Shown: piece after piece, positions 1 to 64,000 of the stretch
Layout of the letters: every line of letters begins with the position of its first letter
Position numbering within the stretch: the stretch's first letter is position 1
Source of the DNA: Siphonodentalium dalli
Lineage: Eukaryota > Mollusca > Scaphopoda > Gadilida > Siphonodentaliidae
Direction: 5' to 3'
Length of the DNA: 64,000 bases
Assembly: GCA_032622095.1 (NCBI GenBank)
Contig: CP136066.1
Coordinates: 91,905,319 to 91,969,318 of the forward strand
Translations under genes and position numbers: made by a program
The notes under the pieces: model-generated
Databases searched by the model: none
The model's input: the letters and a program-made list of their open reading frames with translations, nothing else
Told to the model about the DNA's origin: nothing

Positions 1-286
1 GTCACGTCGCACGGGCAAATTAATAGGCCTATGCCACTCCCCGGCCGAAGGTACCCCACATACCAAGTTTCATCGAAATCCCGTGATAATCGGGCGTTTG
101 ACCTTGAAATTACCCGATTTCAAGGTGAAGGTCACGTCGCACGGGCAAATTAATAGGCCCATGCCAGTCGCCGGCCGAAAATACCCCACATACCAAGTTT
201 CATCGAAATCGGCTCGGCCGTTTTCGAGTTCATCGCGATCACACACACAGACACACACACACAGATCTTCCAAAATATATAATAGA
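1..286 (-). mobile_element. Helitron, 5' part (non-autonomous), cut by window edge
   Basis: Read on the minus strand the element starts at 286 with TCTATTATATATTTTGG, preceded by an A at the complement of 287, as expected for a Helitron inserted between A and T. A GT-rich microsatellite follows (about 235-265), then the motif GATTTCGATGAAACTTGG and a ~130-bp unit repeated twice (starts at 1 and 131). The same start, microsatellite and internal motif occur in the plus-strand elements at 60578 and 61135, where the 3' hairpin and CTAG end are visible. The 3' end of this copy lies outside the window. Confidence 0.75.
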
Positions 287-525
287 TATTACTACGTGCT
301 ATCATCAAAATGTAATCATATTGGCATCATATCAACAAGCAGACCCCCAGCTCTGCCAAATGTCGGAGCTATTTTCCTTCATGTAAACATGTGCGAAGCG
401 CTCGATTTGAAGAAAAAAAAATCATCTCAGACTGAAAATGTCTGACAAATCAAATGTCGACGATGTTCTTCTTTCTAGTGGCTCTGTGCCTCCAATCAGT
501 CACCACATTGCTACACAATACACCT
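287..525. other. Unannotated stretch between Helitron and repeat M
   Basis: AT-rich sequence with short open frames only. I see no motif, splice site or repeat match that supports a gene. Confidence 0.5.
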
Positions 526-690
526 ACATATATGGCAAGAAACGTGGTCAAATTTTTTTGGGTATTCGTATTTTTAGGTGCTAACTGCTATATCAAAGTA
601 AAGTCAAAGATATTTATTGCCGGAAAAGCGGTTTCGTTTTTTTAGATATGGCAAGAAACGTGGTCAAATTTGTTTTGGTACTCATATTTT
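526..690 (+). repeat. Dispersed repeat M, copy 1 plus a partial second copy
   Basis: The block from ACATATATGGCAAGAAACGT at 526 to the T-run near 643 is almost identical to 18951-19067 and, inverted, to about 16519-16612. A second partial copy, again starting with GGCAAGAAACGTGGTC, runs from about 647 to 690, directly before the 68-bp satellite. The copy at 18937-19077 has terminal inverted repeats; here the outer ends are missing. Confidence 0.7.
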
Positions 691-1212
691 GAGGGGCTAA
701 GTGCTAAGTGCAACTGAATCAAGAAAAGGGCGTATCAAACTGAATTCTAGCAGTGCTATGCTACTAAACTGCTAAGGAATAAACATAATAAAAAAGAGAG
801 TTTCAAACTGAATTCTAGCAGTGCTATGCTGCTAAACTGCTAAGGAATGAAAATATTAAAAAAGAGAGTTTCAAACTCAATTCTAGCAGTGCTATGCTCC
901 TAAACTGCTAAGGAATGAAAATATATAAAAAAAAAAGTTTCAAACTGAATTCTAGCAGTGCTATGCTGCTAAGCTGCTAAGGAATGAAAATATTAAAAAA
1001 GAGAATTTCAAACTGAATTCTAGCAGTGCTCCGCTGCTAAACTGCTGAGGAATGAAAATATTAAAAAAGAGAGTTTCAAACTGAATTTTAGCAGTGCTCT
1101 GCTGCTAAACTGCTAAGGAATAAAACTATTAAAAACGAGAGTTTCAAACTCAATTCTAGCAGTGCTATGCTGCTAAACTGCTAAGGAATGAAAATATTAA
1201 AAAAGAGAGTTT

Positions 1213-2030
1213 CAAACTCAATTCTAGCAGTGCTCTGCTGCTAAACTGCTAAGGAATAAAAATATTAAAAAAGAGAATTTCAAACTCAATTCTAGCAGTG
1301 CTATGCTGCTAAACTGCTATGGAATGAAAATATAAAAAAAAGAGTTCCAAACTCAATTCTAGCAGTGCTATGATGCTAAACTGCTAAGGAATGAAAATAT
1401 TAAAAAAGAGAGTTTCAAACTGAATTCTAGCAGTGCTCTGCTGCAAAACTGCTAAGGAATGAAAATATTAAAAAAGAGAATTTCAAACTCAATTCTAGCA
1501 GTGCTATGCTGCTAAACTGCTAACGAATGAAAATATTAAAAAAGAGAGTCTCAAACGGAATTCTAGCAGTGCTATGCTGCTAAACTGCTAAGGAATGAAA
1601 ATATTAAAAAAGAGAGTCTCAAACTCAATTCTAGCAGTGCTCTGCTGCTAAACTGCTAAGGAATAAAAATATTAAAAAAGAGAATTTCAAACTCAATTCT
1701 AGCAGTGCTATGCTGCTAAACTGCTATGGAATGAAAATATAAAAAAAAGAGTTTCAAACTCAATTCTAGCAGTGCTATGATGCTAAACTGCTAAGGAATG
1801 AAAATATTAAAAAAGAGAGTCTCAAACTCAATTCTAGCAGTGCTCTGCTGCTAAACTGCTAAGGAATAAAAATATTAAAAAAGAGAATTTCAAACTCAAT
1901 TCTAGCAGTGCTATGCTGCTAAACTGCTATGGAATGAAAATATAAAAAAAAGAGTTTCAAACTCAATTCTAGCAGTGGTATGCTGCTAAACTGCTAAAGA
2001 ATGAAAATATTAAAAAAGAGAGTCTCAAAC
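1213..2030 (+). repeat. Higher-order repeat in satellite A (about 204 bp, three monomers)
   Basis: Diagnostic variants mark a three-monomer block. GCTATGGAATG occurs at 1316, 1723 and 1926 (spacings 407 and 203), and the variant TATGATGCT appears about 55 bp after the first two. The spacings are close to six and three monomers. This indicates block-wise amplification of an already diverged trimer. Confidence 0.7.
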
Positions 2031-2836
2031 GGAATTCTAGCGGTGCTATGCTGCTAAACTGCTATTCAATGCAAATATAAAAAAGAGAGTTTCAAACTGA
2101 ATTCTAGCGGTGCTATGCTGCTAAACTGCTAATGAATGAAATTGTAAAAAAGAGAGTTTCAAACTGAATTCTAGCGGTGCTATGCTGCTAAACTGCTAAC
2201 GAATGGACATATTAAAAAAGAGAGTTTCAAACTGAATTCTAGCGGTGATATGCTGATAAACTGCTAACGAATAAACATATTAAAAAAGAGAGTTTCAAAC
2301 TTAATTCTAGCGTTGATAAGCTGATAAACTGCTAAGGAATGAAAATATTAAAAGGGAGAGTTTCAAACTCAATTCTAGCAGTGCTATGCTGCTAAACTGC
2401 TAAGGAACGAAAATATTAAAAAAGAGAGTTTAAAACTGAATTCTAGCAGTGCTATGCTGCTAAACTGCTAAGGAATGAAAATATTAAAAACGAGAGTTTC
2501 AAACTCAATTCTAGCAGTGCTATGCTGCTAAACTGCTAAGGAATGAAAATATTAAAAAAGAGAGTCTCAAACTGAATTCTAGAGGTGCTATGCTGCTAAA
2601 CTGCTAAGGAATGAAAATATTGAAAACGAGAGTTTCAAACTCAATTCTAGCAGTGCTATGCTGCTAAACTGCTAAGGAATGAAAATATTGAAACAGAGAG
2701 TTTCAAACTGAATTCTAGCAGTGCTATGCTGCTAAACTGCTAAGGATTGAAAATATTAAAAAAGAGAGTTTCAAACTCAATTCTAGCAGTGCTATGCTGC
2801 TAAACTGCTAAGGAATGAAAATATTAAAAAAGAGAG

Positions 2837-3212
2837 TATCAAACTTAATTCTAGTAGTGCTCTGCTGCTAAGAAATAAAAATATATAAACTGAATTCTAG
2901 CAGTGCTATGCTGCTAAACTGCTAAGGATTGAAAATATTAAAAAAGAGAGTTTCAAACTCAATTCTAGCTGTGCTATGCTGCTATTCAAACTCAATTCTA
3001 GCAGTGCTATGCTGCTAAACTGCTAAGGAATGAAAATATTAAAAAAGAGAGTATCAAACTTAATTCTAGTAGTGCTCTGCTGCTAAGAAATAAAAATATA
3101 TAAACTGAATTCTAGCAGTGCTATGCTGCTAAACTGCTAAGGATTGAAAATATTAAAAAAGAGAGTTTCAAACTCAATTCTAGCTGTGCTATGCTGCTAA
3201 ACTGCTAAGGAA
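2837..3212 (+). repeat. 215-bp segmental duplication within satellite A
   Basis: The unusual junction AAACTTAATTCTAGTAGTGC, followed by a shortened monomer and TATATAAACTG, occurs at 2841 and again at 3056, 215 bp apart. Both are followed by the same GGATTGAAAATATT and TAGCTGTGCT variants. The spacing is not a multiple of 68, so the duplicated block carries a partial monomer. Confidence 0.75.
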
Positions 3213-3890
3213 TGAAAATATTAAAAAAGAGAGTTTCAAACTCAATTCTACCAGTGCTCTGCTGCTAAACTGCTAAGAAATAAAAATTTAAAAAAAGAGA
3301 ATTTCAAACTCAATTCTAGCAGTGCTATGCTGCTAAACTGCTAAGGAATAATAATATTAAAAAAGAGAGTTTCAAACTGAATTCTAGCAGTGCTCTGCTG
3401 CTAAACTGCTAAGGAATAAAAATATTAAAAAAGAGAATTTCAAACTCAATTCTAGCAGTGCTATGCTGCTAAACTGATAAAGAATGAAAATATTAAAAAA
3501 GAGAGTTTCAAACTGAATTCTAGCAGTGCTATGCTGCTAAACTGCTAAAGAATGAAAATATTAAAAAAGAGAGTTTCAAACTCAATTCTAGCAGTGCTAT
3601 GCTGCTAAACTGCTAAGAAATGATAATATTAAAAAAGAGAGTTTCAAACTCAATTCTAGCAGTGCTATGCTGCTAAACTGCTAAGAAATGATAATATTAA
3701 AAAAGAGAGTTTCAAACTCAATTCTAGCGGTGCTATGCTGCTAAACTGCTAAGGAATGGAATTATAGGAAAATAGAGTTTCAAACTGAATTCTAGCGGTG
3801 CTATGCTGCTAAACTGCTAAGGAATGAAAATATTAAAAAATAGAGTTTCAAACTGAATTCTACCGGTGCTATGTTGCTAAACTGCTAACC

Positions 3891-4915
3891 AAGGGCGATA
3901 TGTCTCTCTAGCCAGTTACATTAGACACAATAGTTGGTCATGGTGGTTGTTCAGTTTATCTAGGCAGTAATCTCGATGCATATAGCTACCAATGACGGCT
4001 AGTCTATAAACAGATATTGATAATAGGCACTATAGCCAATCAGGGTGGTATGTCTATATTGCCAGTTACATTAGTCACTGTAGCTAGTCGTGATGGCTAT
4101 TTAGTACACGTGGGCAGCAATATTGATCAAAGTAGCTATAAGTGTATAATATGCTACACAGTAAGCTAGTAAATGTAGTCACTATAGCTAACATGGGTGG
4201 TACGTCTATCTAGCTAGTGAATCAGTCACTATAGCTAGCCATTGTGGTTAATCAGTACATGTGGGCAGTAGTATTGATCAACATAGCTAGCTATAACGGG
4301 TAATCTTTCCAGAAAGCTATTAAGTGTAGTAACTCAAGCTAACCTGGGTGTCAAGTCTATCTAGACAGTTAATTATTCATATAAACAGTCATTGTATATA
4401 TGGGCAGTTATATAGATCAAAGTAGCCAGATAGGAAGATAGTCTATACCTCAAGCTAGTAATATAGTCACTGCAGCTAGCCAGGGTGGTAAGTCTATCTA
4501 ACCAGTTACTGTTGTCATAATGGCTAATCATGGTGGTTGTGCAGTTTAAATAGGCAGTAATAATAATCAATATAGCTAGCACTGTGGATGGTCTATATAT
4601 CCAGCTAATAGTAATAGTCACTATAGCTCATCAGGGCGGTAAGTCTATTTAGTGAGCTACATTGGTCACTGTATTTAGTCATTGTGGTAATTCAGTACAT
4701 ATGGACAGTAATATCGATCAAAGTAGCTAGCTATGGTGGATAATCTATACAGAAAAGCTGGTAAGTGTAGACATCATAGCTCACCATGGTGGTAAGTCTA
4801 TCTAGCCAGTTCCATTAGTCACTATAGCTGGTCATGATGGTCACAAAGTTTATACGGGCAGTAGTATTTATCAACGTAGCTAACTATATCTTTCAAGCCA
4901 GCATGTAATACTAGT
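3891..4915 (+). repeat. Satellite B: diverged ~150-bp tandem repeat, about 7 copies
   Basis: The motif GTCTATCTAGCCAGTTACAT, or close variants, recurs near 3901, 4050, 4202, 4351, 4491, 4641 and 4795. Between copies lie further shared blocks such as GGGCAGTAATATTGATCAA and TAGTCACTATAGCTAGC. Copies are much more diverged than in satellite A. It joins A directly at about 3890 and C at about 4920. Confidence 0.85.
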
Positions 4916-4924
4916 CACAAAAAA

Positions 4925-5984
4925 TAATTCATATTATATGTCCAGAATCCAAAGATTTGGGAACCTACCCATCTTCTATGATGGGCCCTTAAAATTGTGA
5001 ACCTAAAATTTGAACCCGTGCAGTTTAAACATGTCAGCTATAAATGAGTCATGTACAGATGCAAAACGGTCCATATATGGACCAACGTCCTTATTATATG
5101 CCAGAATCCAAAGATATAGGCACATCAATACACATTTTCTGTGATGGGCCCTTAAATGTTTGAACCCCAAAATGATATACTAGTATGTGCAGTGATAACC
5201 TATGTCAACTATATATGAGTCACATACAGATACAGGAGGGTCCAGATATGTCCCAACATCCATATTATATTCCCAGAATTCAAAGATTTAGGCACCTACC
5301 CATTTTCTATGATGGGCCCTTAAAATGGTGAACCCCAAATTGGAGCCCGTGTAGTCTAAACCTAAGTCAACTATATCGGAGTCCTGTACAGATGCAGGAG
5401 ATTCCAGATATGTCCTAAAACCTACAATATATTCCCAGAATCCAAAGATTTAGGCACCTGCCCATTTCTATGAAAGGGCCCTTGAAATGGCGAACCCCAA
5501 ATTTGAGCCCATGCAGTTTAAACCTAATTCAACTACATGTATATATGAGTCATGTACAGATGCAAGACGGTCCACATTTGTCCCAACATCCATATTATAT
5601 GCCAGAACCAAAGTATAGGCACATACACAATTTCTGTTTGAACCCAAAATGAAGTTCGTGCAGTGAAAACCTAAGTCAACTATATATGAGTCATGTACAG
5701 CTGCAGGACGGTCTATATATGCCCAACATCCATATTATATGCCAGAATCCAAAGATATAGGCACATACACATTTTCAGTGATGGGCCCTTAAATGTTTGA
5801 ACCCCGATATGGAGCCCGTGCAGTGAAAACGTAAGTCAACTATATCGGTGTCATGCACAGATGCAGAAGGTTCAGATATGTCCCAACATCCATATTATAT
5901 TCACAGAATCCCAAGATTTAGTCACCTACTCATTTTCTATGATGGGGCCCCTAAAATGGTGAACATCAAATTTGAGTCTCTGCA
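4925..5984 (-). repeat. Satellite C, left arm (about 160-180 bp period, inverted)
   Basis: About six units containing CCAGAATCCAAAGATTTAGG, GATGGGCCCTTAAAATGG and GTGCAGTTTAAACCTAAGTC. They are the reverse complement of units at 6859-7010, 8751-9527 and 15977-18010. Unit length varies with indels. The array ends at 5984 against inverted-end segment E, beyond which the same repeat continues in the opposite orientation. Confidence 0.9.
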
Positions 5985-6858
5985 GTGTAGGGGAAACTGG
6001 GGTGGAGTGGGACTGTTTGCAGTGGAGATAACTCCATACCATCGATGAGTTGCCTATTCTGTATGGATTCAGTTGATGCTCATAAGATGTCCCCAGACCA
6101 TATGACATGAATCAAACGTGTAGCACGCATATTATATTTGTTATGTGATTTTTATGGAATCTGAGCAATATTGTTCCGAACACAACATTTTGAAATTTTT
6201 CATATGATAGATAGTTTCTTACCGACTCTGAGCTCTGAAACAACTGTGTTTGGGCTTCAAATTGTATATCTGTTTCAATACCTTAGCATAGACGTGTTGC
6301 TAAAATATTGACTCAACTGATACATGACTCTGTCGGGGTAGAGTGGGACATGTGGATCGGTGTACATTGGGACTGTTAGTTACAGTAATATAGAGTTGAG
6401 CAGATCTTTGAAAAATACCATTCATGGTTGCTTTTATCTTCTACATGTAGACCCCAAACAGATGTTTTTTCAATTAGTTTGTCAGATTAGAATTGGGCCC
6501 TGTGGATTGAAACTGTGTCCCACTCTTCCCCGATTGAGTGGAAGTATCAATAAAGCCTTGTGTTTCAACTATATGAATACGTGTTACAACAGAACGAATT
6601 TCCCTCTTTGAATGAATAACTATTTCGGTTGTTGTTATAGGGTATGTTATGGAATTCCAATGGGTGACCCACTGTACCCCCTGACCCGGGGAAGTGTGAG
6701 ACATTTGGGTACCTTGTTTAAGTTGCCAGCATGGGAAATATATCAAGATGGCAATGATGTATAAATAGTACAAAAAGCAACAGTTGATAATGTAGCACAA
6801 ATTGAGTAATGAGCATTCAAAGAAAAAATGTCCCACTCCACACCAGTTCCCACTACAC
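5985..6858. mobile_element. Element E: 874-bp inverted-end segment at the centre of the C palindrome
   Basis: The left end GTGTAGGGGAAACTGGGGTG and the complement of the right end GTGTAGTGGGAACTGGTGTG continue into GAGTGGGAC on both sides, about 29 bp with few mismatches. Inside, a second inverted pair of the same type occurs: GGGGTAGAGTGGGACATG near 6335 and TGTCCCACTCTTCCCC near 6510. A TA dinucleotide near each end (5988 and 6854) would fit a TA-duplicating element, but the flanks are themselves inverted copies of satellite C, so no target duplication can be read. No transposase was found. Confidence 0.65.
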
Positions 6859-7010
6859 ATGGTTCACCATTTTAAGGGTCAATCATAGAAAAAGGGTATG
6901 TGTTTAAACATTTAGATTCTGGGATATATTGTGGATAATGGGACATATCTGGACCCTCCTGAATCCGGACTTGACTCAGGTATAGCTGACATAGGTTTTC
7001 ACTGCACTGG
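6859..7010 (+). repeat. Satellite C, right arm segment 1
   Basis: One unit (GGTTCACCATTTTAAGGG, TTCTGGGATATA, ATAGGTTTTCACTGCAC) in the orientation opposite to 4925-5984. It is interrupted after GCACTGG by element D and resumes at 8751. Confidence 0.85.
7004..7010 (+). repeat. Target-site duplication of element D, left (GCACTGG)
   Basis: GCACTGG directly precedes the CAGGGGGTG end and is repeated at 8751-8757 directly after CACCCCCTG. Satellite C units elsewhere read through this place without interruption (CACTGCACGGGCTCAAAT). Confidence 0.85.
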
Positions 7011-8750
7011 CAGGGGGTGGGGTCGGAAAAAAAATTCAGGCACATATGGCATTTTTTCCCTTTCGATAATTTTTTGTACCCACCCACCCCCACCGCCAAT
7101 TTTTTTTCCGTTTTCGACAGTTTTTTCAGACCATTTTTTGACACCCACCCCCTTAACACACTAAAACAGTAATAAAGATGCGAAACCCGGCGGAAACAGT
7201 TGTTAATAACTTTCAAGTGAATTTAGGCCCATACTACTATGTGAGCTTCCTATGTTTTGAGAAAACACAAGCATGACTATTTTCGTTTTCTGAATGGATG
7301 TCAGAACACATCTATGGCGCTAGTAACATTTTGATATTCTACCTGATTCGACCAGTGATTCGACTGCTATCTCCCAACATTTAAAGAAATGGAATTATGC
7401 AATGCTGCCTTACAGAATATATAGTCCGATTTGAGATACAACTATGATTAAAAGACATTTTTGACAGCTGATCAGTCACGTAGCTCACTTCTTCATTTAA
7501 AAGCAATAAGAAGCAACATTTATTTCATACTACTTTTGTAAATATGTGTCCAAATATGTCAAGTTGACAAATCGAACGCACACTTAGTGTGCATTATGTA
7601 TGGTTAAAGTCGGTTTTGTTGATTTGAACAATTGTTTAGTTGAGGAACAAGGTTACAGCAGTCTATAGATGAGAATGTTTTGGTATTTACTTTTTTGTTT
7701 TGTTTTTAGTTGTATAAGTCTGTAACGTTCAGTCTTAGCTCAATATTATCATGTCCAACTTTATGTGATGAGAAATCCACTTCTATTTTTACATTGTTAT
7801 GACAAAGGTTGTTTTACTGACAAGCCGTCCAGATTTGTTTTTCATTTGTTTTATTTGCACATTTAATTGTGTTTAGATCAATGTCTAGATTGTGATAAAA
7901 CAAGCCATAGATTCACATGAAATAATGTCGCCATTAATACTTCTTTTGAATTATGACAAGTTCAGTTATATAGGCAGAATGACTATAGTGAAGTTTTATT
8001 GGTATAATCAAACTTTGAAAACCAAACTTGGTAAAATTTGACAATCAAAGGAAGTTTTACTTGGCTTATTGTTATGTTTTATCAAAACGAAGATATCTAG
8101 TCTAATAGTGATGCCAAATACTCTATTTCCTGTTATCACAGTGTTTACTTTTTTATTTTAAAGTTTTATTTTTAATCAGCCCAGCTGAGCCCAGTTGCTG
8201 TTTCATAGTTTTATAGTGATGAGCATTCCTCTTATTTTTCTTTTATACCTTTATGCTAAATGTTATTTGTGTTTGTTTTATATGCAGATTATTCTAAAAC
8301 AAGATAATTTTGTTATGATAATGGTTGTTGTTTATATGACTGTTCAGTGTATAAGATATAACTTATCAGCTGTACCCTCCTGTAATACAAAACTGAATAA
8401 GTCTACAAGCAGTATATTTTATTACAAGTGTGTATATTTGATTAGCTCGGTTTAACATCAAAAGGCAGACTTTGCTTTTTAAAAATCGCTCATGCAGGAT
8501 CACGTTCGAATTTCCCATGGACTAACACCCATTTATAAAACATACAACTGGATAACTGTCTGCAGTCATTTTACCAGTTAGAGTTACATTATTTCTCTCA
8601 TTCAAAGTGGTTTTGAAGCCCAGCTCATTGCCAAAACACTAAAAAAACAAGCAGGAAATTTTGTTTTTAGTTGCGGACAAAATTGCTTGTTGGTGGCTTT
8701 GACCACCCACCCACCCCGGCAACCGTGCCGGATTTTGTTTTCACCCCCTG
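7011..8750. mobile_element. DNA transposon D, 1740 bp, non-autonomous, 7-bp target duplication
   Basis: The element begins CAGGGGGTGGGGTCGG and ends TTTTCACCCCCTG. The outer 9 bp are perfect inverted repeats, and weaker similarity extends to the GGCAC motif about 20-25 bp inside. Both ends carry GC-rich subterminal stretches (GGTGGGTGG type, with hairpin CCGGCAACCGTGCCGG at the right end). The 7-bp duplication GCACTGG flanks it. A 173-bp relative at 10804-10976 has the same ends and its own 7-bp duplication. CA-GG termini with 7-bp duplications suggest the P or hAT-like groups; I cannot decide between them. The interior is AT-rich with no transposase frame. Confidence 0.85.
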
Positions 8751-9527
8751 GCACTGGCTCAAATTTGGGGTTCTGGCATCTAATTTGAATATCGGGAGAA
8801 TAGTTTACTTAGGTGACACCTGCATAGGCTCAAATTTGGGGTTCACCATTTGAAGGGCCTATCATAGAAAATTGTTATGTGCCTACATCTTTGGATTCTG
8901 GGATATAATATGAATATTGGGTCACATCTGGACCATCCTGCATCTGGCCATGACTCGGGTATAGTTGACATAGATTTGGCATAGGTTTTCACTGCACTAG
9001 CTCAACTTTGGGATTCACAATTTTAAAGGTCCATCATAACAGATGGGTATCTGACTATATCGTTGGATTCTGGCATATAATATGGATATCGGGACATATC
9101 TGGATCATCCTGCATCTGGACATGACTCAGGTATAGTTTACTTCGGTTTAAACGGCTCAAATTTGGGGTTTACCATTTTAAGGGCCCATTATAGAACATT
9201 CTAATGGCCTATATCTTTGGATTATGTAATAAAATATGGATATTGGGACATATCTGGACCGTCCTTCATCTGGACATGACTCGGGTATAGTTGACATAGG
9301 TTTTCACTGCACGGGCTCAAATTTTGGGTTCACCATTTTAAGGGCCCATCATAAAATGGGTATGTGCCTATATCTTAGATTATGGCATGCAATATGGATA
9401 TTGGGACATATCTGGACCCTCCTGTATCTGGACATGAATCAGGAAAAGCTGACATATGTTTTCACTGCACGGGCTCAAATTTGGGGTTCACCATTTTAAG
9501 GGCTATCATAAAAAAAATGTTATGATT
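8751..9527 (+). repeat. Satellite C, right arm segment 2
   Basis: About five units. TTTTCACTGCACGGGCTC recurs at 9301 and 9459 (158 bp apart). The array is cut at 9527 by hAT-ended element F and resumes at 15977 in mid-unit: left ...TTATGATT, right GTGCTATACCTTTGGATTCT, which together restore the usual unit order. Confidence 0.9.
9520..9527 (+). repeat. 8-bp target-site duplication of F (left copy TTATGATT)
   Basis: TTATGATT ends directly before TAGGGACC and is repeated at 15969-15976 directly after GACCCCTA. The two copies are identical, which indicates an authentic transposition event. Confidence 0.9.
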
Positions 9528-9884
9528 TAGGGACCTGCGAATATTCGAGATTCGATTCGATGTCGATATCGGGCACCCGATTCGAGATCGACACAGAATC
9601 GGTCTGCTGATTCGGATATGTTCGAATCGGTGTTACTTTGGTGTAGTCTCGTTTTTTTTCGTCTAGATAACATATGCAAATGATATGAACTCACAAAAAT
9701 TGAAGCACAAGGTTGCCAAGTTAGCCAACATAGGTAATTTTGAATGTATGTCATTCAGAATAAACGTGCATGTTGGTGTTTGATCTATTGTGGTGTGAAC
9801 AGTTTATCAGATAACTATAACTACCATTGGTATCGGACTACAACAATTATATAGCTGTAATTGTCCGAGAGCCTGCTGGGTTCT

Positions 9885-10790
9885 ATTGGAACAATTGCGT
9901 ACGAAAGATTTGATACCCCAGATTTGTTCCACCCCAGGAACGTTTGAAGAAATCCGATTTCTTAAGTTCCGCATTCCTGGCGTTTTGGGGCCGGAGACCC
10001 CACAAAAATTCCAAAATTGACTATTTGCACTTTTGAGTAAAAAGCTGATTTGTTATATTATTAGTACTCCAGCAATCACTGACCAATAATACACAATTTC
10101 TGAAACGAAATTTCCTGGCGTTTTCATTTCAGAAGGGGGTTTCTGATCGTACCCATAAAAACCCAAAAATCACTTCTATTTGCATTTTTGAGTACAAAGC
10201 TGATTTTTATATTAATAGTGCTCCAGCAATCACTGATCAATAATACACAATTTCTGAAACAAAATTTCCTGGCGTTTTCATTTCAGAAGGGGGTTTCTGA
10301 TAGTACCCCCAAAACCACAAAACATTACTTCTATTTGCAATTTCGAGTACAAAGCTGATTTTTTTTATTAATAGTGCCATAATCATCACTGATCGATGAT
10401 ACACAATTTTTGAAATGAAATTTCCTGGCGTTTTCATTTCAGAAGGGGTTTCTGAATGTACCCCAAAAAAATATATAATATTTTCACATACTGTCGAATA
10501 CAAAGCAATCACTGATCAATAATACACAATTTCTGAAACAAAATTTCCTGGCGTTTTCATTTCAGAAGGGGGTTTCTGATAGTACCCCCAAAACCACAAA
10601 ACATTACTTCTATTTGCACCTTCGAGTACAAAGCTGATTTTTTTTATTAATAGTGCCATAATCATCACTGATCGATGATACACAATTTCTGAAATGAAAT
10701 TTCCTGGCGTTTTCATTTCAGAAGGGGTTTCTGAATGTACCCCAAAAAAATATATAATATTTTCACATACTGTCGAATACAAAGCACAAT
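9885..10790 (+). repeat. Array G, left arm (about 155-bp period) with boundary block
   Basis: The boundary block (GAAATCCGATTTCTTAAGTT, GGAATGCGG-type sequence) is followed by units containing CCTGGCGTTTTCATTTCAGA at 10114, 10268, 10424, 10547 and 10703. Spacings are 154, 156, 123 and 156. Array G recurs inverted at 15060-15490, so it forms subterminal inverted repeats of element F. Confidence 0.85.
10231..10788 (+). repeat. 279-bp tandem duplication in array G
   Basis: The two-unit block from CACTGATCAATAATACACAA to TGTCGAATACAAAGCA is present twice with very few differences. CCTGGCG landmarks lie at 10268/10547 and 10424/10703, each exactly 279 bp apart. It is a recent local duplication. 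Confidence 0.85.
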
Positions 10791-10803
10791 TTTAAGGTGA
10801 AAC

Positions 10804-10976
10804 CAGGGGGGGGGGGTGAAAAAAATAATTCCGGCACGTATGCCGGGGTGGGTGGTCAAAGCCACCAACCGAAAACGGAAAAATATTTGGCGGTGGGGGT
10901 GGGTGGGTACAAAAAATGATCGAAAGGGAAAAAATGCCATACGTGCCTGAATTTTTTTTCCGACCCCAAACCCCTG
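10804..10976. mobile_element. 173-bp derivative of element D nested inside F
   Basis: The segment begins CAGGGGGGGGGGGTGAAAAA and ends CCGACCCCAAACCCCTG. It is flanked by a perfect 7-bp duplication GTGAAAC (10797-10803 and 10977-10983). Both subterminal regions match element D: the left carries hairpin CCGGCACGTATGCCGG and GGTGGTCAAAGCCACC, the right matches D's left end (GGAAAAAATGCCATACGTGC). It is therefore a deletion derivative (MITE) of D that inserted after F had formed. Confidence 0.9.
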
Positions 10977-11189
10977 GTGAAACTGGAAAAATTTATATAA
11001 ATATGCAAATCTACTGAACACAAACGTTCCGCGCGTTTCAAGGAGGAAAATTCGTTATTTTTTATTATAAACAAATGTAGTAAAACATGGAAGAAAACGA
11101 AAATTGATATTTTAGTCCGGGAACCAGGTCAATCAAACGTGAACACCCCCAGGATTAAACTTCATTCATTTTTCGTAAGGATGTCTACT

Positions 11190-11560
11190 CAAACTATTTA
11201 GACGTTAAAATGTGGCAGTGTATGTTCCGGGCAATATGGCGGCGATTTCCGGAGTATACCCCACTCACTACATACATGTTCAGCAAAAACCTATTGTTCT
11301 TGATTCCATGCCATATGCCTGTCATTTCCTGCATAATTTGACTGAAAAAAAGAGTCCAAAATGGAGGACAAAATGGCAACCGAAAGTAACAAAAAGAGCA
11401 TTTTACAGTAACTTTAACCGTAGGTGCCAGTTGCGCCACCATACATGATGTCCAATCCTAATACGATAACAGTAAGTCAAAACCCGAGTTTTCAAAAATG
11501 ATGACGAAAATGGCAATCGGAAGTCAACAGTTGAAGTGCTTTACACAATGAGTATCACAT
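11190..11560 (+). repeat. CCATTTTG-type inverted block, left copy in F
   Basis: Contains CCAAAATGGAGGACAAAATGG, and later ACGAAAATGGCAATCGGAAG, each about 20 bases. The complements occur at 13440-13480 (GGCCATTTTGTCCC) and 13757-13785 (CTTCCGGACACCATTTTGTC). The block belongs to the nested inverted layers of element F. Confidence 0.6.
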
Positions 11561-11579
11561 GCCATCTAAATTACCACGA

Positions 11580-12720
11580 GTATTGTCGTAGCCCTGCAAC
11601 GATTGTTCCAAACCACAGCGCATGGTAGTGCCCCAAACAATTCAACGAACGTTCCAAGCTACACAGGTTTTGTCCCAAACTACCAACAATGAGTGTCCCT
11701 AACCATCCAACGTGTGATCCCAATCATACAATGAGTGGGCCAATCCATCCAATGAATGCCCCAAACCACCAAATGAGTGTCCCAAACAATCCAGCGAATG
11801 TTCGAAAGGAAAAGAGTGTCCCATATGCACCAAAATCTTGGGCCAGGCCATCCGAAGAGAGTTCTATGTCATACAGCGGGTGTCCCAAACCACCAACTGT
11901 CGTCTCAATCCATTCCACGGCCCAATCAGTGAACCAGTCGACAAATGAGTGTCTCATTCCACCATTTGTGTGTCCCATATGCACATCTAGTGTCCAAAAC
12001 CACCCAATTGGTCTCAAACTTTCCAACGGGTGGCACAAACAATTAAATAGTGCCATGTACGATATGCACCTGATTCCCGACCAGCACAGATAGTCCTCCA
12101 AACCATGCATCTGGTACCCCAACACACACAATGGGTATCACAGGCCATCCAAGGAGTGTCTCATTCACCCGATCAGTGTCCCAACCCTGCAACTGTTGTT
12201 CCAAATCACAGTGCATGGTACTAGTAGTGCCCCAAACAATGCAACTGGTGTTCCTAACCAAATAGGTTCAAACCACCAAAAGTCGTCTCAATTTATAAAA
12301 TGGCACAATCATTGAATAAATCGACAAATTGATGTCACATTCAACTTGCATCTCAATACATTTAAACAAGTGTACAAAACCCTCCTCCGAGTATTCAACC
12401 CTTTCGTGACGGGTGATGTGCTGATACAGCATTAATGATCCTGTGCCATGCATTCTCCCATATACATGTATGCGGGTCTCCCATAGGGAGTCCTGCATAT
12501 GTTATGAGAATTCTGTGACTCGCATGGCCAAGGTAAGTAATGTTAGGCCAATGCATTTCCTTATATATGCGATGCACCCTATGGCACAGGATTTTCGCAA
12601 AATGTCAAGAAGCTACGGTCAAGGATTAAGACCATCAAATGAGTGTTCCAAAACACCCAATGGGTTTAAAATCCAAACCAAGAGACACTCGCTGGGTTGT
12701 TCGAGATATCCGATGTATGA
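11580..12720 (+). repeat. Minisatellite H, left arm (about 23-25 bp, degenerate)
   Basis: Many imperfect copies of a unit like TGTCCCAAACCACCCAATGA. Around 11690-11810 phase markers (ATGAGTG, GTGTGAT, ATGAATG) fall every 22-25 bp. Open frames of up to 135 codons exist here, but they only translate the repeat (recurring PNHP-type peptides) and are not taken as genes. The orientation flips at about 12720-12740. Confidence 0.75.
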
Positions 12721-12739
12721 TTTTGTATAACAGTTGTGA

Positions 12740-13330
12740 CAATAATTCGATGGTGTGGGACATTCTGCATGGGGTGGTTTTAGACACCAGGCGGATTGTT
12801 TTTAGACATTCTTGGTCCGGGTGGTTTGAGGCAATCGTCATGTTGCATGGGACGGCCATTGGATGGGTATGAACACTCATTGATTGATTTTATTGGACAC
12901 ACATGGGATGGTGTGGGGTTCTCAATTGATGATTTGAGATGCTAGTTGTGAGGTTTGGAACACCGCGTGCATGATTTGGGACATTCTCTGGATGATATAT
13001 GGTGTCAATCGTTGGACGGTTTGGATTACTCATCACGGCGTGTTTGGGCACCATTTGGATGGTTTGCGACACTAGTTGGGTCGATTGGGATGCGTATTGG
13101 GTGGTTCTGGACACTGGTTGGCAATTGGCAGTGCCCGTTCTATGGACTGTTTTGGTTTAGTATACTATATTAATTAAGATGGTGGTTTGAGACCCCAGAT
13201 GCGTGGACTTAAGCTCCTTAGTTGACACTCGTTAAGTGGTTTTGGAAACTCATTGGATATGTTTGGATACAAGTTTGGTGGCTTTTGACACTCATTTCCT
13301 GGCATATAGCACTATTGGCTATAAATTATA
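12740..13330 (-). repeat. Minisatellite H, right arm (inverted)
   Basis: The same short unit in reverse complement, for example TTTGGACACTCATTGGATGG-like copies near 13250 and GGTTTGGGACAC-like copies throughout. With 11580-12720 it makes a palindrome whose centre is also roughly the middle of element F. Confidence 0.7.
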
Positions 13331-13379
13331 TGAGAACATTTAGTTACAATATAAATTAATGAAAATAATATGTTTTTAT

Positions 13380-13930
13380 TTTTGATGCCATGGAAACAGT
13401 CTGGTGACCTTTAGCCGAACTTGCCAAATTTTACTGCTGCCGGTGGCCATTTTGTCCCTATTTTCGATATTGATGCCATCGTTTCTGCTAAAATGGGCGG
13501 TTCATGTCTGCCATCGTATTGGTATTCAGTATTCAGTACACGGGTGAGTTCAATTACCTTCTGGGCATTACAATAATAATTGATTTTTCTTCGAAATTGT
13601 ATTTAAAATCTATTTTAATTTGATGGACACTGAAGGGCCAAATCCTCGTGATATGGCTCATTACTATCAGATATCGATTTAGCATGGTACATTTTTTTTT
13701 TAACAAAAAATGGAAATTATCTGGTAAAATGTAGCGAAATTTGCACAATTTTACCACTTCCGGACACCATTTTGTCCGCTATTTTGGATTTTGTAATGAC
13801 AACAATAATAATATATTAATAATTTCACAAGGAACGAAATATCATACAATAAATCTATGCACGTAAATAGGACTTTTTTCAAAGAACTCCATAAAATTCC
13901 CCCCAAAGCGGATTTTGAAAATGTTGTTCC
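13380..13930 (-). repeat. CCATTTTG-type blocks, right copies in F
   Basis: Two related blocks about 340 bp apart each contain GCCAAATTTTAC- or CACAATTTTACC-type sequence, a CCGG step and CATTTTGTCC. The blocks are inverted relative to 11330-11560. Similar CTTCCGGTGGCCATTTTG and CCTCAAAGCGGATTTTATC sequences occur outside F at 59430-59650. Confidence 0.55.
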
Positions 13931-13939
13931 CCCGATTCT

Positions 13940-14720
13940 GCCCGAAAAAATGACAAAAATATTGCATATTATAGATTTTCCATTGCTTTATCTGTTATAT
14001 GAGAATATGAAATGCTAGATGTTACTTCACCATTGATTCTGACCAAGAATAATACAGATCTTAGCTAAAGGGATTCTCCAGAAAGTAGTTCTCAGAAAGT
14101 ATACACGACGAAAGTTTTTCTGTAAAATCAATTAGAAAACTGGTCACGGAGAGTTGCTCGCCCACTTTTGAAAACACACATGACGTTGGATATCAACTCA
14201 TGAATAACTCTTGAGTTGGCGCCGATAGTTGAATGACACTACTTCAATGCGAATGTTGTTCAGCCGGGTTCTGACAACAGCAATCAATTCTGCCCGTGTT
14301 TATACTTGACATAAATCTGTCATCGTCCTCGCTTCAAATGTCTATATAGTTCTGCAGCTTTCGAAGAAATTCCCAACGCGGTCATACTTGACATTGATTC
14401 GCGCGAACTTGTTTTTCCCCATTGTGCAGGATTGTGCCCATGATAGGGCCACATCATTTATCCTATGGGGTGAGTCCGGTGTTTAGGTATCCTGTTATAT
14501 AGCAACAACATACTTTCAAATAAATCGAATCATAAATTGGAATGTCCCACCTGAAAGTGTTCATAGAATACAGGCTTCGCATAATACATGATTGTACAGC
14601 TTAATAAATACCTAACAAAGTCACGTTTAATTAAAAGGAATATTGCATTGTTTTATCGCTTATATGAGAATATGAAATGCTAGGTGTTACTACACCATTG
14701 ACTCTGACCAAGTTTTTTTG
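13940..14720 (+). repeat. Direct repeat about 670 bp apart inside F
   Basis: ATATGAGAATATGAAATGCT followed by AG-TGTTACT-CACCATTGA-TCTGACCAAG occurs near 13996 and again near 14662. The intervening sequence shows nothing further that I recognise. Confidence 0.65.
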
Positions 14721-15059
14721 ACACCATTTGGTCTGTGAACAATGATGATAGTGGAGATAGTATTAAGAAAAAATATTATCTGTGCGTACGGCAGTGCAAA
14801 TAATTTTTTTTTTCGGGTTTTCATTGGGACTTAATACGAACCCACCATCTCCTTAACACATAGCCCCCAGCACAAAAAATTACCCAACTCGATAATACTT
14901 ACTCCTATATAATTAAGTATTATTGGGGTAGGGTCAATTGTTTCACGTGGCATGTGCTTCTTAAATGAAAACGCACGGAATTTCGTTTCTTAAACGAGGT
15001 TATTATGACTAGCGATAGCAGGATAACTATTGAGGAAATTAATTTTCTAGTTTTTTGGG

Positions 15060-15490
15060 GGCACTTTAAAAAAAACCATTCAGAAATGAAAACGCCAAGG
15101 AATTTTGTTTCAGAAATTGTGTATTATTAATCAGTGATGACTAGAGCACTATTAATATGAAAATCAACTTTGTACTCGAAAGTGCAAATAGAAGTCATTT
15201 TTGGGGTTTTTGGGGATACTTTCAAAACCCCCTTTCTGAAATGAAAACGCCAGAAAATTTTGTTTCAGAAATTGTGTATTGTTGATCAGTAATTGCTGGA
15301 GCACAATTAATAAAAAAAATCAGCGTTGTACTCAAAAGTGCAAATATAATTCATTTTTGGGGTTGTGTGGGGTCTCTGGCCCCTAAACGCCAGGAATGCG
15401 GAACTTAAGAAATCCGATTTCTTGGAACGTTCCTGGGGTGTAACACATCTGGGGCATCAAACCTTTCGTATGCGATTGTGCAAATAGACC
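15060..15490 (-). repeat. Array G and boundary block, right arm (inverted)
   Basis: Two units with TCTGAAATGAAAACGCCAG and ACTCAAAAGTGCAAATA, then GGAATGCGGAACTTAAGAAA and the block ending TTCGTATGCGATTGTGCAAA. Each is the reverse complement of sequence at 9885-10790. The right arm has fewer units than the left. Confidence 0.85.
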
Positions 15491-15976
15491 CATCAGGCTC
15501 CCTGATTATAACGATGTACCCATTTCCAAGTGTGTCAAATTCTGTGTTATCTTTATTAAATAATGTAGACAAGTTACTTCAATTCCATGGGGTTGGTGAT
15601 ACGTTGATTGAACTACATGTCTTTAAATGTCATACTGTCACTTCTTGTGTAAATGGTCGCCATGACACAGCTAGATAGAAATTCAATGCAACATATCCCA
15701 AACCCCCAATGAGACCGAGAGTGACTTGCCTATGTCATGATTTCCCTAAAAAAGATGCAAGTTCCAACTGCTGTTTAAGAAGATTAACATTTTTATATAG
15801 TATCTAGTGAATTTTGCAGTTTTTGTAATGAGACACCGAATTACACACTGGTAAACAATGTCAACCACTAGCTGATTCGATTCGAGATTCGATTCGATGT
15901 CGATATCAGGAAGGAGATTCGATATCGAGATTCGATTCGATGCAAAATCCCCGATTCGCAGACCCCTATTATGATT

Positions 15977-18010
15977 GTGCTATACCTTTGGATTCTGGGC
16001 ATAAGATATGGATATTGGGACTTAGCTGGACCATCCTGCATCCGGACTTGATTCATGTATAGTCATCTACATTGGTAGATATGCTGGGCAACTTGTTGTT
16101 TTCCCCACTGTTATTAAAGTTGTCATGTTTACAACCAAGTGGCATATGTTTTCACTGCACGGACTCAAATTTGGGGTTCGGGTTCGCCATTTTAAGTGTG
16201 CCTATATCTTTAGATTCTGGTATTTAATATGGATATTGGGACATATTGGGACCCTCCTGTATCTGGACATGAATCAGGAAAAGCTGACATATGTTTTCAC
16301 TGCACGGGCTCAAATTTGGGGTTCTCCATTGTAAGGGCCCAGCATAAAAAATGGGTATGCGCCTATATCGTTGAATTCTGGCATATAATATGGATGTTGG
16401 GACATATCTGGACCGACCTGCATCTGGGCATGACTCACGTATAGTTTACTTAGGTTTAAACTTGAGGGGCTCAAATTTGGGGTTTACCATTTTAAGGGCC
16501 CATCATGGAAAATTGTTATGTGCAAATATCTTTGACTTTTCTTTGATATAGCAGTTAGCACCTAAAAATACGAATACCCAAAAAAAATTGACCACGTTTC
16601 TTGCCATATATGTTTTTGGGGTGCAATATGGATATTGGGACATATCTGGACCATCCTGTATCTGGACATGAATCAGGAAAAACAGACATATGTTTTCACT
16701 ACACGGGCTCAAATTTGGGGTTCTCCATTGTAAAGGCCCATCATAAAAAATGGGTATGCCCCCATATCGTTGGATTCTGGCATATAATATGGATGTTGGG
16801 ACATATTTGGACCACCTGCATCTGGGCATGACTCACGTATAGTTTACTTAGGTTTAAACTTGAGGGGCTCAAAATTGGGGTTTACCATTTTAAGGGCCCA
16901 TCATGGAAAATTGTTATGTGCATATATCTTTGGATTCTGGGATGTAATGTGTATATTGGGACATATATGGACCATCATGTATATCTACATGACTCAGGTA
17001 TAGTAGACATACATTTTCACTGCACGGGCTCAAATTTGGGGTTCACCATTTTAAGGGCCCATCATAAAAAATTGGTATGTGCCTATATCTTAGATTCTGG
17101 CATGCAATATGGATATTGGGACATATCTGGACCCTCCTTTATCTGGACATGAATCAGGAAAAACGAACATATGTTTTCACTGCACGGGCTCAAATTTGGG
17201 GTTCTCCATTGTAAAGGCCCATCATAAAAAATGGGTACGCCCCCATATCGTTGGATTCTGGCATATAATATGGATGTTGGAAATATCTGGACCGACCTGC
17301 ATCTGGACATGACTCGCGTATAGTTTAGTGACATGTTTACACTTCACAGGTTCAAATTTGGGGTTCACCATTTTAAGGGCCGATCATAAAGAATGAGTGT
17401 GTGCCTATATCTTTAGATTCTGGTATATAATATGGATGCTGGGACAAACCTGGACCATCCTGAATCTGGGAATGACTCACGTACAGTTTTCTTGGGTTTA
17501 AACTGCACTCGCTCAAATTTGGGGTTCACCATTTTAATGGCCCATCGTGGAAAATTGTTATGTACCTGTATCTTTCGATTCTGAGATATAATATTTATTT
17601 TGGGACAAATCTGGACCATCATGCATCTGGACATGACTCATTTATAGCTGACATAGGTTATCACCGCACGGGCTCAAATTCAGGGTTCTCCAATTTTAGG
17701 GCCCATCACAGAAAATTGTTATGTGCCTATATCGGATTATATATATAGTATGGATGTTGGGACATTGCTGGACCATCATGCATCTGGACATGACTAATGT
17801 ATAGTTTGCCTAGGTTTAAACTGCACGGGCTCAAATTTTGGGTTCATCATTTTAAGGGAGCATCCTAGAAAATGGGTATGTGCCTATATCTTTGTATTCT
17901 GGCATATAATATGCATATTGGGACTTTTGTGGACCATCCTGCATTATTAAGTTCTGGACTTGACTTAGGTGACATAGGTTTTCACTGCACAGGCTCAAAT
18001 TCGAGATTCA
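15977..18010 (+). repeat. Satellite C, right arm segment 3
   Basis: About twelve units with CTCAAATTTGGGGTTCACCA, TTAAGGGCCCATCATAAAAA and GGATATTGGGACATATCTGG. The CACTGCACGGGCTC marker at 17018 and 17179 gives a 161-bp step here. One unit is interrupted by an inverted copy of repeat M (16519-16612). Recurrent open frames of 60-80 codons come from the satellite period and are not genes. Confidence 0.9.
16519..16612 (-). repeat. Dispersed repeat M, copy 2 (inverted, inside satellite C)
   Basis: The complement of copy 1: CTTTGATATAGCAGTTAGCA, then TTGACCACGTTTCTTGCCAT. It replaces a few bases of a satellite C unit between ATATCTTTG and TTGGGGTGCAATATGG, so M can insert independently of the large structure. 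Confidence 0.75.
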
Positions 18011-18169
18011 AGGATGTGTGAACTATTTCATTTTCCTAGTTGGAGTAATTCCCTGATAGGCATTTGTAACTATGTAACAAAAAACACGTATGGGTGAAAT
18101 ATTTTCATTTTTCTAGTTTGAGTAATCTCTGATTTCCAAATGTAACTATGTAACAGTTTGAAACTTTTT
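18011..18169 (+). repeat. Two diverged copies of an ~80-bp unit at the C/A junction
   Basis: ATTTTCATTTTTCTAGTTTG-GAGTAAT and TGTAACTATGTAACA each occur twice (about 18028-18080 and 18098-18153). Satellite B, present on the left side of the palindrome between A and C, is not seen here. Confidence 0.5.
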
Positions 18170-18925
18170 TTTTATAAATATTTTCGTTGCTTAGCAGTTT
18201 AGCAGCATAGCATCGCTAGAATTCGATTTGAAACTTTCTGTTTTAATATTTTCATTCGCTAGCAGTTTAGCAGCATAGTACCGCTAGAATTGAGTTTGAA
18301 ACTCTCTTTTTTAATATTTTTATTTCTCAGCAGTTTAGCAGCATAACACCGCTAGAATTGAGTTTGAAACTCTCTTTTTTAATATTTTCATTCCTTAGCA
18401 GTTTAGCAGCATAGCACTATTAGAATTGAGTTTGAAACTCCCTTTTTTAATATTTTCATTCCTTAGCAGTTTAGCAGCATAGCACTGCTAGAATTGAGTT
18501 TGAAATTCTCGTTTTTGATATTTTAATTCCTTAGCAGTTTAGCAGCAATGCACTGCTAGTATTGAGTTTGAAACCCTCTTTTTTAATATTTTTATTCCTT
18601 AGCAGTTTAGCAGCAGAGCACTGTTAGAATTCAGTTTGAAACTCTCTTTTCTAATAATTCCATTCCTTAGCAGTTTAGCAGCAGAACACTGCTAGAATTC
18701 AGTTTGAAACTCTTGTTTTTAATATTTTCATTCCTTAGCAGTTAAGCAGCAGAGCACTGCTAGAATTCAGTTTGAAACACTCTTTTTTAATATTTTCATT
18801 CCTTAGCAGTTTAGCAGCATAGCACCGCTAGAATTGAGTTTGAAACTCTCTTTTTTAATATTTTCATTCCTTAGCGGTTTAGCGGCATAGCATTGCTAGA
18901 ATCGAGTTTAAAACTCTCTTTTCTC
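18170..18925 (-). repeat. Satellite A, inverted array, about 11 copies
   Basis: Units with TTAGCAGTTTAGCAGCATAG and GCTAGAATTGAGTTTGAAAC at 68-bp steps (18191, 18259, 18327). They are the reverse complement of 725-3890. It closes the palindromic order A-B-C-E-C-A and is much shorter than the left array. Confidence 0.95.
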
Positions 18926-18936
18926 CAGACCTCGCG

Positions 18937-19077
18937 TTCGGAAACCAAAAACATATATGGCAAGAAACGTGGTCAAATTTTTTTGGGTATTCGTATTTTT
19001 AGGTTCAAATTGCTATATCAAAGTAAAGTCAAAGATATTTATTGCCGGAAAAGCGGTTTCTTTTTTTGGTTTCCGAA
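18937..19077 (+). mobile_element. Repeat M, copy 3, with 15-bp terminal inverted repeats
   Basis: TTCGGAAACCAAAAA at the left is the exact complement of TTTTTGGTTTCCGAA at the right. The 141-bp segment between holds the M core shared with 526-643. Its size and inverted ends fit a MITE. No clear target duplication is visible (CTCGCG on the left, GTGGGTAG on the right). Confidence 0.6.
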
Positions 19078-19925
19078 GTGGGTAGACTTCAATATAATAG
19101 CACAAAATAATCGGAGTTGTGGTTTTGTATTCTGCCATACCGAAATTTCTAAAACTGATTTTGTTTCTTCTGAATTTTGGGGTGGGGGTGACACAATCTA
19201 CCACCACATAGCATCTATGGCAAATAATGACATCCTTATCCTACAATCATATGCAGTATATATTTCGACAAGTTTCTATATTATATACGGGATCTCCATT
19301 CAATGCAATACTGCATAATTACCTATTATGAGAGGCGAAACAACTGAAAATGAATGATTTTTTGTCTATTTTCCACGTAAATTTAAGAAAATTTTACATC
19401 TATCACCGCAATCATGGCATTGCATTACTTTGTATTTATAAGTGTGTAACCTGCTATATCGTAGTACAAACATATCCCGAATACCTGTTTTTGTGTGTTC
19501 ATTTGTGCCGAATTTCCCTAAAACAGTGACTTTTTGCTGAATTTTGGAGTGAGGGTTGAAATAATCTTACATAACACATCACGTGTTAAATATGATGACA
19601 TATTCAGCATACTGTCGTATGCGGTATATATATACGCACTTTTCTAGACTATATACGATATCCCCGGTCAGAACAATATTGATCTATCGCCCATTAAGTG
19701 AGGCAAAAAAAATGAAAAATTGCGCTGTTTTGTCTATTTTTACAATAAATCTAACAAAAATCTTCGTTATATCAGAGAAATCGTACCACTATCATAGTAC
19801 ATATCTAGAGATATGTAGACTACAATATTTTAGCGCAAATTGTTCGCGTTTCTATACTTTTATTTCTCATTTTGCCGAATTTTACAAAACAGGGATTTTT
19901 GCTGAATTTTGGCACTTAATCAGCT
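19078..19925 (+). repeat. Diverged ~365-bp tandem repeat, about 2.5 units
   Basis: The phrase TTTTTGCTGAATTTTGG or TTTCTTCTGAATTTTGG recurs near 19165, 19530 and 19895. Shared blocks lie between them (ATGACATA or ATGACATCC, GCAGTATATAT or GCGGTATATAT, TTTTTGTCTATTTT). The copies are old. Confidence 0.55.
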
Positions 19926-20340
19926 AAAAATCATCTTTTGCATCATTTGTATATTTCACACCGGGTCCTATCCGATGCGGAATGTCATAACCTTCAAAAT
20001 AATGTATCACAAGCCCGTGTGTGGTGCCGATGGACTTAAACTCCTACTTCTAGTGAGCTTTTTGAGTTTGTCCGCTCTACTATGGTATGGTACGATGGCA
20101 CATATATTTAGTGACTTGTAACATAGATAGTGGAACAGGATTGGAAACAGGAGTGAAAAAAAAATACATTTGGGATGGTATTCCTAAAAACAAAATTAGT
20201 TAAAAAGCAGGATAAAAAAAGTGTCAAATATGGGACAAGGGGGTGGTTTGCAAGTATGGGATTGATGGGTACATTGAGGTCCGAAACAAAATTGTTTGGT
20301 CCTCGTGCCTGCATTTTTTCCCCCAAGAACCCCCTGTTTC
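19926..20340. other. Unannotated AT-rich stretch
   Basis: No coding motif, splice pair or clear repeat partner was found in this stretch. Confidence 0.4.
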
Positions 20341-20345
20341 TATAC

Positions 20346-20700
20346 TAGATACTCAGTGACGAGTAGTTCCCTTAGGTAATGTTCAGATAATAAGACTATC
20401 TGTCGTTTGTTGAACCAATGTATAAAAATCCTTCTGCACTTAAATTGTAGTTTAGATAGGACACCAAATGTGGCAAATATAATACGTAAGTGTTCTGTAC
20501 AGACATGACTGTGTTCTGATCTGAACTCATCTGAGTTCATGGCGACCGTATTTTTCAGTTAGTGTGAATGGCAGTGTTCCTGATCATTTTAAGTAATCCG
20601 TTATTACTATAAATACTCATTGAGGAGTCAGTTCCCTTAGTAAATGTTCAGATACTAAGTTAAACATGGGCCATGGACAGTTTGTTGGACGCATTAACTG
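20346..20700 (+). repeat. Direct repeat of an ~85-bp block, about 265 bp apart
   Basis: GATACTCAGTGACGAGTAGT, TTCCCTTAG and AATGTTCAGATAATAAG at 20346 match AATACTCATTGAGGAGTCAG, TTCCCTTAG and AATGTTCAGATACTAAG at about 20610. Both are followed by related sequence around TTTGTTGNAC. Confidence 0.6.
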
Positions 20701-21929
20701 AACATTTCCCACCAATTGATATGCATCCTTCTGAACTTTTATTGTCTGCCGTCTGAGTATATTAAACCTTCATGAACATCCCCCAAATGAATAATAGACC
20801 ATTACAATGTATACTTTTAAAACTGAAAGTGGGCATCCATTTAGCAAAGATATTTACACTTTTAATTATCATTTGAACATTTTTATGGGGAGGGGGAAGT
20901 TTTTGATATTACAAGTGCACGAAGCACAGTAATCACTGTCAGTTATAAAGTAATCACAAGTCAGTAATAAATGAAATAAATAACAAAGTATCTAGCAAAT
21001 GTTCAGTTCATTTACTATTGTTGTATTTTGGGTTATTGCAGAGAAATTCCGAAGATCTGTAGAAGTTAGACACATGTATACATGTAGCACGACATTTATA
21101 CAGCGCTGTATACCTATATCATCCAATATATATATATAAAGACATTTTAAGGTGAGACCTTTCCATTATTTACCTCCAACCCTCATGGCGAAGAAGTTAG
21201 ATATATACACATGTTTCTCGGACTCATACAATTACTTGACTGCCGTGTATACACATGCATACCGAAAATATATATGCATATAACGATTTCCCTGAGAAAG
21301 GAATCCCTGCGACATAAATACAAGCATTGTTTAATATAGATCTAACGCACGGTTTCTTTGACAATGACGTGAATTGAATATGAAGTATAAGACTTGAAGA
21401 TAATTGGTTATCGGCTCATTAAAGTGTACCGAGAATATAGACAAATTAAACTATGATTTGGAATAATTTACCGATTTACGCGAATCCCCAGGCAAAACAT
21501 TCCTGACATTTTCAATAGAAAATTTCTCTGATTTTACCGGGGGGGGGGGGGAGGAACATATTTCAGGATATAAGGTCCGGGTGAATGGGTGGGATTTTAG
21601 CGCCGGTAGCATATTTTTCCATTGCCATGTAACTGTTTTTTCAAATCCATGTTTAAAGATAAATCATTATGATAACTAAATGGTTTTAAATGTACAGGCT
21701 TATAAACTGGACCAATATAGAGCTTCAATAAAGAGAAGGGGTCTCCTAATTTAAATATTTACCCAATAATTGTTCTTTTATAACACGATATCATGAGGTG
21801 GGTCTCGCTTCTTATGAGGAAAAGGTTGAACTGAAAAAATAAAAGATTTTCCATCAGTTCTCATTGTTGTTTTTGATATTCATTTATCGCTGCGATGCCA
21901 ACGTCAGCTCATTTAATGCTGCTGGTGCT
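20701..21929. other. Unannotated AT-rich stretch
   Basis: Long AT-rich stretch with short microsatellites (TATATA at 21125) and a G-run at 21540-21553. No gene is supported. Confidence 0.4.
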
Positions 21930-21933
21930 TTAA

Positions 21934-22378
21934 AGGTACTCAATCCGATTTGATGATCCCCATAACATCAGATTCCAACAACAACAATTTTTGAGATGCC
22001 GCTTCAGTTATCAGAATCGATTAATTTGCCCAAAAATAATGCTAACCACAGTCAAGTTGAGTCAACTATAGTATACAATTGCTCAAAATCTGTTATTTAT
22101 CGACATATTGTTGAAATTTGTTTTGCAGGTTTGTCAAATATCTGACACAAAAAAGCCACTTAAATTATCTTCATCCGCAATTTGGTCCGCGACTAACTTC
22201 TCGTCGACTTTTACTGGGCCACTAAAAGTATCGGTGGTGAAAAATAATGGATTAAAAAAATTGATATCTGTTGTCTCTGAGCTTTGATGGGTGGGTTCCT
22301 CGACTCGAATCAAATATGTTTTACCCTCCGAAGCCAAGGAAATAGTAATTTGCGAGCGTTAATTCGGATTATGCATCT
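21934..22378 (+). mobile_element. TTAA-flanked MITE, copy 1 (445 bp)
   Basis: The element is bounded by TTAA at 21930-21933 and 22379-22382. The ends AGGTACTCAATCCGATTT and, complemented, AGATGCATAATCCGAATT are inverted repeats. The left 90 bp (AACAACAATTTTTGAGATGC, CGCTTCAGTTAT) match the complement of 32880-32945, and the right end matches 32633-32660, so the two loci are copies of one family in opposite orientation. TTAA duplication is typical of piggyBac and Kolobok elements. Confidence 0.75.
22134..22337 (-). CDS. Hypothetical 67-codon reading frame inside the TTAA MITE
   Basis: A small acidic frame starting MASEGKTYLIRVEEPT and ending GFFVSDI. It lies wholly inside the MITE at 21934-22378 and does not resemble any family I know. 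Codon content looks less AT-driven than the flanks, so a captured exon fragment is possible, but a chance frame is more likely. The sister MITE at 32633-32945 lacks this internal part. Confidence 0.15.
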   Translation of the reverse strand: MASEGKTYLIRVEEPTHQSSETTDINFFNPLFFTTDTFSGPVKVDEKLVADQIADEDNLSGFFVSDI

Positions 22379-22382
22379 TTAA

Positions 22383-23258
22383 TTGGTATGAATATTGAAA
22401 GATAAACATATTTCATGTATTATTGTATGATGTTCATCATTGGGTAGATGTGATCTTATGAAACGCTGAGTAATTGAAGATAAGATGCTAATTATTAAAA
22501 AACAATTATTCAACTTTGAGATCACATTTTATTTCGAGATTACTGTTTCTGCCACATGTACTTGTAATGAGCTCCACTGCTCAACCCCTCCAAACACACA
22601 CTGCATGCTCTTATGCGTCGTCCCTATATAGTGCCTACTCTATATATGTCATGGTAGTATACATGTGTCCCATGTATACTACAATGACGCAAAGCAGTAA
22701 CATATATACTAGTAGGTCTGGCCCATGAGGTATGTGTGGGGTGGGGGTAAATAGGACGTATAGGCACGGTATATAAGGGTAGTGTGGGTTGAGGGTCTGG
22801 CGGAGCAGCGAGTGCATTACACGCCCCAGTGTTTCTGCAATTTGCAAAAAATACATGTATTTTATGAGTGTGTTCTTCGATTACTAGTTATTGGTTTAAT
22901 GGAACAGAATGCAGATGGAAAATTATATAATTAATACATTTAGGACACTATAGTCGGAGCTCCAGTCAAAATATGAGAGAATACGATGCTGCGCATACAC
23001 ATCTATGTCGCATATACATGTACGTGTAACACATGGTTATGGATCCTGAATCATATTTGACAAGTTTAGTTAATGAGTGTTTTGTGATTTTCTTAATTTT
23101 TTTGGTGCTTTTCATTCAACTTGCCTGATCGACATTTCACCCGGATGGTTAATTAAAACATTTCAAACAATGTTTCATCAAACTTTGGGGTGTGTGTCCC
23201 CAATTGCCATTGGCAAAAAACTTGTTGGATGGTTGGGTGTCCGAGACCGGAAACGAAA
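22383..23258. other. Unannotated stretch
   Basis: AT-rich sequence with a short inverted pair around ATACATGTGTCCCATGTATA at about 22660-22680. No gene is supported. Confidence 0.4.
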
Positions 23259-23336
23259 ATAACTTGGGTTCCCGTGGTAGTGGGTCCAAAAAAATAAAGT
23301 ACAAACAAATTCAACGTTTTATCCTGAAGTTTTTCC
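23259..23336 (+). repeat. Dispersed repeat, copy 1 (partner at 50714-50794)
   Basis: ATAACTTGGGTTCCCGTGGT, GGGTCCAAAAAAATAAA and TTTTATCCTGAAGTTTTTCC align in order with 50714-50794. This is a fragment of an unidentified dispersed repeat. Confidence 0.6.
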
Positions 23337-25819
23337 TGTGTCCGCTCCCGATTTATCTGGCAACAAAATCTATAGAAGACGCATTCATGTGGCCGACAAC
23401 AATGTCTGACAATCGAACCATTTTTCTACTCGAGGACATGCGAATAAATCGTCACGAAGAAAGGAAAACATTCGCGAATGTGCTCTCTTCTCGGCGTCAT
23501 CATAATGATCCACGATCGTTTCCTGAGGTGTCTCTCCAGTTCCAACAACATTTAGTGTACTTATTATAACGGCTCCGGTGGTATCACGCTTCCGCTGACA
23601 CTAGGTCACGTGTTACATTAGGCATGATTGTTCGTCCATTTTAGTTATTGCTGCTTCTCTCAGTGTTCGATCCGCTCTCAGGTCGACACACTTAACCAAT
23701 CCTTCCCTGGTTCTTAAATTTTCCATATTGTACACTCTAGCATTTGTTAAAACTTTAAGGTGGGGGGGGGGTGCCCGGGTGCCCATTGACACTTGAGTCC
23801 ACGATGAGAGGAATCGTGTCTTGCCCGACAGAAGCTGACATAAGCTGTAGTGGCAGGTAGAGCTCCATCATACCGCGTAAATTATAATCGTCATAAGAAC
23901 AAACAAGAAAACCATAGTCAGAAATGGTAACGCCATCAACATCATATTATTAGGTATATATAAACTATATTGCCGCTTTAATATAGTGATTGTGAAAAAT
24001 GTCTATATAGGTAATGGCTATGTATATATAGTTGATTATGTGTAAATTTTGTGTATATTTGTATAATATGTGCTTGGTGAGACAGCATATGAAAACATTT
24101 TTAAAATCGGACGTGCCAAACTAAAGTTATGATAATTATGAAATATATATACACATACGTCACGTATGATGTGTTGACAAAGGGCGCATACGTTCCAATT
24201 GGTTGAAAGTTTCATCGCCAAACATGCAACAGCCATTGCATTGATACACCAATATATTATTGGTTATAATCAAACACCCATTGCCAAAACAAAAAATGAC
24301 AAACGCATTGACGATTGACATGTTATTATGTTGACGTGTTGCCAGACCGCGGCAAATACACTACACTGTTATTTTCTCGGTTCTCTTATACGACATTGGA
24401 ATTGTTTTCGGCTGGCATGTATCTTATTTGTTCTAATTTCTATCGAAATAGAGGTCTGCATTTGACTGACAGAAGCCAGTATACGGCGGCTGAATGATTT
24501 AAAACAATCTCGAGTCATTATGAAATAATTTCCGATAAGGTTTCATTCACCACCGAGTATGGAGACTAATTAATCATAATGCCTTCAAGGTTTCATAAAA
24601 GCACCACCTCTTAATTCCGTTAAAACAACTAATTCTTCAGATCATTAAAACACCTGCGGTTAATCACTGAACGTTTCTCATTCACCACACCAGAAAACCT
24701 CTAAATGCGGACCCAAAATCTACTAAACGGATTAAATACACTCCGGATACTTCGCAATAATACCTTTAGTCTACATTCCAACAAAGACATATGTTCACAG
24801 TTTTGAGTTGTCGGGGTTATTTCGGACACGACCAAGGGGTAATAAAAACAAATATCACAACATCGCTATGTTGACTTTAAGAATAATAAAACAATATACC
24901 TTCTTTAGACATAATTACAAGTCTGGACACATTTCATTTATAGTGAGATAGAATATACATGTATAGTCTATATTAGTGGTCGTGGCGGAAGATGCTTACC
25001 GTGGGCTAAGGTCCGAAATCGCCCCAAAGGAATTTTAAGGGCCCACAAAAGGGTGTTTCCAATGTGAAAAATCAAAAAGGTTGAGTTTTATTTTTTTGTG
25101 CCATATTAGACCACATAATTGAACATGCATGTTTATCGGTCATAATTTGGTTTCAATATGTCATTCAATTAATGCAATTATCAGGGCGCCAAGTATTTTA
25201 CGTACATTAAGAAAAAAACAAGAAAAAACGTTCAATTGCGTTATAGACCCTTCCTGGTAATATCTGGAACGTATTCGAGCTCAAACAACATTTAAGAATG
25301 AAGGTCAGTGTTGACTGACAGTAAAACACAAGTGGATTTATAAAAGCATGTGTCAGAAGAAGGCGTTAAGTGTTTAAGTACCCTTAGATATTCATACTGT
25401 CCGAAGTAACCTCGCTGTCCAAAGTCATCCCATTTTACGGTACAGAAAAGTTACCTGAACATTATATTATGCATTGTATTCCCGTAATAACTCTCAAAGA
25501 GTCGTCCAGCCATTGTTTACACTAAAATATCGAAAGCAATTACGCTGTCATAAAATTCACATACTGCAACAATGAGACATCCGCGGAGATACATCGGCGA
25601 ATACATACATCCTGCAAAAGTCTAACCCGTACGGAAATTGCTAATACCTTTTTAATCACAACAAGGGTTGCTGCAGCCAACTCGAATTTTAAGTCTTGAA
25701 GCTTTAATTTAATTTGATTTAATTTAATTTAATGCTCAATACTCAGGTACCGGTAGTATTTATTTTTTTGACAAGGAACTACACGTTCAGCGGTGTTGGC
25801 ATAGTAGAACATTAAAAAT
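23337..25819. other. Unannotated stretch
   Basis: The region includes a TTTAATT microsatellite near 25705-25735 and a G-run near 23763. Open frames here (for example 23192-23569) have no recognisable motif or splice support. Confidence 0.4.
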
Positions 25820-26474
25820 CATTAAAAGTTGTAGTTCGAGCCCGAGCCTGGTACAAGGTGTAGTTGCAAATTTCAATTTCGTTTATTTATCGTTATTATA
25901 AGGCCAATAATGTTGATTTTTGGTATAAGCTAGGCCAATTACAAATTAAAGAAAAAAAGTCTAACATTTTAAGAGTCTATAGTCCACTAAAGGTTGCAAT
26001 CGGAGACAGCCGCTGGTTCGTTAATTATCCCATATACTGTATACGACCAGCTGTGACATCGCTAACAGATCACATTTCTCTGCATGATATGATCTCACTA
26101 TGATATCACTAGTAAAATCAAGTAACTGTATGCCTATATAGTGTATAAACAGTACTTTGAGTATAATTCACTAAATGTATCCGCCAACATAATACTAACA
26201 ATAACAATCAGCACCTAATTAACGAACCGGTGGCTGACTCGGCTGTCTCCGACTACAACTTTCAGTGGGCTGCGGAACGAAAAATGTCGATAAAAGTTGA
26301 AAAATAAGACTTACAAATTATCTTTTTCATTTCTTTTATTTGTAATTGGAATAGCTTATCACAAACCAAAAATCAGCATCATTGACATAATGTAAACGAC
26401 AATAAACGAAATTGAAATTCCCAACTACACATTTTACCGGACTCGGTTTTGGGGTCGCACTACAACTTTTAATG
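25820..26474. mobile_element. 655-bp MITE-like element with ~210-240 bp inverted arms
   Basis: The left arm starts CATTAAAAGTTGTAG and the complement of the right arm starts identically. The arms stay similar through AATTTCAATTTCGTTTAT, TGATTTTTGGT and CAATTACAAAT, then further inward through GTTG-AATCGGAGACAGCCG and GGTTCGTTAATTA. Left arm is about 25820-26030, right arm about 26230-26474. No target duplication is clear. No coding frame of interest is present. Confidence 0.75.
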
Positions 26475-27122
26475 TGTCCCAAAAATCCCCATTTCTATAA
26501 ATAAAACATCCATGCCCCCACTGGATACCAAGAAGCACGGATTGGGAGAACACCATTAGATGGCGTAATTAACCAGTTCTGGATAAACCCGACTCGAATA
26601 GCTACTCAGTACTAGGTCTGGAGAAAATCATGCTGTGTTCTATTACCAAATAGCTCTGTGTCGCTATAAATAACTTCTCATGCCACCCATGCATTATGAC
26701 GTCCCATCACATTACCAATGCCGGATATCGACTGTATACTTATTATAGGATGCTTCAAACTGGCGTTATTTTTAGTTATGTGACAAATCTGCGACTGTAG
26801 ACATTCCAACACTCGCCTGAATGGCTACATCGCTTTGCCGATACTATGTTTTGATTGGTTGAGACTGACGTAAAGCTTGTTTATTGTAATAGGGATCCCC
26901 CGAACACTCCGACTCAATACAGCGTCTGTGTTTTAACCAGAGCTGACAATTAACGAGTGTATTTCCAAATTCTCTTTGAAAAACATTACTCTCATGAATT
27001 CATTTATGTTCAGCTAAGAGGAAGATTTGCCAAATTCTGATTGGGGGATCGCCTAAACCGAACCAGAACATCTCATGAGAAATTGATAGAAACGTTCACA
27101 ATAAACTATAAGAAAGACATTA
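26475..27122. other. Unannotated stretch
   Basis: No supported feature was found. Confidence 0.4.
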
Positions 27123-27516
27123 GCACCCCCGTGTACATGGTATCGCCAAAACCGAGGGTATCGCCAAAACCGAGAAAATGGGAAAGTCATTTTCACGTAT
27201 ATGATATGGGGATATGTTTGTTTCTCATCGTAAAATAGACAACGAACAACGCATGTGTATGTCCACATGAAGCATGAGTCTTTATCCACCCGCTGTCAAT
27301 CAGTTTTCCCAGATCAAACCATTTAATATTTTTTGGCGGTTTTTTGCTTTTGCTCACTCAAATTTTCGAGAACATCCACCCACCAGTATAGTTCCTGGAC
27401 ATCCACGCTGCCAAAACAAATGCCGGTATATAGTTGAATCTGTCAATGAAGCATAGGATTGAACAGAATTTAAAAAATCAGTGTCGTCTTCAATATCCGA
27501 GCGATATGGATGGACC
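27123..27516 (+). repeat. Long-range inverted duplication R1, copy 1
   Basis: This 390-bp block is nearly identical to the reverse complement of 47328-47733. Landmarks are GTATCGCCAAAACCGAG twice in tandem (27140-27175), CATATGATATGGGGATATG-like sequence, AACATCCACCCACCAGTATA and TCCGAGCGATATGGATG. The right-hand copy has a small indel in the CAAAAAC region. One end abuts the inverted arm at 27513; in the other copy the same end abuts a LINE 3' tail. Confidence 0.9.
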
Positions 27517-27811
27517 ACTGTCGGCCCAGAATGGTGTTAACGCCACAGATGAAGATGCGTATCACTTAATGAGTTTTGATGAGTTTACGAGTGTTTTTGT
27601 GTGTATCTGAGACTGATCAATTGGACGGCGAATGTCATTTGAAATATGAATCCATAACATATTCGGAATATTGTGTACATATCTATTATGAATGTATTTC
27701 AATTGAAATTAATTGAACATCCATCTCAGCATTCATATTTGCGATCTCAAAAAGGTGAATGAACGATAACGCGATGCCTTGATCACACGCACGTGAATGC
27801 TGTATTTTAAC
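27513..27811 (+). repeat. Element J, left inverted arm (about 300 bp)
   Basis: Matches the reverse complement of 29956-30272 at high identity: GGACCACTGTCGGCCCAGAA, TGATCAATTGGACGGCGAAT, TCAATTGAAATTAATTGAAC and TGCCTTGATCACAC. A 33-bp segment is present only in the right arm and a ~14-bp segment only in the left. The left arm carries a short frame beginning MDGPLSAQNGVNATDEDAYH that stops after about 34 codons. Confidence 0.9.
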
Positions 27812-27842
27812 GTGCACGTGAATGCTGTATTTTAACGTGCCG
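27790..27842 (+). repeat. 25-bp direct repeat
   Basis: CACGTGAATGCTGTATTTTA plus ACGTG occurs twice in direct succession at the inner end of the left arm. Confidence 0.8.
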
Positions 27843-29955
27843 ATTTAGGTTATTTTTCGTAGAAAAATATTTCCCGCACAAGTCGCATCTGACTTTTGCT
27901 AACGATTCCTCTATGTGCACAATTTCCAATGACACGTCTGATTCAGACATGGTGTTTCATAGTACTAAATTCGGGGAGCAATTGTTGTCAAACTGCACGA
28001 ATAGCTCACTAGACGAGATGCCACAAAATGTCCGCGCAACATATAAGGGATCGGTGGAATTGACTGATTAAGGGATTAATTATAATATAATTAAGCCTTC
28101 CGCGGCCGGTGATTACATGCGGACTGGCTGTTTTTGCTTTGTTCACAGAGATAATTGTGATTATGGCTCAACTCGTGCAAAACGATCACGAGACCCGATG
28201 ATGAGTATAGCGTGTCATGCATCGTAAATTTATTTGTCTTCAGGGACATTATTTGTTTTGTTGGGGGGGGGGGGGGTGGGGTGTCAACCTCGGTCAAACC
28301 ATTCAACAGAGAAAAATTTCAGGCGAGCAATTTTCACTGATAATTCGTATACAAAACATCGCATGAAAAGCAATTTCCATTGTTAATTCTTATACAAAAC
28401 ATCGCAAGAAAAGATAAATAGTTATGCGTGCTCTCTATATGCGAACATACTAATTCTGTTCTGTTCTCTTAGTCGGATAATTCATCCACTTGTTTATAGG
28501 GATGTGGCAGTGGTGTGTTGGTGTAACATAACACATCACACAGACGCTGGTCAACACTTTCAACAGTTGGAAATGTCTTGCCCGACACAACCTAAGTTAG
28601 AAATTTCATTCTAAAAATATGTTCACTTTTTTTAGTATTTAGTGTGTAAATTGTTTTCAGACAAAAGACTACATATTTACATAATTAGAATAATTTCGGC
28701 AAAATTTGTGAACTGAAATGATCACCAGATGAAAAAATCTAAATTTGAACCTAACACGAGGTGCATACAGAAGTTCCTGAAAGGGGGTGTATTAAGAAAC
28801 TATAGGTGATCACCCCAACAGGGACCGTCAAGCCATGTCCCTGCTAACTCATGATTTACACTTACTTAATGTTTCCATTCGTTGCCCACTCCCGGGCCTA
28901 TAATGTCGAATAAAACATAATAGCCTATACTCTTAATATGACATTAGCACATAAATACACAAACAAACATACACATGTTCAGCCTTGTACATGCACCCGC
29001 ACCCTAAGGATGATCCATGTGCCGGCCTGTCCAAACGATATTTGGAATATTTTCAAACAGAAACGGTCAAAATGTGAAGTATATCATCTGCATCTTTGAC
29101 ATCCCAGCTCCAGTCTGGCGACATCTCACGCATGATTGATCTGCAGCTTTAATACCCGAAATTATGGTGGGTACCCACACTCGGACGCAGATAGCATATT
29201 TTTGAACCGCTCTGCAGGTTAGACAATTTAAACATATATTGTTCTATTGATACACGCATTATCTACCAACTATGACTGATAATTATGTTTCAAACGAACT
29301 ACCTATAACGTCAAAAAATGTCTACTATTTATGATAAAATTGGAAATTAGTAGGAATTTCTATTAAATTTATCAGGGTGAGAGCAAGCTATGTTCGCTAT
29401 TCCATTGAGGAAACATTCCGTTTTGCGAAATTATATTTTGAATACTAGTAGTGGATATCGCCATTTAACTGGGAGATATATAGCTTCATCTGAGGAAGAT
29501 ACGTTCATTTATCAAAACCGCATATCTGGTTTGATTTTGTTTAATCATGGTGTTATAGCTTCTTAAGCTGACTAGATGTGCTACATAGACACAATAAATA
29601 GGCCCATTGACATCCAGATGAGAAGGCACACACGTGTCACACATATAGCACATCATATGTGTACGAATGTTTAGGGTTAACATAGAATCATTACACTATT
29701 ATCCGATGACTCTTTAAAAAGCCATAATTGCATAATTTGTAGCTATACGATATATGTATATTAGATAAGATTATTCGGTTTCATTGTCGCGTAACGGTCT
29801 ACTCGAGTGGGAACGAGTCATAAAGTCTAAAATAAACATGATTATAACAAATCGTTGATACGTCGTATCGAGTCGTCCTGCATGTGTGGTCTATATACAA
29901 ACTCCAAGCATGTTAATACTAAACGAATATCCGGTTAGCTGCATGCATACGAACG
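27843..29955. other. Interior of element J
   Basis: About 2.1 kb between the inverted arms. It contains a G-run with GGTGGGGTG at 28262-28285 and a 56-bp tandem pair (28325-28420) with TTCGTATACAAAACATCGCA. I find no transposase or other protein motif. Confidence 0.5.
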
Positions 29956-30272
29956 ACAGCATTCACGTGTGTGTGATCAAGGCATCGCTTTATCATTCAT
30001 TCACCTTTTTGAGATCGCAAATCTGAATGCTGAGAGGGTTGTTCAATTAATTTCAATTGAAATACATTCATAATAGATATGTACACAATATGGATTCATA
30101 ATTCAAATGACATTCGCCGTCCAATTGATCAGTCTCAGCTACCACGAAAACACTCGAAAACTCATCAAAACTAATTAAGTGATACGCATATTTACTACAC
30201 AGATTTTCTGTGTTTGGTGACATCTTCATATGTGGCGTTAACACCATTCTGGGCCGACAGTGGTCCATCCAT
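29956..30272 (-). repeat. Element J, right inverted arm
   Basis: Partner of 27513-27811. On the minus strand a frame of about 69 codons covers much of the arm, but its reading frame differs from the one open in the left arm because of the indel. A conserved protein is therefore not supported. Confidence 0.85.
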
Positions 30273-30274
30273 AT

Positions 30275-30508
30275 CACGTTTTCAAGATGGCGGCCGAGGC
30301 ATAACTAACTGATTATCGCTCCTTCAATTTCGGCTGTTTACTGGGAAACAGAATTCAATCATGATGTGCTAACCAGTGCAACTTCGCGTCTGTTAATCTG
30401 AGAATCATACGGTGCAGTTTGGTTAACCTGACATTTGTTTTGCAGTGTTGTTTCATAATAAGAACGTAGAATCTCCAATATAAACAATCTCCGATAAAAA
30501 AATTCAAA
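30275..30508 (+). promoter_or_regulatory. Probable 5' UTR and internal promoter region of the ORF1-bearing LINE
   Basis: Sequence starting near CAAGATGGCGGCCGAGGCAT directly after the inverted arm and ending at the ATG at 30509. GC-richer starts of this kind are usual at LINE 5' ends, where an internal promoter resides. No specific promoter element can be read. Confidence 0.35.
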
Positions 30509-32009
30509 ATGGCGGGCGTGTTAGAAGACACTCCAAATAAACTTTTAAACATGGTAAAAGAGAAACCTGCCTCTACCACAGACTTGCCCGTTGATGACAG
30601 AACTATCGCTCTTGATCCACCTTCTGCTAAACATCAGAAAGATCCCGACGTGGTTGTCACTATTACAAACTCTGATGGAAACATCCAGCCTGTATTTTTC
30701 ACCAATGGTACAAAACCTGACACAGTGATGGAGGTTATAAATTCCGTAGCTGATACCAATTATGATATATCTGAATCCCAATCTGATGTAAATACTCTCC
30801 AGCAGTCAAACTTCACATTTGATCTTCAAGTTCCTTCAAGCCAAGTTTCAAGTTTGAATTCTACACCGCAGGACTCACCAATAGGCACCCCTCCAAGCTT
30901 CGCATCCAAATTCCAATCAGTCTCGGAGTCAATGCGATCCTTCAGAGCCAAAGAAAGGAGCAAACGACGCAGAGGAGCACCCACTGATGAAGATTCCTTG
31001 GATGAACACATCAACAAGACTATCAAAAACCAAATAAGCGCATGCATGAAGGAAGAATTTCAGACACTGGGAAATCAGATGAAAATCTTAACTGACATGT
31101 TTGCCACCATGAACCACACAATCGAAGATACTGTAAAAACCAGTATATCCAATACACAAAAGGAAGTAATCTCTGTGAAAAATGGGATGCAGTCGATGGA
31201 AAAAGAAATTAACTCTCTCAAATCTGAAGTGGGTCGATTAAAGGGAGAAAATGAAAAATTGACCGAATTAGCCATGCAAAACATGAATTCAAGTACCGCC
31301 ACTGGGTCACTTGACAAAGACTGGGTTGAAAACCTTATGGAACAGAAACTACAGGAAGCGATGAAGTATACCGACAAGGAAGTAGAGAAAGGTGAACAAT
31401 ACAGTCGAATAAATTGTCTCATCTTTCACAATGTTCCAATACCGAATCACATCTCAAACTCCTACAACATTGATGCTAAAGGTGTAATTTTGGATATCTG
31501 TGAACATTTCCTTAGAGTGAAACTTGATCCCAGAGACATTTCTAATGCTCATCCTTTGGTGCACCCTATACCGTACCTGAAGGTCCATTAATCCCACCAA
31601 GGAAGGCTGACATGCTCTTTAACTCTGAACAGAGTGCTAACAAAACAACTTCACAAGCAACTTCCTCTCAGCAGGCAGAAACAAGCACCCAAGCCAATCA
31701 GATGACCAAAACAACCACTAAGGCTTGCAATATCATTGTCCGTTTCGGAAACTGGTACGCGAGAAAGGCAGTATTCGATAACAAGAAACTGTTGAAGGGT
31801 CAATGAAGGGTCAAAGCAAGATTTTCATCACAGAAAATCTTACCAAAGCCAGAAATGACCTAGTGAAAGAACTTTCCGCCCTAAAGAAGGAGAACCATAT
31901 TTCATCCTACTGGACATTTCGGGGTAATATATTCAACAAGAAAACTGACTCTTCAAGACCCATCAAAGTAACTTCATTCGAGGAAGTACAGGCCCTCAAG
32001 AAAAAGTGA
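30509..32009 (+). pseudogene. LINE ORF1 protein (coiled coil plus RRM-like and C-terminal domains), frameshifted
   Basis: The first open part (30509-31591, 360 codons) has a Ser/Thr/Pro-rich N-terminus, a basic patch (RAKERSKRRRG near residue 150), then a long coiled coil (residues ~160-260, with INSLKSEVGRLKGENEKLTE). An EQYSRINCLIFHNVP segment follows, which is the start of the RRM-like domain of L1/Tx1-type ORF1 proteins. The frame breaks near 31560. It resumes with NIIVRFGNWYARKAVF and, after a further shift near 31800, IFITENLTKARNDLVKEL, the usual C-terminal domain. ORF1 proteins bind LINE RNA and act as nucleic-acid chaperones. No ORF2 follows on this strand, so the copy is truncated or rearranged. 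Confidence 0.8.
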
Positions 32010-32628
32010 ATCACATAAGATGTAGCACTTACCATCTCCCACACAAAGCCTAAAATCCCTACAATCCCCTTATAGGTGTAAATTTTCATTTGTATCCACA
32101 CAACCTTCTTAAACTTAGTAAGAAAGGAAAAATATAGAAAGCTAATTTCACTATGCATGTCTGCACTTTGATGATGGATCTCTGTTTCCAACATTGAAAT
32201 AAACTGTTTAGAAAAAAACAGTCAACTTAGAACAGACACCCAATCTCCAGAGGATACGCATTATCATAGTCGAATTCGCTCTCCAAATATCCTAAATTAC
32301 AATATATTCACTTTATATTTAATATGTAAATTTATATAACTAAATCCCAGGATCCCATGATTAGTCAGGACAAAACAGAAAGTTTAAAAAAGAAAAAACA
32401 AACATACAGTCAATTCAGAACAAATAACTAATCTCCAAAAGCTACTCAGTCAATTCCGCGCTTTATTCTCTGTGCTCGCTTTATATTAAATACATGAGGA
32501 GTTTAACCACAGACTGTGAAATATGAATCACAGTGTGTGAAATATACATGCCCCCATCCTATCAATATATGATTCAGGCTATTAGACCTCCAAAACTATC
32601 ATATTTTATATATACATAGTAATACTAA
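32010..32628 (+). repeat. Post-ORF1 region with a ~192-bp tandem duplication
   Basis: CAGTCAACTTAGAACAGACA then AATCTCCAGAGG near 32220 corresponds to CAGTCAATTCAGAACAAATA then AATCTCCAAAAG near 32410. Both are followed by CTTTATATTWAATA. The sequence may be the LINE spacer or 3' UTR; no ORF2 coding is visible. Confidence 0.5.
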
Positions 32629-32632
32629 TTAA

Positions 32633-32945
32633 AGATGCATAATCCAATTTAACGCCCCTATAATATTATCGTTATCAGATTTCGAGTTTTGAAATCTGTT
32701 ATTTCTCACTCAATTATCTGGCGGCTGTATAAATATCCAATCAATACTAACCGACATAATCTTGATACCATATCTTGCTGAACATGTCGATAAATAAAAC
32801 TTTTCTTTTTTTTTTGTGGAAAATTTTAGACTATAGCTGTCAGCGGTTAGCTTTCACTTTTTTTCATAACTGAAGCAGCACCTCATTAAATGTTGTTTTT
32901 GGCATCTGAAGATATGGGTACGATTCAATTCGGATTGTGCATCCT
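32633..32945 (-). mobile_element. TTAA-type MITE, copy 2 (about 313 bp)
   Basis: TTAA lies at 32629-32632, followed by AGATGCATAATCC. The other end, complemented, reads AGGATGCACAATCCGAATT. Its right 65 bp match the left part of the MITE at 21934 in inverted orientation. The right-hand TTAA has decayed (TTGA). Confidence 0.65.
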
Positions 32946-33300
32946 TGACTAGAAATCCGAGTGTATGATATACAAATGTATCAATTTGCCCTCTCACCAT
33001 GTACAGTACATCCAATTTAACTTCCAAAACTTTTTAATTTCTTTAAAGTCACTTTTCCAAGTTGGCCAGTGTTTAATTAACTTTATGTTTAGCGTCAATC
33101 GTGACATTTCCCTTTGACGGAAATAATAACGAATTTGATTAATTATTGGCACAATGCACAATTCCATTGGCCGATAATATTAATATTATATTATAATCAT
33201 AATTACATTCTACTAAATAAGTAACCGCAGAAAGTTACATAAAGCTACCCTAATAATAATTAAAATGTGCGTCATCATCGCATTAAATTCTGAGAACCCG
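32946..33300. other. Unannotated stretch
   Basis: No supported feature; AT-rich with TAATATTATA microsatellite-like sequence near 33180. Confidence 0.4.
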
Positions 33301-33312
33301 TTGCTGAACATG

Positions 33313-33465
33313 AAGCCATCAGTTTGTGAGCTTGATTGATCAGGGCCGGGCCGGCCCTGATCGATTAAGTTTACGAAATGGTGACAGGAAGCCATCGGTC
33401 TGTGAGCTTGATTGATCATGGCCGGGCCGGCCCGCCCTGACCAGTTAAGTTTACAAATTGATGAC
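33313..33465 (+). repeat. 83-bp tandem duplication carrying a GC-rich palindrome
   Basis: TGTGAGCTTGATTGATCA and TTAAGTTTAC occur at about 33317 and 33400. The first copy contains a 25-bp palindrome with half-site GATCAGGGCCGG on both sides of a single G (about 33336-33362). In the second copy the palindrome is degraded and extended (GGCCGGCCCGCCCTGACC). Confidence 0.8.
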
Positions 33466-33944
33466 TTCCAGAAACTACTATTAAATGCCACAGAGAGTAC
33501 TTGTATGTTATATCCATTAGCTCTCTTTTCTCCATACAGGATATATACAATTCGTCCCCTAAAAATGTGTTAATGTCACATCTACATGTATTTATCTCCC
33601 AGTTAATGTCACATTTATGCACTATGTATTCAGGATATGTTATTTTGCCCCGTCCCCCCAATTGGGGTCATATCCAATATATGATACAAGAGTGAATAAT
33701 TATATTCACTATTTCACATGCCTATACATGTATTATCGAGTGAAAGTGAATTGTGATGGTTAGGCCAAAACAATATTTTAGCCTGTTTTTCGAACATTTG
33801 GTTGGAAAAAGTAGACAAATGGCAGAACTGTTCATGATTTCCACAAGTATTTTGGATACAATTATGTCCTACTCAAATTATAGAAATAAACTAAGGTACT
33901 TATTCCCACAAAACTATCTAAACAATTGGAAAAGGTGAAAACTG

Positions 33945-35110
33945 AAAAATATACAGCCATAAAATATTTTCTTTCCGGCAGTGACAATAATATATGTACA
34001 CCTGGACATGTTCGATGCATCAATCTGAACCATAAATACATCATGATTCACAAATGAATTCACAAAATGGAAAACACCGGGTGCTATCGCTAAGTTAGAT
34101 TAATTGTAATAGTACTGTTGTATGCATAGAAGTGAATGAACTTCCAATAGGTTGACACTACTCATTGGTATATAGCATTGGTACCGGTACAGCATATATA
34201 TTAGTCACCTCCTCCCCAAAATAACTATAACAATAATTATAATAAATAAATAAATCCTAAGTCAACGGTCATCACCTCAAGTGTTAGAAAGCAGTTTTGA
34301 CTAATTATAATAGGTTAACAATGTTTCTATCTCAAACTACATGTAGAAACTACACAATTCACAAAATGGAAAACAGAGTGTGATCTCTTATGTAAACTAA
34401 CTGTAACAGTACCGTCGCATGCAAAAATGTAAATCAACATCCAGTAGGTTGACAGTTGACACTACTCTAATAAGAGCTATGATACATATACCTCAGGTAT
34501 GGGGTAGCATTGGTACATAATATTTATAGTCACCCCCACCCATCTCCTGAAACAAAATCTCAAAATAATTTTTTTTAATTTTTTTAATTTTTTTTTTTTA
34601 AAACACTATTGGTAATTATAATAACAAATAAATAAATCTTAAGTCGACTGTCATCAACCTGTGTGACTAATATAATAGCATAAAATGTTCCATGCATCGA
34701 TCTCAAAATATAAATATATGTACAGCACGATTCACAAAATGAAAAATATATGGTGGTACCCCTTAGCTAAGTTAGACCAACAGTAACAGTGCTGCTGCAT
34801 GCAATGATGGAAATTAACTTCCAAATGGTTGATTCTACTCAAATAAGAGCTTTTATATCTATACTTCATGCACAGGGTAGCATCGGTACATACCGACCCC
34901 CACCCCCAGAAATAAAAAATAAATAAATAAATAAATAAAGAGCTTTTATATCTATACTTCATGCACGGGGTAGCATCGGTACATACCGACCCCAAACCCC
35001 TGAACAAAATAAAATAAAATAAAAAAATAAAAAAATTGTTGAAAATAATATATTATAATAAAATAAATAAATAAATCTGTCGACCGTCATCAATCTATGT
35101 GTCGGAAAGC
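33945..35110 (+). repeat. Tandem repeat of ~315-365 bp, about 3 units
   Basis: TTCACAAAATGGAAAACA-type starts at 34052, 34366 and 34731 are each followed by AGTAACTG-type blocks, AACTTCCAATAGGTTGA, GGGTAGCATTGGTACAT, CACCCCCACC and an AAATAAATAAATC tract. Within the last unit, AGAGCTTTTATATCTATACT is itself duplicated (34845 and 34938). The A/T tracts are microsatellites and account for most length variation. Confidence 0.8.
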
Positions 35111-36916
35111 AGTTCATTTCAGACCCATATAGTAGCATAATTGAAGAAATGTAGAAATCTAACTAGAATCCTGAATACTCGTGGGAGCTGAGGGGTGTAT
35201 CTATATATGTGATTAAGGCCAAACAAAATAATACCTGTATTATAGTAGGCACCTGTCTCTAGCATAGGTAGGGAGCCCTAAACATAGATAATTGTTTTTG
35301 TTTCCTGGCCTAAGGATCAGAGGACCCCACCATTTAGCATGAACCTTGGTAACGTAACTTCTTTGGACCAATTTGTAATTTGGCCTAAACTCCAATCATT
35401 TCTGGGACAACGTTTAAAGTGGGAATCATCTATTTTGGCCTAAATCTCAATTTGGGAAAAGAAGTACGCACCAGTCATCACTAATTTAGGATTAAATGCT
35501 GCCCCAGTAAAATCTTTAAAAGCAAATACATTGCCTAAACCTTTGGGCAAGCAGTTACATATTATCTGCTGTCTGAAAAATGCATAACTGAGTACACTTG
35601 TGCTGAATAAATTATATAACAAGTTAACAACTGAGTGTTGCTAACAAATTTTAACATTGCCAGAATCTCATTGTCAGTGTTGTGCTGAGCACTAAGAAAA
35701 TTAAATCAACATTTGCCAACATTATCTCTATTGTCAGACTGTCAGCTCCACACAGATCTAATGATCTATACAAAATATTTATAAAATACCATAAGCCCTT
35801 ACTCCTCGGGAAATCACTGGGGCTCCTCTGACACAAAAATTATGTTCCGACAATTGCATCCATCTATGCCACTAATATCTGTTATATGTATATAATCTAA
35901 TCTGTTTATGTCTTACACTTTTCTTTTCTTTCCCTTCTTTCTTGTTTCACAGCATATATATATTCCATATATAAAATTATTATATTATATTATAATATAA
36001 CATATAAGTGCTTAAACTGCATAGGGGAGGTCACATTGCCAGTTTTTAATTACAGTATATTTTATTTACAATTGAGTAAGAAATAACAAAACTTTAAAAA
36101 GGGTTTATATACCCCTTGTCAAAATCTCAGCAGATGCATACTATTGAGCTCCTAATTATATTACAATGTCATATGGAAGAAAATGCTGAAAATTTACACT
36201 TAAAACTGTTTTAGGGAGGTGACCGATTTTGGGTGGGCTTTTCCATGCGGGTCTCCGCAGCAGGGTTTACAGGGCTGCAAATATATCTCGGCGTGACCGT
36301 ACGTGCCGTACTGAAAACAATTAATATTATTTTGGCGGGTAGGCTTGGTCAAATGTTGTAATCCCCAAAAGCCTACCCGCCAGTCTAATGTTATGTCTGT
36401 TTAAAGATATGGTTGCCTTAGCCCTTAGTCCCCAGTCAACTGCTTCAAATGTTACCTTTGCTGGGGAGATTCACATGGAGGGTGCCCATTCAGAACTGGC
36501 CGCTTACCTCCCCCTCAAGTGACAACTCACTAAGTCCTATAATAAAAATACAAACAAAAATTGGCTGTGTGACCTCCTCAACTGAAGGATACAATGTGAT
36601 GTCTGAAATCCACTTGTTTATAACATATTTATTGATGGAAAAAAATAACACAGACCACCCCCCAACCACTTTAAAAAACATATTGCCACCCCAGCCACCC
36701 TCTCTGGATGCCAAACATCCCTGTTACAGCAAAATATCTCATACTGGGTAATATACTCACTGAACTAAAACCCAGACACTTTTGACCTGCTATTTCTCCT
36801 GTTCAAGTTCAACTTCAAGTGGGAACCCACTAATCCAGTACAGACGAATAAGTTCACGTTCCTTAACATTAAAATGAATTTTGTCAAAACCTCTAAAGGT
36901 CTCCAGTATAATAATC
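35111..36916. other. Mostly unannotated stretch, with one perfect hairpin
   Basis: No gene is supported. A perfect 13-bp inverted pair GGCGGGTAGGCTT/AAGCCTACCCGCC lies at about 36334-36383 with a 24-base loop. It could be the collapsed remnant of an inverted-repeat element. Confidence 0.45.
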
Positions 36917-37171
36917 ACAAATTCAAATTCAAATTGTTTATTTGGTATAGAACCCAATATTAGATTATTACCAACACATATAAAGAACATAACAAAGGAC
37001 ATTTACATCAATACATGTATACATTCAAGTACATAAAGTGAAATTGTAGGTTAGAATATTCATAAGTTATCTAACTTTCTAATTAGAATAGAGGTTTGGT
37101 GGATCTTACTGATATTAAATACATGTTTGCCTATATTTTGTTATATTTTGATACCATCCCAATAGCAGGTT
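36917..37171 (-). other. 3' UTR and tail of the minus-strand LINE
   Basis: Downstream of the ORF2 stop on the minus strand the sequence ends in a short AATTTG-AATTTG-AATTTG run at about 36917-36937. Short tandem tails of this sort mark 3' ends of many CR1-like and other APE-type LINEs. Confidence 0.55.
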
Positions 37172-37849
37172 TCAGTTCGCAAGCTCATTCCTTTTTTTAT
37201 ACATTTTATAAACTCCCATCATACATATTTTCTTTATGGATGTGTCAACTTCATTTGGACTTAATATGAAAATAACTTTTTCATCATCGCTGTAGTTACT
37301 AAATTCTGGAATATTAGACTGAATTTTCTCAAGCATTGTCTTCCTCTCAACTTTTAGGGGCTTACAGTCTATAATAAAATGCTTTTCATCCTCCACTCCA
37401 TTCTTACAGATAGGACAAATTCGATCTTTTAGTTCAAGTTTTGATCTGCCCTTTTCAATTAATAACTGACTGTCACTAATCCTAATCTTAGTATACGTAG
37501 TTTTTACTTCATTATCTAAGTCAGCTAATAGGTAACTTTCACACTGATACAAAGTTTTCAGTTTTCTATAAAACCTTAATTTGTTACCGTTGGGTTTATT
37601 CTCATCGTTAAATAGTTGTTTTTTCCAAAACTCGGTAAATCTGATTTGTAATTTCTTTTCAACCTCTCTAGATACTCCCCTGATAGTATAGTTATTACAA
37701 TGTTTAACCGATTCACTACCTATGTCTACTTTTTCCAATATTATTTTTATTTGATCACAAAAGCCCATCTCAAGTTTCTGATTTCCCAAATAAGCCTTGT
37801 ATACTAATGACTCAGGGTTAGATTGAACCAAGTGGTTATGGTAGCTTAA

Positions 37850-38340
37850 AGGCACGTGAGGCCTTAGTTGTCGAAAATATTCACATTTGTTCCAATCACC
37901 GTAAACAGAAAAACATTAAAACGCATACAGTTTCGTTCATATATACCATGACCATCGCGTAAACAGCATGTTATCCTAAAGATTTACTATATTTTACCTA
38001 AGCAAGAGCCTGATTGTGTTACAGAAGACAGCACAATGATGCTGGCTAATCACACACAAATGGCATAAACGCTCTTTATTCGTTCCATATAAGGAATTCA
38101 CACACAAAGAACGCTCTTTTTGTTTACCATCATAATATAAACAAACACCAGAAAAGTTACTTTTTATGCTTTTGTTTACATAACACTGGTCAAAAATATG
38201 ACAATAACATACTGTTTATGCGATATCTCTTATTTGTATACGGACAAAGTCTGTCTACATTTTGTTCTTTCTGTTTGTGGCGGTTTTTGACGGGTGAAAA
38301 TATTTTCACAGGATACCCACCGCCAAGGCCAACCGTACCT
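37850..38340. mobile_element. 491-bp TTAA-flanked MITE inside LINE ORF2
   Basis: TTAA lies at 37846-37849 and 38341-38344. The ends AGGCACGTGAGGCC and, complemented, AGGTACGGTTGGCC are inverted repeats. Removing the insert plus one TTAA brings the reverse-transcriptase thumb region (ending KNSLK) next to SYHNHLVQSNPESL. TTAA duplication suggests a piggyBac or Kolobok-type parent. It has no transposase frame. Its ends differ from those of the MITEs at 21934 and 32633. Confidence 0.85.
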
Positions 38341-39071
38341 TTAAGCTGTTCTTTATTCCAGAAATGTAGACGGGAAATATTCCTAATTCTCCAAAACAGG
38401 CCATATTGGTGGCAGATCTGTTAACACCAAGAACAAATTTCATGAATTTCATTTGATTTTTATCTGGGAGAAATGTACTTGATCTTGTCTCAAAATCAGA
38501 TGCTCTCCGAACAATATGGTCGGGAGTGGTCAGCTCCCCGCCATATAAGGATATGGGTTTAACATAACTATGGTACAGTTTTAATAATGTCATGGTGTTT
38601 TTCTTAGCCCCGTAGAATTTACTTCTTATACAAAATGAGGCTTTTGTGGCTTTCTTATCTAAGTATCCGAGCGCAGCCGACAACACCCCTGATGGTTTGA
38701 AGATAAAGCCGAGATATTTATATTCTTTCACATTGTCTATGTTTTGGTTATTAATTAGGAAATTCATATTTGTTAATAGCTTACCAGATTTATTAAAAAC
38801 CATGGGTTTAGATTTATTTATATTAATGGTGAGATCCCACATCTTACAGAAGTCTTGTAGCTTATTGAGTGAGGATTGAAGTCCATCTTTGGATTTAGAT
38901 ATAAGGACTATGTTATCTGCATAAAGAAGACATGAGAGCTTTTTATCAGCGAGGGTTACTGGGTCACATGATTCATCAAAAATACCTGGGATATCATTAA
39001 CGAACAATGAGAACAATGTGGGGCTGAGTACAGATCCTTGTTTGACCCCCACATATGATTTCAAATCATGG

Positions 39072-39283
39072 GTTATTCCATCAGGTAATTTAACTGCATA
39101 TTCAACTTTCTCATACATATTTCTCAATATTTCTATTGAAAATGACCTTTTATTCCATAATTAGCAAGCTTATTATGGTTATTCCATCAGGTAAATTAAC
39201 TGCATATTCAATTTTCTCATACATATTTCTCAATATTTCTATTGGAAATGACCTTTTATTCCATAATGAGCAAGCTTAATAAA
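39072..39283 (-). repeat. 106-bp tandem duplication in the LINE reverse transcriptase
   Basis: GTTATTCCATCAGGTAATTT at 39072 recurs as GTTATTCCATCAGGTAAATT at 39178. The following ~80 bp (CATACATATTTCTCAATATT, GACCTTTTATTCCATAAT) is also repeated. As 106 is not a multiple of three, the duplication shifts the frame of the polymerase domain. Confidence 0.85.
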
Positions 39284-41282
39284 TAGTGCTTTCCTGTTTA
39301 CTAAATCAAAAGCCTTTTTTAGGCCAATGAAGCATGTGTACATATACTGATTATTCTGTACTGTTTTATCAATTAAAGTCTTCAGCGTAAATATATGATC
39401 AGTGGTGCGGCTTCCTTTTCTAAATCCAATCTGCTCTTTGCAAATAACTTTATTGATTTCGAGAAATTTGTTCATTCTGTTATTCAAGATTTTTGCGATT
39501 TTTTTGCCATGCAGCATGATAGGGCAATTCCTCTGTAATTTGAGGGGTCAGATACACTACCCCCTTTAAAAATAGGTTTTATTAGATTTTGATGCCAGCT
39601 TTCGGGATAGACTCCACTTTTCAAGACTAGATTAAATATATCAGCAAACATATTGGCATGAGATAAACACGTGGGTTTCAGCATGGAGTTTGTAATTCCA
39701 TCTTTACCACTTGAGGATTTCACTTTAAGGTCTCTAGCGGCACTAACCACCTCTTGCGTTGTTATATCTTTGTTTAAATTTTTTTTGGCTCCATTCGATA
39801 CAAGGATGATCTTCAATCTCTAGATTGTCAAAAGCAGGTTCTTTTTCAGATTTGAAAAGAAATTGAAATTATGTGACCCATTCTAAAGGGGTGATGTTTA
39901 GACATGGGTCAGGTTTTCTTTCTTGATTTATTTTACCCACCAGATCCCAAAACTCTGAAGGGCGACTGGTAGTGCATCCTACAATTTCTTTCATAAGGTT
40001 ATTACGATAATTTCTCTGCTTGTTTCTTATAGTCTTCTTATATAGTTTAGATTCGAGTCTAACTTTGATTCTAAGGTCATTATTTTGTGGATTATTTGCA
40101 AGTTGCCTCGACATATGTTTTATGTTTCGGTATATAGCTTCGCAATCTCTATCATACCATAATTTGTGCTGTCTTTTCTTCTTTTTAACTGATTTTTGGC
40201 TTTTTGGTTTTTCACTTCCTGTGCTCAACAGTAAGTGCTGGTTGAGTGTATTTATAATATTATTTATCTGGTTTCGGTCCTCAGTACCCTTAGCACTAGT
40301 GACATCAGGGGCAAATTTAATCAATTTTTCTCCCACAACCCTCTCAAATTGTATTTTTTCAGTTTCATTCCACTTTAAGTTTTTAACTTGGGGTTTCAGT
40401 ATATACTAAGGTTTATTTGAGACAGCGTCTTTTATTCTCATTTTTGCTGTTATCATACAGTGATCTGAAAGTTGTCGGTTGTAAGAGCCAACCTTAAAAC
40501 AAACTATTTCCTTTAAAATATTAGGGCTGCATATGCAGTAGTCATCAATTGCTGATCCGTTGTAGCCATGATATGTAATTTTCCCCATGGAGTCCCCAAC
40601 GTTCTCCCGTTTAGAATCCTCATTCCCCCTATACATATGTCTAAAATGTTCTGTCCATATACATCAGTTGTTTGGTGGATTTGTGTATTTCTCTTGAGGT
40701 GTATACTGTCTGGTAAATAATTGTCAGGACAAAAGTCATTCAGTATGTTGTCATTTCTGATAAAGTCCTCGTCATTCCTGTTTATGTGAGCATTCAACTC
40801 TCCAAAGATCATAACTTCGCCCAATGTTTTGTAGGTCATAATACTTGTGGCTAGTTTGGTTAAAATAACCGAGTCCATGTTTGTTCTTTTTGTATATGTT
40901 GAGTTGGTTGGAGGTATATAAACAGATGCAACAAAAATATCGTTAGTGGTTTTAAAGAATTTGTTGTCCATATAACATCTTTCAATGATCTATCAATAAC
41001 TGTGACACCTTTAGTAATAGTATGTTTGATGAAAAGTGCTATCCCTCCTTTAAGCCTACTTGTGTTCTCATATCTGCACTGTAGGATGCACTTGTAGTCA
41101 GGGAGGGTGAGGATTTCATTATTACCAACATGAATTTCTTGTAGGAATATGATATCTGAATTCAGGCATCCAATGAATTCTTCATTATCTAATTTGGATG
41201 TCCTTTCATTGTTCACCTTTCTGATAAGGCCATTCACATTCCAGGAGCTAATTTCTAGTAAATTTTTCTGATTCATATTCAT

Positions 41283-42175
41283 ATTTTACTCAATGTCTAC
41301 TCTGAAAGAAAACAAATACAAATAATTCAAGTTCCAATAGCACAAATATCCCTTTTCAGGAACTCAGAAATTTACTAATAATTCTTGTTTTATAGTTAAT
41401 TGTTTTATAACTTGATGAAAATCACAATGATTACTGAATAAAATTACAACACTGTAATTTTACAAAACTGTAAAATTACTGTGAAAATAGCAATGATTAC
41501 TGAATAAAATTACAACAACATATCGCGGGTTAATCTTATCATAGCCTGAGCATTAAATAATCATTGTTGTTTGGAATAGTAGTAATTAGAGATTAAACTA
41601 ATAAAATATATGTAATGGTTTGGCTAACAAGATTATTCAATTTCTGTGCTTCTGAAACTCAAAGTCTTCAATATTTATAAACTTTTGAAACTATAACAAA
41701 AACCCCAACTTTGGGGTAATAAACATCTTGAAATAAATTATTCTAATTCAAATTAAATAATACCTGAACATTGTGTACCGTTGCAGCAAGTTCAGAATAA
41801 CAAGCAGTCATCACAATTTAAATTGTAGCCCTGTTCTATCCCCAAATGTGAGGATGTTAGTCTTGATATTTTAAGCCAGTCAGCTAATCTATAACTGAGT
41901 TCCCTAAAAAATTAGACTCTTACTGAGTTACTTAAGTTGTGTTGCTTAAGTTGTGTTGCTCATAAAAGTTAAAAACTTGTGTCAATTACAAAGTGTCCTG
42001 TAATGTAATATTGATTAATATTAAGGACTAAAAACTGATAAATGGAAAAAAGGATGCATGACCTTCTGGTCATTTGGATCAATACTGTTCATTAATTGAC
42101 CTTATGTCTTTCAGGGATCGATACAATTGTGGTTGACGATTTGTTTATTGTGATACTTATTCCTCTTAATAATCT
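41283..42175 (-). other. Spacer between ORF1 and ORF2 of the minus-strand LINE
   Basis: AT-rich, without coding frames. It contains a ~65-bp direct duplication around CAATGATTACTGAATAAAAT (41428 and 41491). A spacer of ~900 bp is long for a LINE and may include later insertions. Confidence 0.45.
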
Positions 42176-42733
42176 TTAATAACGATGCTTATTAAAGTTA
42201 TTTCCCCCTCCATTTGACTGTGACCACTGCCTTGCATTACCATGGTAATTACCATAATTACCATAATTCCCTGAGAATGGGAATTGCCCATGTTTTCCTT
42301 GGGAATAAGAATTCCCTTGGATGGGTAATTGAATATTAGAATTGGGTGGTTTGTAATAACCACGGTCCGGATTTCCTTGGGAATATGAATCCCCTTGGAA
42401 TGAGAAATTACGGTTATGAGGTTTGGAATAGCCATGGCCCCCTGTTTGACGATAATTGGTCTTCCCATGCACTGGGGAGGAGGCACCAGTTTTTACATGT
42501 GAGAACACATGCCGTATGTTACCAGCCAGCAACCTAGTGCCTTCACCCGCATTCACATGAAGTCCATCACTGTCAAATAGGTTTTTTTTAAGGCTACCAT
42601 AAGCTGTTTTAAAGTTATTGTTATGCACTAGGTGTATTTTGTCTACATTTATATATTTGGAAATTATAATGTCACAAGCACCCTTGCTGAAACTCCACAC
42701 ATAAAAATGTAAACGGTCACAGCTCGAACACAC
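42176..42733 (-). CDS. LINE ORF1-like protein fragment, SGNH-hydrolase C-terminus plus Gly/Asn/Tyr-rich tail
   Basis: The 185-codon frame has two parts. Residues ~25-80 (DKIHLVHNNNFKTAYGSLKK, then LFDSDGLHVNAGEGTRLLAG) match the last block of SGNH/GDSL-type esterase domains, including the D-x-x-H pair in SDGLHVN. Such domains occur in ORF1 of several LINE groups. Residues ~85-185 are low-complexity, with YSQGN-type repeats and SGNYGNYGNYHGN, likely an RNA-binding tail. The N-terminal catalytic GDS block is absent, so this is the 3' part of ORF1. The same strand and position upstream of ORF2 support one element. Confidence 0.55.
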   Translation of the reverse strand: MCSSCDRLHFYVWSFSKGACDIIISKYINVDKIHLVHNNNFKTAYGSLKKNLFDSDGLHVNAGEGTRLLAGNIRHVFSHVKTGASSPVHGKTNYRQTGGHGYSKPHNRNFSFQGDSYSQGNPDRGYYKPPNSNIQLPIQGNSYSQGKHGQFPFSGNYGNYGNYHGNARQWSQSNGGGNNFNKHRY

Positions 42734-43240
42734 AATATCGCGTCGACCAGCGTCGGCCTACATCTGAATAACATGCAAAGTCCGCTTTTCACGACTCTTC
42801 TTCACGCCCTATTAATCTCGAGCACAAACATCAGCACACCGTACTATCGGGGCTACGGAGGGCCATAACGACAAAAATACCAGCTTTTAAAGGCTGGCCA
42901 GGTTTGTCTTACCAAATCCATTCTAAACAACTTAACGTAGTTGCACACTATAGTCACCAGTTCCCATTACTAATGCTGACCCTTCTCTGCGGATGCACGC
43001 AATCCTAAGCTCACACCTGTGTCCAAATCCAGTGGGAGGGGGGGGGGGGGGTGGCAGATATATTTTTACAGTTTTCTGTTTCTTTTTAGAGTTTTCTGTT
43101 TCTGTTTTCCCCATCATGAAACTTCTAAATTCCCCACTTATTTCGGATCAACCCGTAAACAAATCTCCATGATAATAATCCCAAGCACAATCCCTTTATT
43201 TTCAACATAGCTACCCGTTACTCAGCCGAAAACCCCCCTC
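42734..43240. other. Junction between minus-strand and plus-strand LINEs
   Basis: Holds a run of about 16 G at 43028-43042 and a TTTTCTGTTTC direct repeat (43072-43103). The two LINEs are arranged head to head across it. Exact 5' ends cannot be read. Confidence 0.4.
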
Positions 43241-43533
43241 ATGCCAATCACCACCAAATATCAGTATGTAAATATTTGCAAATGTCTCTATTTATTGACC
43301 ACTTCTGATTATTCATGTACATCATTTCCTATTGAAAATATCCAGAAAGTAAGAACGACAGTCAAGTCCATTTGTGAGGTGCCACTATCAGTATTGTTTG
43401 TTGAGTCGGAGTCCAGTTGCTTCCCTATATTGATTTCGAACCACCGTCTGAAATATGACGTGTGCCTTGAATCAGTATAGGGCCAGCAATTGGTATCTTC
43501 GACTCATCAAAACGACCACTAGCATCTAAAACT
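43241..43533 (+). other. Upstream region of the plus-strand LINE, with an unexplained 79-codon frame
   Basis: A frame of 79 codons (43241-43480) precedes the main ORF. It has no recognised motif. It may be a remnant of ORF1 or part of the 5' UTR. Confidence 0.3.
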
Positions 43534-46500
43534 GTGAAAAATAGCAGCTATTTCCTCGGAAAATACTTCAGTCCACCAAACGCAAGGTCGATACTTCTAA
43601 TTACGCTCTGTTTACTACTTTTATCCGGCGATATCCATGTTAACCCAGGACCGTTGTCTCAGACTAACGTTGAGAACTGTATATCACTTTTTCACTTTAA
43701 CGTAAGGAGTATCCGAAATAAACTTGAAAAGATTGCAGACCTTATTAACGAATTTGACATTTTATGTTTCACAGAAACCCATCTTGATCCATCTTATCAT
43801 TCAGACCAACTAGAACTGGATGGATTTTGTACCCCCATTCGCAAAGACCGTGATTCAAAGGGTGGCGGTATATGTGTAATGTTCGCCGATCACCTAATAT
43901 TTAATCGTAAGCCCGAATTAGAATTTGACTCTTCCTGCCTCTGGTTCGAAATCCACTCAAAGAAAACTCGAATTATTCTCGGAGTATCGTATAGATCTGA
44001 TCAATTCCGCTCTCAAAACTATTGGACACTCCTGGAATCCTCAATTGCAACCGCTCTCGAAATCTCAGAATACGTAGTCATCACTGGAGATTTTAACTCC
44101 AATTTCATGAATAGTTCATCGAAATTGAAAAATATAACTGATGGTTTCAGCATGAAAAATGCTATAAAGGTCGCAACGAGAGTTACCGCGAATTCAAGTA
44201 CATTGCTTGACCCAATTATCACATCAAACTCTCTCCGTGTAATAGACGCCGATGTCCTAGATCTCGGAGTTTCGGACCACCTAGGTGTTTATGCTATATT
44301 ATCATTTGAAAACAAGACCGCAGCGTCTTTTATAAGAAATGTGTGGAACTACAGAAAAGGTAACTTTTCCCATGCTAACAGCCTTCTTGCCCAAGTCGAC
44401 TGGAATGAGATCATAACGCGTGCTTCTGATGTGAGCATAGCTGCCGATAACTTTAAACTAGAATTTCTATCCATAATGACGAAAACAATTCCACAATCGA
44501 AAGTTACAGTAAGAACCTCTGATAAAATCTGGTTCAATTCTGACATTCGTTTTGAAATACGAAAACGTGACAGAGTTAGGAAAAAAGCCATAAAAACAGG
44601 AAACCCCGAAGTCTGAAGAAAATATAAAAACATAAGAAACAAAGTCAATAATATGAAGAAGCAGGCGAAAATCAAATTTGAAGAAAATGTTGAAGAAAGA
44701 ATAAGTGAAGCATCTAACCCCCGAGACTTTTGGCGAATAATACATTACCTGCTACAAAAGAAACGAGCAACAAACATCCCCCCACTATTCAGCTCATCCG
44801 GCACTGTCTCGGCGAACAATATCTCATATGCAATCGATGACATCGAAAAGGCAAAAATTTTGAACGACAGCTTCATTTCGAATTCTACCATTAATGACAC
44901 GAATCATAATCTGCCTAACTTTCCGAAACGCAGCGCAAACACTATGCCAGATTTGGTTTTCACAGAATTCGAAGTTGAGTTAGCCATAAAATCTTTTAAA
45001 CTTAACAAAGCCCATGGGCACGATGGGATTAGTGTTAGAATGCTCCGCGAAACAGCAAAATCAATAGCCCGCCCACTCGTCCTTCTATTCAGGAAATCTA
45101 TCAATACAGAGAAATTCCCCGAGTCCTGGAAATCCGCAAACGTGATCCCGATTTTCAAAAAAGGTGATCCCGCTGATGCTAAAAATTACCGACCAATTTC
45201 ACTTCTACCTTGTGTAGCCAAAATCTTTGAGAAAATGGTTCTGAAACAGATTAGTAAATTTTTCACCGAAAATGATCTCTTGTATTTCCATCAATCCGGT
45301 TTTCTCTCAGGTCACAGTACAACATACCAGCTATTAGACTTATATCACAACCTGTGCCAATCCCTTGATAAAGGACTATTTACATGTTCTATATTCTGTG
45401 ATATATCCAAAGCTTTTGAAAGGGTTTGGCATAGGGGACTGATTCATAAATTGAATGCTTACGGATTAGAAGGAAACATATTGCATTGGATAGAAGACTA
45501 TCTAGATAACCGGACACAAAGAGTCCTAGTCAATGATACATTTTCAAAATATGAGATCATCCCAGCAGGAGTGCCACAGGGGTCTATCCTGTGACCATTT
45601 TTGTTCCTCGTCTATATAAATGATTTAGCCGACGGTATTGAATCTGTAACGAGAATGTATGCGGATGACATCTGCCTCACGAGCAGCCACTTTGATCATA
45701 ATATACTTGAACATACTATGAATAGCGACTTAGACAAAATTACAGCGTGGTCCAGAAACTGGCTGGTCAGCTTTAACCCAACTAAAACAGTTGGCATGTC
45801 CTTTTCATTAGTTGCGCCCTCAACAGAGAAACCGAACCTAAATTTTGTAGGAAACTCAGTTGACTTCGTGGACAAGCATAAACATTTAGGTCTGGAACTC
45901 CAATCAAATCTCAAATGGAACGCCCATATTGAAGGCTCAGTCAAAAGAATTGCCTCGCGCCTATCTCAACTCCGACGGCTTAAATATCAACTTGGCAGGA
46001 AAACCATTGAAATTATTTACAAAACATATATATTACCCCTATTTGATTACTCGGATGCAGTGTGGGACAATGCTTCGGATTACTTGTTAGAGAAGCTTGA
46101 CCGGCTTCATATCGACGCTGGGCATATAGTCAGTGGTATCACCCGTTCTGCTTCGGACAATATGGTACTACAGGAAGTTGGTTGGCCTTCACTATACAAA
46201 AGACGTCAAATACATAAATTGCAGGCACTCTATAAAATAGTTAATAATTTAGCACCTTCCTATCTATCCACCATACTTCCCCCCAGATCACATGAAGTTG
46301 CAGATTATAATTGGCTTCGTCCCAGTAAATTTTATTCATACTATAGCAACACTGAACACTTCAAACAATCATTTTTCCCAGTGATAGTCTTAGAATGGAA
46401 TAAACTTCCCAAATTAATCACCGACGCGGACCAATTTTCTACCTTTAAAACCGACTTGAACCTGATAGATCCCACGCTCAGTCCCCCTCAACATTTCTAC

Positions 46501-46830
46501 GCTGGACGCAGAAAATACAACATTGTTCATTGTCGCATACGTAATATCTGTAGTGAACTCCGATCTGATATGTTCAACAATTTCATCGCTGATAGCCCCG
46601 CATGTCCCTGTGGAAATCGATATGAGGACGCCTATCACTATTTCTTCATGTGCCCATTGTACCAAAGAGAACGCTCCGAATTTCTAGTGAAACTGACCCG
46701 TGAAAATATCGCAATAACCGATACTGCTGAACTCATGTGTGGAATACCCAATGTCTCGTCCCAAAAAAATAAGAAATTATTTCTCATCACACAACAATAT
46801 ATTGCAGCGACTAAGCGTTTTGATCCCTAA
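43534..46830 (+). pseudogene. CR1/Jockey-type LINE polyprotein (2A-like, APE endonuclease, RT, zinc), two nonsense codons
   Basis: One frame of about 1098 codons is broken only by TGA at 44614-44616 (before RKYKN, where family members usually have Trp) and TGA at 45592-45594 (inside GSIL-PFLF, where Gly is usual). Residues 20-40 are a hydrophobic stretch ending GDIHVNPGP, a 2A-like motif known from several APE-type LINEs. The endonuclease follows: FNVRSIRNK, FTETHLD, GDFNSN, LDPIITS, GVSDHLG. The RT has NVIPIFKKGD, NYRPISLLP, HQSGFLSGHST, FCDISKAFE, GVPQGSIL and intact MYADD (YADD codons 45658-45669). The C-terminus has CPCGNRYEDAYHYFFMC and ends YIAATKRF. It is the youngest LINE here. Confidence 0.93.
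43642..43653 (+). other. 2A-like NPGP site at the N-terminus of the LINE protein
   Basis: Codons 37-40 are Asn-Pro-Gly-Pro, preceded by SGDIHV and a leucine-rich hydrophobic run. Canonical 2A is D-x-E-x-NPGP; here the Glu position is His. In 2A peptides the ribosome skips the Gly-Pro bond, which would release a ~39-residue leader from the endonuclease-RT protein. Confidence 0.7.
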
Positions 46831-47329
46831 ATGGTCTTATTTGTTTTACTTCCGAATCCACTTAAAATTGCTTCCGGAATTAAAATTTGTTACGTGGCAG
46901 TCACCTCACATATGGACAAACCTCACATTCGAACATTTCGTTCTGATTAGTTATCTGTATTGCCTTCCTGAGCACAACAGTAACCAAAAATCGAATACAA
47001 GTGTTTCATTGTTTCTACCGCCATAATACAAATACTAACAATAGCTAATTATATTAACACTCGCGCCAATCGTACCAAATACTTCAAATCGTCCTTAAAC
47101 ACAAATTTCCACGGCCAGTAGCCAACCTAGATCTAGCCCGATAATCTCTGGAAGGCAATACATATTACGTACATCAAAACTTGTCACCATGTAAATACGT
47201 TTGTATCGTCATCTTGATTTCATGTGTGTTGCTATATTGTGTTGGCAGAGGGGCTTCATAAGTTGTAAACACTTGTGCCCCAATCCCTTTTGTATATTAT
47301 GCAAATAAAATATGTTTCAAGTCAAGTCA
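46831..47329 (+). other. 3' UTR of the plus-strand LINE
   Basis: About 500 bp after the TAA at 46828. It ends ATGCAAATAAAATATGTTTC followed by AAGTC-AAGTC, a short tandem tail like those of CR1-type elements. It directly abuts repeat R1. Confidence 0.65.
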
Positions 47330-47733
47330 TCCATATCGCTCGGATATTTGAAGACGACACTGATTTTTTAAATTATGTTCAATCCTATGCTTCATTGACA
47401 GATTCAACTATATACCGGCATTTGTTTTGGCAGCGTGGATGTCCAGAAACTATACTAGTGGGTGGATGTTCTCGAAAATTTGAGTGAGCAAAAGCAAAAA
47501 CACTATTGAAAACATTCGCCAAAAAATATTAAATGGTTTGATCTGGGAAAACTGGTTGACAGCGGGTGGATAAATACTCCTGCTTCATGTGGACACACAC
47601 ATGCGTTGTTCGTTGTCTATTTTACGATGAGAAACAAACATATCCCCATATCATATACGTGGAAATGACTTTCCCATTTTCTCGGTTTTGGCGATACCCT
47701 CGGTTTTGGCGATACCACGTACACGGGGGTGAT
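47328..47733 (-). repeat. Long-range inverted duplication R1, copy 2
   Basis: The reverse complement of 27123-27516, about 20 kb away. It starts ATCCATATCGCTCGGATATT right after the LINE tail and ends at CGTACACGGGGGTG. A ~15-bp indel separates the copies near AAAACACTATTGAAAAC. Confidence 0.9.
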
Positions 47734-49744
47734 TATGCAATCAAGAGGCATTGGGATATATAATATTTAGACCCTTTGGACAAGAAATATTATTTCTCTA
47801 GTTGCGCAAAATTTACCATTTCCCGCATCGAAAATTGTTTCTAGGTAATGAGTATGCAATATATGGCAGCGATTACAAAACCTACAATCTTTTTGCAACC
47901 AGGTATCATGACAAGCAGTATCGATCAGTATTATATCGTCCTAACTAATCGATCCATGTATTATAATCGATAGTGAATACTCAGAATGGTCACTTGTTAT
48001 CCGGAAGCTGTTGCTGTTCCTGGTCCGTTCCTGATACTCGAAATAGTCAATCCCTGTTATACGGCGCCGATCGGCTTTGAGTAACATTTTAGTTTACGCG
48101 GTGTGACCATGCGATCTTTATCTTGACACCGCAACTATCACACTTGCTTATTTCTATCCATTCAACATTGTTACTGTATTCATTTGAAAACTTGCTGTTA
48201 ATTAAAGTCATTATAATTAAAGTCCTACCAACTCGTCAGCTATTCATGGAGTCACCACTGGACGATAACATCGGCCCAAGTCGAGGGTGTCACCCCTCCC
48301 CTTTTGGCACCTGTGATTCAGATTATTTTCAGGCGGTATGCGCGGGATTCATACCCCACTGTTAGACGGTATTCGGGATTTATATCCCGTCTTAAATGTC
48401 ATTCGGAATTTAAATAAAAGGCTAAACGACTTTTATGGCGAGAAATTGTGGTAATTGACGGTTATTATTGGCCTGTTTAGACCTCTTTATCTTTGTTTCG
48501 GGTGTCGGTATGTCAATCGAGCGCTAGCTTGCCTGTGACAGACCAACCGCATCGCACCAGTCATCACTGTGCCAGAAAATAGAGTAATATGTAGCTGTCA
48601 TGCCATTTGCTCTTAATACTGTACAGTTTGACAGATTATTGCCGAGAAACGTGATGAAAATATATGGTATTCAATGACATATGTGCCCCAGCTTCATAAC
48701 ATATTTTCTTGACTGGTATTCAGTTTTCCACCATCTCTTAACTGGTATCCATGATTCAGAGGGTGACACCATCATTGTTGTTAGACCTACATTCACCCCC
48801 TACAACCCGATAATGAACGAGGTAAAGATAATGGACGAAGCCATGTGATAATGATGACGGTATCATCACATATTGTCAGTCATTGCGAAAGCACAGCCGT
48901 GATTCAACCAATGTTGGATCTTAGTAAACGAAATGGTGTGTTGACAAGATGTTTCTATCGTAGCGGAATGGCGGTTTTTTTAGATCAAATTTCGTCGTTC
49001 TGAAATTCTGTTTCTCACAACAAAATTCTGTCGATGAATATTTTTGGAATTTATCTGGATTTGATGACGAATATCTCTGGAATTATATGTCTGATAGGGA
49101 CGGTGTTTGTTTCTACGCGTATAGTAGTCTCTTGGGGGAGTGGTGGGTGATGACAAATAGTGAATAATGCTTTTATTTTTGTAAAGGCAATTTTTATCTT
49201 GAAGCTATCATTTTTAGATGCTGTGTCCCTTTCCCAATAATTACATAATTATCCACAATAAAAAATTCCTGCCTCCCGTACCGAACAGTGGCTAAAATCC
49301 TTTTATTTTGCCTTTTTACTAGAAAATAAACTACTATATATAGCTTTTTAAAACTTACAATTTCTCAGGTCTATAGCACCGTATCTTGTTATCAAAATCA
49401 AATTGATATTTCCTTCAAATATGATGATATATAAGCGTAACTTTGAATTCCACAACATGGTGCATACACACAATAAGACCTCGTCCAGTATATTCTACCT
49501 CATCGATTATCGGGTTGTAGTGTATGCGTACTGTCTTAACACATACATTCTGATATATCAATATATTGAAAACGGAACGCACATGACTGTCGAGACTTGC
49601 TACTGCAGATCTCGACAGTCATTCATTGAGACGGGTGCTCACGGTTCAGTTTTATATCGAGCACGCGACCGAGACTATAGGAGTGGTGTTATACTAACTT
49701 CGTCAGCGTCTCTATTGGCGAAAGAAATACGTCTGCGGTCTTTA
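47734..49744. other. Mostly unannotated stretch upstream of candidate exon 1
   Basis: Three imperfect ~28-bp repeats of a CGGTATTCGGGATTTATAT-type motif lie at 48333-48410. Sequence just before 49745 (about 49590-49744) is GC-richer and may be 5' UTR of the candidate gene. No promoter element is identifiable. Confidence 0.4.
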
Positions 49745-49832
49745 ATGATGGTGCCTGTTGCGAATGGGCTACGTATTTTACTGGTGCTCTGGTCAGTTTG
49801 CGTGCATGGACATATATCTATATTACGAATTG
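49745..49832 (+). CDS. Candidate exon 1 of a host gene: signal peptide (receptor-like)
   Basis: From the ATG at 49745 the frame encodes MMVPVANGLRILLVLWSVC then VHGHISILRI. This is a typical signal peptide: short polar start, hydrophobic core, small residues before a cleavage site around VHG. The exon ends ATTG followed by GTAAGT at 49833, a near-consensus donor, leaving one base of a split codon (phase 1). Exon 60340-60489 starts with the two matching bases. The reading frame is open upstream to 49403, but that part looks like leader sequence, so the start at 49745 (or the next codon, also Met) is preferred. Joined to exon 2, the pattern I-x-I-L-R-I-G suits the start of an iGluR/ANF-type ligand-binding domain. 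Confidence 0.45.
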
Positions 49833-50229
49833 GTAAGTTGATTTATGTCATGAATACAGGGCCTTGTCGACAGCCTACCTAAGGGTGGATACATACCTGT
49901 ATGTAATTCCTGTATGTAAAATCCATGTAATTTACATGGTCACACCAATAATTTATAGCACTAATCACCTACCCGCGAGAGGTTCATCATCAACATGCCA
50001 GACCAGTTAGTACTTATAAGTCAAACTGACGGCTATCAGGAAATTTTAGGCCAATCATAAACATGTCTTCTCTCACGGATACCGAAATGAATAAAGTTTG
50101 TCTGATTTGATTTAAACATATTTTATTTCATATCAATTATACATGTATACATGGGGATTGGGACACATGTTTTGTCAACTTAGTGACGTCCCTCCCCCAC
50201 ACAAAAGGTGCAACATAACATTTATCTGT

Positions 50230-50430
50230 CTGGTATATGGTATGTTGTTAATGAATGAACATCAGAAGCGTCGTTTGAACAGGAGGTGGTGGGCGAGACA
50301 ATGGCTGATGGCGGAAACTCGAAAAAGACGAGGATATGCAAACAACCGTGTAGAAATTATTTTCATTGTGTTTAAATGTGTGTCCATGGACTTGTTACGG
50401 TATCTTCAACGTAATTTCCCAATCCCAGAG
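50230..50430 (+). pseudogene. Possible PIF/Harbinger transposase N-terminal fragment
   Basis: Within a 127-codon frame the segment KRRLNRRWWARQWLMAETRK, followed by RRGYANN, resembles the RRWWVRPWL signature near the start of Harbinger nucleases and HARBI1-like proteins. The following acidic helix that should contain E/D-D-x-x-F-x-N-F is not clearly kept. No catalytic DDE block or inverted ends are visible, so only a fragment is proposed. Confidence 0.3.
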
Positions 50431-50713
50431 GTCCTAATCTGGCATATTCTGAATGTTGGTCTCATTACGAACTATAAGGATACCCACTGTCAACAAATTT
50501 TATCTCTGTTCAATCATTCAATGTAAATGACAATTGACAACTATTTGAGTTTTTCACACTGCATGGATTTTCAACATAATTTAAATTTTCCGAGTTATGA
50601 ATACCAAACTGAATGAATAAAATTGTTCATGCTCATAAACTGAACCCAGATAGAGCATTAATCAAGGGAATGGGGTCCCAATTTCAATATTTAATTTTGT
50701 CACCTACAGACAT

Positions 50714-50794
50714 ATAACTTGCGTTCCCTGGGTGGTGGGTCCCAAAAATTAAAATAAAACAACACATTCAACCTTTTATCCTGGATATTTTCCA
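50714..50794 (+). repeat. Dispersed repeat, copy 2 (partner at 23259-23336)
   Basis: ATAACTTGCGTTCCCTGGGT, GGGTCCCAAAAATTAAA and CCTTTTATCCTGGATATTTT align with the copy at 23259. Confidence 0.6.
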
Positions 50795-50987
50795 AACCAC
50801 CTCCCTGGCTGAGAGAGATACACATTCCAACACACTTCCCGTCGTCACGCCCATGCGCAGTACCCATTTGTGTTTTACATAACTATTTTACTAGTTGTCT
50901 CTGTCTGGACCAAACATCACGAAGCCAGACGCAAGATGGAGGGACGTATGGAATACTATTAGGGCCACTTCCTAATGGCGCTTTCGG

Positions 50988-51303
50988 CGACAAAAAGTGA
51001 ACCATTAGTAACGCGTTAAAAGCGCCGAAAGCGACAAAATGTGCGCCATTAGCGTTGTTTCGGCGCACATTTTGTCGCTTTCGGCGCGCCGAAACATGCG
51101 CTAATATCGCACATTTTGTCGCTTTCGGCGCGTTATTAATGACGCACTTTTTGTCGCTTTCCAGTACTTATTTACTTGAAATTGGCCCAAAAAAAAGGGA
51201 ATTAGGGGTCCCATGGGGGCTTGATTCCCTCATATGGTTTGCTTATTGAATTAAAATTTGGTACCCCCCCCCCCCCATATTTTCATGTTATCAGCATCTC
51301 TGT
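50988..51303 (-). repeat. Palindromic GC-rich repeat L, left arm
   Basis: The arm is the reverse complement of 53689-54030. It contains a 25-bp inverted pair (51022-51046 and 51063-51087; core GCGACAAAATGTGCGC) and several shorter copies of GCGCCGAAAGCGACAAAA in both orientations. It continues through TAAATAAGTACTTGAA-like and CATATGAGGGAATCAAGCCC-like sequence (as complements), a run of about 14 C (51262-51276), and ATTTTCATGTTATCAGCATC. CpG density is far above the surroundings. Confidence 0.85.
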
Positions 51304-51921
51304 TGTTCACATCTCTTAATCGCAAAAAAAAATACGTGTATTGATTTATATCGATCAATATATATATATATACATGTCGCCTTATTGTCAATATATAGCC
51401 TGAGTGCTAACTCCACTTTATGAAATATGCTAGTACCCACACATATACATGTACCTGCACATACGCACACGTGTGTATATGTGATGGCATTCGAACTTCA
51501 TAAATCATTATCGCTTTTTCGCCTTCTAATACAAAAATTCATAGACCCGTTGTTTTTGTACTGTGAAATATTTAGATGCCTATATATCTATGTATACACC
51601 ATCAAATTCTATATATAGCTGTTCAACGCTTGTATTGATTTATATATACTGTATATTTCCATGTCTTCTCATCAACAGCCCTCCTCATGTGATTCTACTG
51701 CATGTACACACGTGTATATCCCCATGTAAACTATTTACCTACACTACCAGTTTGGCACCACTCCACTGTACCCTTCCAAGTCGGTGACAGCGACAGCGAC
51801 CCACAGCCTTCTCCATCATAACTTAGTCATTTTCTGACATTTTCTCCTCTTCTCATTCACACCCAACCCATACACCTAGTACTAAGTATCCCACCACCCA
51901 CCCCTTATCTACCCACAAACA
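51304..51921. other. Spacer between arm L and LINE fragment
   Basis: AT-rich with TATATA microsatellites (51358-51372) and ACACACG stretches. No gene is supported. Confidence 0.4.
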
Positions 51922-53401
51922 ATGGGTGTCTCGCTATATGATTATTGTGTGAGAATCGGATCATTCACACAAAGAGGACCATCGCACAGTCGTCGACACA
52001 AGAGCGGCAACCCTTTTCCGTCAAGCTCCACACTGCCAAGGGTAGATGTGAAGTTATTACTAATCATATCAGCGATGATAGCTATAAGTTGCGACGTACA
52101 CCCCACCCTGGCCCTGCTAGTGACGCAACGTCAACTACAAATCAATTATCAATTTTCCACTATAACATAAGGAGTATCAGAAAAAAGATTGGAAAAATCA
52201 CCCATATATTGGATAATTATGATATTTTGTGTTTTACTGAAACACACCTTGACCCGACATTTAACTCTTCCAAGCTGAAATTGGATATATTTGTGGGACC
52301 AACTCGTCTATTTAGGGACAGCTCTGGTGGTGGCTTGTGTGTTTACTTCTCCGATAATATTTTGTTCAACCGTTGTCACCAACTCGAGAAAGGTGACTAT
52401 GTGATGTGGTTCGAATGAAAAAATAAACGCTCTTCATTTTTACTATGTATTATCTATTGCTCTGAACATTTCACAGATTCGTCATTTTGGACCGACCTTG
52501 AGTCTAGCATTGCATCGGCGCTATATATTAATAAATCAGTTATCATCGTGGGTGACCTAAACTGCGATCTTCTACAGCCTAGCAGCACTTTACAAGCTAC
52601 TATCGATTTCTTCAGCATGAAAAATGTAATTAATAAGCCGACGCGAATTCCCCCCACTCGCAGCTCACTTCTAGACCCCATCATTGTAACTAAAACTATA
52701 GACGTTCTTGACGCCGACACAATCGAACCCGGAGTCTCTGACCACCTAGCCACATACATCACAATATCATGCGATTATGACATTTCACCTGCAATAAAAC
52801 GCCGAATTTGGAATTATAAACTAGCTGATTTTGACGAAATGAATCGGATTTTCTCGGTAGTGGACTGGACAAATGCCCTCAACAAAAGCGATGCGTATTC
52901 AATAGAATCTAAAGTATCAATTATTGAAAATAGTATTAATAGTACCGTTGAAAGGTGTGTACCAAACCATATAGCTACCATAAGACCAAACGACAAACCG
53001 TGGTTTGACAGTTGCATCAGACTCGAAATTAGACGACGAGACAGATCCAGAAGGAAAGCAATTAAAAGCAATCAGCCGAATCATTGGTCGCAATATAAAA
53101 AGCACAGAAACTCCGTAAACAACATGAATTAAGGAAAGGGTCACTCGACCCTTTCGACAATCCCGGGCTAGCCCCCCGAACCACTCACTCTAAACAACAT
53201 GAAAAAATATGCGAAAAAAAAATACCTATCTGAAATTCAAAATAACCTAAATACCGTACAAGATCCGAAATCTGTTTGGAAAATGACCAATGAATTTCTT
53301 CGCGAGAAGAACAAATCACTGACCATACCGCCACTGCAATTTGGCCTAAATTTTGCCGACGATGATGTGGACAAAGCAAATATCCTCAATGAAAAATTAT
53401 A
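51922..53401 (+). pseudogene. CR1/Jockey-type LINE fragment: endonuclease region only, several lesions
   Basis: The protein is related to 43534-46830: FHYNIRSIRKKIGKI, FTETHLDPTFNSSKL, GDLNCDLLQPSSTL, SLLDPIIV and PGVSDHLATY are aligned endonuclease blocks. A linker follows (KPWFDSCIRLEIRRRDRSRR), then the start of the region before the RT. Lesions are a frame change at the 2A-like site (52093-52115), a TGA at 52416-52418, and a 62-bp insertion at 53129-53190. The copy stops at about 53401 without any RT motif, so its 3' half is missing. LINEs are usually 5'-truncated, so loss of the 3' part suggests a later deletion or rearrangement. Confidence 0.85.
53116..53203 (+). mobile_element. 62-bp insertion with a 13-bp target duplication inside the LINE fragment
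   Basis: TAAACAACATGAA lies at 53116-53128 and again at 53191-53203. Between them is a 62-bp GC-rich segment with stem-loop AAAGGGTC-ACTC-GACCCTTT. Insert plus duplication is 75 bp, so the frame is kept, but a TAA stop is brought in. A 13-bp duplication is typical of LINE-driven insertion. The segment has no poly(A) and I do not recognise its source RNA. Confidence 0.75.
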
Positions 53402-53439
53402 GTGAAATAAAATTGTATATATCTGTGCAAGAGATGTCC

Positions 53440-53703
53440 ATTTACTGGAATTTACTAGAACTCCGGGGTGGAGACACATTCCTGGGGCACGGATGCTGAT
53501 ATTCATTTGGAAATATTCCTTGTATTCAAATTTCGAGTCTATATAGGCCCACCATATTCAGGAAGCAGTCCACCAATAACTCATAATTTCCTTTTGATTA
53601 CCATGGAAATGCTAAATATATATGTGCAGGAGATACCCCCTTACTAAAATTTACTAGAACTCCGGGGTGGAGACACACATTCGTGGGGCAGAGATGCTGA
53701 TAA
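53440..53703 (+). repeat. ~193-bp direct repeat at the inner edge of right arm L
   Basis: TTTACTAGAACTCCGGGGTG then GAGACACA and GCTGATA occur at about 53451 and 53650. The first copy reads CACGGATGCTGATA and the second CAGAGATGCTGATA, the latter being the start of the inverted arm. Confidence 0.75.
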
Positions 53704-54030
53704 CATGAAAATATGGGGGGGGGGGGTACCAAATTTTAATTCAATAAGCAAACCATATGAGGGAATCAAGCCCCCCAGGGTCCCCTAATTCCCTTTTTTT
53801 GGGCCAATTTCAAGTAAATAAGTACTTGAATGTGACAAAAAGTGCGTCATTAATAACGCGCCGAAAGCGACAAAATGTGCGATATGAGCGCATGTTTTGG
53901 CGCTCCGAAAGCGACAAAATGTGCGCCGTAACGGCGCACTTTTTGTCGCTTTCGGCGCGCGCCGAAACAACGCTAATGGCGCACATTTTGTCGCTTTCGG
54001 CGCGTTACTAATGGCGCACTTTTTGTCACA
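53689..54030 (+). repeat. Palindromic GC-rich repeat L, right arm
   Basis: Partner of 50988-51303. Order: CAGAGATGCTGATAACATGA, G-run (53715-53729), CAAACCATATGAGGGAATCA, then copies of GCGCCGAAAGCGACAAAATG and its complement CATTTTGTCGCTTTCGGCGC up to CACTTTTTGTCACAG. Different small duplications exist in the two arms. Confidence 0.85.
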
Positions 54031-54352
54031 GATCGAACTATGCATAACGTTGAGAAAAATCAGGAGTGGCATCCGATGGGGGGTTGTGTGGCTGCATGGA
54101 TTGGTGATGGGGGTTAGCCTGGTAAATATGTAATGGTCAGCCCGGTATATTTCGGATTATATAGCCCGCCCCCTGTCGGGGATATCCTGGCGCCAACACT
54201 GATATAAATAACAAGAGAAGACTTCTAATGATTTAAGTAGAACGTCCATCATGTGTGTTGTCGCGCCAACAGTTATTTTAAGCGGCCTGGCGACTTCGTC
54301 CGAGTTAACGGCTCCGTGTGCATTCCAACTTAATTAGCTGCATGGGCAATGG

Positions 54353-55650
54353 TTGGGTTCTACAGCGGACAAATATCACACGACCTGTAAGTCCCCTGTA
54401 AGTAGCCAAATAAATAATATTTACAGTGATTACATACAAGTATGTATTCACCATAATCATGGACAGTGCCATAACTGTAATATCGTCCATACCCAGTTAA
54501 GATTGAACGGCAGCAACCTGAGTTATGACTTGACACATAATGATGTCGACAACACATCACTATTTCTTAGAATGCACATGTATATCAAGAACCCAAAAGA
54601 CAACTCCCTACAGAACGTTTCCACGTTTCCTATCCGAGAATACTTTAATGTGGGGGATCAAGATGGCTAATTTCTCCCCATTTCTATTTTCCTTATATGT
54701 AAATGACCTGAGCATTGTTTTGGCCAGTGCAGATGTAGAGGGAATGGGGATAGTTTCTAAGGAGAATTCTGAGGCGAAAATAGACTGTTTTCGGAAATTG
54801 TGTAAGTGTTTTTTTACGGCGACGATACCGTTTTATTCGTTTTATTTAGTATATGTTGAACTGCTTCGGACTACTTTAGAATCTGGAAATTAATGGTTAT
54901 CATACCGAAAACCAAGGCAGTTTACTTATCACAGGACAGATAACCCAAAAATCGTAGACTTTAATTCAGTACTATGAATTTAGAAGTGACTAGTTAATTC
55001 AACTATTTTGGTATACCTCTTTCCAGAAATTGGTCCTTTATAGACGATAAACGCGTTGCAGTTAGAGAGGCTACCAGTTCAATGTATGAAGTCTTCAGAA
55101 TAGGACGTATACACAGACTGTTCGACAAAGCGCATCTATGAGCATTTGACACTAGGGTTTACCCATCCTGATTTATGGCCTGGGGGACAACTCATCATAG
55201 AAAGGATGAATTTGAAATGTGTAAATGCTTGCTGCACTTGATATCCTCTTTCCCCAGCTGCATGGTATATGGGGAATTGGGTCGATACTCCATCGATGTC
55301 ACCATTAAGGTGAGGGTTATCAGTTTTGAACGAATTCGTTAATTATTTCACCCAAAAACTGTATCACACTGCCATCTTGATATCCGAAACTGGTGGGTAT
55401 TACACACCTTGGCTGAGACAAGACCCGAGCATTTTAGATTATTGTGGGTTATCATATTTGTGGATCTGACAGAAACCCGCCGTAGATATAAATGTAACCA
55501 TATCGCTTGTGAAACAAAAACTGACTGGTCCATGCATTCAACAATGGCATGAGTGACGTAAATGCTCTAGTAGAGGAGAAATATACAGGATATTCAAACC
55601 GGAGTTTGGTCAGGAATATCACACCAACCATTGCACCAAGCTGTCTATGC
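54353..55650 (+). pseudogene. Heavily decayed LINE reverse transcriptase (different family)
   Basis: Across changing frames the order of an RT and its C-terminal region can be followed. NNIYSDYIQVCIHH comes first, then EYFNVGDQDG and FSPFLFSLYVNDL (54671-54710), the equivalent of VRQGxNLSPFLFSLYINDL. ALLYADD-like sequence is destroyed near 54820. Further on come VAVREATSSMYEVFRIGRIH and MVYGELGRYSIDVTIKVR (about 55260-55310), a block typical of this LINE type. Many stops and shifts show great age. Confidence 0.65.
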
Positions 55651-56639
55651 TGTTAACACACCTAGTTTGATTTGAATAGGCACCGGCATAATCAGTAAGT
55701 TCTAAATACATGTATATGAAGTTATCAGCCGGAAACCAGGGTCAACAACGGTTATAATATATCTCCGATAACTACACATTTTCAAGCCGCATAACTCTGG
55801 CATCGGAATCCAAATCCAAACGTGACCTTTATTTCCATGTCAGCAATCGATATGCGAAATTTCAAAACAATAAGATAACTATAACTCTCCTGAAAATAAC
55901 ACAAATACGACCATCTCGGGGTTATTTTAATTTTAATTACGCTCTATATGAACCTAAATGGAGCACGAAAACAGTCGAATCAGAGCGTATTCGTATCATA
56001 ACTTAGTCCGGGGGTATTTGGTGCGAAATACGCAGATATTGACATTATTTAATCTAACTTTTTTATGGACACGATTGTCCATATTCACGCTATTTATAAT
56101 GTGGTTTCACTGCGGCTCGCGCCATTCAACAGACTAACAGGTATACGCTCACTATCGGCTTATTGCAGACTCAAATCCGCCCATTATCAACCTATGTGAA
56201 TATTCACGTCCAGTTTGCAGGGGAAATATGTTGAGTTTTCGTCCAGAAACCAAATAATCGGCACTAAATAAATGGACAATTAATCGGACATGGCTCATTC
56301 GTTTTAGCCGTTAGGTCATTTCACGACTGGGAGAAACTGAATCAAGATTAAGCGAAGCAACTGTGTATAGACATAACCGTGAACTAGACTAAAGCAAGAC
56401 AAAACATATACAAATAAAAACACCTAAATCAGAGTGAAATGTTTCGATTGGGGTCAGAACCATTTAGAAACTGACCATTGTGCAAACACATCAAAACAGA
56501 TAGAAATACTTCTCTGAGAACAGCAAACATAAAACCTCCATTAAATGTGTTGATAAGATTGATAATCCTGTTATGATATCGGATGAATCTGATGTGAGTC
56601 TTAATCAATTCATCAAGTTGAAAATCGAGTGGCTGACTC
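55651..56639. other. Unannotated stretch
   Basis: No supported feature was found. Confidence 0.4.
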
Positions 56640-57830
56640 AGTAAGTGATCCCTTGCTCAAAAGCCAGCCTCCCACCACCAACTTGCATTGCATGGGTGTC
56701 CATTTCCAAAGATGACCCTTTCGCTCGAAGCATCGCATCGAACTTGACATTCAAAGCTCAGCCTATGCTTCTGAGAGTCAAAAGACTTGACAGACGTTGT
56801 ATATTATTTTTTTGGAACAATAGGATAAACTTGCATATTTTGTTTTGGGGGATATTTCAACGACAGAAGCTGTATCCATTACCTGGGCTAAAGGTTCTTG
56901 AACAGGAATAATATCAGTCTCCTCAACTTTCTATATGTAGTAGTATACTGACGAGTTTGGTTTGACTATGTGTCTGACTGCTGACATCAACACACTTTGT
57001 CGTATACACGGTTGCTGAGTATGTCACCTGTGGAATGGATGGTTGAGGACCAACTCTTTTCTTAGCATCTACATATGACCGATGCTTCTCAGCTTTACAT
57101 CCTTGAATTCATAGTCCCAAATGGGACACGAACATTCCATTGCAGCATGTGAACATTGACAGTTTGAACATTTCTTAAGATTCGTACAATCCTTATATTC
57201 ATGTCCAGAGATAGAACATCGTGCACGTATGGTTTCTTTACAATGTTCCTGACCATGGCCATACCCTTGACATTTAAACGTCGCAATGGGGTTGGAACAT
57301 ATGTGCTTAAATCCATCTTCATATCCACAACCGTCAGGGGATGTTCGCACCGATTATAGTTCAGAAGATATCTATTCAATGGAACTTTTTTTTTGTTTTT
57401 TTACCATTTTTTTTACCATGAACTGTCTTTGTAAATATACGGACTTCTGTAACTCCATGTGATGATAACTCAGACAATATCTCTGACTCAGAAGAATCAG
57501 CTATATCGCAAGTTCTCAACAAAGCTATGCTAATGTTTAATGTCGTGTGATTATTAATCAACACTGGTGTTTGTGCAATATATGTTAGTTGCACAAGAGC
57601 GTTAGCTTGATTTTTTCTTGAACATTCGATCATAAGAGAGCCACTTAGTGGCCCAGTCCTGATCGGTTTTGTCGATCGCAAATACAAAAGGACTCCATAC
57701 ATGTGTATCAAAACTAAGTACCAAGTACTGAGGATAGACTTCAGCATTAGCGGAACTTGGCGGGTGGTCAATCTTACGTTTTGTTTGTTTTGAGTTGCCA
57801 TATGAAAAGCAAATCATCGACAAACTAGCC
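56640..57830 (-). pseudogene. LINE ORF1 (gag-like, zinc knuckles), Jockey/X-element type, frameshifted
   Basis: On the minus strand from about 57780: PPSSANAEVYPQYLVLSFD, then GSLMIECSRKNQANALVQLT and EILSELSSHGVTEVRIFTK, the RRM-like part of gag-like ORF1 proteins. After a shift near 57400 come YVPTPLR and FKCQGYGHGQEHC, SISGHEYKDC and CSNCQCSHAAMEC. These are three zinc knuckles, of which only the last keeps all C-X2-C-X3-H-X4-C ligands. HRSYVDAKKRVGPQPSIPQ near 57050 is the usual linker to the C-terminal tail. The protein would bind retrotransposon RNA. No ORF2 follows within the window on this strand. Confidence 0.75.
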
Positions 57831-58595
57831 CAACAGCCGCCTCGGACTACCCTTCGAATTATGGTGGTTCCAAAGACTGGTACACAGCTGAAGCGGTGTC
57901 CCGTTTAGCCACTGCACATAGCAGCCTCCCGGTACCTCCCCGGAGTGAGACAGGCGTGAACATTACAAGATTGAAACACGAAATGCAAAGAGATATGTCA
58001 CAAAAGAAACAACATACATGCAAAAACAGAAGAGACAACTAGACACTGGAAACAAAATAGAATAGAGGGCAGAAATGTAATCTGAAACACTGTGGAGAGG
58101 CGTGACTATCCTATTGATTGAGTCGGGTCAACTCAATCATCCGTCTGGAAGAGATGTATGACCAAATAGGACCACGAGCTAAGCCGTATCAGCAAGTCGA
58201 TACCCCATGCGATAAGACCACCCTAGTACCTCCAGGTATATACTGAAAGTGCCACAATGAAAAAAATCAACTCTACCCCTTCAGAAAAGCGATATACGGT
58301 TAGTTCATGGACCTGGCCATTTGCTGTATTCTGATTAGGCTATAGTGGAATCACACACAGAACTGTACAAAATGCAATTGATCTGTTTATGTTATGTCAC
58401 CACAGTTGATACAGTGTAAAACTGTGCACTTAAATTATTCAGTTATCTAGGATGCACAATTGTAAGATTGTGAATCATGAACAATTTCGTCGTGCCGTCA
58501 AACTACCATTCCCATGTCGTGTTCCGGCACATCGTTGATTTGTCGTATGATGGCGACACATATTAATACGTGTTAGTTTTGTTGCTGTGGAAAAT
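57831..58595. other. Unannotated stretch
   Basis: GC-richer part upstream of the ORF1 remnant (57831-58250) may be its 5' UTR. Nothing further is supported. Confidence 0.35.
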
Positions 58596-58599
58596 GTAA

Positions 58600-59100
58600 A
58601 CCACATGTACACTATTGGGTTTATTATATCACGGAAATCACTATATATAAGTGTGTATGAATCCGCGATAAAAATGTTTGATCAATATATGTGTGCCCCT
58701 CATCGGACCCCATTCATGACATGGACCACACCAATTATGCATCTTTATATCACACAATTAGATTCCCTGTATCATGCAGATGACTATAAATAAGATTGGT
58801 AGGAATCGGCGACAAAAATAAAAGTTTTTTTTATTAATTATGGCTCACCTCTCCTTTCCCTGACTCGGTCGGCACTAGTAGGTATCTTTAAACCTCGTCG
58901 TATGATTCCACATATCATGGAGATAATTATATATAAGGGTGGTGTATATCGGCGACAGAACTATTTCCATCGAATTGGATGTCATCCCTTAATCCGACAG
59001 CGTCATTTTAGACATGTTTTAACCTGCACTATTATCTTCCCAGCAAGATGTTACCCCCTGTTATTTCCCTTTGGATCCCTATAGATGGGCCCCACTAATG
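58600..59100 (+). repeat. Diverged ~150-bp tandem repeat, about 3 units
   Basis: TATCACGGAAATCACTATAT, TATCATGCAGATGACTATAA and TATCATGGAGATAATTATAT occur near 58626, 58770 and 58914. Each is followed by TATAAG, a short spacer and ATCCGCGATAAAA-, ATCGGCGACAAAA- or ATCGGCGACAGAA-type sequence. Confidence 0.7.
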
Positions 59101-59419
59101 TATATATCGGACAGAAAGATTCGCAAATATATATCAGATTTAAAGTCAGGTATATGTATCAGATCTGGAAGAATTTCCTCTTTATCGGCCTCAATCCACG
59201 CGGAAATAATGTCACGTTGTTAAGTTTACCACAATAATATGTCCCCAGTAACTTAAATTTCTTTGTACCATGAATTGTCATTTGCTTGAATAACGAATTC
59301 GTCATAAGGAGATCCATGCATATAGACAATTGGGCAGATTGCACACTGATGGAAAATATATACCCATTTTCTCCAGTTCCAAACAGCAAGAACTGATCAG
59401 AAGAAATGAGTGGAAAATA

Positions 59420-59780
59420 GTATATTGTTTTACACTTCCGGTGGCCATTTTGGGACCCATCGTGGGTTGGGGGTTCTAAATTTTTCCTCAAAGCTAGCAT
59501 AATGTTATAGCATCAGATTGATATACATATACATTTCACAACAGTTTCTCCCTGAAAATCGAATCAATCTCAGTAAGTGTCTCTTTATACTAACGGCGGC
59601 CATGTTGGACGCTATCTTGGATCCTGGAATTTCCTCAAAGCGGATTTTATCTGATTTTGGATTTATTATTCCTGGGATCTTCCCGAGTCGAATGATTCCA
59701 AAATCGCTTCTTTACCAATTTCTTTCGGGTGAACCCCCTTTTTCGCGTACAACGACATACTACATGTGACGCACATTACA
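59420..59780 (+). repeat. Repeat related to blocks inside element F
   Basis: ACACTTCCGGTGGCCATTTT then TTTCCTCAAAGC at 59434-59495, and ACGGCGGCCATGTTGGACGC then TTTCCTCAAAGCGGATTTTA at 59592-59650, form a ~160-bp step. Element F has the same motifs (CTGCCGGTGGCCATTTTGTC near 13436, CCCCAAAGCGGATTTTG near 13900), so both come from one repeat family. Confidence 0.5.
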
Positions 59781-60339
59781 CATAGGATGAAATATACATG
59801 GTTTGTTGTTATAACCTCATAAAATCCTATATTTGGGAACCGGTGTATTGTCTCTCACTGTACGAACAATAGAGTAACACACCGCCCAAACTCCATGCAG
59901 CGTCCTCTCCGTTATTACTGCGATATATCACTGCCGGAAGGATGGTACTTTGCGGACCAATACATCTATTTTTCATATCGTCGGACTATATTTAGTCACC
60001 TATTATCTTATTTTGACCACTAAAAGTTTCCAATAATGGTAATTATTTAGGTATTGATAAGAAAAATATGAACTGAGCCAGACGTAGACACTTTTAATCC
60101 TAAAACATAAGAACCAAGGTCATGTCAGAAATCCTTACCAAATGTCCTTGTGGCAGTGGTATCTCAACGGAGCGATGGTAGATAACTCTGCCTGGAGGTT
60201 GCACTCCGCCTCGAATTACAGCAATATGAAAGCGCGAACAGATAATAATTCGGTCCATCAAAAGTACATGCGTATGACCTTCCTGTTAGAGTAGAGAATA
60301 ATACATACACACTATATACACAACCATATTTTATTTCAG

Positions 60340-60489
60340 GTATAGTTATTGAAAACGACATTTGGGACCCTGATGTAGAGCATGTACTGACGGCGGCCAT
60401 TCGTTCTCAACAAAGTACAACCAATATAACACTGGAGGGACAGTTTCATCACATCCCTACAAGGAGTGCCAGTAGTGCAAGCACCGCAG
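60340..60489 (+). CDS. Candidate exon 2 of a host gene: start of a ligand-binding domain (iGluR-like)
   Basis: A 150-bp exon bounded by TTTTATTTCAG and CAG|GTATCA, phase 1 at both ends and open throughout. It encodes IVIENDIWDPDVEHVLTAAI, then RSQQSTTNITLEGQFHHIP and TRSASSASTA. Joined to exon 1 (49745-49832), the phases match exactly. The resulting order is a signal peptide, R-I-G-I-V-I-E, an acidic loop, a helix ending LTAAIRSQQ, and N-x-T-L-x-G. This resembles the first strand, helix and second strand of the amino-terminal domain of ionotropic glutamate receptors. TTNITLE has an N-glycosylation sequon. The later exons are not identified; an AG at the very end of the window (TTATTTCAG at 63988-63996) could start the next. 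Confidence 0.45.
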
Positions 60490-60577
60490 GTATCACACAT
60501 ATTTAAGTACCCATGCTAATGTGATATTAATTTAGTGGTTCCAGTGGAAACTCTAAGACGCTTGTATGGGAGCATTA

Positions 60578-61134
60578 TCTCATATATATTTTGAAGACCT
60601 CTGTCTGTATGTATGTTTGTTTGTTTGTTTGTTTGTCTGTCTGTCTGTCTGTCATTTATACAAATCTACGATTCTCGACCGATCGGGACGAAACTTGGTA
60701 CGTGTGTGTAGTTTGACCGGGCGGTGAACGTTGTCGTATTGGCGAGCCCGTGCGGCGCCCGCTTCGCGCATGCGCAGACGAGATCTCGGAAACGGGTGGA
60801 GCTATCGACTTGAAATTTGCTATGTGAATGTATCTTGCCCCGGATACGAACTTTATCGGGTCGCCGAGCCCGTGCGACGCCAGATTCGCGCATGCGCAGA
60901 CCAGATCTCGGAAACGGGTGGAGCTATCGACTTGAAATTTGCTATGTGAATGTATCTTGCCCCGGATACGAATTTTATCGGGTCGCCGAGCCCATGCGAC
61001 GCCAGCTTCGCGCATGCGCAGACCAGATCTCGGAAACGGGTAGAGCTATCGACTTGAAATTTCGGGCTGGGTAGAGCTATCGACTTGAAATTTGGTTTTT
61101 GAATAGCCCGGACAACGTCGGGCTCATCGGCTAG
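60578..61134 (+). mobile_element. Non-autonomous Helitron, first of a head-to-tail pair
   Basis: Inserted after A (60577), it starts TCTCATATATATTTTGAAG followed by TGTT/CTGT microsatellites. The interior repeats a ~118-bp unit (GATCTCGGAAACGGGTGGAG; GTATCTTGCCCCGGATACGA) about 2.5 times. The 3' end has hairpin AGCCCG-GACAACGT-CGGGCT at 61105-61124, then six bases and CTAG at 61131-61134, followed by T. TC start, CTAG end with hairpin about 10 bases before the end, and A/T insertion are the defining Helitron marks. No Rep/helicase is encoded. Confidence 0.85.
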
Positions 61135-61729
61135 TCTATTATATATTTTGGGAAATCTGTCTGTCTGTCTGTCTGTTCGCGATGGACTCGAGAACGGCCG
61201 AGCCGATTTCGATGAAACTTGGTATGTGGGGATACTTTCGGCCGGGGAATGGCGTAGGCCTATTAATTTGCCCGTGCGACGTGACATTGACCTTGAAATC
61301 GGGTAATTTCTAGGGATACTTTCGTATGGGGAGTGTCATAAGCCTATTCATTTGCCCGTGCGACGTGACCTTGACCTTGAAATCGGGTCAATTCAAGGTC
61401 AAATCGCGAATTTTTATGGGATTTCGACGAAATTTTATACATAGGGTTACTTTTGTCCACTGAGTGTTTTGGACGGGTCAAATCGTGACCCCGACCTGAC
61501 ATTGACCTTCAAAATGATCAATTCAAGGTCAAATCGGGTAAAACCGGATGGATTTCGACGGGTACTTTTGTCGGGTACTTTTGTCCGGGCAGTGTTTTGG
61601 ACGGGTCAAATCGTGACCCAGACCTGACCTTGACCTTGACCTTCAAAATGGTCAATTCAAGGTCAAATCCCTCAATTCGCCGAAAAGCTGAGGGGAAACA
61701 GTCCGGACGAAGTCGGGTCCACCAGCTAG
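61135..61729 (+). mobile_element. Non-autonomous Helitron, second of the pair
   Basis: Starts TCTATTATATATTTTGGGAA immediately after the CTAG of the first element, followed by (CTGT)n and GCCGATTTCGATGAAACTTG. The interior has repeated TTGACCTTGAAATCGGGT-type units. It ends with a hairpin-forming CCGGACGAAGTCGGG and then CTAG at 61726-61729 before T. The same family as the minus-strand copy at 1-286. Confidence 0.85.
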
Positions 61730-64000
61730 TTCTTATATAAAAAGAACCCTTATATTTTCTAAAGTTATCATTTCCGCGATCTTTGGTTAATCCTAGATAT
61801 TCATAAAAAGCCAGAGTCTATATAAAGCATCCAAGAACATATATTTTGTGAACTGTTTTAGTAATGGCTGCACTGGTGTTCGCAGAATGACATGGGTAGC
61901 CGTCTCGATTATGGGTGGTTTGCAACAACCAGATCAGCCTCTATATTCAAATTATTTACAATGCATATGTTTTTGAATGTACTAAACACATAATTGCTTT
62001 TCTGCGATTAGTTCAGATTAGCCAAAGGCAGCGAGTGTGACGTATATATTTAGAAAATGTAAAGATATTTGTTCTTACCAGCATCATTTTTCCTCACCGA
62101 CATCATAGTAATTCATTAGGAACCTCCGACATCATAGCAAATCAGCAATCAATAGCAGGAAGAATTAACATGGTGTGGGTATGCATAAAATCTGCTTATT
62201 TGACACACAAATCTATGCGAACCTAAGGTGTGTGAGGTTAGTTCGACGTTCGATATTAATTTGATATTCGGCACTTAAAAATAAAAAAATGAGGGGTGCA
62301 CCATGAGTCCGATTCGTGCTCTCTCACTGAAACATCGTCCGAAATTCGGCTCTTTTCCTGTTTTTAGCTGGACGTACAAAATAACATATAAAAAAAAAAA
62401 ATACGCAAAATTTGTTTTGCACAATGAGACTTACATGTATACAAACATAATTCGTGCTCTCAAACTAAAAAAAAATTCCATTATTTTCCTGCTGAAATCT
62501 GACAATTCACGAATTCGAACTTCAAACGTCGAAATAACTTCACACACCTTACTTCAACTGTGTGCCTGAATGTCTGGCACCCATCAGCGGTATTTGTTGT
62601 CGGTTCATTTTAATTTTCATTGGAATGTTCCGGTGCTTACATATGTTACAATAACAATTGATTAACATGTTCATGTTAATTATTCCAGAACAGAAATCAT
62701 GGGAGACACTAAACTAAAAAACTAAACGCGATTAGAACGAAATTTCGAAACCTGTGTACCCTTCAGCACTTTTTAAAATACTAATATATGTTACTAAAGT
62801 ACAGTAAATGAGGTTATAACGAACCAAAGCCGGACACTTTGGGTCGTATATAGACTATATCTGATTCTGTGACGTCACCAATTATTATCTGATACGGCGC
62901 TGTTGTTTTGAATTTCGCGAGCGCGAATGTCGCACAGTAGATCGTAATCGGCTGTCAAGAGGCCAACCCAAATCAGTCGACGTGCAACATTCTCCTATTT
63001 ATATAAACGTCATAAAATCATTTATATGTTTTTATTTATAAGGGAAAGCAGGTCCATAATGAATTTCTAACGGGTCTACTCCGGCACTATACTTGATCCA
63101 ATCATCGGACCCTAGGAAGTTTTAATATTTTTTAAAAATAAACTAAAATCACCACAACTCAACACCATCTACGTGTATCTCAAAGCTTTATTTTCCAACT
63201 GATGCACAGCAGTTGATCAATACCGCATGGTTATGTAGAGACTATACCGTGCGAAAGGAAATAAGATAATATTTAATATGGATTTGATTGTTATGATAAG
63301 CCTGCATATATATCCTATTTTCTTGAATAGAATGAAAACATATACTTATGAACAAAGCAGAAGATACATTCAGTTTCACGCGAATTCGGTCAATGGTGAA
63401 AGTTGCACGATGACGTTGTTTGTCGACTATCGTTGAAATCGACATGATGACATGTTATGAATTATGAAATGAACATCCTGAGTATCTGAAGCGGGGAGCT
63501 TCACCAGCACGCCAAGTAATATAATGGTTAGTTTCAATTCCATGCACTCTCGACAACATATATAACTATTTATAATTACCCCACCAAACAGAAGCCTTAT
63601 GCATGTGAATCTTATTTGGTGGGAATCTATAAAGCGATTTTGACAAGAATTGTTTTAAACGCTACATGCAGAAACCCCTATGTGATTGTTTGACTTTGGT
63701 TCGTTAATTACGCTTGCGTATGATCATATTAATATCCCTTGGATCGATGGTTCTTAAATAGTTTGTCACAATAATCGCTTGTGTTCCAACATGCACGAAG
63801 AAATTCCTGCCAGAATTTGAGAAAATCCATTTTAAAGTACCAACAAAGTTTGACAAAACGTGCCCCTGACCCTTAGTTGATTATTTATCAGTAGGCGAAG
63901 GTTCCAAGTTGAGATTACATCGTCTAAGGGACTTTGTGGGCGATTTTGCTTTACGCCACTTACAATCATGGAATTTATCCAGTGTAATTATTTCAGCATC
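61730..64000. other. Unannotated stretch to window end
   Basis: No gene, RNA or clear repeat is supported. A poly-A tract lies at 62391-62402. Two loosely similar blocks with ATTCGTGCTCTC occur near 62312 and 62451. Confidence 0.4.

Follow-up and report, generated by a model that had tools for sequence, protein, structure and literature searches.

A hAT-ended element with inverted array layers

The window, the whole 64,000-nucleotide stretch of DNA analysed here, contains a 6,441-bp element (9528-15968) set within a larger array-rich repeat (Table 1). The left end of the element reads TAGGGACCTGCGAAT and its right end, reverse-complemented, TAGGGGTCTGCGAAT, and the exact 8-bp direct duplication TTATGATT flanks it on both sides, so that the perfect duplication and TAGGG inverted ends described in an earlier note on this DNA were both recovered. 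hAT MITEs have YAGGG ends and 8-bp target-site duplications (TSDs), and the element is like them in its short YAGGG-type terminal inverted repeat (TIR), with TAGGGRYCTGCGAAT present at both ends, in its 8-bp duplication, in its lack of coding capacity and in its abundant short forms, whereas its 6.4-kb length sets it apart, a difference that capture of an inner element would explain. The TAGGGRYCTGCGAAT end pattern occurs at 643+625 places genome-wide, against none for the reversed control.

No transposase was found within the element, whose longest stop-to-stop frame does not exceed 154 aa, and none of ten scanned frames (nine of the element's 39 and one from the larger repeat) reached its Pfam cut-off, in agreement with the earlier remark that no transposase is visible. 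The sole Pfam match listed, to a rotavirus family (E 0.075), falls below that family's cut-off and was rejected as a transposase remnant. The genome is rich in Dimer_Tnp_hAT domains, 150 having been scored among 1,916 candidates, and none could be linked to the TAGGGRYCTGCGAAT ends. An autonomous hAT with the same ends, which the earlier note had suggested seeking, was not found: on C1 below 164.8 Mb, none of nine Dimer_Tnp_hAT places compared by eye with the listed ends lay within 50 kb of one. This negative is weak, since the listed ends are 100 out of 1,268, every one of the 100 on C1 as far as 164.8 Mb, and the domain places come from the 150 scored candidates. Also on C1, two TAGGGRYCTGCGAAT-type ends 4.8 kb apart (C1:68072416-68077239) could mark a fuller relative.

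Table 1. Positions, strands and supporting evidence of the nested elements in the window
Feature	Position	Strand	Evidence
Larger host repeat: TAGATATGGCAAG as left terminal repeat, inverted 68-bp arrays at the ends, inverted 160-bp arrays on either side of 5989-6860	643..18930	.	End coordinate approximate
68-bp satellite array, host repeat left arm	724..3888	+	Tandem and inverted matches
160-bp array, inverted arm of host repeat	4927..5987	-	Inverted matches
160-bp array receiving the hAT-ended element	8800..9513, resumes 15980-18010	+	Inverted matches
Left 8-bp TSD TTATGATT of hAT insertion	9520..9527	.	On both sides in 11/11 copies examined, window included
hAT backbone, left part: TAGGG end, GATTCGATTCGATG subterminal motif	9528..9857	+	Colinear with left side of 1.27-kb relative L036
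Inner element: probably a separate inverted-repeat (foldback-type) element, set in hAT backbone	9858..15509	.	Missing at one point in L036; terminal repeat at 526 places vs 50 hAT/inner junctions; exact ends and TAA target duplication inferred
Left TIR (boundary block) of inner element	9869..9999	+	Inverted match to 15371-15500
G array, left arm, ~154-bp units	10000..10786	+	10225-10507 repeated at 10508-10786, a repeat that relatives do not show
CAAAATGG block, left arm	11357..11376	+	Mirror of CCATTTTG blocks
Minisatellite H, left arm, 21-bp units	11629..12664	+	Unit-match strands
Minisatellite H, right arm, 21-bp units	12688..13290	-	Unit-match strands
CCATTTTG blocks, right arm	13447..13774	-	Mirror of CAAAATGG block
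G array, right arm, ~155-bp units	15053..15372	-	Tandem-repeat and inverted-match evidence
Right TIR (boundary block) of inner element	15371..15500	-	Inverted match to 9869-9999
hAT backbone, right part, CCCTA at its end	15510..15968	+	Colinear with L036 867-1297, there directly after left part
Right 8-bp TSD TTATGATT	15969..15976	.	On both sides in 11/11 copies examined
68-bp satellite array, host repeat right arm	18155..18922	-	Tandem and inverted matches

The interior consists of long inverted repeats of tandem arrays around a non-coding middle, as in foldback elements, and the layers are indeed inverted as first described: the outer one, comprising the boundary block and the first array units, pairs 9869-10314 with 15500-15053 at 85.8% (E 4e-145), and within 11027-14950 the top inverted match reaches 62.5 bits, where 100 dinucleotide shuffles gave at most 32.6. 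The common centre had been put near 12.7-12.8 kb, whereas we place the orientation switch at ~12.68 kb. The G arrays, given earlier as ~155 bp, have periods of 154 (10021-10471) and 155 (15081-15372), with a 279-bp unit present twice at 10225-10786, and no listed alignment to any relative covers segment 10508-10975. Further inwards, CAAAATGG at 11357/11369 is mirrored by CCATTTTG at 13447/13767, a layer whose own signal in the window is weak, at 62% over 126 bp (E 5e-5), and stronger in the copy L031 (E 3e-7). Minisatellite H has a period of 21 bp rather than the ~24 bp first reported; its left arm holds 22 of the 24 plus-strand unit matches and its right arm 16 of the 19 minus-strand ones, and the best inverted match of the H region reaches 62.5 bits versus 29.7 in dinucleotide shuffles. 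Five stray H unit matches lie elsewhere.

Mobility of the composite and its fixed position in a larger repeat

The hAT-ended element, interior arrays included, is mobile as one unit. A genome search for full-length relatives, as the earlier note had proposed, recovered five copies (L029-L033) outside the larger host repeat, all with G-array and H material (followed up to a truncation in L030 and L033), besides further host-borne copies. The three outside copies that have both ends each carry their own 8-bp duplication, CTTTATAT/CTGTATAT, TTTGGTTT/TTTGGTTT and ATGTGATT/ATGTAATT, one of them exact (L031) and two matching at 7/8 positions (L029 and L032). Over 13641-14150, divergence is 2.65% among ten host-borne copies (45 pairs), 4.86% between host-borne and independent copies (40 pairs) and 5.85% among four independent copies (6 pairs).

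Within the host repeat, the composite occupies a single fixed position. Of 40 places scored out of 2,284 candidates, 33, that in the window included, match the flank together with the hAT end over nearly the full query, and the 11 host-borne copies examined, the window's among them, all show TTATGATT on both sides, which argues for one transposition into the host repeat followed by hitchhiking. The earlier note did not see that the insertion is a fixed passenger of the host repeat, from which most of the observed copies come; a perfect TSD in a single copy can mislead as to which element did the copying. The flanks are themselves tandem arrays, as would be expected if the locus were an ordinary satellite cluster and its duplication a coincidence or an assembly error, a reading to which we give next to no weight, since independent sites have differing duplication sequences, the flank and end recur on all nine contigs and the architecture is repeated in copies on eight contigs, window included. 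Copies L029-L033 and their duplications directly contradict it.

In two fetched copies that show both of its ends, the host repeat measures 16-17 kb, and it is 16-18 kb overall; its end coordinate in the window is approximate because the window's own right end is rearranged. It too has the foldback arrangement, namely terminal repeats, inverted arrays and a target duplication, CTATTTAT, which is exact in copy c8 and matches at 6/8 positions in c1; these two alone among the ten fetched copies show both ends. With the conserved right end CCATATATG, found in all seven copies with an intact right end, taken into account, this duplication reads as 8 bp rather than 9 bp; Mutator elements have a 9-bp TSD and a MULE transposase.

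The inner block apart from the hAT

Short hAT relatives lack the inner block at one precise point. In the 1.27-kb relative L036, flanked by the exact duplication CTCAGAAT, window position 9857 is joined to 15510, and the missing block begins and ends at its own inverted repeats. This empty junction is matched at 92-100% in 40/40 scored places (1,051 candidates; L036 included). L036 is a sister form rather than an exact ancestor, because its backbone is 9-17% diverged from that of the window by segment and it has 590 bp of its own. From this one empty junction, a TAA target duplication of the inner block would follow only if L036 has lost one base.

Furthermore, inner ends and core sequence are present away from the hAT junction. 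The inner terminal repeat occurs at 263+263 = 526 places genome-wide at up to three mismatches (reversed control 0), versus 19+31 = 50 places for the left hAT/inner junction (control 0). Among the 100 inner places listed, all on C1-C5 and all without mismatch, 18 have a junction within 12 kb, whereas the other 82, at 70 loci, are farther away. Ten of these junction-free loci consist of convergent pairs with spacings of 0.3-8.0 kb, and in two more clusters the repeats share a strand. Inner-end pairs away from hAT junctions include those at C1:74086949-74091512, C2:166697159-166697456, C2:82573142-82578393 and C5:176709850-176715750. A core 36-mer was found at 57+84 places (control 0), 61 of the 100 listed being away from any junction; of the 44 such listed core places on C1-C5, 19 are no more than 8 kb from a listed inner end and the other 25 are not. 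Composites whose junction has more than three mismatches would count here as independent inner places. Read from these counts, the inner block appears to be an independent foldback-type element. We set aside a reading of the palindrome as belonging to a single hAT: the block has its own inverted ends, which far outnumber the hAT/inner junctions, and an exact empty point in short relatives. The alternative raised in the earlier note, that the TIRs belong to a short MITE and the interior arrived separately, would largely describe the origin of the element (L036; 526 versus 50 places), but not its mobility.

The ends common to long and short forms and the abundance of the short form (40/40 scored places, 1,051 candidates) would also be expected if the long form came first, a hAT having grown its own foldback interior and its deletion derivatives having multiplied as MITEs. 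Precise loss of the block instead of insertion is possible by analogy with DAIBAM, interpreted in the available part of PMC4079207 as a deletion product of the foldback Tetris. We nevertheless consider a long form first improbable, as the missing block is bounded exactly by its own inverted repeats, inner ends far exceed junctions and most listed core places lie away from junctions.

The inner block may itself be a stack, with boundary/G, CCATTTTG and H each a further nested insertion. Its repeat units and divergence differ between layers (outer pair 84% in the window, H pairs 58-76% in the four copies compared), and convergent inner-end pairs span 0.3 to 8.0 kb; however, an empty site for any of these three layers was not found in the copies compared, and four of five independent copies have an additional mirrored block immediately ahead of window position 11543, which fits the expectation of one decayed palindrome. 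We regard such stacking as possible but somewhat unlikely, and compatible with the nested origin that we favour.

Three probable mobile layers and known foldbacks

We therefore consider it likely that three mobile layers are superimposed, a foldback-type element in a short hAT, the composite being moved by the hAT ends and then carried by a larger repeat. A short non-autonomous hAT (~0.8 kb backbone, TAGGG ends) would have received an independent foldback-type element of ~5.6 kb, ordered from the outside in as inverted ends, 154-bp arrays, further mirrored blocks and an inverted 21-bp minisatellite; we infer insertion, not loss, as the direction, as well as the inner target duplication and the hAT source. 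The hAT ends may have served a hAT transposase acting in trans as recognition sites, through which the composite was mobilised repeatedly as a unit, with 8-bp duplications left behind, and the arrays would have grown by unequal exchange or replication slippage. One composite would then have inserted in a 160-bp array of the larger element (16-18 kb, with its own terminal repeats and inverted 68-bp/160-bp arrays), whose later multiplication would have brought it along to most of the sites where it now lies, window included.

Sea urchin TU and Drosophila FB are foldbacks with large inverted arrays, a feature that they share with the element. The available part of PMC4079207 mentions foldbacks of both sea urchin and Drosophila and describes large palindromic elements made of tandem arrays, which match the form that the earlier note had found unfamiliar. 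There, Tetris/DAIBAM of the Drosophila virilis group is non-autonomous, has a variable middle and a shorter relative with common ends, and builds its long TIRs from tandem repeats (~220 bp) together with an outer and an inner domain, all as here; its TSD is 8-10 bp (8 bp here), its authors suggest Mutator where the present backbone is hAT, and the same part of the paper describes neither a captured second foldback nor a carrier element, both of which are part of the present reading. Galileo, in the available part of PMC4168063, likewise has TIRs extended by internal tandem repeats or inserted elements and a TSD of 7-8 bp, but belongs to the P superfamily and is not an element within a hAT MITE. 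Each layer is of a known kind and the stacking of three is unusual; no description of a foldback captured by a hAT element was found in the literature searched (partial coverage, titles and abstract starts). At this locus a large palindrome travels in a transposon of another kind, keeps moving repeatedly and is multiplied once more by a third element, a worked example of the way in which transposons can disperse satellite arrays over a genome as their cargo.

Ends differ between the host repeat, with its 68/160-bp arrays, and the inner element, with its 154/21-bp arrays, but the two are alike in architecture. It is conceivable, if rather unlikely, that a common process in this genome remodels DNA transposons of unrelated kinds into mirror-image array elements: hairpin-mediated double-strand-break repair would make inverted satellites out of ordinary ends, perhaps with an input to small-RNA silencing, and stacked palindromes of up to ~18 kb would then keep transposing.

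Inverted layers of the hAT-ended element

Mirrored matches for the boundary block with the G array, for the CAAAATGG/CCATTTTG blocks and for minisatellite H show that the inverted blocks described in the earlier note within the hAT-ended element are real. The boundary block and G array (unit about 154 bp) yield an inverted match of 85.8% over 450 bp, the CAAAATGG/CCATTTTG blocks form one of the mirrored layers, and interior inverted matches reach 62.5 bits versus at most 32.6 in 100 shuffles. Minisatellite H has a period of 21 bp, with autocorrelations of 0.398 and 0.386 in its two arms versus maxima of 0.325 and 0.333 over 200 shuffles per arm.

Features in the window, with positions as window coordinates
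Feature	Position	Length	Remarks
hAT-ended element	9528-15968	6,441 bp	TTATGATT on either side
Ends of the hAT-ended element			TAGGGACCTGCGAAT and TAGGGGTCTGCGAAT
Minisatellite H, + strand unit matches	11629-12664		22 of 24
Minisatellite H, - strand unit matches	12688-13290		16 of 19
Second copy of 10225-10507	10508-10786	279 bp	98%
Element CAGGGG...CCCCT	10804-10975	172 bp	GGTGAAAC on both flanks
Stretch spanning the two preceding features	10508-10975		covered by none of the listed alignments to relatives
Extra piece, right terminal repeat of host repeat	527-642		fused outside the left end
Extra piece, right terminal repeat of host repeat	16535-16612		within the right 160-bp array
Right end of the window's host repeat	about 18945-19060		inverted relative to other copies
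Block with inverted ends	5989-6860		TGTAGGGGAAACTGGGGTGGAGTGGGAC on left; exactly at the mirror point between inverted 160-bp arrays
Element with GCACTGG at both sides	7011-8752	1.7 kb	end resembles that of 10804-10975 (94% over 107 bp, inverted)
Inverted repeat	27118-27512 and 47328-47737	410 bp	93.7% identity, 20 kb apart
LINE-like frames	43471-46830		judged by eye

Short relatives and the inner block

Genome searches covered 2.23 Gb in nine contigs (window at C6:91905319-91969318), with each reversed pattern as control. The hAT end pattern TAGGGRYCTGCGAAT occurs at 643+625 places (control 0), and the 100 listed include nine convergent pairs spaced at 1.1-1.3 kb, plus two at about 0.63 kb. 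One 1.27-kb member, L036, bears an exact duplication, CTCAGAAT, and is colinear with window positions 9524-9578, 9644-9771 and 9770-9857, followed immediately by 15510-15968. A 241-bp query over this junction finds a continuous match at all 40 scored places (of 1,051 candidates; 92-100%, L036 included). Depending on the segment, the L036 backbone differs from the long form by 9-17%. Positions 195-784 of L036 are a 590-bp stretch without a counterpart in the long form, and within it lies a motif that resembles a further hAT end (CAGTGTTCGTGCTGG).

The block absent from L036 (9858-15509) starts and stops at its own inverted repeat, for which we infer a left end TAGTCCGAGAGCCTG, a right end TAATCAGGGAGCCTG and TAA as the putative target duplication. 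Its terminal repeat, with up to three mismatches, is found at 526 places, a 36-mer from its centre at 141, and the hAT/inner left junction at 50, a lower bound in that a limit of three mismatches over 38 bases may skip true composites (controls 0 throughout). Among the 100 inner-end places listed (no mismatch, contigs C1-C5), 18 have a junction within 12 kb and the other 82, at 70 loci, have none that close; ten of these 70 loci are convergent pairs spaced at 0.3-8.0 kb, of which seven, at 4.4-5.9 kb, roughly match the inner block in size, and two more are same-strand clusters. The central 36-mer lies near a junction at 39 of 100 listed places and away from one at 61, 44 of the latter on C1-C5, where a listed inner end occurs within 8 kb for 19 and not for 25. 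The inner block thus looks like a second element nested in the hAT element, and the inverted repeats at the joint, together with the surplus of inner ends, argue for insertion rather than precise loss; this polarity leans on those two observations, since L036 is itself diverged and carries its own 590 bp.

Tandem arrays within long inverted repeats are on record for foldback elements: Tetris has repeats of about 220 bp and 8-10-bp duplications, lacks conserved ORFs and shares its ends with a shorter relative (PMC4079207). In Galileo, tandem repeats or inserted elements lengthen the TIRs (PMC4168063). The single parts are thus of known kinds; what is unusual is the three-layer stack, two layers being mirror-array elements with different ends.

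Independent copies and coding capacity

Five places that match the hAT end but lack the host flank were picked as independent copies, all of which contain G-array and H material; L030 and L033 stop short of the right end, and the other three have both ends and their own duplications (CTTTATAT/CTGTATAT in L029, TTTGGTTT twice in L031, ATGTGATT/ATGTAATT in L032). These duplications bear out the earlier claim of transposition and show that the composite did move as a unit. In four of the five, a mirrored counterpart of 13225-13345 lies immediately ahead of the position equivalent to 11543, which suggests that the palindrome was once more complete and that the window copy lost part of it.

No transposase is visible in the hAT-ended element: its longest open stretch, 154 aa, lies inside the minisatellite, open frames in three of the independent copies and in the short relative L036 do not exceed 160 aa, and in a Pfam scan of ten frames, nine taken from the element's 39 and one belonging to the host repeat, no family passed its cut-off. 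hAT transposase domains are common across the genome, several in stop-free frames above 600 aa, and none of those scored was linked to the ends of the hAT-ended element.

The host repeat and its passenger

A query joining flank and left end (9400-9900) gives a near full-length match at 33 of 40 scored places, the window among them, and ten such copies (c1-c10) were fetched at 20 kb each. Five (c1, c3, c7, c8 and c10) contain the full run: 68-bp array, 1-kb block, inverted 160-bp array, 5989-6860 block, 160-bp array, 7160-8680 block, 160-bp array, hAT-ended element, 160-bp array and inverted 68-bp array; the remaining five have a partial run, limited by the fetched stretch or interrupted. The terminal repeats are TAGATATGGCAAG (left) and CTTGCCATATATG (right). 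The right end, truncated in c2 and not seen in c5 and c7, is intact in seven of ten copies, all seven ending at the identical base with differing flanks. Both ends are visible only in c1 and c8, with duplications GGAAAATA/GGAAAGTG and, on both sides, CTATTTAT, respectively. One host copy, L034 (C6:7701000-7710999), carries a partial tandem duplication, with two left ends of the hAT separated by about 3 kb.

In all 11 host copies (the ten and the window), TTATGATT flanks the hAT-ended element on both sides, so the element inserted a single time into the host repeat, which multiplied afterwards. Over 13641-14150, mean divergence is 2.65% among host-borne copies (10 of 11 with the segment; 45 pairs), 4.86% between host-borne and independent copies (40 pairs) and 5.85% among independent copies (four of five; six pairs). 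As the likely course of events, a foldback element would have inserted into a hAT MITE, a hAT transposase would have mobilised the resulting composite in trans, and the composite would later have spread as cargo of the larger host repeat.

Elsewhere in the window, the LINE-like frames lie between the arms of the 410-bp inverted repeat.
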